Shown here: in pieces, positions 1 through 64,000 of the stretch
How positions within the stretch are numbered: position 1 is the first letter of the stretch
Layout of the letters: the number at the start of each line of letters is the position of its first letter
DNA from: Hygrophila difformis
Lineage: Eukaryota; Streptophyta; Magnoliopsida; Lamiales; Acanthaceae
NCBI GenBank assembly: GCA_030278955.1
Contig: JAOANR010000002.1
Span: 29,684,057-29,748,056 of the forward strand
Reading direction: 5' to 3'
DNA: 64,000 nt
Made by a program: the position numbers and the translations under genes
The notes under the pieces: model-generated
Databases searched by the model: none
The model's input: the letters and a program-made list of their open reading frames with translations, nothing else
What the model was told of the DNA's origin: nothing

Positions 1-1531
1 CGTCTTGGTACTGTTCACAGCCATCATCATCTCATTCGCGCCCAGCTTCATCATATTCTTCTTCAGAATCAATTTCTTTCCGCGTTCCCGGCTCAATCAT
101 GACCATTCGTCTTTCTCTTTGCAGACAGTCTCGGGAATAATGGCCTTTTTGTACACACTTGAAATATACGACATCCTTGACATCCCGTTTGGGTTTGTCT
201 CTATCATCCTTCCTGTACCGCTACGAATCCTTGAAATCATTGCCCATCTCGAATCCCTTTGGCTGATTAGGCCTGTCATCCTTTGGTGCACTGGGCTTTC
301 CATATCGTTAGCTGGGCTTCGAAGGCTGCGCATTTGACCTAGTCGTCCAATACTTGGTGGTATTTAAAATGATCGCGGATTTGACTGGTCTGTCTTGGAG
401 TTGTTGATCAATCTCAGCGGACATCTGGACTAAGTGCTTCAAACCAGTGTATGTCCTTAAGTTGACTTCAGCTAAGACCTCTCTTCTCAAACCCCTCTTG
501 AACCTTGATATAAGCAACAGTTCATCTTCATTGATTTGGACCCTCATCATGCGGCATTCCAAGTCCTTATAGTAGTCATCCACAGTTTTGTTGCCCTGCA
601 CACAAAAATTAACCTTCTTGTACAAGTCATCAAAATAATTAATAGGAACAAACCTCTTCTCGATATCATGCATGAGTTCAGCCAAAGTCGAAATAGCTGG
701 AAGTCCCAGACGATGTCCATTGTGTAGAATTTTCTGCCACCATGTCTGAGCATAGTCCTTAAATTCACACTTGGGAAGTTGGATCTTTGTGAATTCGTTG
801 TATTGTTGGCCATCGTAGATCAACTCAATGGACTGCCTCCAATCGATGAACTCTTCCGGATCGTTCCTGCCTTTGAATGCCGGAATTGTGAATTTGATTC
901 CACTCAAATCGGCTTCTAATCTGTTATGCTCGACAGGTACTTGTCCCTCGCCTTCATTGTCAAGGTCAATCCCAGGTGGATCCCCTTGAACCGGATTCAG
1001 ATTCAGCCTCTGGCGGATAGGCGGATGTATAGGTGGCCTTGCTGCGGCTGCTGCGGCGGGTGCCGGAGGTGGAGGTGGTTGGAATCGTTCATCTTGCGTA
1101 ACTTGAGGTCGGTAGTCGGAAGGTGTGTCCCGTCGAGCTCGCGGACCTCGTCTTCGGTCAAATGTCCCAAACTGTAAATCCTACTCCTCAATGGTTGCTT
1201 CTGCTTCGTCCATTTCCGATCGGTGAACCCCATTCGTGCTCCCTGGAGTGATGTTCGGGGGCGATGGCGTTGGATAGAATGCTTCTTCAAGCCTTTGCTC
1301 AACCCGTTGCATGACCCATGTATTGATAGCCTGCTCTTGTATAGCGATTCGACTAGAGACATCATTTACAAGAGTGTCTACACGCTTATTTACAGCAACT
1401 ACACTAGCCACCTTTCCATCTAGTGTCTGGCGCACTAATTCCAAGTTAGTCCTTCTACTGGTTGTCTCAGTCAGATTCCTGAGTGCTTATATGATATCCC
1501 TCAAAGTTGGCTCAGTGTTTCTGCCATTTTA
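1..1531 (-). pseudogene. Ty3/gypsy gag remnant (5' part of an old LTR retrotransposon)
   Basis: This is the capsid/nucleocapsid (gag) region of a gypsy retrotransposon, read leftwards and running off the window. One reading frame can be followed from about 1489 to the window edge. A coiled N-terminal part is followed by a Pro/Ala-rich linker near 1010-1080 and the retrotransposon gag core at about 310-880, with the typical FKGRNDPEEFIDW-like start and the WW motif. A nucleocapsid zinc knuckle lies near 130-165. The frame is broken by TAA at 1487-1489, TAG at 1181-1183, TAA at 308-310, TAG at 221-223 and TGA at 32-34. The presumed ATG at 1531 is followed by a frameshift. In the knuckle the first Cys is Tyr (YFKCVQKGHYSRDC), so it would not bind zinc normally. 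Dead gene; family assignment is secure. Confidence 0.85.
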
Positions 1532-3489
1532 GATTAAAGAGAAAAAAAGGAACTATATATATGTATAATGGGTTAGCTAAAATATACAAAAATGGGTAGA
1601 GTGATCTCACAACTGTATCTCTCACTGAAGGTTCGAATTCTTCACCTTCCAGTAGGGCGGGTAGTGCTCAACCGTACAACCAACAGCAGATGGTGAGAAA
1701 AGATAGTAATGGACACACAGTGCCCGAATCATAATGCATTGTTTGACTCTATCAAAGAAAAGACGCAGAGTTGTGTGTGAAATGTGATTAATCTGAATTA
1801 ATTTATCAGTTTACCGTGTTAATCAGCTAAGCAAGCAAATATTCAGACCCCTCGCAATTTAAAAGTGTAAAGTAAAAAACCTCACAAAAATAAAATGCTC
1901 GGAATAAAATATGTGACTCACTCACACAATCCCAATAAATAAAACCAAGCTGTCAGACAACCGGGTCTCACTTACTGTTGAGGAACTCCAATATCTGGCT
2001 TGCAGCCGGAGCTTCAACTCTGTGGTTTGTAAATTAAATCAGAGGAACAAAGTGACAAGTACTTATTGCTCGAGGAATTCTAGTGCCAGTTATAGACTCT
2101 GATGGAACTTCAACCTGATTAATTGTTCGTGATTTAAATCAGTGAAACCGTAGAGTAAAAACAATGCCTTAATTCCGCCAATTTTGAATTCGAATTGGAA
2201 TTTTGTAATCGACAATAGTAACTGGCCTCGGAATTGGAGATGGCACACGTGGCAGAAACTGAGTGGTCAGCCCGAATCTGCTTTTGACATCGCAACAGAC
2301 TTGAGCGTCGTAATACAATGGTCGCGACGTAATGCGGAGGATTGCAACGTAGGAGGGGATGGCGTCACAATGCTTCAGCTTTCCTTTGACGTAGTAATAG
2401 GATGATGGCGTCCCATAGCTTGTGTCGCGATGTACCACGGTGGATCGCGACGTAATGGATTATGGCGTCGCAACACTTCTGATCTCATCTTATGTCGTGA
2501 AGGTAGGCTGGCGTCGTGATACCCGTATTGCGACGTAGCTTGGGGGATTACGACATAGCTGCTCTCGATGGACTTTACGCCGCAATGCGAGACTACGTCG
2601 TAACCCTGGGATTCGCAATGTGAGATGAGGACTGCGACGGCAAGTGGTGCGATGTAAGTGGGGGTTGTGACGTGACTTGTTGGTTTGCGACGGGCATCGG
2701 GAAGGGCGTTCTGCGACGTAGCTCCTGGATTGCGACGTACGTCATAATGCGAATTACGTCGTGTCCCTGGGGACTGCGACGTGAGTGCTGGCCCTCGAAT
2801 GTCATAACGCGAGGTTTACGATGCGATCGTGTGCCCGACGTAGCAATGGTTTGCGACGTAGCTGCTTCCCCTTTCTTGTCCTTTTATGCTGATGTTGACT
2901 CAATGTTTGTTCCCAACAACTTTGGCAGAATTGTAAACCCTAATTAAAACCCCAAAAAAAGCATGCACTATCCCGATGTAATCTTGTCCCCAAACAAAAC
3001 ATAATAACACTCAAACCAAACCCTATTTCGGATCAAAGTGACAATTAGCAAGAAACTTTTGAATGTCCCTCAAGAACTCAAGAACACTCATACGGAACCT
3101 CTAAAAACCAAAACCCCCGAATGCTCTCTAAATGAAAGATGTTGCAAGCACATAAAACCAATTAATGCTTAAAACCAATCAATCAACTCAAACCGAACAC
3201 AAAATCACAAGAATCCAAGCTAGAAACCCTAACCTAAAACAAGACCAAGGTCTCGGCCATGGAGATGATTTTGCTAGAGTTAATGGAACTTTGTGATATT
3301 GGTGTCAAACAAAAGCTTTCCTAACGAGGATACTAGAGGTGCAATCGACTCAATCAAACATCAAACACAAGATCCCTAAATGGTCAAGAAAGGTCTCGGC
3401 CAAAATGAAAAAAAATAAAGAACCAAAAATATTTTTGAGATTTCAATTTTTAAAAGGATGGAATGGAGTGGGAAATCGATCCAATCTAT
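1532..3489. other. Non-coding leader region of the old gypsy element
   Basis: No gene is visible. By position this lies between the primer-binding site at 3490 and the gag start at 1531 of the minus-strand element, so it would be its untranslated leader or unrelated inserted DNA. It is AT-rich, except for a CpG-rich block at about 2270-2880 that is listed separately. The assignment as leader is an inference from order only. Confidence 0.4.
2270..2880. repeat. Dispersed degenerate GCGACGTA motif cluster
   Basis: The octamer GCGACGTA occurs exactly at least six times here (near 2323, 2437, 2525, 2716, 2733 and 2855). There are many one-mismatch forms such as GCGACGTG, GCAACGTA and GCGATGTA, at irregular spacing and often preceded by GGATT. 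The same motif fills 18402-18690, which belongs to the split LTR of the same element. It is not a simple tandem repeat. The ACGT core resembles plant bZIP sites, but binding is only an inference. Confidence 0.6.
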
Positions 3490-3501
3490 GCTCTGATACC
3501 A
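3490..3501 (-). other. Primer-binding site, initiator Met tRNA type
   Basis: The minus strand reads TGGTATCAGAGC, the usual plant LTR-retrotransposon primer-binding site complementary to the 3' end of initiator tRNA-Met. It follows the probable LTR end (CCATGGCA, about 3507) by 5 bases. It marks the 5' LTR/internal boundary of the old gypsy element. Confidence 0.75.
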
Positions 3502-3506
3502 AGATA

Positions 3507-3930
3507 TGCCATGGATCGGATTGGACACGATATTCGAACGAGAACAATGGTGGGAAAATGAAAACACAACCGAAATGGAAAACAAAGGATAACTTGAGAT
3601 TACCTAGTTGGATATCACAATATTGGAATCGACTAGCAATAAGCTCAACTATTCCCTCAACCGTAGATCCTATAGGTGTCAATACGATCGAGCACACCTC
3701 AAAATGCCCCAAAAGGAATCCAATCGAATGGAAGAACTTAATGGTGACCTTTAAACAACGTATATTCACTCTCCCAAAGTGTTTCATCATATATTTCATT
3801 CAAAGGTCCCTTACACAATATTAGGGATGTCCTATTTATAGGCAACCCAAAATACAAAGGTGTCAACAACCCGGAACTAGACTTAAACAAGGAAGGAAAA
3901 CCCTAACTAGAAAAATAAACTAGCGTCGCA
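3507..3930 (-). mobile_element. Promoter-proximal half (U3 end-R-U5) of the old gypsy 5' LTR
   Basis: The segment runs from a probable LTR end next to the primer-binding site up to the insertion point of a younger element. It holds a minus-strand TATA box, TATAAATA, at 3833-3840. The rest of the LTR resumes at 18402, because the 5-bp duplication TCGCA (3926-3930 and 18402-18406) flanks the intervening element. The exact LTR end near 3507 is chosen from the CA/TG rule and is uncertain. Confidence 0.6.
3833..3840 (-). promoter_or_regulatory. LTR TATA box of the old gypsy element
   Basis: The minus strand reads GCCTATAAATAGG here, about 330 bp upstream of the primer-binding site. That is the expected place for transcription start at the U3/R border. 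Activity is unknown. Confidence 0.5.
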
Positions 3931-6517
3931 TGTAACACCCCAGTTTTTGGTCACCCAGGTTGGAATGTCACCGCCACACCTCCTTAGTAAGACACGGTTT
4001 CTCCGGCTTACTAAAGAGATGCAAGGCTAGGTATTTCAGTATTTAAAATATTTAAACCATTTGCAAACAGCCCATACAGTATAAATTCAAAAATAATAAT
4101 ATCATAATGCAGCGGAAATAATATTTAAGTATAATATTGCAGCGGAAATGTAAATAAGACCGACATGGTCAAAACACGGGTTAAACAGGCCCGTTTATTC
4201 TATAGTCTAATGCAAGAATTTAAAAATAAAGTTTCGCAAAATATAATTCCCCCATGCATGAACGTGCTCATGTTTGTTCCACATACTCTGTAAGGAAAAG
4301 GAAAAAAAAACGGTTTGGTCAGCACAACTTGCTGAGTAAGTTAACACATGCTTGATCGGAGGGTTTTAAAAGCCATTAATTTAATATTACATAAAAATAT
4401 GATAATACGCCATAAATAATTCAACTTAATTATCTAACCAATTTGCATAATATTTCATGGCACTAGTCAATAATACATTTAGCACAATTTAAAATGAAAG
4501 CCATAATTAATTTAACCAAAGCATTTAACAATTTAAACGACAACTATAAATAATCCAATTAAATTTAAATTCCCCATTACATTCCCGATTTAGTAATTTC
4601 AAGTGTTTCACGATTGCATCGCGATCTCGACAAGTTTAGCTGGAAACCGGAGGCCGCAGCCGTATCCGCCATACCCAGTACCACTTCGGATCCTCGGGAA
4701 ACCCATGTGGATATTCACGAGAGTGTAGGCCACATATCTCATGCCGTTTTGGCAATATCATATCTCAATTTTCGCGCGGGGTCACCATCGTCCATAAAGG
4801 CACGAAGTGAAGCAGTTAGGGGGCACCCTGCAGAGCACTCACCCCTAATTTTAATTTATCAAGTTGTAAGGGGATTTATTTCAAAAATTCTGGTTTCACT
4901 AAATTTATTAAGAAAAGATTTTTCGACTCGTTTCAACCCTAAAGGCTAATTCCATCATTTCAACAAGATTTCAAGATTTGACTCCGGTAAACCGCTGTTT
5001 ACTCTAAAATTAATTTAAAATCGGATTTAAGTCCAAAAATTCTGAAAATTTACCACTGACTCGGAAACACCGAGATGAACAACTTTTGTGTTTTAACATT
5101 TTCAATCCGAAATACCGAAATAGGTCAAAAATACCGATTTTTGTAGAAACATTAATTTGTCCGAATTTATCATACAGCAGTTCAAGATTTTCAAGATCTA
5201 CCATAGCAAATCAAATCCAAACTTGACGACATTTTACAGAGACCTTCTTAAGACATTTTTCTACAACTTTTATGTTCGGCTAAAGATCTAAATCGGCCTA
5301 GAACCCTAGTCAAAAACGTCATCTAGTTCAAACTTATGTTCTGTCAAGAATTTCAAGATTCAAATCTTAGCAGTTCGGTTCCGGCTTGATTTCATATATC
5401 AAATCATCACGAAAAATTCTGAAAATTTTACAGGAAATAGATCTAAGCCTTAGGAACGTTTCTCGTGTTTTAAGTTTTCTTGTTTGAAAAATTTTAAGGG
5501 TTCGGAAAAATTGTACAAAATCGCTGCGCCGGTAGAAATCACATGTTGACAGATTTTCGAAAGTCTTGATTAAGCTTTTAAATTTAAGTGTTTTAATTAC
5601 TCCCAAAACCATGTAAGTGTCAACTTACAGATTTCCAGTCGTCCGGGAACGTCGATTTCGGAGGCGTGGCTTCCAGTCCACCGTTTATCTTCTTCGTTCG
5701 TCGGGTTCTTCATTCTAGATCCGATTCGGGGTGTAGAGAAGAAAAAGAAGAAGGTTAGGATTCGTTTTCGAATCGCATATGGAATAAGGATCGGATCAGA
5801 ACTTACCACGACGTTAGAGATCTTCCGAATTCGTCCACGACAGTCCTGACCTTGGTTTCGTGCCTCCGACGACTCCGGAATTAGGGTTTTCGAACGTATA
5901 GAGAGTATGGATGTTTTGAAAATTGTTTGGGGCTTTCAAGAGGGGTTATTTATAGGTAGACATGACCTAGGAGGACGTCCTTGGTGAGTCTTGAGCCGAA
6001 AGGTGTTCAACCGAAGTCGGAAAATCCGGATTCGGGCGAGTGAATCTCGCAACCGGCGAATCTGTCGTGTGGCGCGGTCGTGGCGCGCCAATTCCCCTTT
6101 CACCGCGCGGCCACCGCGCGGCTCACGCCTGGACTTCGGTCCGGGCGGGTCGTGCGATCCGTCGTGCCTTTCCTCCTCTCTTTCGGACTTCTATCCCTCT
6201 ATGCTCCCGGATTCCGATTTCCGGGCCATCTTCGGGTTCCTATTCCGTATCGTCATTTTCCTCGGATCTAAATTTATGTTTGGACTCGAGTTTTCGAGTC
6301 CATTGGTATCGGGTACACGTGTAACAATTTATTTATCTTTATTTAATTCTTTTTATTTAACTAAATTCCTTTAATTCCTTTTTAAGTTAAATCTCATTTC
6401 TCATTTCCTTATCTTTATTTATTTATTTGTTGAATTTATTTATTCATTGTATTTATTTTATTTATTGTTTATTTATTTAATTATTTGTTTTATGTTGCAA
6501 AATTCTCGGGTATTACA
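3931..6517 (-). repeat. 3' LTR of the chromovirus
   Basis: It starts TGTAACACC and ends GGGTATTACA on the + strand, and is colinear with the copy at 15812-18401. A minus-strand TATA box, CTATAAATAA, lies at 5946-5955. A GC-rich stretch occupies 6040-6240. No gene is encoded; short open frames in the GC-rich stretch are not conserved proteins that I recognise. Confidence 0.92.
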
Positions 6518-6518
6518 G

Positions 6519-6533
6519 TCTACCCTCCTAAAG
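6519..6533 (-). other. Polypurine tract of the chromovirus
   Basis: The minus strand reads TTTAGGAGGGTAGAC directly before the LTR start TGTAATACCC. It is preceded by the inverted repeat CTTCGAGGACGAAG, a motif typical of this position in plant chromoviruses (Tekay/Del-like). The same block recurs at 51365-51398 in the opposite orientation. Confidence 0.75.
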
Positions 6534-6761
6534 AATCAACTTCGTCCTCGAAGTTGTGTTTCGGCTTTTCTCGTGCTAAGGTCTTTTGTTTGTTTTATTA
6601 TTTTGTGACTGAACTTAGAATTAAAACTTCTAAGCTGCCTACGTACCCTGTGAAGGGATCAAGCCATAACGTAGTTCAAAACAATTTGAATTTGTTTGTT
6701 TGTTTACAAAAATGCACGAAAAAATACATGGTATGACATCCTCTCCCCCTTAAGATTGCAG

Positions 6762-8155
6762 TTATGTCCCCATAACTGTGTCGGTGTCGGTTTGGAACAG
6801 TGTCGGATAGCGTTCTCTCATGTCGGATTCTACCTCCCAAGTTGCCGTCTCACTTTCGTGGTTCGACCAAAGAACCTTGATCATTTTGACGGTTTTGTTC
6901 CTCGTTACTCGCTCCTTAGTGTCCAGAATTCGCCCTGGGACTTCTTCATAAGTCAGGTCCTCATCGAGTTCGATTACTTCCGGTTGAAGTACATGTGTCG
7001 AGTCTGGCACATACTTCTTTAGTTGTGAGACATGGAAGACATTATGAACTCGATCTAACTGTGGCGGTAAAGCCAGTCGGTAAGCCAAATTTCCGACTCG
7101 TTCTAGAATCTCGTAAGGTCCTATGTATCGAGGACTCAACTTTCCTCGTTTGTCAAAGCGCATCACCCCCTTCATGGGTGATATCTTTAGCATGACCCTA
7201 TCTCCCACTTGAAATTCTAGGTCTTGTCGTCTCACGTCAGCGTAACTCTTCTGACGGTCTTGAGCGGCTCTCATTTTTTCTTGAATCACTTTGATTTGTT
7301 GAGCCATGTCTTCGATAAGTTGTGGTCCCACTACCACCGACTTATCGTTTTCTTCCCAGCTCAATGGGCTTCGGCACCTTCGTCCATACAACGCCTCGAA
7401 AGGTGTCATGCCAATGCTAGCATGGTAGCTATTATTATAAGAAAATTCGATTAAGGGTAAATGGGATTCCCAATTTCCCTTAAATTCCAACACGCTTGCT
7501 CTCAACATGTCTTCTAGTGTTTGGATTGTTCTCTCGGTTTGACCATCCGTCATCGGGTGGAATGCGGTGCTCATTTTGATTTGAGTACCAAGAGCTTTTT
7601 GTAACTCCGTCCAAAAGTGAGAGACAAATCTATTGTCTCTGTCGGAAATGATATCATGTGGTACTCCATGTCGTCGTACCACATTATCAACGTAGGCTCG
7701 GGCCAATTGGTCCATAGTCCACGTGTCCTTCATCGGGATAAATATGGTTGTCTTCGTTAGCCTATCCACAATCACCCAAATCTTGTTCATGCCTTTAGGT
7801 GATCGGGGCAATCCCGAGACAAAGTCCATCGAGATGCTATCCCACTTCCAACTTGGAATCTCTAGTGGTTGCATCAGTCCTAAGGGTTTATGTCGCACTG
7901 CCTTAACCCTTTGGCAGGTGAGGCATTTCGCCACGAAGTCTGCCACTTCCTTTTTCATTCCCGGCCACCAATAGATCTTCTTTAGATCTTTGTAAAGCTT
8001 GTCGCCTCCGGAATGCACTGAGTATGGCGTGTTGTGCCCTTCCTCCATCAACCTTCGCTTCAACTCGGCACATTTGTGGGGCACACACCATCTCCCTTTG
8101 AAACGAATGCTTCCATCCTCGTGGACTGAAGCTTTGAGGTAAAACCCGCTGCAAT
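6762..8155 (-). CDS. Chromovirus integrase with C-terminal chromodomain
   Basis: Integrase inserts the retroelement cDNA into chromatin. Counting from the Met-like codon at 8084, the zinc-binding HHCC residues are H17, H24, C54 and C57. The catalytic triad is D87, D148 and E184, with DD35E spacing. Then come a GPY/F-like region (SPRYIGPYEILERVG) and a C-terminal chromodomain-like segment (PGRILDTKERVTRNKTVKM). The chromodomain assigns it to the chromoviruses, where it guides integration to particular chromatin. The frame stays open upstream to about 8155, where pol homology (FKGRWCVPHKC) is interrupted. It would normally be the end of a pol polyprotein, not a separate gene, and no in-frame ATG start is expected. 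It stays open over at least 440 codons while the rest of pol is damaged. Confidence 0.85.
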
Positions 8156-11100
8156 GCCCCCCGACAGCCTTTAAACTATAATCCTATAGGACTGTTAAAG
8201 AGCTCGCCTAATTTTTCCTACCGAAAGCGCACGGTATCAAGTTGCAGTATTTATTTTTATTGTCGGGATCGTTCATTAGAGAGTTTCACGATATAAGTGT
8301 TTTAATAGAATTATTAGTTCTAGAACTCGTTTCTGCTCTTGGTTTAAGGATGGTATAATGATGATGACTAAGAATTAAATGCTGAACTGTAAATGTATAA
8401 AACTGTAAACATCAATAAAAAAAGCAATTGAAATGATGCTAAGTGTTATGATTATGTTCATGAGTTTAAGATAGTGCGGACCAAAACAAATAAACGAAAT
8501 AAGAGTATGATGAGAATATCGTACTTCAATGGTTAAAAACAAACAGAAAGCTCATTCAGATAGACAAATCCTCTATGCAACTTAATCAAATCTTCATGTC
8601 TTAAATCACTTCCCAAGACAGGTACTTGTGATTCAGTGTCATGACACTCTAAGCACTGAAATCATGGGATACTGTCATCACAGGATGATCGGTCAGACTC
8701 ATTCTGTAATAAAAGCTTTTAGAACTGTCACTTAATCTATTTCTTTCGGACTCAGATTAAGCCTTTGACAACTCAAGGTCACATCTAAATCATCTTATAT
8801 TCATCTGAACTTGAAGTTGTTCTTTTTATTACTCTGAATCAAACTGGTCTCATGACCCTATATTGGATGTCCTCTACAAGAAGTGAAAAAGCAAGTATTT
8901 AAATCTATCATCCAATGGTTTCATAAGACTTGACTCCTCAGAGTAATTCCTCCAAGTAGTTATAAGAAGTAATAGTCCTGTAAGTATATCAAGCTGAAAT
9001 TGCTATTCAAAATCCTTGACTTATCCAGACCACTCAGATTCATATAGATGCTTTAGCTTGAGAAATCTCTGTAAACAATTCCAAATACCCATGGCTTGAC
9101 TCAGGATTAATAAGACTGTAGAAAGAATATTTAATCTCATACCCATAGCATATAGTGGAAACTATAAAGCTATGAACACTGGAAATTAATCTTCTTAAAA
9201 CTTCACTAATTATTGGGACAAAAGATGGTTTTTGAAATACCTTTCCCTTTTAAACGACAGGTACTAAATGCCCAACTAAAGAACAAGTTTGTTCTTCATT
9301 ACCCTGAGTAAATAATGATTGAGAAAACTTATATCATCATCTTCCTCAATGTACTAATGAAAATATTAACATGAATTACAAATATGAATTATGAGTCTGT
9401 ATTTGTGAAGTAAGATTACTCATCATAAACTGGAAAATATCCCAAAATATCATATGTATAGGTAGTATTATATGTATAAGGAAACGATGAGGGTTCTGAG
9501 TCCTCTTAATCAAAATGCTAGAGTGTTTCCAAATATAAACTGGAAACTAGACAGAATTCAGAAATCACTTTCCTATGAAAAAGATTTGAGAAATAATTCT
9601 GCAAAATAAATGTCCAAGATAGCTCGCAGTAACTATTTTGGGTTTCAAACTATGAACATTCCAATTTTCCGCACGCTATGTCTGTACAACGTGGAGGGAG
9701 TTATTGTTCAAAGAATGTTCCTCAGATTTTGTTTATACAAAGAACTGAATGCCTCGCAGTAATATCTGTAAGAATGCGGCGAGGTATCCAATTCCTACTT
9801 ATAGAATAGGGGTTATATATGTATAAGAAGTGAGTAGTTGATGTCCCAAGAAATGGGAATCAATTCTGTTGCTATTATGAGTTGGCTCTCTCGCTTTGTC
9901 AAAATGACATCGCGAGAGTGTCGAAATAGCCTTTCTTGAAACAAAGTTGTCTGAATAATTCCTCGCGTCATTTTTTTAGGATGAAGCATGGTTTTATCCT
10001 TATGTGAAGTAAATGATCAAGTCCTATAACTATCATAACTACCTTCTGGAACTTTTATTCAGAAAATAATGAAAACAGAACCTTTCACATCCAAATTCGA
10101 GAATTTAAAGTTGTTAATTCTTAAAGATTATCATGTGATGATTAACACTACATGGGTCCTTAGGAACCTTTTAGAGTTCTGAACATTAATTTCTGCAGAT
10201 TTCTTCCAAATTTGGGATCAAAATTTAAGATCAACAGAAAATCGAATGAATTCACAATTCTATCAGTTTCATACCTAACTTGGTTACAATATCCAAACTT
10301 CTTGCGCAATTAGAACAAACAAATTACGAATTAAAGATATGAAAGTATCATGATCTCGAGAATCAAATTATCAATGTGATGCAAATTCCAAAAAAGTGAA
10401 TATTGTATTCGAGGTTTATACTTCTCTGAAACAGAATTGAAAAACATCAGATTTCTAATAAACCTTTGAAAATTGTAACCAGAAAGATAAAAAATGCACG
10501 ATTTGATAACTGATCATTCTTCATGTATCTTTAATAACAAAGAATTAAAAACGAATACACCTGGAAATCTGATTGCAATCAGAATAATGTGAATTTGAAC
10601 GAAGAAGTCGGAAACTAGATGGTGATCGTCGTAATGGATGAACAAAGCATTCCGAAAGCAATTCTTCTTCCAGGGTATCCTCAAACTAATCTACTAAAAT
10701 ATTCCGAAGAAAATCTACTGCGAAATTGAATTACAAATCTGAAGAACTTGAAGTAAATTGCAGTGAAAAGTAAACCCTAGCTAACCTACCTACTGAATTC
10801 TAAAAGTGAACTGGAGAGTAAAAATGAGCTATTCTCTTCAATCTCCCGCTACTTGAGCTGATCCCCCAAGGGTCTTATTTATAGATGAGCGTTGTAACTA
10901 CTTCAGCCTTGGATGATAACCGCTCGCATCAGAATAGCTCTCCTCTCGCTTTGTCCAGTTCCTTCAAAGCGAGAGCCAAAAATGTAATTGTCTTTCTTGA
11001 CAAGGCGAGATCTCATAGTCTCTTCAAACAGTTTGCTTCTCGCGATAACATCTAAGGCTTCCTGTCTTGCACAAACTTCCTTTCCTCGCGATGTCAAACA

Positions 11101-11440
11101 ATCATCGCGTGGACTTCAGCTTCTGAACATTTTTCCTTAGATCTTTCCTGATTTCGTATGTAAGTCCTCGCACTTCCTCGCTATGTCTTTTTCCATCTCC
11201 CGCTGCTTTTCAACTTAACTTCCTGCTGAATGACAAAGCGTGAGTCAGTTCAAATAAAAACATAGCGTGCGAGACTTGCAATGAAAACTTAGAATTTCAA
11301 GCCATTTTTAATGTAATTCCAACTTCTTCACAATCTTGGTTCTTCTTCCATCTTTTCTCATCTTCCATGATTATTCATTAAAAACTAATGGAATTAAGAA
11401 CAAAAGATCATCATTAAGACACTAAATTGGACGCAAATGA
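8156..11440. mobile_element. 3.3-kb non-coding insertion inside pol, possibly a solo LTR
   Basis: No coding region is visible. The segment separates the RNase H end (stop at 11444) from the integrase start, so it interrupts pol. It holds a block near 8225-8260 (GCGCACGGTATCAAGTTGC) that resembles the conserved 'gcacggtatcaagt' block seen in some large plant LTRs. CpG-rich words such as CTCGCGATGTC and CGCGAGAG recur at 9890-11130. The right border carries the inverted repeat TGACAGTC/GACTGTCA at about 11438-11459. I found no convincing target duplication. The two flanks code partly overlapping pol residues (VHDDSL and VHEDGS), so ectopic recombination between elements is an alternative. Confidence 0.45.
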
Positions 11441-11443
11441 CAG

Positions 11444-12395
11444 TCATAAAAGACTGTCATCATGGACAGCAAATCCTATTGCCTTTCCCTCGGCAATATA
11501 CCCCTTTATCTTTTCCAATTTCGCGTCACCCGGTTGGGCGAGCCTAATCTCGTCCAATATTGGAGTTTCTACGACCATTGCGTCGATCGTTTCACTCACT
11601 GTGCCCGGATGCACAAGTTCCACGTCCAATCTCGCTAAATCCATGTACAATGCCGGCGGAATTACCAACGAGTTCGTCACATGTTGGGTTTTCCAGCTTA
11701 AGGCATCGGCTACCACATTCGCCTTCCCCTCATGGTAGGATATCTCCAAATCGTAGTCCTTAATAAGTTCCCACCACCTTCGCTGTCTCAAATTCAACTC
11801 CTTCTGAGTGAATATATACTTCAAGCTCTTGTGGTCGGTGAACATTCGACACTTCCGCCCATAGAGATAATGTCTCCATATCTTTAGAGCGAAAACGACC
11901 GCTGCCAACTCCAGGTCGTGTGTCGGATAATTTTCCTCGTGAGGTTTTAGCTGGCGTGATGCATACGCTACGACTCTCGAGTCTTGCATCAAGACACAAC
12001 CTAAACCTTCATTCGAAGCATCGCTATAGACTTCGAAGTCACCATTCTCTGATGGTAATGTTAATACGGGTGTGGTTGTGAGTCGTTTCTTCAGCTCTTG
12101 AAATGCTGTCTCACAAGCCTCTGTCCACAAGTATTTTACTCCCTTCTTCAGTAGCTGGGTCAAAGGTCGTGCGATTTTCGAAAAATCCTTCACGAACCGT
12201 CTATAATACCCGGCTAATCCAAGGAAACTCCTTATCTCAGTTTGGCTCTTTGGAGTTGCCCATTCAGTTACGGCAGAGACTTTTGCCGGATCCACTGAAA
12301 CTCCATCAGCGGATACTATATGTCCTAGAAATGCTACCTCCTTCAACCAAAATTCGCATTTGGACAATTTGCCGTATAGTGGATTGTGTAGAATA
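11444..12395 (-). pseudogene. Truncated gypsy RT (thumb/connection) and RNase H
   Basis: This piece starts inside reverse transcriptase after the catalytic FADD/YADD region (first recognisable block [20 protein letters not shown]). It continues through the connection region ([14 protein letters not shown]) and a complete gypsy RNase H. The RNase H acidic residues are present in [21 protein letters not shown] and VVADALSW. It ends in the integrase N-terminal hinge at a TGA on the border of the 3.3-kb insertion. The 5' side is cut at about 12395 by the segment carrying the antisense gene. Open frame beyond 12395 is antisense to that gene's first exon and is not pol. It cannot give an active polymerase. 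Confidence 0.85.
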
Positions 12396-12474
12396 TTGGG
12401 AGATAAAATCCCCCCCCCCCCCTTTTTTTTTCCGAGGCCCGCGCGGTGTACGCGCGGCGGCGCGCGGGGACCGC
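12396..12474 (+). other. Poly(C)/poly(T) junction and GC-rich leader of the antisense gene
   Basis: At the border with truncated RT lies a run of about 15 C followed by about 9 T (12411-12432). A GC-rich stretch with GCGCGG/CGCGCG words then leads to the ATG at 12475. I see no clear TATA box. The homopolymers mark the joint between unrelated sequences and are also a place where the assembly may be inexact. Confidence 0.5.
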
Positions 12475-14553
12475 ATGGCCATGGCAGTTCGGGAGAAAGG
12501 GGCTCGCGCTCCGCGCGAGCCATTTCACTCCTTCGCAAATCCGAAACCTCTTTCATTTTGCTCTCAAATTCGCTTTCCCGTTCCCGAATTCTCCCATTTT
12601 CGGCTTCGATTTTGCTTGGCAAGGTATGTATCTACTACTTCTACTTGTCAATTTCAGTTTTTATGCCTTGAATAACTTGATCTTTGGACGGATTTTGAGG
12701 TTAGGGTTTATGTGTTAGAATTGGGGGTTTATGATTTCTAGAATTGATTCGTGCGAATTAGCGAACTTATGTGATACTTGACGCTATTTTTGTTGGTTAG
12801 GAAGTATTTGTGCAACAATGTATACCTAGTTTGGTGAAGTTTTTACTAGATTCCATGCTTTAGGAAGAATATGAATTTCCCGATTTGTATTGGTATTGTG
12901 GGCATGAGAGTGAGTTCGTTGTTGTTGTTTTGTGCCCTATTATGATGATGAGTTTTGCCTAAGCAATTGTTTCGATTTGGGGACGTTTCCCATGTATTTA
13001 CAAGTAAACTTTGAATTTGATTTATCGCGCAAACAACGTGTTTGACTAAATGTCCCAAAGAGTTTTGGGATTTGTTTGGACATATTCTTTGTTTGGTTAT
13101 CCTCTTGGATCGCTCGTGTTAGAGCCTACACTTCATGTTCTTGCGTTTTTCTGCCCTATACTTGGTGTAATCGTTGTGTAGGATTTATCCTTATATTTGG
13201 TATTGCTTGGGTATCTGCAGGATGCTGCTTTTCTTTTGGGTTGTCTGGGCGTCTCTCATGGTTCTTCCGGGGGCCAAGAGACGAGCCACTCGGCGTGATG
13301 CAGCTGGCCCTAGTACTGCTGCTCCGGTGATGTCGGATACTGATGACAGTGAGTCCGAGGAGGACGAGGAGCAGCGGGGCCATAGACTCAGGGGTCTTCC
13401 TGACGAGGAGCGTCCTCGTCGACACGATAGGTATCGGTTTGCGACGATGGCCTCTCAGGAGTTCTATTTTGACGAGCTTCGTCGGAACAGGGCTTATGTT
13501 CCGGAAAGAGGCATGTATCCTCGTCATATGGACGATGACAGGGTTAGTCCAGTTTTGGACCTTCTTCAGTGGACTGGACTCGCGCGCCATCCCGAGGGCA
13601 TTGCTTCCGGTTATTTAGCTATGGAGGTCATCGCCAACATTGGCGGTCTTGGGAAGAACAGCGACTTATCTCGAGTCTGGGTTCGGGGTCGCCATCTAGA
13701 TTTCAGTGCTCGGGCGATCAACGTCTACTTCGGCCTTCCTGACGACGGCGTATTCCGGCCACAGCCTGAGGGTCGTATACCCCCGCCTGCGTGGGGCGTT
13801 TTGTGCACTAAGGTGGCACCTCGGGTCGAGCATGATCACGAGCTGCGATTGGCGACGATGGACTCTCCGTGGCACGAGCTTGCTCATATATGGTTAGGCC
13901 GTGTCTGGCCGATTACCCGGAGCCATATCGTTCTAGACCACGTCTATGAGACTATTTGCTTTATTGCCCGAGGTGGTAGGGTGAATGTTGGGGCTTGTAT
14001 CGCAGACAACCTGAGGGGTATGCGCCGAGGACGAGGGAGTAGGGTGATTACCCATATTCACTTTATTTGTGGTATGTGTGCGGCTCAGGGGATCCGTACG
14101 ACACCAGAGACGGATCCTTATGAGCTAGCCGCTGGCGGCTACTACCGTATCCCTACCTACGCCGCTCGATGCAGTGCTTTACGACGTGGGGCTCCTCCGG
14201 CTGTCCTTCGCCCGGAGCCCAACGGTGTTGGTTTGATTCTGGTTGTCCCTCCTGAGCAGCCACCTCCACCTCCCGTGGTTCCCCAGCAGGATCCGGAGGT
14301 TCCGCAAATACTTCAGATGATGCAGGGTATGCAACTTAGTATGGATGCTGGGTTTGCTCGTATGGACGCTGGGTTTGCAGCCGGGCAGGCTCGTTATGAC
14401 GCTTTGGATGCCAGGATGGATCTATACCAGGCTCGCATGGATACGATCACTACGAGGCAGCTGGAGCAGCAAGCCACCATGACCGACATGTATACCTACA
14501 TGCGTCAGATGGACGAGTATATGCGTCGTCAGTTCCCGCCTCCCGATCAGTGA
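12475..14553 (+). CDS. Two-exon gene with plant-transposon-type domain, antisense inside the chromovirus
   Basis: Proposed CDS: join(12475..12623, 13221..14553), 493 aa. The exon 1 donor is AAG|GTATGT and the exon 2 acceptor is TATCTGCAG|G. The join keeps one frame, so the intron prediction and frame support each other. The body (about residues 110-330) resembles the 'putative plant transposon protein' (Transposase_32-like) domain: [22 protein letters not shown], then a W-H-L-W-P block and GGRVNVG. An acidic Ser/Asp stretch precedes it. A Pro-rich linker and [17 protein letters not shown] coiled repeats follow. There is no stop or frameshift in 1.3 kb of exon 2, unlike the pol remnants around it. 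Known homologues are accessory ORFs of plant LTR elements and their function is unknown. Starting at the ATGs at 13222 or 13258 is an alternative if the intron is not real. Confidence 0.6.
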
Positions 14554-14872
14554 TTCTTCGTCTCTGCATTTCCTCTTTAGGCTCGTAGTAGTGGTGTTTT
14601 ATTCGGTTGTTTTCTATGAGACTGTATAACGATGATCTTGTTGTTTATGTTTAGTAGTTTATGCTTCCGTTGTATCCTTGCTTAGTTGTTTGGTTTGACT
14701 GTTATCGTTTAGCGAAAATGTTGTGGAACCATTCTGGTTCGTTCATTTTTTTTTTTCGATCATTTAGGGCTGAAGGATTTCAAAAAAAATCAATTTGCAT
14801 TTTATTCCTTAAAAGAAATTTAATGCAAGTAATAGGATGCGCAAAATAAATGTACTATCTAAGACAAAGTAT
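14554..14872 (+). other. 3' flank of the antisense gene
   Basis: T-rich, TTTGTT-like sequence after the stop codon, with an 11-T run near 14748. It looks like a 3' untranslated region leading back to retroelement sequence. No gene is seen and no clear poly(A) signal was identified. Confidence 0.35.
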
Positions 14873-15494
14873 CTAAAGGATCTCTGCGTCCTTTGGCAGA
14901 GTAGTGGGGTCTTCCATTGGATCATCCTCATCAGAGACTTGGCTGGTGCCCAAGGGTCCATGAAACACTGGGGATGGTGGATCGACGGCTTCTGGAGATG
15001 GTTCCGGTGACTCCTCCAGATGGTTCTCCACGGGGCTCGGGTTTGGCGACAGGCGGACCATGTGGGGCCAGAGTCCAAGGGTTCCGTAGCGTCCACGGAT
15101 AAGGCCTGATGGGCTCTCTACTGGGGGTGTTGAGCTTTGTGGTCCCATCAAATGGTCTTCCACAGGGCTATATGGTACTACTATGTCGGTGAGGTCAAGC
15201 AGGTCCGTTCTTGAGGTCAAGCAGGTCCGTCCCTAGATCCTCGATTCTATCTATCATCGCATCGCCCCGTTCGATGAGCTTTTGCACTTGAGTTTCTAAG
15301 TCTTTTATGCGACCTTGATCAGCGGCTCTCAAGTTCAGGAAGTGTTGGAGGTCATCTTCCCTTAAGTCTCCCATTTGGTGCAGATTTGCCTCCAAGTGAG
15401 CTATACGATTTTTCATTTGTTGTATGGTTTGTTGGGAATCAAGGTGAACGTTCATCATTTTGATCATCAAGTTCATCATATCTTGACTAGCCAT
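14873..15494 (-). pseudogene. Coiled-coil ORF at the gag position of the chromovirus, frameshifted
   Basis: It begins with ATG at 15494 (MASQDMMNLMIKMM), about 300 bp downstream of the primer site, where gag is expected. The first 100 residues look like one long coiled coil (QQTIQQMKNRIAHLEANLHQ). At 15190-15235 a 22-bp tandem duplication shifts the frame. Without it the protein would continue into a Pro/Ser/Glu-rich tail that ends at 14873. It does not match the usual chromovirus gag core and has no zinc knuckle. It may be an accessory ORF of a non-autonomous family. Confidence 0.5.
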
Positions 15495-15796
15495 CTAGCG
15501 CAAACAAAAGATCTAAGTTAATATTCGCCAAGATTCTAGGTTAAACTTTGCCAAGATTCTAAGTTAAAATTCACCAAGATTCTAAGTTCTTTACATAAAG
15601 GAGATGCAATATGCAAATGCAAATGATGATTTCCCCCCAAAAATAGTTCATGCACTATGTATATTTTTTTCCATGGGTTTTAAAATAAAAATTTTTCCAT
15701 GGAAATAATACTTTAAAATTTAAAATAATAGTCAAAATATTAATAGTAGTTTAAAAATAATAATGGTTTAAAAATAATAGTTTAAAAAATAGCCGG

Positions 15797-15808
15797 GCTC
15801 TGATACCA
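15797..15808 (-). other. Primer-binding site of the chromovirus, initiator Met tRNA type
   Basis: The minus strand reads TGGTATCAGAGC, 3 bases from the LTR end at 15812. It sets the direction of the element (right to left) and identifies 15812-18401 as the 5' LTR. Confidence 0.85.
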
Positions 15809-15811
15809 ACT

Positions 15812-18401
15812 TGTAACACCCCGGTTTTTTGTCACCCATGTCGGGATGTCACCGCCACACCTCCCTAGTAAGACACGGTTTCTCCGGCTTACTAAAGAGA
15901 TGCAAGGCTAGGTATTTCAGTATTTAAAATATTTAAACCATTTGCAAACAGCCCATACAGTATAAATTCGAAAATAATAATATCATAATGCAGCGGAAAT
16001 AATATTTAAGTATAATATTGCAGCGGAAATGTAAATAAGACCGACATGGTCAAAACACGGGTTAAACAGGCCCGTTTATTCTATAGTCTAATGCAAGAAT
16101 TTAAAAATAAAGTTTCGCAAAATATAATTCCCCATGCATGAACGTGCTCATGTTTGTTCCACATACTCTGTAAGGAAAAGGAAAAATAAACGGTTTGGTC
16201 AGCACAACTTGCTGAGTAAGTTAACACATGCATGATCATAGGGTTTAAAAGCCATTAATTTAATATTACATAAAATATGATAATACACCATAAATAATTC
16301 AACTTAATTATCTAACCAACTTGCATAATATTTCATGGCACTAGTCAATAATACATTTAGCACAATTTAAAATGAAATCCATAATTAATTTAACCAAAGC
16401 ATTTAACAATTTAAACGACAACTATAAATAATCCAATTAAATTTAAATTCCCCATTACATTCCCGATTTAGTAATTTCAAGTGTTTCACGATTACATCGC
16501 GATCTCGACAAGTTTAGCCGGAAACCGGCGGCCGCAGCCGTATCCGCCATACCCAGTACCACTCCGAAGCCTCGGGAAACCCATGTGGATATTCACGAGA
16601 GTGTAGGCCATATATCTCATGCCGTTTTGGCAATATCATATCTCAATTTTCGCGCGGGGTCACCATCGTCCATAAAGGCACGAAGTGAAGCAGTTAGGGG
16701 GCACCCTGCAGAGCACTCACCCCTAATTTTAATTTATCAAGTTGTAAGGGGATTTATTTCAAAAATTCTGGTTTCACTAAATTTATTAAGAAAAGATTTC
16801 GACTCGTTTCAACCCTAAAGGCTAATTCTATCGTTTCAACAAGATTTCAAGATTTGACTCCGATAAACCGCTGTTTACTCTAAAATTAATTTAAAATCGT
16901 ATTTATGTCCAAAAATTCTGAAAATTCACTAATGACTTGGAAACACCGAGATGAACAACTTTCGTGTTTTAACTTTTTCAATCCAAGATACTGAAACAGG
17001 TCAAAAACATCGATTTTTATGGAAACATTAATCTGTCCGAATTTATCATACATCAGTTCAAGATTTTCAAGATCTACCATAACAAATCAACTCAAAACTT
17101 AACGAAATTTTACAGAGATCTTCTTAAGACATTTGTCTACAACTTTTATGTTCGGCTAAAGATCTAAATCGGCCTAGAACCCTAGTCAAAAACGTCATCA
17201 AGTTCAGATCTAAGTTCTGTCAAGAATTTCAAGATTCAAATCTTAGCAGTTCGGTTCCGGGTTGATTTCATATACCAAATCATCACAAAAAATTCTGAAA
17301 ATTTTACAGAGGATAGATCTAAGCCTTAGGAACGTTTTTCATGTTTTAAGTTTTCTCGTTTGAAGACTTTTAAGGGTTCGGAAAAATTGTACAAAATCGC
17401 TGCGCCGGTAGAAATCACATGTTGACAGATTTTCGAAAGTCTTGATTAAGCTTTTAAATTTAAGTGTTTTAATTACTCCCAAAACCATGTAAGTGTCAAC
17501 TTACAGATTTCCAGTCGTCCGGGAATGTCGATTTCGGAGGCGTGGCTTCCAGTCCACCGTTTATCTTCTCCGTTCGTCGGGTTCTTCGTTCTAGATCCGA
17601 TTCGGGGTGTAGAGAAGAAAAAAAAGAAGGTTAGGATTCGTTTTCGAATTGTATATGGAATAAGGATCGGATCGGAACTTACCACGACATTAGAGATCTT
17701 CCGAATTCGTCCACGACAGTCCTTGCCTTGGTTTCGTGCCTCCGACGACTCCGGAATTAGGGTTTTCAAACGTATAGAGAGTATGGATGTTTTGAAAAGT
17801 GTTCGGGGCTTTCAAGAGGGGTTATTTATAGGTAGACATGACCTAGGGACGTCCAAGGTCGGTCTTGGTGAGTCTTGAGCTAAAAGGTGTTCAACTAAAG
17901 TCGGAAAATCCGGATTCGGGCGAGTGAATCTCGCAACTGGCGAATCTGTCGTGTGGCGCGGTCGTGGCGCGCCAATTCCCCTTTCACCGCGCGGCCACCG
18001 CGCGGCTCACGCCTGGACTTCGGTTCGGGCGGGTCGTGCGATCCGTCGTGCCTTTCCTCCTCTCTTTCGGACTTCTATCCCTCTATGCTCCCGGATTCCG
18101 ATTTCCGGGCCATCTTCGGGGTCCTATTCCGTATCGTCATTTCCCTCGGATCTAAATTTATGTTTGGACTCAAGTTTTCGAGTCCATTGGTGTCGGGTAC
18201 ACGTGTAACAATTTATTTATCTTTATTTAATTCTTTTTATTTAACTAAATTCCTTTAATTCCTTTTTAAGTTAAATCTCATTTCTCATTTCCTTATCTTT
18301 ATTTATTTATTTGCTAAATTTATTTATTGATTGTATTTATTTTATTTATTGTTTATTTATTTAATTATTTGTTTTATGTTGCAAAATTCTCGGGTATTAC
18401 A
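15812..18401 (-). repeat. 5' LTR of the chromovirus
   Basis: Colinear partner of 3931-6517, with TG...CA ends. A minus-strand TATA box, CTATAAATAA, lies at 17822-17831. The right end, TATTACA, is followed at once by the target duplication TCGCA (18402-18406), which fixes the boundary exactly. No gene is encoded. Confidence 0.92.
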
Positions 18402-18775
18402 TCGCAGAAGGGAAGCTACGTCATAATCCATGATGGCATTGCAGAAGGGGATTGCGACGTAAATCGGAGCTTGCGACGTAAGGCAAAACTTGGCAAAAGT
18501 GCTTGGTGGCATCGTAATACCCTTACGTCGTAAAACATGGGTTGCGATGTAATCCGAGGATTGCGACATAGGGCTTTGCGACGTAACAGCTTCGATCTCT
18601 CTCTCTGGTGTCGTAAAGGTGAGGGTTACGTTGCAATAGTAGGGTTGCGACGTAGGTCGAGGATTGCGACGTATCCCGTTTCTTCTTTGGGTTGTGGGTC
18701 CCGCATGGAGTCTTCTCTCTCCTACTTGTTTAAATATCCAGCATGCACTTGTTTAAATTACAAAAATACTACTTA
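18402..18775 (-). mobile_element. Distal U3 half of the old gypsy LTR
   Basis: Continuation of the LTR split at 3930. It carries at least five exact GCGACGTA motifs plus near matches between about 18450 and 18680. The outer end lies somewhere around 18740-18780 and could not be fixed. Confidence 0.55.
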
Positions 18776-18842
18776 ATATAATGTTCGATTTCCGGTGGGG
18801 GTTCTGGCCAACTTCCGGCAACCGACATCCGGCTGCTTCCTA

Positions 18843-19064
18843 TCAACTATGGGCTTCCGGATCCAGTGAAATGGGCCCGAGGTCTTTCTCTATCTGGATC
18901 ATCAGTTTCAGTCCCATTTTCTCGGCCTTGGCTTTCTGCAGCTCTTCTTCAAAATTCCGGGTCAGCAACTCAGCAATTCAGGATGTGAACTTTCGTATCC
19001 GCTGCTGGGATACTGGTCCTTCGGGAAATGCGGGGATCAATTGTGTTCTCGTTCCGGCTTCCAT
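18843..19064 (-). pseudogene. Short unrecognised coding fragment with one stop
   Basis: From an ATG at 19064 the minus strand gives about 73 codons with one internal TGA after residue 28. The second half is strongly helical and charged (NFEEELQKAKAEKMGLKLM). The composition looks coding and differs from the AT-rich surroundings. I do not recognise the family. It may be a captured exon or part of a retroelement ORF. Confidence 0.3.
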
Positions 19065-19194
19065 GCCAGAAGATCTTCAGAACTAGGTTATTGGGATTCA
19101 ACGGATCAAGAAAATTTCATTTTGATTACTTTTACAATTCATTTGTTTCTATTTATCAATTTATTATATTTTATATATTTCAATATATATTATA

Positions 19195-19452
19195 CTTCCT
19201 CCGTTTTTAAATGATAGCTACGTTGGAGAATTTGACACTATTCACACAATCACTTTGACTTGAAGTTTTATCATAGTTATTCAAGTTAAAATATAGTCAA
19301 TTGAGATCTTGTTAGATTCGTCTCGTCTTGTAGTTTTTAAATATCGAACTTTTAGAATTTTTACTTGTACCGAACTTGAGTTATTACTGATTTAAAATGT
19401 ACATTGGACTGCGTGCTGCGTGGGTCCGTAGCAAACAAAAAAACGGAGGGAG
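19195..19452. mobile_element. Stowaway-like MITE 1
   Basis: 258 bp with terminal inverted repeats CTTCCTCCGT.../...ACGGAGGGAG and TA on both sides, as for Tc1/mariner-type Stowaway elements. It shares the internal block GACGAATCTAACAAGATCTC (here inverted) with the elements at 27513, 41935 and 44936. Confidence 0.8.
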
Positions 19453-19465
19453 TATATTTTTTTAG

Positions 19466-19640
19466 CAAACACAATTGGCCTGAGTAGTGTAGGGCTTTGA
19501 TAGCTTAAGCAAATGTCTTGGGTTCGAGCTTTTGTGTATGCAGAATTCTGCTTTGGGAGAGGTAACCCTTTAATGCCCACCAGATCTTCGAGGGACTAGT
19601 CTTGGACTCAATGTGGTCCGAGAATACCCGGTATACGCAA
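19466..19640 (+). mobile_element. tRNA-derived SINE, copy 1
   Basis: It begins with an A-box-like TTGGCCTGAGTAG and has a B-box-like GGGTTCGAGC about 45 bp later. A tRNA-unrelated body shared with the copy at 41070-41256 follows (TGCAGAATTCTGCTTTGGGA, CACCAGATC). It ends in an A/T-rich tail. It sits right beside MITE 1. No clean target duplication was found. Confidence 0.7.
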
Positions 19641-19876
19641 AATATATATATTATATATTTTTCCTAACATATGTATAAGCTGTTCAGCAAAAACAAATAT
19701 TATATTTATCTTAGTAATTAAAATATCTATATGCAATACATAATTTTTTAATGTTTTATTGTTATTTTTAATATTTTAAATTATTTAATTGAAGTACATA
19801 TGCTCCATCAAAGCAATACGAAATGCAAAATAAACATCTATATATGCCTTTCATGTTTTTTTAAAATATATAAATG

Positions 19877-19909
<33 letters not shown>

Positions 19910-20169
19910 CATTAAAGAATTAAAAGTAATAAGAACCTTTGCAATTAAAAAATTATCTAAAAGAGAAATACATAATTTAATTATTAAAAATAGAATATAA
20001 AATCTGTAAAAAAAAAGCAGTGAAATAAAATTTTTAAAAAGAATTGTAAATAGCCACCAATAAGCGATCTAAACCTATATTGCTATCATCTACTAAGGTT
20101 CAATGACCGAATTCGACAGAAAAAAATCTGATAATAAGAAGAAAAAATAGAACTAGAATGTGACACTTA
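19641..20169. other. AT-rich spacer
   Basis: AT-rich sequence with a (TA)n microsatellite at about 19879-19903. No gene or element is recognised. TTA at 20167-20169 is the target duplication of the next element. Confidence 0.5.
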
Positions 20170-21300
20170 GACCATCTCCAATGGTGGAAGCAAATCCCCA
20201 AATTTGATGATTTGAGGAAACTTTGCTCCCAATGGTGGAAGCAAACCAATCCTCAAATTTGAGGATAGATGAACATTCCTCAAATTTGTTGAAATTTGAT
20301 ACTTTCCCCAAACCAATCCTCAAATATTTTCTTTTTTTATATTTATTTTATGTATATTATTGATTTATATATTATCAAAAACTAATTTTTAATATATAAT
20401 CCATTTAATAATTTTAATCACATTATTTTAATATAATATATAAATAAAAATAATAAATTTACATATTGTATATTAATAATTATAATCGTATTATTAATAA
20501 TTAAAAGATGTGGAACGTGCATTCGGAGTTCTTCAAAGTCGATTCGCTATAGTAACAAATCCAGCACGTTTTTGGAGAAGAGAAGTGTTGGGGGATATAA
20601 TGACTGCGTGTATAATTATGCATAATATGATAATTGAAGATGAACGTGATTTTTATGCACCAATTAGTGAGAACATAGAACCCCCAATTATTGAGAACGT
20701 GGAATTCCCGACTGAAGAAGTTGAGATGACAAATAATAGCGATTCTCAATTCAATGCTTTTCTTGCTCGTTACAAAAAAAATAAAAAGTCGTGATGTTCA
20801 TTTTGTACTTCGGGATGCACTAATTGAGCATATTTGGGAATTGTATTCGTCATCTGATAATTAATTATGTTTCCAAGCTTTGAATATTTGTATAATCCTA
20901 GATAATTGTATTGTACTGTTTGATTAATAATTAATTATTGTTAATTACTTTTCAACATTATTTAATTAGTATTTTAGTGATATTTTTATTTAATCAATTT
21001 TTGAAATTATATATTTTGTGAATAATTTTATTATTAATTAATTTCTGATATTATTTAATTAAAATATTATTTACAAAATTATATATTATAATATTATTTA
21101 TAATCATAAAAGTTATGAAGTTAATTTTAAAAAATAATATAATTGTTAATATATATTTAAAATAAATAAAATAATAATTTAATTAATATTCTAAAGAATA
21201 TTCTTCCATTGATGAAATTTGGGGAAAACTATTGGGAGAAGGTATCATCAAATCACCAAAAATTTGGTGATTTGGTGAAAGGGAACCATTGGGATTGCCC
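20170..21300 (+). mobile_element. PIF/Harbinger deletion derivative
   Basis: 1131 bp flanked by TTA (20167-20169 and 21301-21303), the target duplication of PIF/Harbinger elements. The ends are GACCATCTCCAATGG and, inverted, GGGCAATCCCAATGG. Subterminal blocks rich in CAAATTTGAGGA and TTTGGTGATTTGG flank a transposase scrap at 20510-20794. Confidence 0.85.
20510..20794 (+). pseudogene. C-terminal fragment of a HARBI1/ALP1-like transposase
   Basis: About 94 codons starting at the catalytic-Glu block VERAFGVLQSRFAIV and running through FWRREVLGDIMTACIIMHN, characteristic of PIF/Harbinger transposases. The upstream two thirds, with both catalytic Asp residues, is deleted and replaced by AT-rich DNA. 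It ends in a normal-looking KNKKS tail and TGA. It cannot be active. Confidence 0.85.
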
Positions 21301-21908
21301 TTAGAAGCGAATGGATTCGCTAGTCGATGCGGAATTTGAGAAGCAGATACCATAGTATATTATGATTAAGTAATGATCGGGTCTAAACTTTTTATTTGAA
21401 TAAACATTGATGTTACCCGGAATGGACTTTCTAGACTATTTTTTCTTTCTACTACTTTTACATCATTCTTTCCTCTTTTTCTTCTTTTGTTATTTTATTT
21501 TATTTATGTATTTATATATTTGAAGCTGGACTTAAGAAAAATACTATTGATTTGTAAAAGAAAAAAAAAATAATTACTCATAATTACTCCATGTTTCTTA
21601 GGCACTATTTACCATGTAGTAAAACATACAGTATTATGTAATAAAAACAAGAAACTACAATCTATTAAAAAAAAAAAAAAAAAAACTTTAAAGCATACCT
21701 CCATTTGGCGCCTTCCTTACCGCAAACATTCCCTCATTCTTCGAAGTTAGTTAAGACACTCCCACGAAAATTCATCCAACCTATCCATCTCAATCAAACA
21801 AACAACAAAACAATCAATCAAACAATCAACCCTTTGCCTTTCTCAAAGGATTCTTCACTGTTTCAATCTCAGACATCGTCGATCTCTTTCAAACATCCTG
21901 CAACAATA

Positions 21909-24564
21909 ATGGATATCGGAAACCTAAATAACATGACTAGTGAGGCCCTTTGCAACGGCTTCATGACCCTCAAACTGGGCACCATTGCTGTGTACATGCT
22001 TCTGTTCTTCTTCATCATCTTCTTGTGTAACTTCCTGCACCTCCTTCTACGACCCCTCTCTCAGCCCCGTGTCGTATCTGAATGCATTGTGAGTAATTGA
22101 TTTTGATTAGTTATGAAATCCATTGTGTTTCTGCAATAGAGAGGACTCAGAAGATGATTGATTGCAGGTAGGGATTTTGATCGGGAATGTGTTGATGCGT
22201 AAGCATTCGAATAGCAACGAAGGAATGCGCAACACATTGCAGTACATTGTGGATGGTGCTATGGTTTTACATATGTTTGTGGTTGGTCTAGAAGTGGATC
22301 CAAACATATTTCTCGAAATCCATCTTTTGGAGGCAAAAGTGGCCTACAGTGGAGTGCTCACGACGTTTGTTATGGCTGCTTTGTTGACCCCATTGCTTAG
22401 CATACCCGACGGTTCCAATGTACCCTTCAACCTCTGCCTGTCCATCGTCATTGCAGGGACAGGAAGTCCGTTGCTAACGAGGCTAATAACCGATCTAAAG
22501 ATAGGGAAATCAGATATAGGGAGATTTGTGGTGTCTGCAGGGGTGCATACTGATTTGGTCTGCACTCTCCTCATTAGCATTGGTTGTGTTATATTTGATC
22601 CTTATTCGAAGTTCATGTACCGGAGTGTAAAAGCGATTGTTAAAATGGTTTTGATTCTGTTAATTGAGTCAATGTTGGCGTCGAAGCTGACTCCATTGAT
22701 CATGAATTGGGTGAACAGAGAGAACCCAGAGGGGAAGCCCATGAAGGGCTCTCATTTAGTCCTTGCAGTGGCGTATGTGTTCTTGATATGCAGCTTTTCG
22801 CCCCTTTTAGCGGATTATAACAAGGTGATGAGTGCGTTTTTGGCGGGCGTATTTATGCCGAGGGATGGAAGGATAGCCAAGATGATCATCAGCAAGGTGA
22901 ACTACTTCTTTTCTGCTGTGTTTTTCCCTCTTTTCTTCTTCTGGATGGGATCTGCTGCTCAGCTTAAAAACTTCGATGGCCGGAAGTCATCGACGTGGGC
23001 GAATTTGTTCTTCATATTCTTGATTGCAACTGTTGGGAAAGTTCTTGGCTCATTGGTTTCAGGAGTGATGTTAGGGTTTCATTGGAAAGATTCAATTTGC
23101 ACAGGGTTGTTGTTGAACATCAAGGGCCATTTCCATGTCTATTTGGCCATAATGGCTTCAAATGTAAGTATTTCTTTTCTCATTAGTTTTCTGTTAAAAC
23201 TCAAGTATGATTCTAAGTTCTTACCTTTGAATCAGAACATTTGATTCTGTTGTTCTTTCGGGACAAAAAACACATTTACAGATGGGGCTAACAAACTTAT
23301 CAACAAGCATAGATATGTTGTTTGCCATTTTTCTCACATTCATTTACACGCCACTCGTCGTGGGGAGCATCATCAGACGCGCAAGGAAACGCTCCCCAAC
23401 GCAGAGGATGGCGCTGCAGTGGCTGAATCCAGCCAGTGAGCTTCGAATTCTGTTATGCCTACACGGTCCACAGAACGTTTCTGCTGCGATAAACTTCATG
23501 GAAATTTCTAGGGGTCCTCCTGACCCGGGGATCATGGTTTACCTTACGGATATGGTTGAGTTAACTGATAAAATCGCGGCTACACTGACTCATGGCCAAG
23601 GAACTGATACTATCTCCGTGGCTGATTCATCGGTTGTTGAAATGAGGTCGCAGATAGCTGATGCGGTGAATAGTTACATGAATGAGCACGGAGATGGGAT
23701 CACGGTCAAGCGAATGCTTGCCCTTTCGACTATGAACAACATGCACCAAGACGTGTGCATCTTGGCTGAAGACTTGATGATTTCACTCATCATTTTGCCT
23801 TTCCACAAGCAAAAAGAGGAAGGCGGGAGGCTTGGTTTGGGCCATTCTGGCTTTCGACATGTCAACAGAAAGGTATGCAGTATTCTGGATTGCAAAAACT
23901 CTGTAACATACTCAACAAGTTATGATCTAATGAGGTTTTTCTTGCTCAACAGATCTTTCGTCATGCTCCATGCTCTATCGGGATTCTAGTGGACCGTGGC
24001 CTTGGCGCGACAATATTATCAAGAGCCTCGCTATCAATCCATGCAGCTGTCATCTTCATAGGCGGGAAAGACGACAGGGAGGCGCTAGCCTATGCAGGGC
24101 GGGTGGCATGCCATCCCGGGGTAAAGCTAACAGTCATACGGTTCTTGCTGGAGGCAACCGGAGACAGTGTGTCATCAATCATCACAATTGCAAAGGCCAA
24201 CACAACCGAGCATCAAGAAGAGATGCAAGTGGACGACGAGTGCTTTGCAGACTTCTACGACAAGTATGTGGCCGGAGGGCAAGTGGCCTACATGGAGAAG
24301 TACCTTGTCAACTCAGGCCAAACGTTCTCCACGTTGAGGTCTTTGGAAGGGCAATACGGACTCTTCATCGTGGGAAGAGGAGGTCGCGTGAACTCAATGC
24401 TCACGGTTGGAATGAACGATTGGGAGGAGTGCCCGGAGCTTGGCCCCATAGGCGATATCCTTTCTGCGCCTGATTTTTCAGTGACAGCCTCTGTATTGAT
24501 CATACAACAACACAGCCTCAAGGGAGAACTAGATGGCCTCCAAGATGAATTCTCAATCATGTAA
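21909..24564 (+). CDS. CHX: CHX-family cation/H+ antiporter (CPA2)
   Basis: CDS: join(21909..22088, 22168..23163, 23282..23872, 23953..24564), 792 aa. All junctions are GT-AG and in frame. CHX proteins exchange K+ or Na+ for H+ in endomembranes or the plasma membrane. The first about 430 residues form the Na+/H+-exchanger membrane domain (MLLFFFIIFLCNFL, GDSTGSPLLTR-like SPLLTRLITDLKIGKSD, MSAFLAGVFMP). A hydrophilic C-terminal half has two universal-stress-like lobes (ELRILLCLHGPQNVSAAINFME and HAAVIFIGGKDDREALAYAGR). The length fits the family. In the transport helix where CPA2 proteins often have Asn-Asp the sequence reads HTD (SAGVHTDLV), so the Asn is replaced. No stop or frameshift was found. 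The upstream 21668-21684 A-run and TE-rich flanks offer no clear promoter. Family assignment is certain; subgroup is not. Confidence 0.93.
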
Positions 24565-25304
24565 CATATTAAACCAAGACTAATCATGTACCAAAAGAAT
24601 TAAAAACATATGTCATGTACAGAATTGTGATCAAAACAAAAAAAAAAAAAAAAAACAAAAGAGTAGTTTACATTCTGTAATTTAGATGAATTTACAAGTC
24701 TCCTCAGCACAGAAGTGTAAAGCTAGCAAAGAGGCAAGGGCATGGTTATCGAACAAGGCCACGCTATCTTTTCCGCGAGCCAAAGCCTTTTTCGTTAGGA
24801 CTGCGTACAGAACAATGATCGGCAGGTGAAGCACGGATCGATCTGATAGATCCCTTGAAAGTACAGATCATGATCTCATGTATGTCTCATGTTGTCATTG
24901 AATTCTGAAGATCACAGGGAGGGCAATGCTTGTGTAATGTTAGTTTTTGGTCATTATGTATTATGGTTATGACTTATGATGAGTGATTTTTTTGTCACAA
25001 CTTAATGATAATGCTGCCACAACATCTTCTATTGATGGTTTTTACCATGGAGTTTTGCTTGTAAAAATTGGCGGTATGTATGCGTGTGGTCTAAATACCT
25101 TCCAAATACTTCCATCTTTTGGTATCTTGAAGATCTATCTGATCTAGCTATAAGGCTCAATGAATTTTTGTTTTTGTTACCACATTGTCGCTAAGTTGAA
25201 AAATTCTTGCACCACGTGCACATCAGCATCGATAAGTTTGCATGTACTGGACCCATACATTTCAGACTCAATTAATTTAAGGTAATCAACCTACTGGTAG
25301 AAGC
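24565..25304. other. 3' flank of the CHX gene
   Basis: 3' untranslated/intergenic sequence with an A-rich run at about 24639-24660. I see no further gene or recognisable element. Confidence 0.5.
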
Positions 25305-25846
25305 AAGGTTGTTAAAATCGAGATTTTAACTGGGATTGTTTTTTAACTTTACAAAATTGGAATCCTGCCATAGATATTAAGATATTACCAAATTACAACA
25401 ATGGATAATTATGCATATTGCACTACCAATTTATTGGAACGAAGAGCTTTTTTTTTTTTTTTTTTCTTTGAAGAATGAGGCTTTATTTCCAACATTACAA
25501 AGTAGCACAGTATCACTAAAAATAAGACCTCTATTCACTGCATAATTTTCACCCACAATAATACATTATTATCTCAATCATTAGTCCATTACCAACTCCT
25601 ATAAGAATTTCACCAAAAGATGACGAAAAAGAAGGCATATATAGTTGTATGTCGGATTCCATCGTCTCATTTGCTAGACTACGAACAATGAGATGAAATC
25701 CTACACCAGTAGAAATTTTCGTACTAAATAATCTCACGATCCTATAACGATCCTGGACCGATCTCACTATACTTAAAATTCCACACCGATGTTGAGCCTT
25801 TTTGATCGTACGATCCTACAATAAAAATTGTGATTTTAACAATCTT
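25305..25846. mobile_element. TIR element (Mutator-like MITE candidate) with nested LINE 3' end
   Basis: The ends are AAGGTTGTTAAAATC and, inverted, AAGATTGTTAAAATC. The flanks GGTAGAAGC and GAGTAGAAG look like an imperfect 9-bp duplication, as made by Mutator-type elements. Its left part is interrupted at 25447 by a T-run and a retro-inserted tail. Confidence 0.5.
25447..25790 (-). mobile_element. LINE-like 3' end with poly(A)
   Basis: On the minus strand the segment ends in GGAAATAAAGCCTC, then about 20 A. That is the 3' end of a 5'-truncated LINE or similar retrotranscript inserted in the TIR element. No coding domain is left. Confidence 0.4.
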
Positions 25847-26695
25847 GAGTAGAAGTAGAAGAGGTTAATTAAACATCGAGCATAATAAACAGTGAACCAA
25901 TTAACTATGTTTTAAAAATATTTAAAATTTGAATTGTTAATTTTATACACTACTTTTCTTATATAATTTAGACCCGGCCCGACTGACTTCTCCATCTTAT
26001 TTGTATAAAGCTTAACTTAACAAAAGTCAACTTGTGAATAATTAAGTTCAGATTTTACCAAAACCAAAATTATTCACTTTCCTAATGTGTGAAAAGTCGT
26101 GATGCTGCAATGTTCAAAAAATACTTAATTCAGATACATAATGAATGACAATGTTATCTTATCTTCTTATTTGGATGATGATATATGTGGTGGCAGTTGA
26201 ATATTCATTTGAATATATATAATGATAATTGAGACAGACTACAACTTATAATAAATTAAAAATTAAATATATAAGTGGGAGCTAGCTAGGTTGTCTTTTC
26301 GTATTTAATTTAATTTCCCAGCTGGTTATATGTATATAATATACGAAACCTAGCTCTACTTTTACATCATCTATACCCCGTAGGTATAAGGGGCTATACT
26401 TATACATGTATATCAATAAGTTAGTATGTTGATTCTGCAATATGCTGAATTGCTACTTATTGAATTGTTATTTAAAATTTGTGAATAAAAATTTCGAACA
26501 TTAATTAATTGATGTTGGAAATATTGATTCAATACTTTTGAGTGTGAATTCAACATTCTGCATATATAATTAATCTTACAAATTCAACACAATAATTGGA
26601 TTGGATTGATATGTATATAATACATATCATATATGCATGAAGAAGTAACATTACTGTGTAATAAGTCGTGTGACATACACAATCACACATCCACA
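25847..26695. other. AT-rich intergenic spacer
   Basis: No gene, RNA or clear transposon end was recognised in this AT-rich stretch. Confidence 0.5.
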
Positions 26696-27412
26696 CAGTG
26701 GCGGACCCAGAAATTTTCGCCTAGTAGCTGGGGCCGGGGTCTCTTTTTTTCTTAAACCTTAACTATACAAAGTTATACTTATATACTTTTTTCCATAAAC
26801 AGTACAAAATATGAAAAGGTTTAACCACAAGAATCTGTGCATCTTTTGATATCGTTGCAATATATGGATTCATTATTTATAGAGATGAAAATATTTTTTC
26901 AATATATGTCACTATAGTATCATTCATCAGCTCATCTCTCAATTTATTCTTCAAATTTGTTTTCATAAGATTCATTGTGGATAACACATTTTCAACTGCA
27001 ATTGTAACAACATGTAAGATTAATGCTAGTTCAATCAATTTATAAATAATTGGTAAAATCACATCATACAACTGCACATCACATTTCCTATCTTGATGAA
27101 AAATAAGTTATATAGACTTCATAATAATTCGAAGTTGTTTAAGTAAATCGGTTATTCATCTCTTACTTCAATAAGTCAAAAGTCTGGAAAAAAAATATTT
27201 AAGTTAATTCCAACGTAGATTAATAAAAACACAATTTATATGTCAAATTAAAATAATAAAATACTAATTTTGAATTGAAATAATAGAACAAATATGTACT
27301 AATTTAATTTCAATCAATTAAAATTAAAATTAATGATATAATATATGGATATATATATTTGTTTTGGAGGTAGGGCCCAGGCCCCACCTGGCCTAGGCTG
27401 TGTTCGCCCCTG
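26696..27412 (-). mobile_element. hAT deletion derivative 1
   Basis: 717 bp with ends CAGTGGCGGACCCAG and, inverted, CAGGGGCGAACACAG, the typical plant hAT terminus. It holds a remnant of the hAT dimerisation domain on the minus strand. The 8-bp flanks do not match well, so the insertion is old or rearranged. Confidence 0.75.
26877..27077 (-). pseudogene. hAT C-terminal dimerisation domain fragment
   Basis: The frame encodes a block like VVTIAVENVLSTMNLMKTNL and then LRDELMNDTIVTYIEK, matching the hAT family C-terminal dimerisation domain (usually VATVERSFSAMK... LRNRM...LND). The catalytic core is absent. Fragment only. Confidence 0.75.
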
Positions 27413-27512
27413 ATTTCATATGTTTTAAAGTGGTTATCGCTATCCATTTTATGTCTATTTCGTTAAAAGTCAACTCATATGCTTTCGACTTTATGCCTCT
27501 TCTTGTTTATTA

Positions 27513-27768
27513 CTTCCTCTGTTCTCGTATAATTGCTCCCATCATGCATTTCACGCAGTTCAAGACACATTTTTAAATGTCAATAACTCAAAGTATATAT
27601 AAAAATTATAAAAAAATAGTATTATAAAACTACGTGATTAGACGAATCTAACAAGATCTCACTTGACTATGTTTTATCTTATATAACTATGCCAAAAAAA
27701 TTGATCAAAGTTATTCAATGAATAGTAACTACTATGCAAATGGAACAATTATATGAGAACGGATGAAG
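27513..27768. mobile_element. Stowaway-like MITE 2
   Basis: 256 bp between TA dinucleotides with ends CTTCCTCTGTTCTCG and, inverted, CTTCATCCGTTCTCA. It shares the internal GACGAATCTAACAAGATCTC block with MITE 1. Confidence 0.75.
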
Positions 27769-28104
27769 TACATTAAAGAAACATATGATATAAAATATAT
27801 TTGTTTTTTACTTTTTTGCATTATATTTCGAATTGTCAAAAAAATTAAACAAGCGATGGAATTGAAAAAAAATGTATTAAGAAGTTGGAGTAATGCATAA
27901 TGGTTAGTGCTGAGGATTGGCTTCGAGTCATCATTAAAATATTTTTCTCATTTGAAAACTTTTTAACAACAAAAACAATTCCATCGCTTTAACAGTTTGC
28001 AATATTAAAATTTAAAAAAAACGAAAGGAAAACCTTTTCGAGACCGAAATTCTCGGTTGCAAGAATTCCGACTGAAGCCTTTTACTGTTGTTGAACATTT
28101 AGTG
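27769..28104. other. Spacer without recognised feature
   Basis: AT-rich sequence with nothing recognised except the left 8-bp duplication (28097-28104) of the next foldback element. Confidence 0.5.
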
Positions 28105-28267
28105 GTGGTTTGGATAAGCGATAAAAAAATAGATTATCTGATTATTGTGTTTTCAAAACGCAAATAATCAGTTTAACCGCTAAAAAATGGTGCTGCAAAC
28201 CTGATTATTCGCGTTTTGAAAACGCAATAATCAGATAATCAGTCTCATATCGCTTATCCAAACAACC
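28105..28267. mobile_element. Foldback MITE, 163 bp
   Basis: Nearly the whole element is one long imperfect inverted repeat (TTTGGATAAGCGAT ... ATCGCTTATCCAAA; CTGATTATT/AATAATCAG). It is flanked by a perfect 8-bp duplication, ATTTAGTG (28097-28104 and 28268-28275), pointing to hAT-type mobilisation. The transcript would form a long hairpin. Confidence 0.8.
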
Positions 28268-28533
28268 ATTTAGTGTCCATTGATATTGCGATTGAAAAAA
28301 TTCGGTAATCCTATTAGCGACCGAATTTTGGCATTTAATGACCAAATTTTTTGGTTGTGAAATTAGAATTTTTTCTGTAGTGAATATTCAGATCAAAATT
28401 AAATTATGAATATTTTAACTTCAAAAAACAGACGATGTGTATACGTCAAATAATCGGAAAAAGAACGTAATAAATAGAAGTAGAAAGGATACATTCCAGA
28501 CGTCTTAATTATTTATATATAAATATATATATA

Positions 28534-29390
28534 CAGTGGCGATTCTAGAGGGATGGAGGTGACACCCCTCATTTTTATTTTTTTATATTAAAAAATAAAA
28601 AATATTTTATATTTTTTCTCTTTGGAAATATATTTTGATACTCTTATTTTGATTAGTTTGCTCTTTTTTTTGTTGATGTATATATTTTATAATTACGTAG
28701 TGAAGATATTTGTATTGGTTACTCTTTTGAAATATCTTTACTTTGAGTTTGTTTTTGTATTATTTTGTTAAGTTAATTTTCAGAGTTACTCTTGATTTGT
28801 GGCTGACACTGCAAATAAACGATCAAGAGTTTGCAAATGTCATGAATCTTGTGAAAATTGCCAAAGAATGATTTATAGGAATTGAGAGATGAGAATGATT
28901 GGGTTGATTTATTGGAAGAATACTTTCAAATTTTATATTGAGAATCATATTTTGCTACAAAATATGGATGATGATTTCATAATTTATGCAAGAGATGTGG
29001 ATGAAAAAAGAAATAAGTAAAGTGAGTAACTTTCAGCATTATCAAGTTGAAATATTTTATATGGTGAAAGATCTTCAACTTCAGAGTTAAATAATAATAT
29101 TAATATCAATTTAATTAGGTCAATTAAATTGTTGTTAATTTTGTCCGTGGCAATACAATAGTGGAAAGAATTTTTTTTTTTTGCGATGAAGAATGTCAAA
29201 TTCGAATTACGTAGTGATCACATGTTAAATAATTCACAATTGTCTTATGTTTTAAAAGAAATATTAGATAAAGTAGATATAGATGAAATTATGAATTTTT
29301 TTAAAGAAATATCAGTGTGGTAAAGAGTTCTATATTTATTTTTTTGTCAAAATTCGCACACCCTCATGTAAATTTATGAAATCGCCACTG
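28534..29390 (+). mobile_element. hAT deletion derivative 2
   Basis: 857 bp with ends CAGTGGCGATT and, inverted, CAGTGGCGATTTC, flanked on both sides by TATATATA. That is an 8-bp duplication, although both flanks are low-complexity TA. At 29120-29320 the + strand retains a degraded dimerisation domain (AMKNVKFELRSDHMLNNS), broken by a stop at the usual VER motif and by a T-run. Confidence 0.7.
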
Positions 29391-29486
29391 TATATATATA
29401 TATATATATATTGACAAAATTATGATCACATATATATATAAGTTTTGTAAAATAAAAATTCCATATATACCCTCAATCAGGTATAT

Positions 29487-30658
29487 CACTACAAGAAATT
29501 TGCTGATTCCCGACCGCAATTACCAAAAGAGCAGAGACCGCGGGTCGTTATTACCGACTGCATTCCCGACCGAAATGGTGGTCGAGGAAAATAAGTCCAT
29601 TATTGTGTAGGGAGATTTTTGGCTACCAAAACACCGAATGCAATAAAGGGGGTCAATATTACCGACCCCAATACCGACCACAATTGCGGTCGCAAATTGT
29701 TTTTATAATTTACCGACCCCATTACCGACCGAAATTATGGTCGCTAAAGTTTTTTCCCGTTGTTTATTATTTATTTTATATTTTTATTAAATGTTTCTTT
29801 AATTTGATTATTTTTAGAATTTAATTATTTATTTATTTGAGTCATTTATTTATTTATTTATATATTAGTTTAATTACTATTTCATAACTTATTTAAATAA
29901 TTTTGTTTTTAACTTTTGACTTCATAATATTTTTTACTAAAACATTTTATATTAATTTTTACATTTATCTTAATTTTTAAATGATTTTATTATTTTATTT
30001 AATTCATTATTTTCAGTTTTTTATTTAATTAATTTTATTTTTATATTTTATTTAATTAATGAATTCTTTATTATTTAATTAATATAATTTTAGTTTTTAT
30101 TTTATATTTTAATTAGTTTCTCATTTATATGTATATATAGGTTATATATAAAACATTTCATATGATGACATATAACATGGGGTACAGGGATCACACACGC
30201 GTGAGGAAAGCTCTTGCTCACTTGGGTTCGAGGCTTCTCTTCAACAAAGCCTCCCTACATATTTGGGAATATGTACTATATAGGACAATGGCGGAATATG
30301 ATTAATTGTGTAGAGAGCTAGCCTAGCTGTTAGGGTTGATGTTGGGTGATGCTGAAGTTGGCGGTTCGAGCCCTCTTGAATATATTTTTTTTACCATAAA
30401 AGAGAATTACGTCTCCAGGATCTTTTGGGACCTGATAGTACCAACCGCATGTGCGCTCGATAATTCGGTCGGGAAATTTATCGACATGCCGGTCGGCGGA
30501 TCCCCGACGGCAAATTCTTTTTGTTGGCGGAAAAATTCCTACCAACTGATTTCCGACCGACTTTTGTGGTCGGCAATGCGGTCGTAAGTGCTGAAACGAC
30601 CCGTATTCATGGGTTACCGTGCTCATTTTCAGTCGGGAATAAGTTTTTTCTTGTAGTG
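29487..30658. mobile_element. CACTA element A, non-autonomous
   Basis: 1172 bp with ends CACTACAAGAAA and, inverted, CACTACAAGAAAAAA, and subterminal repeats of the ACCGACC/GGTCGG type. The left duplication TAT (29484-29486) is matched by TAT reconstructed after removing element B from its right edge. The interior is AT-rich and has tRNA-like words (GGTTCGAGCC near 30365). No transposase is present. Confidence 0.88.
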
Positions 30659-31378
30659 TCACTACAAGAAATTTCGCCTGCGGCGACCGCACATGCTGTC
30701 GGTGGACTCAAGACACGGGTCGTCCTGAAGCCCACCGACCGGCCCACCGACCGCAAAAGTCGGTCGGCGAATTGGTGGTAGGCCGCCGGCCAGCGACCAC
30801 TTGCCCGGGAGGTCGGTGGATTCGGCGACCGCCTACCGACCGCGGTGTGGTCGGTATTCTCCACCGACTAGCTGCACCGACCAAAAAAGTTGGTTGATGG
30901 AAGGTAGTCCGAGCGGGTCCAGGTCTCTCCCACCGACCGGCCCAGCGACCGCGTGGACGGTCGGTAACCGGGTTAACCGATGTGTGCCCGGCCCGTCCAC
31001 CAACCACTGCACCGACCGCACATGCGGTCGGTGGTATCCTGATACCTGCATCAGAATGGCTGTTTTGTCCAGCCATTCATGTCAAAGAAACAATCCCAAA
31101 CAAGATAATCTTATATCCAAAAACCTGTTATAATAATATTCATTCAAACATCAAAACATCACAGTAGTTAACTTGAAATCCCCAACAAACATCAATACAT
31201 TAATACATCATCATAGATCGTCATACACCGTCTCCAAAACAAACTCCAATCCATAACAAGTCCAACTAAGTAAAATCACACCAAATCCAAACACTAAGCA
31301 CATCCAAGCAACAAACATACTACAAATAATCCAAACAGAAATCTCCAACAACACCAAATACATAAAAATGCAGAAAGG

Positions 31379-33247
31379 TCAGTGAACACTAATATCACCT
31401 CCACCGGTGCCACCTCCAAGGTCATCATCCCCATCACCACGGTCTGGGGATCGAGGCCCTCTAACTCCAAGTACTCTCTCCAGCTGCTCAGCCATAGTCA
31501 TCTGTGTCTGGGACAGCCTCTCAACTCTATCCATGTAAGCCTCAAATTGCTCCTGTGTCACAAACTGTGAACTTGGGGGGGGGGGGGGGGGGGGGGGGGG
31601 AGGGGGGGGAGTGATATCGTCACTAGCACCGGGCCTAAAGGACTTTGCAATCGAGCCCAGACCATACACTGCATTGCGTCTGTCATGTCCGCCAGCGACA
31701 TTGTAGAAGGCCTCATCGGGATCGAAGTGCGGGCCAATCGTCGGGTCCTGGGCCAATGCTTCGGTCACTGCATTGAACTCCTCCTGTATTTCGAAATGAA
31801 GAGGAAATGAGTATGGACAATGTAACTTAAGAAATTTGTTAAAGGATGAATGTGACATATATTTAACTTAGAATTGTTTAATAACTATATTTACCTGAAC
31901 CTGCTGTGACCGAGGCCTAATCCAATTGTCCTTTTGATGTTTTCGCGTGTGTGTATGCTCGTGTAGCTCATGTAGATGGACAGTCCTATTCTGATCAGCT
32001 GACTGCAAAATGTAGATTTAATACAATGTAAGAACAAGCCTAATATGGAACTATAGAATTAAAACAAAAAAACAGGGTGAAAGCATACCAATTTTTCCTT
32101 GGTGGCCCGAAATGTCTTTGGTCCAGTAGTGTGCGTCGGGAGGGCTGGTGCATCCTCCTGTCCCCGGCGCCTGTTTAGTTTGCCCCTTTTTGATTTTCCC
32201 TTAAAAGCTGGTGAATCCCATATACGGGCCCAATTCTGTGCAACCAGCTCGTCCGATGGCATCGGTCTTTTCTTATTCCTGATTTCGAGCGTGTAATCCT
32301 TGTATCTGGTATTTTCAAAAAAGTCAGATAAATTATAATTGAACGTACAATCATAAATTCAAAGAAATTTTATAAAATACCGCGCAATATTCTTCTTCTC
32401 CCACTCCTTCCGGACGACTAATGCATGCTCCGGTGCCCAACGAGCAACTTTCTGCAGTTCACGAATGTAAACTCAATGTATTACTTAGAATAGTACATAA
32501 ATAGCTAGAACTCAATAAACACTTGCATCATACCTGGTACTACCCCCAGTAGAAGTCCTTTGTCGATTGGGATACTTTACCTCAACTGATCCCATTCATA
32601 TCGGATCGCATGGGGTATATGTCTGTAATCTTCCGAACTAATGCATTCTCGAACTCAATACTGGAAACAACGGAATTTAAGCAATGTAGTCAGCTATAAC
32701 TACATAGACGCACAGTGAAAAGGAAGATTATAACTTCAAAAATAATTCACTCACACCCCATCCGTTGGCGCAATGAGCACCCTCTCACGACCTGGCTGAT
32801 CATGCTGAACAACAAGAGGAGCTTCAAGTGCAGACCCCACCGATCCTAACAAGACAACATAAAATAATTTGATATTTGTAGAATAGAAGGAAACAGTATA
32901 TAATATAGTTTGTACCTGGAGTATGAGGGGGGTGTCTCTGGAACAGCAGTAGAAGTGTCAGGTGTATCAAGTGGTTGCTCCTCCGAGCTGGATGTAGCAC
33001 CTGGTGTTCAAGACATCATTTATGGAAAGAATGTAACTTAAGTGTAAAAAATATACCTGTAAGAATTTTTATTGAACATCATGCTTTTTTTTTTGGAAAT
33101 ACGTGCGACCTGGCGTCTAAATGCCTGTGAAGCCCGCCTACAAGCTTTCGCGAGCTGTGAACCTGAGAAGATATGTCGCGGTCGGCCTCTCTGGAACCCT
33201 GCCCCACGTCCTGAACTCGAAGACGAGCCACCCCCACAATCGGACAT
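31379..33247 (-). pseudogene. TnpA / Transposase_24-like gene of CACTA B, broken
   Basis: In En/Spm systems the second protein binds the subterminal repeats. Exon-like blocks on the minus strand lie at about 33060-33247 (MSDCGGGSSSSSGRG start), 32926-33003, 32757-32845, 32540-32665, 32384-32456, 32095-32310, 31895-32000 and 31379-31795. Hallmarks are LVVRKEWEKKNIAR, KRGKLNRRRGQ..HTTGPKTF and, near the end, AVYGLGSIAKSF, as in plant Ptta/En/Spm Transposase_24 proteins. The fourth block has TGA at 32582-32584 where Trp is likely and TAG at 32540-32542 where Gln is likely, so it is dead as it stands. A G-run on the + strand (about 31576-31609) encodes polyproline. Confidence 0.75.
31574..31609. 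repeat. Long G homopolymer encoding polyproline
   Basis: More than 20 G in a row followed by A and eight more G. On the minus strand it encodes a Pro-rich stretch in the C-terminal part of the TnpA-like protein. Length is likely to vary and to be hard to sequence correctly. Confidence 0.85.
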
Positions 33248-33349
33248 CTGTAAAAGGTTGATAACAAAAAAAATTAGAATGCGCAATGAATTTAAAAGTA
33301 GAATATACATGAGAATATATTGTACAAGCTGTAACAAGTTAACCACATT

Positions 33350-36300
33350 TCAAGCTTCGAAATCATCATCCGAAGTATCATGTGAAGGATCATCCGGATC
33401 AGTCTCATCTGAAGTAGAACTAGTGTCCAGCGAGGATTCTGAACTGCTATGCTCATCCGGCTGAAGATCAACATATGCGACTATATCGTCTGTTAGTCGC
33501 TCCCGTCTGGATGTTATATTGGAATTTTCGATACCAAGTTGCTCTGGAACATCCACTTGGAATGCATCAGTAGGTTCTTCCCCGGGTTTCACGGTTATTA
33601 CACCTCTAGGTTTGACTTTATACACAGCCACCCACTCATTCCTGCTCGCAATTGGTCTCATGGTGGGGAAGGATACATAGCACACCTGTGCCGCTTGAAT
33701 AGCAAAAATGAAAGGTTCGTAGACATTCAAAGATTTAGGGATGTTGATTTCTACAAGCTTGTAGTTTGTATGAGTTTGCGTCCCGATCCCTTCACACGGA
33801 TCAAACCATCTACATTTGAAGAAAGCAGTTTGCTCGATAGGCAGTGCAGGATACTCTACGACTAAAATCTCTTCGATAATGCCATAGTAGTCACCATACT
33901 CAGACGATGTAATGCAAACACCACTGTTATAAGTCGATCTATGCCTGCCATGGGCCTCTGTGTGAAATTTCATCCCATTTATAAAGTACATAGGATATGA
34001 TGTACACATGGGAAGTGGGCCCTGTGCTACGTGACGCATACATGGATTTTCAGGTGGATTATCCACAATATAGGTCTCAAACCACTTAGGAAAACCGTCC
34101 GATATAGCTCCCCAAATTTCTGTCTCAGTTATTTCAGGGCGTTGTTCTTGCAATTGCTCCGAGAATTTCCTATAATAAACAACCTTAATTAACATCCAAA
34201 TGGTATTGAATATTGAAAACATGTATCGGAAGGATTAAATTTCACTTACTCCAAATACGGCTCAATCTCTTTGCAATTCATCAGTAGGTATTTGTGTACA
34301 ACTATCAACTCTTGTTCGGACAAACATCTCTTCTTTGACTTTCCTTGTGCACGTCCCGCATGTTTGAATACACTAGGAAGGACTTCGTCATAAGTAATGG
34401 TGCCACCGTCATCATTCCTAGGTACATTTCTCTCTCGGGTGAAAACATGCTTCTCAAAGTAATGAGAACAAAAAATTGAGGCCTCCCGGACCATATATGC
34501 GTTGCAAATACTACGCTCAACATGTGCCTTGTTGCGCACAGTTCTCTTCAATCGATTCAAGTACCTATAGGAGATTATTTAACGCAATTTATCTTATAAG
34601 GAAAGGAAACTAAAGTTTTTTTTCGTATGGAAAGACATAACGTTAAAAAAAGTTTGCCTTTCATAGGGGTACATCCATCTGAACTGAACAGGACCGGCAA
34701 GACTAGCTTCGAAAGGTAAGTGGACGGGCAAATGTTCCATACAGTCAAAGAAGGCAGGTGGGAATATTGTCTCCAACTTACATAAAACAATTAGAATGTC
34801 TATTGCCAACTTCTCTACATCGCAACTTTGATTGTCTTCGCAGTCAATGTCTGAAAAACATTGCTAATTCTGTTATTGGTTCCCACACACTTTTCGGAAG
34901 TAGCTCACGCCATCCAAGCGGTAGAAGACGTTGTAAGAATATATGGCTTTTCATGCCAAACATTCTATGTTTGTTCATGTCTATGCATCTGCCCAGGTTT
35001 GATACACAACCGTTAGGAAAATTTTAACCCTCCAACCCATTTCAAGAATGTATCTCGCTTCTCCTTGTCCATCGTATACACTGCTTTTGGATATCTGCCT
35101 GTACGAATGTCCCTATGTAATTCAGGCCTGTTACACAAGGTCACAATGTCCTCGCGTGCCTTGGCATTGTCCTTTGTCTTCCCCTGAACGTCCATGACAG
35201 GGTGTTGAAAATATTTTCAAACACATTCTTCTCAATGTGCATGACATCCAAATTGTGACGTACAAAATTAGTTTTCCAATACGGTAGATCCCAGAAAATA
35301 CTCCGTTTTTTCCACCCGCACGTCTTACTGATTAATGAATTCTCCTCATCTGCTCTTAATTCTGTGACACGGCGTAGGCCTAGCTTTTCTATCTCTTCCA
35401 ACACTTCTTCGCCGCTCTTATACCTTGGTGTCAAACCGTGTTCCTCACGATCCTTCTTGAATTTAGCCTTATCAACTCGATAGGATGATCTGAAGGAAGG
35501 AATCTCCTGTGAGTATCAAACCACGACTGTTTGCCACCCTCTTTAAGCCTAATAGATTCAGTTTCGTCCATACATACCGGGCATGCAGTCTTTCCATATG
35601 TGCTCCAACCTGACATCATAGCATATGCAGGAAAATCTCCAATAGTCCAAATTAAGGCCGCCTTCATCTGAAAGTTTTGTTTTGAAAATCTGTCGTATGT
35701 TGTGACCCCCACATCCCATAACTCCAACAGCTCGGATATTAAGGGCTGCAAGTAGACATCAATCCCCTGCTTGGGACATGACTTCCCGGGAATAATGCAT
35801 GTCAGAAACATGTACTCATCCTTCATACACATGTCGGGAGGGAGATTGTAAGGAGTTAAAATCACTGGCCAACATGAGTATTGCGAACCTGACTGACCAA
35901 ACGGTTGGAAACCATCCGTACATAAACCTAATCGGACATTACGTCCCTCAGAACCAAATTCTGGATAACATGTGTCAAAATGCTTCCATGCCTTTGAATC
36001 GCATGGATGACACATCTCCCAGTCGACCCATGCGTATGTCCGATATGCCAAGACATGTGCTCCGCCGTTGCCTCCGATGCATACAACCTTTTTAATCTGT
36101 TTTTACGTGGGAACTAAAACATGTACTTCCGTCCAATCCATGAATTAGAATTTGTTTCCCTGTACCGAGGCTCGTTACAAAACTTACATCTATCTAATGT
36201 TGCTTCTTCGCGCCAAAACAGCATACACCCCTTCACACAACAGTCGATTTTCTGAACAGGCAACCCCACTCCCTCAAGTAATTTCTTTGCCTCATAAAAA

Positions 36301-36920
36301 TTCTTAATCATAGCATTATCATCAGGGAGTGTATCAAGGATGAGTTGGCATAAAGTATCGAAGCACCTTTCCGATAAGTTGTGTTCGGCTTTAATATTTA
36401 ACAACCTTGCAACTGTTGACAACAAGGTCATTTTCTTGCAGCCCGGCCACAAGTCTTTGTCTGCGGCCTCTAACATACTGTAGAACAACTTCTCTTGTGC
36501 ATTGGGTTCCTCGGGTTGCCTCGGTTCATCACCCGGAGTGCGTGGAGTACTGTCGGGAATACCAAATCCCATTCCTTCGCACACCATTTGAATGTAATCA
36601 TTCTCAGGAGCACTGGCAGACGAAGTGCCAACATCATCAGTATCGTAATACCGACTAAATTGGTGTGGCTCTCCGTGACACGTCCACCTTTCGTAGTTAG
36701 GGACAAATCCATGTGATTGTAGATGATACTTGATGTTATTGTCAGTTTGATAACATTTATTCTTACATTGCCTACACGGACACCTTAATTTTCCCTGGGC
36801 CCTATCGACATTTGGGTTTCGATGAGACATACGCAAGAAAGATTCAACTCCTCCTATAAATTCGGATGTGAGTACTCCAATTCCACGACGACCGCGGTAC
36901 ATCCAACTACGGTCCATCAC
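33350..36920 (-). pseudogene. TnpD-like CACTA transposase (Transposase_21), broken
   Basis: It starts at about 36920 with the transposase-associated domain (DRSWMYRGRRG ... LRCPCRQCKN). The Transposase_21 core follows (NVRLGLCTDGFQPFG, PCVMCMDET-like TACPVCMDET, LDVMHIEKNVFENIF). The DUF4218-type part comes next (FFDCMEHLPVHLPFEA, VQFRWMYPYER, KAHVERSICNAYMVREASIF). After an intron near 34223-34245 comes the DUF4216-type part (WFETYIVDN.., VEYPALPIEQTAFFKCRWFDP) with an acidic tail ending at 33350. Defects are an in-frame TAG at 36114-36116 and frameshifts near 36045, 35490 and 35200. The domain order is complete, so B was autonomous in the past. Confidence 0.85.
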
Positions 36921-38847
36921 CTACAAATATGGCAAGATGCCACTAAAGGGAACTAATTTTCATCAATACATTGTGTTCATTTAGTTTCAACACATTTAAG
37001 TTTTTAGTATCACAAGGAAACCTTTTTCAGTATGCTACATAAACTTAAATTTTTAATACCCAAATCAATACCCAAATCAACAAGTGCACCAATAATCCTA
37101 CCACATCCATTCACCGTATCCACACACTTGGAAGAATTTAAACTACTTTTGCATCAATATATTAGTATAATAAATAGAAAGCTTAGTTAATTTAAGCCTT
37201 ATAGATTTAATATATAACAATATCAAAATATATTACCTTGTTATTGAAGAGATCACACGAGAATCGCCCAGTGAGTTGTGTACCGCTTTCCAACTAAAAT
37301 CCCAAATGTGTCTGATAATATGAAATTTAATAAAGTTAAAAAGAGGAACAAAAACAAATTAAATTAAAAACACTCACACTTAGGCTCAGTAAAGTTATTC
37401 AACGTCCAAAACAAACAAACCACAAGTGCAAGTGTCACACAATCCTTATATATTTTTTTTAACCACAATTTATTCAACGTCCAAAACAAACAGGGGCTGC
37501 CACCTTTTTTAACCACAATTTATTGGTTTTTCACAACTTTTGCTAGCGAACACACGAAATATCATAGCAGTTCAATAATTCAATCCTTATACATTTTATG
37601 CTATAAAATAAGTGTTAATAATATTCAGAAAATAAAAGACCCGCACTTAGACTTATGCAATTTATTCAATCTCCAAAACTAACACATCACTTGTGGTTTG
37701 GGAAAACAACCAAACTATTCAATCCCATATAAACCAAATAAAAAAAAAACAATTTCTAATCTCCACTACGTATTGTTTAGGAAATGAACAACAACAATAC
37801 ATAAAGTTCAACACTATATGTAATTATAATTCGAGTTCTATACGATATTAAAAAAAGGAATAACATTACCAAAATTCCCCCATCACATATTAAACTAGAA
37901 CAACACATAAACTCCAAACCATATATAACATAGAATACAACATCCAAAATGATTAAATCAAATCCAATATTAAATCCAATGCCACGCCAAAATCATTCTA
38001 CATCGCTAAATTCGAATCCTATACACCAATTTCAACAATTAATAAGAAATAAACTTCAAATTGACATAACTATCTCATACGAACTCCAAATTTAGCATAT
38101 CATATATGAAAAGTCATCTATTCGACGCAAGAATCGTGATTATGTGCCCAAAATTTACGATACCTAAATTTTCATTTCTTAAAGCATAAAAACATGGGCT
38201 GCCATCTTTTATTTAACAATGTTTTTTATTTTTTCACAACTTTTGCTAAGGATAATCCCAAAAAAGAATGTATATGCGTTTTAAGCTATCCCTATGCCAA
38301 AATATTCACAGAACAAGGAAATACAATTCCTAAAACACACTAATGTGAGCAAAAAAAAAAAATCACAACATCGAATGAAAATTGTAAGAGCAAAAATGTT
38401 ACAATCGATTACCTCAATCGAGTGCTCGAGAGGGAAGGAGAGTGGCGGAGGTGCTGTTCGCAGGCGGCGGTGGTCGGCAGATGGCGCTTCCGGCAGGCGG
38501 CAGGCGGCAGCCCTCGCGCGGGGGTGGCTGTGCAGGGCGTCGTCGAGGCGGAGGGAGGCGGCGGTGGTCGCAGCGCCGGGGGAGGGGGTGGTCGGAGATG
38601 GGGCCGATTCCGCTCGAGGTTCCTCGATTCGCGGTGAGAGCCTCGGTCGATGGCGCTCGAGTCAGCGGCGGTGGTCGGCATTCGAATGGGGGGCCGACGG
38701 TCGCCGGTGGTGGTCGTCTGGGCGGTGGTCGGCGGAGGGGGGCGAAAGGGGTGAAATCTGCGCTGGGAGAAGTAAATGGAGGAGGAAGAGAAATAACGTC
38801 GAAATGGTGTTTACCCCGATTTGGGGATTTTGACCATAATGCACCGA
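36921..38847. other. Upstream region of the CACTA B transposase genes
   Basis: AT-rich, then a sharply GC-rich block at 38420-38790 (GGCGGTGGTCGGC-type words). No convincing protein is seen. The GC-rich block has long open frames in several phases because it lacks stops. It may hold the promoter/first exon or a CpG-rich control region next to the subterminal repeats. Confidence 0.4.
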
Positions 38848-40126
38848 CACTACAAGAAAAAACGGATTTCCGACCGAAAAATGCGGTCGGTAACATCAAA
38901 ATACGGGTCGTTTCGGGGGTTACCGACCGCATTACCGACCGAAAGTGTCGGTCGGATATTTCTTGGTCCGAAATTTGCCGCCGACCAAAAAAAACTACCG
39001 TCAGGGACCTGCCGACCGCGTTACCGACCGCAAGTTGGTCGGCAAAATTACCGACCGAATTAAATGCGGTCGGTAATGTCTGGTCCCGAATAGTCCTGGA
39101 GACATTTGCCGACCGAAATACCGACCGACATGTGCGGTCGGTAATTCTCTTTTTTGCAAAAAAATGTGGTTATGAGGGCTCGAACCTAATCCCTCAACAA
39201 CACCAACCTCAAACCTTAACCAACTTGACTAGCTAATCTAACACACCAATTATATCACTCCATGTGTCATATATTAAGCCTTCCCAAATATATTTTGGAA
39301 GAGATGCAGAGGAGAGGGCTCGAACCCTGGTAAGGGAGCTTTTCCCTCACGCGTGTGCCATTGGACGTCTTGTAGTTCATGTCATGGTATGTAAATTTAT
39401 ATATATAATATATATAAATATATATATACAGAAATATTAATTTTATAATTATTCAAGAAATTGAAACATAAAATAAAAATTAATACTATATTAATTAAAA
39501 TTTAAAGAATTCATAAATTAAATAAAATAAATTTTGATAAATCATAAAATTCTCCAATAAAATAAAAAGTGAAAATAGATATTTATTAAATTAAAATAAA
39601 ATTAATTAATTACATTAAAATACAATTCAATTATTAAATTATAAAGTAAAATAAAACTGAAATAAATTAATTAAAAGAAAATTTTACTTAAAAATTAAAA
39701 TAAATAGTCATAAAGATAAAATTAATTATTTTGATAATTAAAAATGAAATTATATTAAAAAATTCAATAAAACAAAAAATATAGAAAATTCAAAAATAAA
39801 ATAATGTGGAAAAAATTTAGCAACCCCAAATTTCGGTCGGTAAATCGGTCGGTAACTTTGGCAACAAAATGTTCGGTCGGTAAATCGGTAGCTAAAAATT
39901 TAAAAAAATTTGGAAAAAAATTACCGACCGCAGTTTCAGTCGGTAATGCGGTCGGTAATACCGACCACCTTAGTTGCGGTCGGTAATACAATCGGCAAAA
40001 ACACCCCTAACGCAAAACGGATATAAATTTCCGACCATGGAGTGCGGTCGGTGATGCGGTCGGTAATACCGACCGCAAAATTTCGGTTGGTAAATGCGGT
40101 CGGGAAATCCGTTTTTTCTTGTAGTG
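38848..40126. mobile_element. CACTA element C, non-autonomous, nested in B
   Basis: 1279 bp with ends CACTACAAGAAAAAACGG on both sides (inverted). It is flanked by the 3-bp duplication CGA (38845-38847 and 40127-40129). Subterminal arrays of TACCGACCG motifs lie at 38865-39140 and 39830-40110. The AT-rich core is related to that of element A and includes the tRNA-like words GGTTCGAGCCC (inverted) near 39178 and 39318. Confidence 0.9.
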
Positions 40127-40333
40127 CGACCGCATATGCGGTCGGTGGGTCGGTCGATCCCACCGACCGAAAAAATGATTGGTCGGTGGAACGGTCGTGG
40201 CTGAATAGGGGGGCCCTTAACGGCTCTTTCTTACCGACCGGGGAACGCGGTCGGTGGAGCGGTCGGTGGCGACTACCCGTCTGTTGTCGGTCGGTGGATT
40301 CGGTCGGTGGAGACAAAATTTCTTATAGTGTGT

Positions 40334-41053
40334 ATAATGCGATAAGTATGCCTCACGAACTTTATGTGAAGAAAATTTCCATGTTGCAGGATCAAAACAT
40401 TATACCTCTTGCAGGATCATGCGATAAGTATGCCTCATGAACAAGTATGCCTCATGAACTTTATACCTCTTGCAGGATCAAAACAACCTTCGATTTTTAA
40501 AACTAGTGTTGATAAAGATTTTTTTTTTTTTTGAGGCAACTAGTGTTAATAAAGTTAACATATAAAAATTTATTCAATTTTTTAAAAATTTGAAAACCAT
40601 TATTTAATGAAGTTCGTTTTGTTAAGTTTAAAAAATCAAAAGACAACAAAAGGGTATAAGTAATTTTCCCTAAATATTTTAGGGATAAAAATAAGACTGT
40701 ATGTACAAAGTACTAAAAACTGAAATGATATTTTGCAAAAATATAATGATGTAAATATATAGTTTTTCCAACTTTGAAGAGTTTAGGGGTATTTTTTTCC
40801 AAGAAAAAAGTTTAGATGTATGATTACACATTTTCAAATAGTTCAGGGATAAAAAAATAATATAATTACTCTTTCATAATCATTTCAAATCTGGAGTAGT
40901 ATAAAATATAAAATGAGTAGTATTGAGGATTTCAATTAAATTCACCATTATATTCTTGTACTAATCTAAAAATGTAGCTAGGATGATTTGTTATAATTCA
41001 TTAAAAAAATTATAACTAAATTCTTTGATCCAAATGAGTCATGATGTATTTCA
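40334..41053. other. Spacer with short direct repeats
   Basis: Words such as GCGATAAGTATGCCTCA and ATACCTCTTGCAGGATC are each repeated within 40338-40490, a local duplication. The rest is AT-rich and featureless. Confidence 0.5.
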
Positions 41054-41069
41054 GACAATTGGTTGAATT

Positions 41070-41256
41070 TCTTTTTTTTTTGGTGTGTACCGCGTATCCC
41101 CAGGCCACATTGGACCCAAGACTAATCCCTCGAGGATCTGGTGGGTATTGAAGGGTTGCCTCTCCCAAAGCAGAATTCTGCATACACAAAGGCTCGAACC
41201 CGAGACCTTTGCTTAAGCTGCCAGAGCCCATACCACTCAGGCCAACTGCGTTTGGT
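41070..41256 (-). mobile_element. tRNA-derived SINE, copy 2, with target duplication
   Basis: On the minus strand it has an A-box-like TTGGCCTGAGTGG, a B-box-like GGGTTCGAGCC, a body shared with copy 1 at 19466, and an A-tail. Flanking 16-bp duplications GACAATTGGTTGAATT (41054-41069) and GACAATGGGTTGAATT (41257-41272) differ by one base. This proves retroposition of a defined unit. Confidence 0.9.
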
Positions 41257-41934
41257 GACAATGGGTTGAATTAAAATTACTTTAGTATTGACTTCAACAA
41301 TAAATAGAAATTACAAGAAAAATATGGAGATAAGTGTTCCCACCACTCTTCCTCACAACACAAGAACATTATTTGTGATTATAGTTTGATTGTGTCTTTA
41401 ACACAAATATGATGACATTTCGAATTAACTATAATATATAGTGCGTGCTTTATAAACTCAACAATGTTTTTTTTTTTTTTTTTTTTTTTTGGCTTGAATA
41501 AACTCAACAATGTTGAATATGTTTAGCAATGAAGTGTTATAATTTATCCAAAAATATAAATATATTCAGTGAATTGGTCATGAATTCATCAGGTGCACCT
41601 CTAACAAAACTTGGATTAAATTAGTATTATATTTAATTTCCCTGAATAATTTATTGTGTAGTTTATCAGAAAACTTAATACTATAATTAATATGGTTGAT
41701 TGATGATTTGATGATTGATGGTCTCTTAATCTATATATTATTAAAACCATTAGTGGTCAACCAAGTCAACATTTAATGTGGTATCTTCATTTTAAGTTTC
41801 CAATTTTCTTAGATTTTTACAATTTTATTTATTAATTTTAGATTTTTGCATTTGTTATTTATTTATTATTTATTTATGTTAAAATATATATTGATTTGGA
41901 TATGGAAATCCCAATTTCCATTTTTTAAAAGATA

Positions 41935-42192
41935 CTCCCTCCATTTTTTATTCTTGCTACGGACCCACTCAGCACGCAGTCAAATGCACATTTTAAACCA
42001 TTAATAACTAATATTTCATACGAGGAAAAATTCTAAAAGTTTCATATTTAAAAACTACAAGACAAGACGAATCTAACAAGATCTCACTTGGCTATATTTT
42101 AACTTCTATAACTATAATAAAATTTTAATTGAAAGTGTGATGGTGAATAGTGTTAAAACTCTAATGGTGCAACAAAAAATAAACAGAGGGAG
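41935..42192. mobile_element. Stowaway-like MITE 3
   Basis: 258 bp between TA dinucleotides. The ends are CTCCCTCCATTTTTT and, inverted, CTCCCTCTGTTTATT. It shares the internal GACGAATCTAACAAGATCTC block with MITEs 1, 2 and 4. Confidence 0.8.
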
Positions 42193-43540
42193 TATGAAAT
42201 TTTCAAGTTATATGGTACTCCCATAATTTTAAATTTTTAAAAGATTTGAAATTTAAAATTTTGCATATTTGCCTTTATTTATATTAGATTTTGGTTTGTT
42301 TTTTATTTATTTATTTTAGGTTTTTGTATTTTTTATTCCAACAATTTTTATTCTTTAAAAGATTTAAAATTTCAAAATATTCATTTATTTATTTATTTAT
42401 TTTAGATATTTGCATTGTTTTATTCCCATAATTTTCAATTTTTTACCCAATATTTAGTTTTAAAAAGATATATGAAGATTTTATTTATATGGAATTCACA
42501 CAATATTAGTTTTAAAATATTTAAAATTTCATGCATATATTATTATTTATTTTAGTTTCTTTTTGGGTTTTATGTGATTATTTTGAGACTTTTAGCATAA
42601 TTTTTCTTTTATGGTGCGTCACACTTCTGATGACTCTACGCTGTTGAGTTCTTAGCATCTTTCATGTGAAGAAATGAATTTTTTAGATGATATTAAATTT
42701 AAAAGTTGTGACAAAAATTTGAAGCTTGAAGGTTTTGATCGATTTGTGTTTTTTGTTGTAAATTAGTTCTTGAGTCTTCCTACCTCTGTGTGATGTGTGT
42801 GTGTGTCTGAATTTGATGCTTGAGGGTTTGATTGGTTTCAATTTGTTTGCATATTTTATTTATTTTTTTATTTTTGCATTTTTATTCCCAATTTTAATTT
42901 TTAATCATTTATCTTAAAATCTTAGATTTTCAATATATCTATTAGTAATACGCATAATTTTTTTACATCGTGAGTTTGTGTCTCAAGGTTTAATTATTTA
43001 CTCATTCGGTTCCACGAAAGTTGGCACTTATTTATTTTTTAGTGACCCAAGAAATTTGGTCACTTTTCATTTTTAGATAAATTAAATTAATATAAATAGG
43101 ATTAGAATCTTAATTATTTCAAATCTTATTAAAAATAATCATTTTTATTATTCTGCACAAATTCCAATACACTTTTATTTTTCTATACAAAGTTCCTTGC
43201 ATTTCTTTAATTCTTATTCAAAATGGGTACAAATAAAAATTGTATAACATATATATTTAACGATTCTACCAAGACCACACTTGAATATTTTTCTCTAACA
43301 AAATCATTACGATAATATTTAATCAAAGTTAAACAATAAATAGTGTCAAAATTCATTAGAATTTTAAACACAAATACTCGTCTCACTTTAATCACTAAAC
43401 CCCACCACCTGAATTAGATTTTTGTATATTTTTTTATTTATTTATGTATTTTCAAAGATATAATAATGTGTATATAGAACTCTCAATTTCCAGTTTAAAA
43501 GATATGAAATTTCCAACTTATGAATTTTAATTTTTTGATT
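42193..43540. other. AT-rich Helitron interior
   Basis: No gene recognised. The sequence is AT-rich with recurring TTATTTATTTA words and a (TG)n patch near 42793. Confidence 0.4.
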
Positions 43541-43800
43541 AGTAGAATGATTGAGCCCATCTGTTTAATCAATTTACACATTCGATTTCAAAGTAGAAAA
43601 TTCACATTGACGGTTTGTTTTGCTATGACTGAAAAATGTCAATGACAATATTTAAAGAATGTTGGATTCTATCTCCAAAAATCAGTCTTTAGCCACGAAT
43701 AGTTATACACCTATTGCAATATCTCATGTCACTAGAAAGAGGGGACTCAAAGTATTAATATGTAACTAAAATGGATTAACTAAAGATACTACAAGAAACG

Positions 43801-44337
43801 TTGTTTACAATGAGTTTTATATATGGCAAAAATTTCCAAAATGGATATTTCATGGAGGTGATGGTAATTGGTAAAGTTGATATTGATAATGGAGATGTAC
43901 AATTAGATGTGATATTTCCAAGTGATATTCTTATAAACTCTACAAGAGATCATATAGTATCAATTATTGAGATTACATATACAAATATATACTGCACCAC
44001 TTCAAATCCAAACATTTTTAAAGATATTGTTATACTAACCTATACCAATGAGATGGTTGATACAATCAATGATTACATCATGAAACATATGCCTGTAAAT
44101 GAAAATGTGTATATATATATCCGTTCTAACAATATTTGTCAATGGGATGAAAGCATAGATAATGCCAATGAATTATTTTCACTGAAATATCTGAACATGA
44201 TCAATTGTTTTGAATTACCAAATCATGAAATATTGTTGAATGAGGGTTGCATAGTCATGCTTCTTATGAATATAGATCCTTCAAATAAACTATGCAATGG
44301 AAGTAATAGTTACCAAGATGTGGAACCATATAATTGA
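43801..44337 (+). pseudogene. Helitron PIF1-like helicase C-terminal fragment, copy 1
   Basis: About 178 codons resembling the C-terminal helicase region of plant Helitron RepHel proteins: ILTYTNEMVDTINDYIM, then ELPNHEILLNEGCIVMLLMNIDPSNKLCNGS (usually LPNH.L.LK.G.P.MLLRNID...GLCNGT). The Rep domain and Walker motifs are absent. The protein is truncated soon after the CNG motif. Confidence 0.75.
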
Positions 44338-44641
44338 AGTTAAACTAATTTTCAGGAAACCATGAAAAGTAAAAAAAAAATTTGATTGATAGAATGATTA
44401 TGAGCCTATCTGATTTAACCAGATTCCCCATTCGATTTCAGGTGATAAAATTCTCACCGCAGTTTGTTTGCTATGATTATAAACAAAAGTCAATGTCAAT
44501 CTTTAAATAATATTGGACATCATATTCCAAAACCAGTTTTTAGTCATGAACAGTTATGTTGCAATATTTGTGTCACTAGCAAGATGTGGCTCAAAGTATT
44601 AATATATAATTAAGAAGGATTAACTTAAGATACCACAACAA

Positions 44642-44827
44642 ATGTTGTTTACAATGAAATTTATATATGACATAAAATTTTCAAAATGGATACTTGATAT
44701 AGGTGATGGTAATGCCGGTATTGATTTTGAAGATATGCAATCAGACATGACATTTCTGAATTATATTCTTATAAACTCTGCGGGTAATCATATATATAGC
44801 GGCAATCTTTTCAAGTACATACAGTAA
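44642..44827 (+). pseudogene. Helicase fragment, copy 2 (shorter)
   Basis: About 61 codons paralogous to the start of copy 1 (FTMKFIYDIKFSKWIL, ILINSAGNHI). It ends at a TAA, so only the upstream part of the duplicated segment is readable. Confidence 0.6.
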
Positions 44828-44935
44828 TATAAACTGCACCACTTCAAATTCAGACATTTAAAGATAGTGACCAATGGGATTTTCAGCAATGAAATTCTCA
44901 GCAAATTGTGAGGGAATTTTTCATACTTCCTCCGT

Positions 44936-45183
44936 CTCATTGTTTTTGTTACAGAGGCCTCCGACACGCATGCAGATGTACATTTTTAAAGGTTAATAGT
45001 TTACATTGTGTACAATGAAAGTTATAAAAAGTTGATTGTCTAAAACTAGAAGATTAGACGAATCTAACAAGATCTCACTTGACTATATTTTTCTTACATA
45101 GCTATGATAAAAATTCGAATCAAAGTTAAACCTTGAATAGTACCAAAAACTCATCCTTAACAAAAACGGTGAAACGGAGGTAG
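44936..45183. mobile_element. Stowaway-like MITE 4
   Basis: 248 bp between TA dinucleotides. The ends are CTTCCTCCGTCTCA and, inverted, CTACCTCCGTTTCACC. It has the same internal GACGAATCTAACAAGATCTC block as MITEs 1-3. Confidence 0.8.
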
Positions 45184-45438
45184 TATTATGTTTAATATTT
45201 ATATTTAAATTTTTTATTTTAAGTTAAATATCAATTTAAATAAAATATTATTTTAATAATTATTTTTATTGATATTTTTTAAGTTTGTACCGGACAAGCT
45301 ATAGAAGCTAAAGAAGACGGTATAATATGTTTTCTTTGTTGTTTTAAAAAATTATTTAATTATATTATCACATACATCATCTTTCGAACATATATAAAAT
45401 CATTACATATTTTTCACTACTCAAAATACAATTTATTA

Positions 45439-45627
45439 CTCCCTCCGTCCCATTCCAAATGTCCTACTTACTATTTTTGGATGTCCCATTACAAATGTCT
45501 TCTTTCTATAAATAGAAATAATTTCCCCTCCAACAACTATGTGGACCCCACCATATACTCACAAACCAACTCTACCTTAATTCACGTGCCCAACAGTAAC
45601 AAGACATTTGGAGTGGGACGGAGGGAG
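45439..45627. mobile_element. Stowaway-like MITE 5, different subfamily
   Basis: 189 bp between TA dinucleotides with long inverted repeats CTCCCTCCGTCCCATTCCAA / inverted CTCCCTCCGTCCCACTCCAA. It lacks the shared internal block of the other four and is better preserved. Confidence 0.85.
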
Positions 45628-45720
45628 TATTACTTTATATAATATAAGTATATATTAATTATATACTTACTAGTTATCAATTAATTACCAATTTGCAAGA
45701 GCAATACGTGTACACGCGTA

Positions 45721-46784
45721 CAATCCTTTGAAAATAATTTGATTTGTGAAATAATGCAGTTTTTAATAATATGAAGCCACTAGCTATACACGAAAGCTCG
45801 TTTTTTAACTGGGGAAGTTTATATCTTCCATTATATTAGAGGGCCTTTCTCTCAGTTTAGTCTAATTATATTTGGTTTTGACCCTATTTTTACCCTTTTA
45901 TAACTTTGATTTTTGTTAAGACATATTTTAGACACGCTTATGTACTTATCATGTTGTTTGGATGTAAAACGATAGTAGTTAATATATAGCAGATTTGTAG
46001 CAACTATCAATACTAGATTTGATTATATTATAATAGAAGATTTAATTAAATATTTTTGGTGGATATAGATAACAATTAGCAAATAACTATACAACCGGCG
46101 TGTTGAGATCCTATGTAGGTAAAAATGTGGTCTTCTTATTTCGTATCTTTATATGGGACATGACTTGCTCTAAAAAATCTCTAACACTTTTTCACTATAT
46201 ATTTTCCTTTTAAATTTTGTAATGCCTTGTGAAGATCTTGCCAAACAAAAAGAATTGACATGAACTTCCAATGCTTTGCTACATTTTTCAAGTTTTGCTA
46301 ACCCTAATATTTTTCTTGGCGTGTGTTTAATTTAGTCTAATTTAGGGATAAATATATCTACAACAAATATATATATATATATATGTATATATAAGTACTA
46401 GTACTAATTAGCACTACATGTCATTCCTATCTCTAGTTTCTTCTATTTGCACTCAATAATAATATTATTACAATCCTTTTCCTACACAATAAATTGCACA
46501 AGTCAACTCTTATAAATAGCCCTAATTGAATATCTCAATTGAAATTCCCATCCCAGGAACGTCACTCCACATCAGATTTGTTGCCCTTTGAAATAAATCT
46601 CGGGGTATCTGCACCGTTTAAAATATAAAAATTCAACCATACATAAATAAATAATAAAAAAATCTCAATTATTGTACCAAAAATACGATTATTCAACTCT
46701 CAAATATGTCCACTCACTTATTCTTACACCTAATTATTAAATATACAGGCACCCTGGTGCATATTCCATGGCCCCAATTCCCCT
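45721..46784. other. Upstream region of the PP2C gene
   Basis: AT-rich intergenic DNA with a (TA)n patch near 46367. No gene is seen. It should contain the promoter of the gene that follows. Confidence 0.5.
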
Positions 46785-46791
46785 TATATAT
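46785..46791 (+). promoter_or_regulatory. TATA box of the PP2C gene
   Basis: CCCTTATATATGG lies about 105 bp upstream of the ATG. This is a suitable place for a TATA box with a leader of about 75 bases. Position-based inference. Confidence 0.45.
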
Positions 46792-46894
46792 GGGATCTCT
46801 TATTCATCTTAATTCTGCATATTCTCTGACATTTTAGTTACCCATTTTTCCCAATTTAAATTTCACCACAAAAAATTACAAACACACCAAAAAA

Positions 46895-48580
46895 ATGGGA
46901 AATTGTGCATCCATTTCCTCATCTCAAGGGATACACGACGACACAATTTGCAATGAAAATGCTGTGTGCTACATCAATAATGGATCATCAAATGCTCCAA
47001 TTGGTTCAGTTTATTCCCTCACTGGCACCAAAGGAATTAACCAGGATTCTGGGATTCTTTACCAGGTAACAGAAAATATATATATATTTTTATATTCTAG
47101 GGTTTTCTATGATTCAGTTGATTGTAAAGGGTTGTTTGTTAATTAGTTGTTGTTGAACTGAATGGTTAAGAGGCAGGCTGGTTCAGACACAAAATAGCTT
47201 CTGTCCTCTGAACCATATGACAGTCCTTGAGATTGTAATGAATTGTGTTTGTGTGTGTTGTTGTGATGGTCGAAACTGATATGTGCATATGCTAGAGGAT
47301 TTTGTTCCCTTTAAGCTTTTACGAGAGTTGGTCACGGGGAGAGGATCGATGCTGAATCTGTGTGTTTAATTATCTGCGGTGTGGCAGGGGGGCTATGGGA
47401 TTGAGGGTGGAGTTTTTAGTGCTGTGTTTGATGGGCATGGGAAGAATGGGCATGAGGCGAGCCACATGGTTCGAAACAGGCTGCCGGCGTTGGTCCTCAA
47501 CCAGAGAAATGCCTTGGGAAAGATTAGTCCTTTAGAGCATGAGAACGATCACTCAGAACAGAACAAAAATTTCCTCAAGTGGAAAGAGGCTTGTATTAGC
47601 GCATTCAAAGCGATGGACAAGGAGATTAAGCTGGTTCTCGACACGTTGGACTGCTCGTGCAGCGGAACCACAGCTGCAGTTGTTATCAAGCAGGTATAGT
47701 AAGTATATATATATGGATCATTTGTGTCCAAAAAAATTGGTTGTGTTTTTTTTCTGTTTCTCATAATTTGGATATGGAAAGGATTCAGTTCAAGTATTCC
47801 TTAATTATTTTATTTGACAGGGCGAGGACTTGATCATCGCGAACCTTGGCGATTCGAGGGTTGTTTTGGGAAGAAGGAATAAGATTAATGAGATCAAGCC
47901 TCTTCAGTTAACTACTGATTTCAAGCCTGGAGTTCCTTGTAAGAATCATCATCTACCTGTCCTTACCTTTTTGACTGATAATGTACAAAATCGATTTATT
48001 ATTAGTAATTGCCAAGTCTTTTAGGTCTTGGTTAAGGAATTGGTACATAGTAAATATACAAATGTGGTGGTGTATGTTGTGCAGCTGAAGCAGAGAGAAT
48101 TACAAAGTGCAAAGGAAGGGTTCTTGCACTGAGAGAAGAATCCCATGTTCTTAGAGTTTGGCTACCCGACGAGGATCTCCCTGGCCTCGCCATGTCTCGT
48201 TCATTTGGTGATTTCATGCTTAAGAATTACGGCATCATAGCCATCCCTGATGTCACCTACCACCGTGTAACTCCAAACGATGATTTCCTCGTACTGGCCT
48301 CCGATGGGGTACTAACTCCCTTAGCTCGTCCAGAAACTCAACTCTGAATCACTTGTCAAGTTGAATTTAAATTTAAACTCATCACATATATATTCCTTAA
48401 TTTGTGATTTTTTAGGTTTGGGATGTGTTGAGCAATGAGAGAGTGGTGTCGATAGTGTCTTCAGCACGTAACCAGGAGGAGGCAGCCAAGGCGTTGGTGG
48501 ATGAGGCGAGCGCAACATGGAAGAGCAAGTTCCCGAATTCAAAGAGGGACGACTGCACGGTTATATGCCTCTTCTTGTAA
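46895..48580 (+). CDS. Protein phosphatase 2C (PPM family), clade-E-like
   Basis: CDS: join(46895..47065, 47388..47693, 47821..47938, 48085..48308, 48416..48580), 327 aa; every junction is GT-AG and in frame. It removes phosphate from Ser/Thr using two bound Mn2+/Mg2+. PP2C motifs appear in order: GTKGINQDSGILYQ, VFDGHGKNGH (metal-binding Asp), SGTTAAVVIKQGEDLIIANLGDSR, EAERITKCKGRVLAL, GLAMSRSFGDFMLKNYGIIA, LASDGVWDVLSN (metal-binding Asp) and, near the end, KRDDCTVICLFL. The start MGNCAS is a good N-myristoylation site with an adjacent Cys for palmitoylation, so membrane anchoring is likely. It is somewhat short for the family but complete. No defect is seen and surrounding DNA is TE-rich. 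The clade call is from motif resemblance only. Confidence 0.93.
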
Positions 48581-48942
48581 TAAAACAGAAATATGCCTGT
48601 CTGCCCTAAGCACTTGACATCGAATGTAGAGGCGGGGCAGGGGGAGGGATTACTGGTTTCATATATATGCATGTACAAAATCGAAAGGCAAAAGTTTGCA
48701 TACAGAGTGGAATGAGATATTCAGATGTATTGTCCGTGTGAACATTAGCATACAACTGATATAGCTTTGTGCCTTTTGTGTGATGCATTACAACAACAAC
48801 AGAAAACGGCAATTAGTTACAAATTAGTCGTCACTAAAGGCCTCCAACAGTCTTGCACAAATAAGCTTTATTTTTTTAATTTTATTTTCATTGCAAATCC
48901 GCACAAAACATGAAAGAGCAAAACTTCATAACCGATGTAATG

Positions 48943-48964
48943 TGTGTGTGTGTGTGTGTGTGTG
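48943..48964. repeat. (TG)n microsatellite
   Basis: About eleven TG units in the 3' flank of the PP2C gene. It has no coding role. Confidence 0.8.
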
Positions 48965-48975
48965 AAATGTGTAGG

Positions 48976-49122
48976 CCAATGTATAATGCGGATGGAAATA
49001 TTTTGTTCGATGGAAAAGTGGGCATATTTTCTTCATTCACTGAACAAGTACCAACACAAAGGATCGGAGTGGCAAGAACATATCCACTGGGACAAGGCAA
49101 AATAAATCAATTGAATGAATAA
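48976..49122 (+). pseudogene. Mariner-like transposase fragment
   Basis: About 48 codons. The core NADGNILFDGKVGIFSSF resembles the plant mariner-like (Osmar/Soymar-type) transposase block D.NG...FDGKIGIFPF that precedes the catalytic domain, followed by a degraded R.AGT region. The DDD catalytic parts are missing. Recognition is from memory of the family, so confidence is moderate. Confidence 0.5.
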
Positions 49123-49164
49123 ACAAGATTGTAATAAGGTATACAAGGAGAGAGTTTCATGCAT

Positions 49165-49265
49165 GATTCATCTATGTTTTTTTTTTTTTTTTTGGCTAGC
49201 TTCAATCTCATTTCATGCATGATTCATCTATTTTTTTTTTTTTTTTTTGGTTAGCTTCAATCTCA
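49165..49265. repeat. Short direct duplication with T-runs
   Basis: CATGCATGATTCATCTAT, a T-run, then GGCTAGCTTCAATCTC occurs twice in a row with T-runs of about 17 and 20. It is a local slip duplication. Confidence 0.7.
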
Positions 49266-49798
49266 AATCAATCAAAGCGTACACTAGTGATACAAGTATT
49301 CAAGTTATGGAATCACAACCAAATCGCCGATGCATCCTCAGTTGTCAATTTAGTTCATTAATTTTGTTAATTGTGGGGTGCAAACCCCTGTCTCACATCA
49401 CATCGAAAGTGCAAGAGAAATATAAAGTTGATTTGCATATATGTATCCACTTAACTCCATTAATATGAGTTCTTTTAGAATGTGTTTAGAGATAAAAACC
49501 GTGAAAGCTTGGCCCAAAATACTATTCATCTTATGAATAGTACCACATTCCATTTATAAATACTATTGAAACTTAAGAGTAAGAGATAATTTTTTTAGGC
49601 CATCAGAATAAGTCATTTCCAAATTGTGACAATTATTTTTTCATTTAGAGTTTTGGGCCACTACTAGGATCGGACCCAGAAAAAGGGCCAAAATGGGCCG
49701 CGTGTTGTTCAAATCGTCTCCTTATCTCCCAAAAGTGGAAATCATATCATTCTGACGCCCTATTTAAATTATTTTATTTTTTATATAACTAGTAACCC
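49266..49798. other. Intergenic spacer
   Basis: No gene or known element was recognised in this stretch. Confidence 0.5.
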
Positions 49799-49975
49799 GT
49801 CGAGACTCGATGAGTATAATTATATATTTTATATAATATATGTACTTATATTGTATAAAATAATAAAAAATATATTTTGAGTAATGAAAAATGTATAATG
49901 ATTTTAATCTATTCGAAAGATGATGTATATGATAATATAATTTAATTATTTTTAAAACTAACTAAGAAACCATAT
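49799..49975 (-). mobile_element. Helitron 3' terminus
   Basis: On the minus strand the segment ends CTCATCGAGTCTCGACGGG, then TTACTAG before a T. That is a small GC hairpin followed by CTAG, the form of plant Helitron 3' ends. The AT-rich inner part is similar to 45360-45700. Its 5' part is missing or replaced by the LINE that starts nearby. Confidence 0.6.
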
Positions 49976-49981
49976 TATACC

Positions 49982-51137
49982 ATGGCGGCTAGGGTTTCTT
50001 CGGCGAAAGGTGCGACTTCTCATGCGAATCCTCCTCTGGCTTCCGCGGAGGCCACGGCGGCGGCGTTCCAATCTCCACATGACCCTGGTGGTCACTCCCG
50101 ATCGTGTGCTGACATCTTGCGGGGGGGGTCACTCATGAGGAAACTTCGGTCCGACGTAGAAGGGACTGAATAGCGGAAAAGTTGATTATTAAGACCCATG
50201 TGGAGGGTAATCCGGCTATCCCGAAATTTGTGATTGATGAATCCATTGAAGTCGAGGCTAGCAAGGCGTGGGAGGATGCCTTGGTCATCAAGTTACTCGG
50301 GGCGCACGTTGGTTACATGGTCCTGCAGGATAGACTTAAGCGTATGTGGAAGATTGAAGGCAACATGGTCATGATTGACGTCGGGCATGGATGTTTTATT
50401 GTCCGTTTTAACTTAATGTCGGATCGGGAGATGGTGATCAATGGGGGACCTTGGATGCTCTTTGATCACTACCTCGCTATTATGCCATGGTCGAGGGATT
50501 TTAATCCCAGGACGTCACAGGTTAACAAGACGTCAGTGTGGGCGCGTATGAATGGATTATCCATGCACAGATTTCGTGAAGATATCCTCTGGGCGTTGGC
50601 TTCCGGTATTGGAGAGGTGATTAAGTTTGACAACTGTACACGGGATACTTCTAAGGGAAGGTTTGCTCGGGTGTGTGTGGCTCTTGATTTGACGAAGCCT
50701 GTGACGGGAAAGATATTAGTTAAAGAGGAATGGGTTCCTATTTCATATGAGGGACTACACCTTTTATGCACCAAGTGTGGGCGCTATGGTCACTGTGATA
50801 GGGACTGTTCAGATGTCAAGGCGAGGAGGCCGAAGTGGAAAAAGAGGATGCTGGGGCCGCGAAGGGGGAGGCGGACACCGTCCGGGATGGGCTGCATGGG
50901 GAGGGTGAGGATGATCAGGGAGATCTAGGCATGAAAGACGTGCTAGTGGGGGAACATGGCGTGCATTCGGAACCAGTGTATGGCGAGTGGCTAACTGTTG
51001 TTAGGAGGGGGAATAGAAAGCCCAGGCAGCCGAGGGAGAGGGTGGCGATGCAGGAGTCACCTGCTGAGGCAACATCGGACGATACAGACCCAGGGTTCAG
51101 TGACAAAGGAAAGGCGGCTATAAGGGGGTCTATGTGA
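49982..51137 (+). pseudogene. LINE ORF1 (DUF4283 plus zinc knuckle), frameshifted
   Basis: ORF1 proteins of plant L1-type LINEs bind the element RNA. The ATG at 49982 is in a good plant context. Translation meets TAG at 50171, and the downstream frame continues from about 50173, so a frameshift (perhaps in the G-run at 50120) separates them. The central part (50180-50820) has the DUF4283 fold (GCFIVRFNLMSDREMVINGGPW) and a zf-CCHC_4-type knuckle, CTKCGRYGHCDRDC, with all four ligands. A second shift near 50835 leads to a tail with YGEWLTVVRRGNRK, typical of LINE ORF1 C-termini. ORF2 (endonuclease/RT) is absent because sequence changes to an LTR element at 51130. Confidence 0.8.
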
Positions 51138-53869
51138 TACCCCGTAATAATTTATTTTTGGAGTTCGACTCGATAAGATGCATCCTGAAAATATATATAT
51201 ATATATATAATAAACAAATTCAAATTTGTTTTGAACTACGTTATGGCTTGATCCCTTCACAGGGTACGTAGGTAGCTTAGAAGTTTTAATTCTAAGTTCA
51301 GTCACAAAATAATAAAATAAACAAAAGGATTCGTTCTTAACACGAGAAAAGCCGAAACACAACTTCGAGGACGAAGTTGATTCTTAAGGAGGGTAGACTG
51401 TAATACCCGAGAATTTTGCAACATATAATAAATAAATAAATAAAGAAATAAATAATAAAGAAAATATAATAAATAAATAAACATGATAAATAAATAAAGG
51501 TAAGGAAATGAGAAATGAAATTTAACTTAAAAAGGAAGTAAATGAATTTAATTAAATAAAAGGAATTAAATAAAGATAAATAAATTGTTACACGTGTACC
51601 CGACACCAATGGATTTGAAAACTCGAGTCCAAACATAAATTTAGATCAGAGGGAAATGAAGATACGGAATAGGAACCCGAAGATGGCCCGGAAATCGGAA
51701 TCCGGGAGCATAGAGGGATAGAAGTCCGAAAGAGAGGAGGAAAGACACGACGGATCGCACGACCAGCCCGGACCGAAGTCCAGGCGTGGGCCGCACGGTA
51801 AAAGGCCAAATGGCGCGCCACGACCGCGCCACACGACAGATTCGCCGGTTGCGAGATTCACTCGCCCGAATCCGGATTTTCCGACTTCGTTTGAACACCT
51901 TTCGGCTCAAGACTCACCAAGGCCGACCTTGGACGTCCCTAGGTCGTGTCTACCTATAAATAACCCCTCTTGACAGCCCCGAACACTTTTCAAAAAACAT
52001 CCATACTCTTTATACGCTCGAAAACCTCAATCCCGGAGTCGTCGGAGGCACGAAACCAAGGCGAGGACTGTCGTGGACGAATTCGGAAGATCTCTAACAT
52101 CGTGGTAAGTTCCGATCCGATCCTTGTTCCATATACGATTCGAAAATGAATCCTAGTTTCCTTCTTCTTTTTTCTACACCCTGAATCGGATCGAGAACGA
52201 AGAACCCGACGAACGGAGAAGATAAACGGTGGACTGGAAGCCACGCCTCCGAATCGACGATCCCGGACGACCAAAGATCTATAAGTTAACCTTACTATGG
52301 TTTTGGGCGAATTAAAATACACCTAACGTAAAGATCTAATCAAGAAACTAAAAATCTGTCTATATGAAAAACCCTACGGCGCAGCGTTTTTGCGTGAATT
52401 TTTCGAACCCTTAAAACTATTCAAACGAAAAAGCTTGAAACACAAAAAACACTCCTAAGACTTAGATCTAGCTTCTGTAAAAATTTCAGAATTTTTCATG
52501 TTGTTTTGATACCTGAAACTGACCCAAAACCGAACTGCATTGAATCTGGATCTTGAAATTCTTGACAGAACTTTAGTTCGAACTTGTTGGTGATTTTTAC
52601 CTTAGATCTAGACCGATCTAGGATTGGTGCTAAACATAAGAGTTGTAGATCTATACGTTAAAACATCTTCGTAAATTTTTGGGACTTTTAGTTGAGGTTT
52701 GATATCGGAATTCGTTCTCAAACCGAACTGCTTTGAATTTGAATCTTGAAATCTAGATAGAACTTAGGTTCGAACTTGATGACGTTTTTGACATTAGATC
52801 TAGACCGATTTGGAACTTTAGCCGAACATGAAAGTTGTAGGTATATGTCTTAGGTATTTCTCTGTAAAATTTTATCAAATTTGGAGTTAGTTTGCTATAG
52901 TAGATCTTGAAATCTTGAAACTGGTGTCAGAATTTTCGGACAGATTATCATCCTGTTAAAGATTGACATTTTTCACCTACTTCCGTATCTTGGATTGGAA
53001 AACTTAAAACATGAAACTTGTTTATCTATATATTTTCGAGGCACTGGTCAAATTTCAGAATTTTTGGAATTAAACACGATTTTTAATGAATTTTGAAGTG
53101 AACTGTGGTTGACCGAGTCAAATCTTGAAATCTTGTGGAAACTTGTGAAATTTGCGAAACTTGTTTTGACCTTGCGGGTTCGATTCCCCAAGGGCGTCTG
53201 TGTCCCTGCGGGTTCGATTCCCTAGGATGTCTGTGTCAAACCTTGCGGGTTCGATTCCCCAGGGTGTATGTTTTCCTACGGGTTCGATTCCCCAGGATGT
53301 CTGTGTCAAACCTTGCGGGTTCGATTCCCCAGGGTGTATGTTTTCCTGCGGGTTCGATTCCCCAGGGTGTATGTTTTCCTGCGGGTTCGATTCCCCAGGA
53401 TGTCCGTGTCAAACCTTGCGGGTTCGATTCCCCAGGGTGTATGTTTTCCTTCGGGTTCGATTCCCCAGGATGTCCGTGTCAAACCTTGCGGGTTCGATTC
53501 CCCAGGATATGTGTTGATTCCTACGGGTTCAATTCCCTAGGATGAATTTGAGTTCTTGCGGGTTCGATTCCCCAAGGGCGACTGTCTGTTTTCCTGCGGG
53601 TTCGATTCCCCAGGACGTGTGTTGATTCCTACGGGTTCGATTCCCTAGGATGCGTTTAACTTCTTGCGGGTTCGATTCCCCAAGAACAAATTATACTAGA
53701 TCATATTGAATAAAAGAGAAAGAATGAAATCCTGAAATAGTATTTGATATTTTCCTTATTTAAATTATGCCTTGCGATTATTTTACCATGTGTGTTGAAT
53801 TATGACCTTGTGGAAATCCTTGTCTTTTAAATTATGCAATAAAATTATTATTAGATGAATAAAATTAAA
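51130..53869 (+). mobile_element. Chromovirus 3' end plus LTR, interrupted by the Tat element
   Basis: From about 51210 the sequence matches, in opposite orientation, the integrase-to-LTR interval of the element at 3931-18401. This includes CTTCGAGGACGAAG, the polypurine tract AAGGAGGGTAGAC (51386-51398) and an LTR starting TGTAATACCC at 51399. A TATA box, TATAAATAA, lies at 51955-51963. The LTR is colinear with the other two to about 53140, then carries a tandem array. It has no recognisable LTR end before 53870, where the Tat LTR begins, so it is probably split by that insertion. The block 51130-51210 begins TGATACCCCGTAAT, itself LTR-end-like. Confidence 0.75.
53168..53690 (+). repeat. Tandem ~35-bp array carrying RNA polymerase III B-box matches
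   Basis: Fifteen units of about 33-37 bp in the form C(C)T.CGGGTTCGATTCCCCAGG plus a variable spacer. Two spacer types (TGTATGTTTT and TGTCTGTGTCAAA) tend to alternate. Fourteen units contain GGTTCGATTCC, an exact fit to the B-box GGTTCGANTCC; unit 11 has one change (GGTTCAATTCC). The two other LTR copies lack the array. I see no A-box at tRNA spacing and no cloverleaf. Confidence 0.9.
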
Positions 53870-54437
53870 TCATGTCTTGTATGCACATGTTTTCTTTAAT
53901 TTTTATTGATTGATAATGTGGAAGACGATTACAAGGATTGAGGAAAGGATTTTGCAGAAAGGAATTACACTGGAAAAATAACAACTGGGAATGAAAGAAA
54001 ATACTGTAAAGTGCAGAAAACTTAAAGAAAATAAAACTGCAGACTTCTGGTGTAGAGTTGAGATGCCTTTGACGATGCCTCCACCTAGTATTTATAAGGA
54101 GGCGCATTAGGTCTATCGGTTTAAGAGTGGAGTTGTAACGCCTCAATCTTTCCTCCGTAGATGACGCCTCAATCTCCAAAGTGCAGCCGTGATCATCTCT
54201 TGTCGTGAATGCTCCCGATCTCTTATGCGATCCTTCCATATCTGCTTGCATGAGCCGCCAGCTTCTCACCACCACTAGGTATTATCCCGATAACACTCAA
54301 ACTGGGCCGGGCCTCTTGAAAATAGATTGGGCCTCTCGAAAACGGATTGGGCTTAGCTTAATGGGCATCTGAATTGGATTGGGCTTCTCGAAAAAGAATT
54401 GGGTTAAATTCATTGGGCCTAAAATATTGGGTTAACA
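53870..54437 (-). repeat. 3' LTR of the Tat element
   Basis: Its minus-strand start TGTTAACCC follows the polypurine tract GCGAGGGGGGCATC. A minus-strand TATA box, TTATAAATA, lies at 54089-54097. The far end is placed near 53870 only by expected size and a nearby TG; it may be off by tens of bases. No gene inside. Confidence 0.6.
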
Positions 54438-54450
54438 GATGCCCCCCTCG
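54438..54450 (-). other. Polypurine tract of the Tat element
   Basis: The minus strand reads CGAGGGGGGCATC directly before the LTR start TGTTAAC. This is the expected second-strand primer site. Confidence 0.65.
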
Positions 54451-54549
54451 CGCAATTTGTCTGATTAGCACTTTAAGACAGATTTGCGCGTTTGAATTAC
54501 AAGTCTGGCCCATTAGGCCCATTCCAAAACCCTAGCCCTATTTGGCTTC

Positions 54550-54557
54550 TATAAAAA
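54550..54557 (+). promoter_or_regulatory. TATA box of the antisense PMD gene
   Basis: GGCTTCTATAAAAAGCC lies about 110 bp inside the LTR border and 780 bp upstream of the first ATG, on the + strand (opposite to the element). With a pyrimidine-rich CTTCTTCTTCTTC leader about 60 bp downstream it looks like a plant pol II promoter. Confidence 0.55.
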
Positions 54558-54579
54558 GCCACCACTTGTCAAGGGTTAA

Positions 54580-55330
54580 AATTTTTTAGGCATTTTTTGA
54601 AATTTTCCTCTTTTTTCTTCCCTCTTCTTCTTCTTCTTTCCTTCCTTCGCCGGCCCTAGGAGATCGTAACCGACGCTGCGCCATCGATCTTCGCCAGCGT
54701 CGCCCACGCAAGTCACCATCGTTAGAGTGCTGACTCGTCGCCATCTCGCTTTTTTTTCGCAAAGCCGAGCGCCGCCACCGCCATCCTGGTCCAAACGCCG
54801 CCGCTCCCAGCCGCCAGCGGTTTCTGTGTGTGTCGCCAACCCGCCACCTCAATTTCGCGAGCGCCTCGTCGCTGAGTCTGGTGCCATCCGAAGGTTGCTG
54901 CCCGCTACGCTTGCCAAGCTCCGGCCGCCACCCTCACTCAAACGCCGCCAAAATTGGAGCGCCGCCAGCCTCTGCCAGCGTTGGGCCGCCAGCCAGCCGC
55001 CAGCCCTCTCCGGGCCGCCAGCCCCTCTCCGGCCGCCAGCCTCTCCGGGCCGCCAGCCCCTCTCCGGCCGCCAGCCTCTCCGGCCGCCACCTTCCTGGTA
55101 GCCGCCAACACTTTCGTGCGCCGCCAACCACTCGCCCGGCCGCCAGCCTAGGCTCGTCCAGCCGCCAGCTCCTTTCCGCTCCGGCCGCCAGCCCTTTCCG
55201 CTCCGTCCGCCAGCTGCCTGTTGCCGCCAGCTCCCTGCCATCGGGCCGCCAGCTCCTGCCATCAGGCCGCCAGCCAGCCGCCAACCGGCCGCCAGTCGCC
55301 ACCCATCGGGCCGCCATCTTGCTTCATTCG
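54580..55330 (+). other. GC-rich, AUG-free 5' leader with CGCCAGC repeats
   Basis: No ATG occurs on the + strand between the TATA box and 55331. From about 54780 to 55310 the leader is filled with GCCGCCAGCC-type words. Frames stay open by composition, which can mislead gene finders. The same words continue into coding exon 2, so the repeat spread across the exon border or was recruited as coding. Confidence 0.6.
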
Positions 55331-58300
55331 ATGGATCAGGTTAGCGCCTCATTTGTTTGTTCTTATTGAGTGAATTCGAAGTGTATGTCTATGCCTCATT
55401 GAATTACATGTTCGGTCTGTGATCCTTGGCACTTGGAATTGCTTTGGCATCTAGCATTAGATGTTAGTTGAATTTGCATGCTCGGGTTGTTGGCGTCTCT
55501 TGATACTTCGAATTGCATCTTGAACCTCAAATTGTATGCTTGCTTAGGCAACTTGTTTTCCATCCTTAGCCGTATGATGTTGACTGAATCTTGGATTCAT
55601 GTTAGGATTGCTTGAATTGCACCCAACTCTCATGAGTGGTCATGAATTGTATCCATGTCTGTTTGATGCCACATAGGAGCTAATTCATCCCAAGCTTGAT
55701 TCTTGATGAGCATGCTTCAATCCCTTTACATAGGATTTTAAAACATCATGCCATGCTAGCTCCTTGTCTTTTACTAGATGATTGATCGATTGAGTATCTC
55801 TCAAACATATTGCATTTTAACATAGAATTTAGCCGACGAGACGCCAGTCGCCAGCTCTAGGCCGCCGCCAGCTGCTCCGGCCGCCAACTTGAGCTCCGGG
55901 CCGCCAACACGAGCTCGGGCCGCCAGGTCCAAGTTCTCTCCGGCCGCCAGCCCCACTCCGGCCGCCAGCGCTGGGCCGCCAGCCTCTTCTGCTGGGGCTG
56001 CTGGCCGCCAGCCACCACCTTCACAGGGACAGGCTGCCATCCCCTTGCCAGGCTTTGCTGCCTTGTCGTCTGGTGCTATGGCCTTTCAGGTTTGCTCTAA
56101 TCTCTATGCCTGCTTGTATGTCCATCTCTTTGCCTGCTTGTGTGTTCACTCGATTTGTTCAAATTTGTAATAGGACATTGTGGCGAGGACTCCTCAGGCC
56201 ACCATTCTGGGTACCCAGGCCGCCACTCCTATGCAGGCTGCCACTCATGCCGTGTCTCAGCCGCCATCCTCATCAGCTCGGGCTGCCGGGTCTTCTACTC
56301 AGGTTTGCTCAACTTACTTGATATGTTAATTCGTCCTTCCTCGAATTTGCTTGATATTTGCTTGATATGTGTATCATAATAATGCAGATTGCTGAGGGAC
56401 TACTCATTCCGGAGTCTGATGATGAGGCTTATGATTTTGACCGCCGGGAGTCCGAGCCTTTTTTACGTCCATTTCATCGCACGACTGCCCATGCAGATGG
56501 AGATGAGACCCGGGAGTTTCTATCTTGTATATGTCCGATCACTCAGGCTGCATTTACTGGAGCCTTTGTTTCGCAGACGAGGTCTATCCGGTCTCATCAG
56601 TCTGGTACCACTGCTCCTAGATCTAAGAAGGCTAAGGCTTCCCGAATCGAAGAGAATGAGGATCAGAGTATTTTGGAAAAGTATGTTTCATGGGTTCGCC
56701 GGATGCAGAGGGGAGGACGCACAGCTGATTGGCGTAACTGGGGTATTGAGGATGCCATTATTCTTTCTACTAGGCCAGTAGTGATAGATCACCGTCTCAT
56801 CTATTATATCTTGGGCTTCTGGAACTCCAGTGTTAACGCCTTTCAGTTTCCTTGTGGTTTCGTGGGTCCCACGCTTCTTGATGTGATCATGATCACCGGA
56901 CTCCGAGTGGATGGTTCAGAGTTGACACAGTCGGCTTCTGATGATCGAGCTCTTGGTGACTCTATTTGTCCTTCGGGCAAAGAGACTAAGCAGTACGCGG
57001 CATTCATTGATAATAATATGACGTCCGAGAGTTCTCCTTGCACCTTGGATGAGCATGTGGCCTTTCTGTTGCTGTGGTTTAGCCGGTTTATTATCTGTTC
57101 GAGGGCTCGGACCGTCTTGCGTTCCGCTCTTCCTCTGGTACGGGCTATTATGAGTGATCCTTCTCCGGCCACTGGTTCTTATTTTCTTGGCACCCTATTC
57201 AGTGGTATGGCCAAGATCTCTGGTATGCTGGCTAGTGGGCGAGATCCCACTAATTCGGCATGTGGGCCGTTATGGTTTCTGCAGCTCTGGATCCAGCTGT
57301 ACTTTCCTCGGCTTTTTACTGGCGTGCCTCGTCCTGGTCCGCAGGATGTTGCTGATGGTGACCCGTTAGGCTTGATATTAGCTGCTGCTTCGGTGAGGAT
57401 TGGCAGGGATGGTCTTTTGCAGCGGGACAGTCTGGATATTATTCGATTTTTTCTGCACCACAGGCCCTCTTATCAGGACTTATACGTGTATGCCTCTATA
57501 GGATGGTTGCTGTCCCAGCTTGTGTGCAAGCCTGATCAGCCACGAGGTCTACATGGAGAATCCACCTGGAATGTGAGTATGAAGCCTCATATGCTTCTGA
57601 GTGGGCTAAAGAGGAAGGATCAGTATAATCCGATCGTGGCTGAGCCGTACTGCCCTCATTTGCTCGCTCGTCAGTTCGGTTGCCACCTCGGACTTCCTCG
57701 CAGTGTGAAGTGGCCGGTATCTTTTAGGAGTAAGAGGATGACGGTCGCTGACATCCGGGCAGTAGTTGATTTCTCGTCCCGTCTGACGTTATCTAGCTAT
57801 CTTCCATTCACTCCGACGGGGACGCTTGCTGCTGGCTTTATGGCATGGTGGACGCCCTACATCACCTCCATCTTGCCATCCTATGCGCAGATTACGGCTC
57901 GTTTTGGGGACGTGCGGCGAGTTAAGCAGCCTAGCGTTCATAGTGCCGCTGTTCAGTCGGCAGCTACTCTTGTTTCTAGTCGCACCCCGAAGTCAAAAGC
58001 TGTTGCGGCTTCCTCATCTCGCAAACGCCGAAGAGGTATGTCTCATTTGTTAACATGTCTCTCATACACTGTCTCTTGGTCTTTTAATATTTCTCTTTTC
58101 TTCAGCTGCTGACCATGACAGTGAGGATGATGAGGGCGATGCCTCAGATGACCAGCCTGAGGAGCCTGCGAGCTCTGGGGAGTCTACTGATGAGGATTAC
58201 ACTGCTCATTCTGATGAGGATGAGACTTCTGGTTCTAGTGAGGAGGAGTCGAGTTCAGGTGATGGCGATGAGGATCCTGTAGATGATGATGGTGATCCTA

Positions 58301-59890
58301 TGGTGGCGGATCACGCTGAGGATAGTGTCGCCGGGGATGACAACTATATGGCGGACCTTCACGAGGCGACGACTATCGTTGATCAGCATATGAGCAGTGT
58401 CATTGCTAGGAGTGAGTCATATGATGATATGTTGGCTCGCGCTGACTATATCATCCTCCACGGGGATGATCCCAAGTACGAGACCAAGGCCATAGTGACG
58501 GATGCTACTCACCATGCTTCCACTGATCAGGTACCTTTCGCCACTTTGGACTCTTTGTTCAATTCTTGTTTTAGCTAAGCCTCAACATCTTTCCTTCCTG
58601 CTTAGGATCCATCCTCTTCTCATGCTGGCGACCATGTCTCTAAGGTTGGCTCCGTTACTCCCGAGTTGACTTCTCAGGACACTTTTAACTACGTCCTCAT
58701 TTTCTTTTGCTCTTACTATTATGCAAAATGATTCTGAGAACATCTACCCTCTAGACCCCTGGAGACCGGATAGGCTCTTCTCTCACCACTCAGGCGGCAG
58801 ATTGCGCCTCCCTGATTGGCACTGCTGATCCTTTGGCGACATCTCAGGTATCCCTTTAGTTGTTTTCTTTTGCTCTTATCCTTCAGGATACGTTCTAAGC
58901 GTTGCTTTCCTCTAGACTCCTATGGATCAGGCGGGTGCTGATGCTTCAGTCGATTTGACTATACCGCCTACTCAGACAGACCACTCTGTGACTGACATTT
59001 CAGCTCTCTCAGCTGATTTGACTGCACCACCTCCTCAGGTATACTTCTTTTCATCTCTTGTCGTAATAAAACTTTGGTAGTATTCTAACATAGTTTGCCT
59101 CCAGGTACCTAAGGACCCTCCTCCAGGCCTTGTGGCCTCTCTTCCAGACTCGGGCACTCGTGCTGCCATAGCCCCATCATGTGAGGCGTTTGACCGTCTC
59201 TTTTCCACCCAGACCGGTCCACTATCAGCCGAGGTGGTCTCAGGACTCTATGACATCCTTGGTGATGTTAGCTCAGTCCCTGCCTTCATTGAGGACGCCG
59301 GCTTTTTGGATTTTTCGGAGCTCATTTCTGATTTGTCCCTCGCTTACCCTCTCTATAGCAGTACAGCAGATCAGTCTGCTCAGGACTTGACATTTATTGA
59401 TGATCTCGAGGCGCGGCACCGTGAGATTCGTTCCCAGCTAGAGGTTGTACTTCCCCAGCACGATCAGGCTTCTATGGTCCTTAGGAGTGAGGAGAATAGA
59501 CAGTCACAGTTAGAGAGTACTGTTGCCCAGGCCAAGCGCGAGATAGAGAAACAGAGAGAAGTTATTGCGGAGGCGGAGCGTATTATCAGAGAGGAGAGCT
59601 GCATCGCAGATGGAGCTACCGTTGAGCTTGTTATACTTGAGGCTGAGCTGCTCAAGTTGTCTGATCGAGTTACCGCTTTGCGCGCTCATCGTGATCGTTT
59701 AGCTGCAGATGATCGTGACTTATCAGTTGAGTTATCGAGAGTCCGTCGACCTCTTTTATCAGCTCGTGCCCGAGCTTCTGCTGCAGCACTTCGTCGCCTT
59801 ACAGACACCTTTGGGCGTGCCCGTGATCAGTGGGCCGTCATGCGTCGTCGCCTACTAGGTGATGAGACGCCTCCTTCCCCGAGTAGTTAG
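55331..59890 (+). CDS. Nine-exon plant mobile domain (PMD) gene, antisense in the Tat element
   Basis: Proposed CDS: join(55331..55339, 55826..56089, 56174..56302, 56388..58035, 58106..58530, 58606..58644, 58755..58847, 58916..59038, 59105..59890), 1171 aa. All introns are GT-AG, all joins keep frame, and most exons end in CAG. Residues 4-134 are Ala/Pro/Ser-rich. Exon 4 holds the aminotransferase-like plant mobile domain (WGIEDAIILSTRPVVIDHRL, GPTLLDVIMITGLRVDG, EPYCPHLLARQFG). Exon 5 is strongly acidic (Asp/Glu/Ser). The last exon is a long coiled coil. PMD proteins of the MAIN/MAIL type act in the nucleus, and related domains are common in plant retroelements; the role here is unknown. For exon 6 the next CAG is followed by GA instead of GT, so I used AAG|GT at 58645. 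No stop or frameshift is seen. It is tail-to-tail with pol, 150 bp apart. Confidence 0.72.
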
Positions 59891-60040
59891 CACTGCTTTT
59901 GCTTTTGTGATTTTTATTCAGTACTCTATTTAGTGTCAGCTCATCGACCTTGTGATGAGCACTTCATTACTCATGTTTGCTGTTTTTGCTACTTCTCTGG
60001 CCAACTATGTGATTGGCCACTCATGATGCACTTATGCTGC

Positions 60041-61357
60041 TTACTCTGACTCCCAGACTGGTGGATAGAACATTTTGAGATATTTTGCATTTATACTCTG
60101 TTTGTGTTCCTGACCATCGATGTACATTAACTTGTATGCACCATTGAGTATTCTTTGTGTTACAATGAATGGTCCTTCCCAATTTGGGGACCACTTCCCC
60201 GTTTCATTAGCATGCACTCCTAATGGTAGGATCACTTTCCACACTAAATCCCCTTCGCTGAAGGTCTTATTTCGAACCTTCTTATCATAGTGTTTTGCCA
60301 TTCTAGTTTTTTGACGACGGATGTTTTCTAAAGCCATGAGCTTGTCACCATCAGCTGTCTCTAACTCCTGCAACATGGCTTCTTCATACTTAGATAAGTC
60401 TAAGTGATGCTGCTGAGCCACCCTTAGAGAAGGAACCGTTATTTCCAATGGTAAAACAGCGTCATGACCATATGTCAAGTAGTACGGCGTGAACCCTGTA
60501 GCTGTGGACTTAGAGTTTCTATAAGCCCATAGGACCTCTGATAAGGTCTCATGCCATTTTCTGGGTTTTTCGCCTACCGCCTTTTTTATCATACTTATTA
60601 AGATCTTATTGGTGGCTTCAGCCTGACCGTTTGCTTGAGGATAGTATGGAGTAGAGTGATAGATGCGGATCCCAAACTGTTTGGCGAAAGCTATAAACTT
60701 TTCACCAGTGAACACTGTACCTTGATCGGCAGTGATTGTTTGAGGGATTCCAAACCGATGCATCAACTCAGTCACAAATCTAATTACATCGCCTTGATCG
60801 ATTTTCTTCATTGGCCATGCTTCCACCCATTTAGTAAAGTAATCAGTGGCCACAAGTATAAATGAATGATTCTTAGATGATGGCGGATGAATCTTCCCAA
60901 TAATGTCCATCCCCCAGCCACGGAATGGCCAAGGCTTAATGACTGTGTGTAATTCTTCTGCCGGTACCCTTTGAATTGGGCCGTGCTTTTGGCAAGCCTC
61001 ACACCCGCGAGCATACGTGATACAGTCCTCCATGATGGTTGGCCAGAAGTACCCATAACGGTGGATGCTCCACCTCATGCTCGGCCCTGCCCGATGAGAG
61101 CCGCATATCCCCTCATGGACTTCTCCCATTACCAACTTGGCGTCCTCGGGGCCTATACACTTGAGCAACAATCCATCAACCGGCCTTCGGAATAGTTCAC
61201 CATTGACCAACACGTACCGCAAAGCTTTTACCTTTAGCGAGTTATCTCCCCCAGATGACGGGTTCCCGAGGTATTGTATGATTTCAGTCCTCCAATCATC
61301 ACTCTCTTGTTGGTCCTCAGGTTCACTTGTGATGGCGGCAATGTGTGGTGCCCCCTA
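60041..61357 (-). CDS. Tat-type integrase (end of pol)
   Basis: Counting from the Met-like codon at 61222, the zinc-binding residues are H36, H43, C74 and C77. The catalytic triad is D106, D166 and E202 (DD59-35E spacing; D in MDIIGKI, ADQGTVF and GQAEATNK). The C-terminal part has the GPF-like block WEGPFIVTQRI. There is no chromodomain, which fits Tat. The frame extends upstream through the hinge (DDWRTEIIQYL) to a TAG near 61357. There a single shift separates it from the RNase H frame, so the original polyprotein is now split. The integrase itself looks intact. Confidence 0.88.
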
Positions 61358-63441
61358 GGGCGACAGGATTGCCAGCCTGAAGCAAGTTGAGCAGCCTCGT
61401 TGGCCTCTTGATTTTGGCTTCTAGGCACATGTGTGATGGTAGCGTCCGAAAACTTGCCCAATAGCTCTAGTGCTATCTCGTAACACTTAATCAATCTGGG
61501 ACTCTTGCACTCATATTTTCCTGTCAACTGCTTCAGGATGACTTGGGAGTCTCCAAAAATTGTAATGGATTTTGCACCCTTCAGTAATGCAGTTTCGAGG
61601 CCAAATACCAGAGCTTCGTATTCTGCTTGATTGTTGGTGGTGCCAGGTTCTAACTCCCGAGCAAGCTTCCAATGTTCCCCAAGGGGACTAGTGATTGTAA
61701 TGCCGGCCCCCGAGCCGCTGCTTGCACAAGATCCATCAAAGGTTAGTTCCCAAGGTTCGAATCCCATAAAGGACGCTTCTTTGGGATCCTCTGGCAAAAC
61801 CAACGAAGGGTGTTGAGCTAAGAAGTCTGCCAAAGCTTGTCCCTTGACTGCCTTTTGGGGAACGTGTACAAGGGTAAACGGACTGATCTTCATAGCCCAC
61901 TTAGCTTGTCTTCCTTTCAATGCTGGCTTGTGCAAAAGTGTCTTTACCAAATCAAAGGGAGCTACTACTTGGACTGTTCTTGGCAGCATGTAGTGTTCCA
62001 ACTTGCTGCAGGAGTATACTAGGGCGTAGCACAGCTTTTCTAATGCAGTGTATCTTACTTCTGGCCCTTGCAAAGTCTTGCTAAGGTAATAGATAGCCCT
62101 CTCCTTGCCTCCTTCATCATCCTGTGCAAGCAAGCACCCGATAGACTCCTCGGCGGCCGATACATATAGTTTCAGAGGTACTCCAAGTCTTGGCGGCACT
62201 AATACTGGAGGATTGACCAATGCTCTTTTAATTTCTTCAAATGCTGCTTGATGCTCAGTCGTCCATACGAACTTCTCGTTCTTTCTTCCTTTAAGTAAGG
62301 TAGTGAACGCTTTCATCTTGCCTGTAGCATTGGCAATGAATCTCCTTAAGAAATTGATTTTACCCATCAATGATTGCAGTTCTTTGAGATTGGTTGGTGC
62401 ACGAGCCTCCAAGATGGCTTTAGCTTTATTTTGGTCTACCTCAATGCCCCTCTCATGCACCAGGAAACCTAAGAAGTTTCCTGCCGCCACTCCAAAGGCA
62501 CACTTAGCTGGATTGATTTTCAATCCACGCTGCCTCATTCGGATGAAGGCATCTTCGAGGTGAGTCAAGTGTTGGCCAAATTCACATGATTTTACAACTA
62601 TGTCATCAATGTACACTTCAAGTGTATGACCGATTAAATCATGAAAAATCATGTTCATGGCCCTTTGGTATGTTGCCCCAGCATTTTTCAATCCAAAGGG
62701 CATGACTACCCATTCAAAAATGCCGACTGGCCCTGGGCAACGAAAAGCCGTTTTATGTACATCATTTTCAGAAATGAAGATTTGGTTGTATCCAGAATAA
62801 CCATCCATTAAAGATAAAAACTTGTGGCCGGCGGCCGCATCAACAAGCATATCGGCCATAGGCATTACATACTCATCCTTGGGCGTTGCCAGGTTTAAAT
62901 TCCTAAAGTCTATACAGACTCTCAATTGACCATTCTTCTTTACAACAGGTACAATGTTTGCAAGCCATTCTACATAACGACAAGTTCTAATGTAACCTGC
63001 TTTAAGAAGCTTCTCAATCTCGGCCTTTATTTTCGGGATGGTGTCTGGATCGAACCGTCTTGGCGGCTGCTTATGAGGTCTGAACTCTGGATGAGTTGGT
63101 AACTTGTGTTCCACTAGCTCCCTTGATAACCCTGGCATGTCTGTGTACTGCCATGCAAAGCAATCCTTATATTTATGAATCAGCTCCACTAGCTGGTGCC
63201 GCTCCTCCTTAGGCAATGATGCGCTTATCTTGGTCAGCTTTGGCTCCACATCTGTCCCGAGGTTGATGTCCACAAGTGGTTCCTTGGCTTCCGGACTAGG
63301 CAACATCCGCTTCACAGGAGATGGCCATTCAGATGGCCGAATGTCAGTTGGGTTTTTTGACTTGATTTCGGCTCCCATCATTATTTCAGTGTTGGCGAGC
63401 CGCTGCAACAAGTCCTTATAAATGTCATAGCTGCTCATCAT
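61358..63441 (-). CDS. Tat-type reverse transcriptase with dual RNase H
   Basis: From ATGATG at 63441, the RT palm has LMDGYSGY (D213) and YIDD (D279, D280), both intact, with the FRNLNLATPKDEYVMP finger region. The following gypsy RNase H is degenerate: LYVSAAEESIG stands where YSDAS is usual. A second, archaeal-type RNase H follows (FDGSCASSGSGAG D569, NNQAEYEAL E607, GDSQVI D631). Its last acidic residue is Asn (QEANEAAQLAS, N681; usually QEAD), which should impair it. The last true pol residues are near 61358-61380. The frame then reads on past a one-base shift to a stop at 61234. The start overlaps the protease stop by ATGA. Confidence 0.88.
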
Positions 63442-64000
63442 GAAGAGCTTGATGCTTCATGTCGGCTATCTGCAGGAGGGTGTAACTTGAAGCCGCCTGT
63501 TGTGAAGTCAATGGATTCCAGGTCCATGTCCATACCAATTAAAGCTGATGCAGGTTGGATGTCTTCGAGGTGGAAGATCGCCTCGTCATTGTTGGCATCC
63601 GGTCCTGCAAAGGGTTGAGGATCTGCCTCCACCAATTCTACCTGGTCACCATCCCAAATTAGCAACTGCTGGTGGAGGGTGGATGGCACACACTGCGCCA
63701 TGTGGATCCAGTCGCGCCCAAGCAATGCCGAGTAACACGTCTTAGACTTCACCACAAAGAAGGCGACCTTGATGGTCTTGGACCCAATAGTGACGTCCGC
63801 CGTTATGAATCCGGCAGGTTGGGTTGCTTCCCCTACGAAGCTGCACATTCTAACCCTCGTGGGGATCAGGTCTTTTTCACTCTTCCCAATCTTCCTCAGA
63901 GTTGACATCGGCATCACATTGGCTGCTGCCCCATTATCAACAAACACCCTGCTCACAGGACGCCCATCAATGTGAGCCTTGACATACAAGGGCTTCAGTT
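63438..64000 (-). CDS. Retroviral-type aspartic protease region (partial)
   Basis: This is gag-pol processing protease of the Tat element, cut by the window edge. The active-site block is VFVDNGAAANVMP, with DNG where DSG or DGG is usual. The second block LLGRDWI marks the end of the fold. An Asp/Glu-rich spacer leads to the stop at 63438-63440, which overlaps the ATG of the RT frame (ATGA). Either a -1 frameshift/termination-reinitiation joins them, or a one-base loss has split the polyprotein. Confidence 0.8.
   Translation of the reverse strand, partial: LKPLYVKAHIDGRPVSRVFVDNGAAANVMPMSTLRKIGKSEKDLIPTRVRMCSFVGEATQPAGFITADVTIGSKTIKVAFFVVKSKTCYSALLGRDWIHMAQCVPSTLHQQLLIWDGDQVELVEADPQPFAGPDANNDEAIFHLEDIQPASALIGMDMDLESIDFTTGGFKLHPPADSRHEASSSS

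Follow-up and report, generated by a model that had tools for sequence, protein, structure and literature searches.

BARE of barley is a Copia element. It has been described as having distinct RNA pools and a spliced gag mRNA, and BARE2, with conserved dimerisation and packaging signals, is packaged by BARE1 (PMC3735527). The locus analysed here is like BARE in combining splicing, here putative, with parasitism in a plant LTR element, but differs in its array of hairpins, which the available text of the BARE study does not describe (PMC3735527). With the SL-C/SL-D packaging signal of MoMuLV it would share tandem leader hairpins, a zinc-knuckle partner and dimerisation (PMC7599994, in the part available), whereas here there are 6-15 near-identical repeats placed inside the LTR upstream of the primer-binding site of a plant element, and packaging is a proposal. 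A further related group is the TR-GAG elements, defined in the available text as non-autonomous LTR retrotransposons with a gag-only interior and without pol (PMC6022998). How RNA is marked for packaging in plant LTR retrotransposons seems to be little known, and a 2025 review of host factors does not use the term "packaging signal" in its main text, as far as that text was available.

The array lies in a window of 64,000 nucleotides of Hygrophila difformis DNA, to which all coordinates refer. It consists of 15 tandem units with the core GGGTTC[G/A]ATTCCC (cores at 53176-53680, + strand, spacing 33-38 bp), and is the longest among the arrays that we examined. The initial annotation had reported fifteen units, fourteen with an exact Pol III B-box, and pattern counts bear this out, GGTTCGATTCC being exact in 14 of the 15 with a single G>A exception at 53525, and GGTTCGANTCC matching 15 times in the window, 14 times in the array and once on its own at 61754, against a chance expectation of 0.07. 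The same annotation had embedded the box in the longer GCGGGTTCGATTCCCCAGG, which is found in part of the units and is lacking from the rest. Its observation of stronger conservation in the box than in the spacer also stands, with a pairwise divergence among the 15 units of 1.0% in the core vs 19.3% in the spacer (gaps ignored), and the larger copy set described below agrees. A covariance model, R1, whose training excluded the window copy although some window units are identical in sequence to training units, recovered all 15 units at 36-46 bits, and a scan of the window at E values up to 10 gave nothing outside the array; the other two LTRs of the window, A (3931-6517) and B (15812-18401), both on the minus strand, are without it, as had been noted. 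A protein-coding repeat was rejected, because unit lengths of 31-38 bp would break the reading frame. The units, as defined by core matches and R1, are as follows.

53169..53690, + strand: array of 15 hairpin units
53169..53194, + strand: hairpin 1, R1 42.1 bits
53203..53228, + strand: hairpin 2, R1 39.8 bits
53240..53265, + strand: hairpin 3, R1 42.2 bits
53273..53298, + strand: hairpin 4, R1 41.4 bits
53310..53335, + strand: hairpin 5, R1 42.2 bits
53343..53368, + strand: hairpin 6, R1 45.1 bits
53376..53401, + strand: hairpin 7, R1 46.4 bits
53413..53438, + strand: hairpin 8, R1 42.2 bits
53446..53471, + strand: hairpin 9, R1 36.5 bits
53483..53508, + strand: hairpin 10, R1 40.4 bits
53518..53543, + strand: hairpin 11, loop TTCAATT, R1 41.1 bits
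53553..53578, + strand: hairpin 12, R1 43.2 bits
53591..53616, + strand: hairpin 13, R1 43.8 bits
53626..53651, + strand: hairpin 14, R1 44.5 bits
53661..53686, + strand: hairpin 15, R1 43.1 bits

Elsewhere in the window, a Plant mobile domain (PF10536) reading frame lies at 56355-58112, downstream of GCCGCCAGC-rich tandem repeats at 54992-55316, and for a CHX-type gene at 22162 the three closest named relatives come from Nyssa, Perilla and Camellia.

That the array sits inside an LTR, as first annotated, was settled by relatives rather than by the window, where homology to LTRs A and B ends at 53141 and none is detected 3' of the array. Family homology flanks the array on both sides in all ten loci compared, seven of which align up to 53907, and the LTR starts of L035, L036, L039, L041 and L043 correspond to 51397-51399, giving the following boundaries.

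51132..51398, + strand: 3' end of the element interior, aligning from 51132 in L041 and from about 51210 in L035, L036, L038 and L039
51386-51398, + strand: polypurine tract-like AAGGAGGGTAGAC preceding the LTR
51399..53907, + strand: LTR of the array-bearing family, starting with TGTAATACCC and cut off near 53907, placed by relatives' LTR starts and alignments

A complete copy is provided by L038, with LTRs of about 3.0 kb at 9-3015 and 5020-8028 (reading strand), an interior of about 2.0 kb, the primer-binding site TGGTATCAGAGC and a 5-bp flanking target-site duplication, GCCAT, checked in this locus only. Both of its LTRs begin about 240 bp farther upstream than those of L035, L036, L039 and L041 (reading strand 9-248) and take in PPT-side interior of the other copies, as if the LTR had been extended. 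Its interior encodes, on the same strand as the hairpins, a Gag of 356 aa that has a CCHC knuckle and a capsid of the Ty3 type (Pfam matches Retrotrans_gag, Ty3_capsid and zf-CCHC). Such a gag match is present in seven of the nine two-LTR array-bearing loci and absent in L037 and L041, which have interiors of about 1 kb, and no reverse transcriptase, RNase H or integrase match was found between the LTRs in any of the nine, the pol-type matches in L039 and L040 lying outside their LTRs. Four intact gag frames have dN/dS of 0.14-0.27 (dS between subfamilies reaches 0.77), and this low ratio indicates that gag has been kept functional by purifying selection where it is present. By gene content, the array family is a non-autonomous, mostly gag-only Ty3/gypsy family of TR-GAG type, LTRs around a gag-only interior without pol being found in most copies but not all; it differs in that two of the nine array-bearing loci are without gag and in the hairpin array, which the available TR-GAG text does not describe (PMC6022998).

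The arrays are widespread. The core 16-mer GCGGGTTCGATTCCCC occurs 15,699 times (7671+8028) in the 915-Mb genome, against 0 for the reversed control, and the first matches listed, all on one contig, are clustered, often as paired arrays separated by 3.4-5.3 kb. In the twelve loci that were fetched there are 22 arrays with 7-13 units each, and nine of these loci have arrays in both LTRs. A search with the sequence just 3' of the array brought up 3475 candidates at first look; 40 were scored and 30 extracted, and arrays are present in 28 of these 30 loci, the window's own included, and in the remaining two the family sequence is apparently broken off at or near the array, one hairpin being left in L053. 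Scoring of further family LTRs from the genome, as the initial annotation had proposed, gives 71 measured arrays of 6-15 units (696 units, 505 with the exact core; L026-L033, repeats of L034, left out), and since unit spacing within them is at most 42 bp, no core has been lost inside. In a further set of 14 loci, T-loop hairpins are present in eight and the array is absent from six, and some of these arrays have damaged units, with gaps of 55-62 bp. These counts come from one genome and from the best matches to chosen flanks, so that subfamilies are sampled unevenly. Locus L037 has three array-bearing LTRs in tandem, about 3.4 kb apart, as if from LTR-LTR recombination.

Each unit is predicted to fold as.(((((.(((.......))))))))., a hairpin of 8 bp in which a bulged C/U separates the 5-bp outer stem from a GGG/CCC inner stem and the 7-nt loop reads UUC(G/A)AUU. 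When folded one at a time, five units adopt this hairpin at -9.5 to -11.9 kcal/mol, and the fold of the complete array also beats shuffles (z -3.9 with RNA, -3.6 with DNA parameters), with extensive pairing predicted between units. The arms beside the core occur in matched forms (CCTGC..CAGG, CCTA(C/T)..TAGG, CTTGC..CAAG, TTCTG..CAGAA). Of the 35 distinct hairpins, the one that contains an extra base was set aside; among the other 34, 97.1% of pairs form (shuffles 91.6±0.8) and 28 cells are changed on both sides (shuffles 9.8±4.2), values that, like the covariation score, were each reached by 0 of 500 shuffles, although shuffles overstate the significance, the units being related. Four pairs are changed on both sides, which 15 of 500 shuffles reach, and the number of pair types is reached by 28 of 500; sliding the structure by 1-3 columns abolishes the pairing signal. 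The compensatory change expected of a conserved RNA hairpin is thus present beyond both shuffled and slid controls, and some G:C to A:T double changes could come from deamination at CTG/CAG arm sites. At the five outer pairs, inherited variant states are paired in 50 cases and not in 13, whereas pair changes after insertion break pairing in 17 of 22 (5:17 paired to broken; p=3.5e-6). On these comparisons, the units are probably RNA hairpins selected as such.

The two LTRs of an element are identical at insertion, so that differences between them represent later, unconstrained changes. In 23 LTR pairs, such changes affect 38 of 3107 core sites, 22 of 2390 arm sites, 2 of 239 bulge sites and 23 of 2586 spacer sites (four of a set of ten pairs, in which spacings differ, were left out, and L090/L091 and L094/L095 were likewise unused). 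Inherited changes, counted by Fitch parsimony on a tree built from spacers only and at sites where both LTRs agree, number 23 in the 13 core columns, 30 in 10 arm columns, 4 in the 1 bulge column and 59 in 11 mid-spacer columns (239 units), and 16 of the 23 core changes fall in two CpG columns of the loop, 8 at C56 and 8 at position 57, with none at loop positions 59 and 60. The inherited and later ratios differ for core to spacer (23:59 vs 38:23, p=7e-5) and not significantly for arms to spacer (30:59 vs 22:23, p=0.095), in plain Fisher tests with CpG columns kept in core and spacer; as units are related by duplication, neither cells nor Fitch changes are independent, and these p-values are guides. 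An earlier count, with inherited states from 17 pairs and later changes from 19 (of 24 candidates, four pairs of unequal unit number and a probable duplicate locus were excluded), gave p=5e-5 for the core against all the rest. In that material, the most frequent inherited core variant was A in place of G at position 57 (24 of 171 units), with C56 to T in 7 of 171, and in the few cases where one unit was compared across elements the core differs at 3 of 445 sites and the spacer at 6 of 413. A mutational cold spot was rejected, the core mutating at least as fast as the spacer after insertion. A core that is free to mutate once inserted, yet is little changed between source lineages, points to selection; as judged by this contrast, the core is preserved by selection in source elements, and a chance minisatellite, of which equal divergence of box and spacer in a larger set of copies would have been one sign, is rejected.

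The array site can also be occupied by a different hairpin. Six loci (L122-L127) have no T-loop hairpins; in their place stand two or three exact copies per locus, 17 altogether, of another motif, which folds as UAGAGGG-UGA-GUGCUC-4 nt-GGGUGC-CCCUCUA. In the part corresponding to the array site, window LTRs A and B each contain a single such unit, in which both sides of the outer stem differ and read UUAGGGG/CCCCUAA.

4816..4848, - strand: alternative hairpin in LTR A (3931-6517)
16694..16726, - strand: alternative hairpin in LTR B (15812-18401)

This alternative, assessed by folding only and in few copies, contains no B-box. The flanks of the two LTR kinds are 81-89% alike upstream (86-108 bp, compared with L037) and 93% alike downstream, and since they are alike on either side of differing hairpins, it seems that cassettes were exchanged at a single place of the LTR. 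A different hairpin at the array site suggests a swappable RNA module and leads away from TFIIIC as the main reason for the array.

Promoter and splice-like signals precede the array in the window LTR.

51955..51962, + strand: TATA box candidate TATAAATA, found at the corresponding place of all three window LTRs
52105..52110, + strand: GTAAGT, a putative 5' splice site about 150 bp past the TATA box, shared by all three window LTRs

At the aligned place, GTAAG is present in 7 of the 12 family loci and in the neighbouring LTR of an eighth (L045), and was not found in the other four. A pyrimidine tract with CAG/AG follows the array by about 260-360 bp in 9 of 12 loci, and the window copy ends before this signal. 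With GTAAG before the array and CAG/AG after a pyrimidine tract behind it, the array probably lies in a leader intron, and would hence be present in unspliced RNA only. By eye, a second short hairpin, TCAGCAC/GTGCTGA (TCAGCAA/TTGCTGA in others), stands right before the putative 3' splice site in L034-L041 and L043 (in L038 near 2617 of the reading strand, about 280 bp past the array), with seemingly compensating changes among loci.

Our preferred explanation, which we hold tentatively, is that the array may be a cis-acting RNA signal for Gag packaging or dimerisation of the unspliced genomic RNA. Tandem hairpins would be made in sense RNA downstream of the LTR TATA box, and their place within a leader intron would leave them to unspliced genomic RNA alone; they would offer a repeated recognition site to the family Gag through its CCHC knuckle, Gag being supplied in trans to gag-less copies, and/or would dimerise by kissing loops through the palindromic UCGA of the loop, and the RNA so marked would be packaged into particles for which a different element provides pol. 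Gag recognition is the most economical role because most elements keep only gag and the hairpin structure. L037 and L041, on the other hand, bear arrays without gag, so that an array needs no Gag of its own, and this lowers the weight that we give to recognition by Gag. Further points against the explanation are that UUCAAUU loops lack the UCGA palindrome and that C56 has changed as often as position 57, together with the predicted pairing between units, the arms that are not significantly slower than mid-spacer, and the loci with missing or damaged arrays described above.

The likeness to a tRNA T-arm and a Pol III B-box lies in GGTTCGATTCC and in the 7-nt TTCRANN loop, and the initial annotation took the array for a TFIIIC sink, a chromatin boundary or a tRNA mimic. 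Mimicry of a T-arm did not hold up: in the T-arm register, the two outer pairs (-1/+1 and -2/+2) form in 0 of 34 distinct units each, so that three of five pairs form in place of a contiguous 5-bp stem, and the covarying stem has a bulged C. No tRNA gene or tRNA-derived unit was found at the array by ARAGORN or by Rfam at its gathering threshold, the best Rfam hits being at chance level (E 0.6-7.4, tRNA-Sec among them). In viral and prokaryotic contigs (L001-L025), double cores resemble, by eye, tRNA T-arms with unbulged stems, and the prokaryotic L015, L016, L019, L020 and L022-L024 look like partly duplicated tRNA 3' ends with two close T-arms. That B-boxes in the DNA bind TFIIIC as extra-TFIIIC sites, making the array a sink or boundary, would suit the 15,699 copies of a 16-mer containing the exact box, and the commonest inherited variant, G to A at position 57, keeps the R of the B-box consensus; counted as changes, though, C56 equals position 57. 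The outer G and C are fixed outside B-box needs, as is loop position 59, a free position in the box, and the arms covary. A Pol III type 2 promoter has its A-box 30-60 bp from the B-box (PMC11346459, in the part available). Near the array, the best A-box match has 2 mismatches to the consensus, and 204 of 300 random window stretches do as well or better. Among the literature matches listed, those to the 13-mer, judging from their titles, largely concern tRNAs, chloroplasts or unrelated subjects, those on TFIIIC, tandem-repeat or hairpin arrays in LTRs include no such array, and those for extra TFIIIC with Arabidopsis are a trypanosomatid study and a review. With the hairpin of the sister LTRs lacking a B-box as well, TFIIIC binding as the main function is quite unlikely and may be a side effect; on the best reading of the sequences, the B-box match exists because the box is the loop of a T-loop-like hairpin. 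The main rival to packaging keeps that loop and changes its reader: a host T-loop protein, such as a Pus4/TRUB1-like pseudouridine synthase or another tRNA-binding protein, would treat the array as decoy or substrate and modify, stabilise or export the RNA. The loop and its closing bases, GUUC(G/A)AUUC, match the TRUB1 motif GUUCNANNC (PMC5713356, in the part available), with the G/A variation on the motif N, and such a protein would serve gag-less copies as well. The stem bulge, however, is absent from tRNA T-arms, the motif-free positions 59 and 60 are unchanged whereas the motif-fixed C56 has 8 inherited changes, and related LTRs use a hairpin that lacks this loop, so that we regard this as rather unlikely.

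Hairpins might also multiply without benefit to the element, if they promote template switching by reverse transcriptase and only intact ones are copied core to core. Unit numbers do differ between the paired arrays of some elements (9/11 in L041, 9/7 in L064/L065, 9/8 in L084/L085), and higher-order periods are seen (70, 103 and 173 bp in the window, 38+35+35 bp in other copies). Copying alone, however, would be expected to leave core mutations in pre-existing units, and units with distinct spacers persist across subfamilies (gag dS 0.65-0.77) with their cores staying alike, which makes a mechanism-driven minisatellite unlikely. A last rival is a DNA-level palindrome downstream of the promoter, either a cruciform or the site of a dimeric DNA-binding protein. 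Covariation alone cannot separate RNA from DNA, and the array beats shuffles with DNA parameters too; G:U-type pairs, at 19 to 7 on the sense strand (p=0.014, related units), point to RNA, and we regard the palindrome as very unlikely. The damaged units and the DNA fold score give slightly more weight to these last two explanations.

Returning to packaging, the fuller form of the proposal, doubtful as a whole, is that plant Ty3/gypsy elements may use a modular, exchangeable packaging or dimerisation signal, in which many T-loop-like bulged hairpins in a leader intron would be carried by genomic RNA only, would be read by Gag in cis and in trans, and would be swapped for an unrelated cassette in sister elements, keeping their RNAs apart. 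With a short, repeated and selected hairpin in very many copies, a natural alternative for it, and a gag that is intact in some members of the family, the question of packaging becomes one of a binding assay, and the array suggests that conservation of an RNA loop can keep a B-box perfect.
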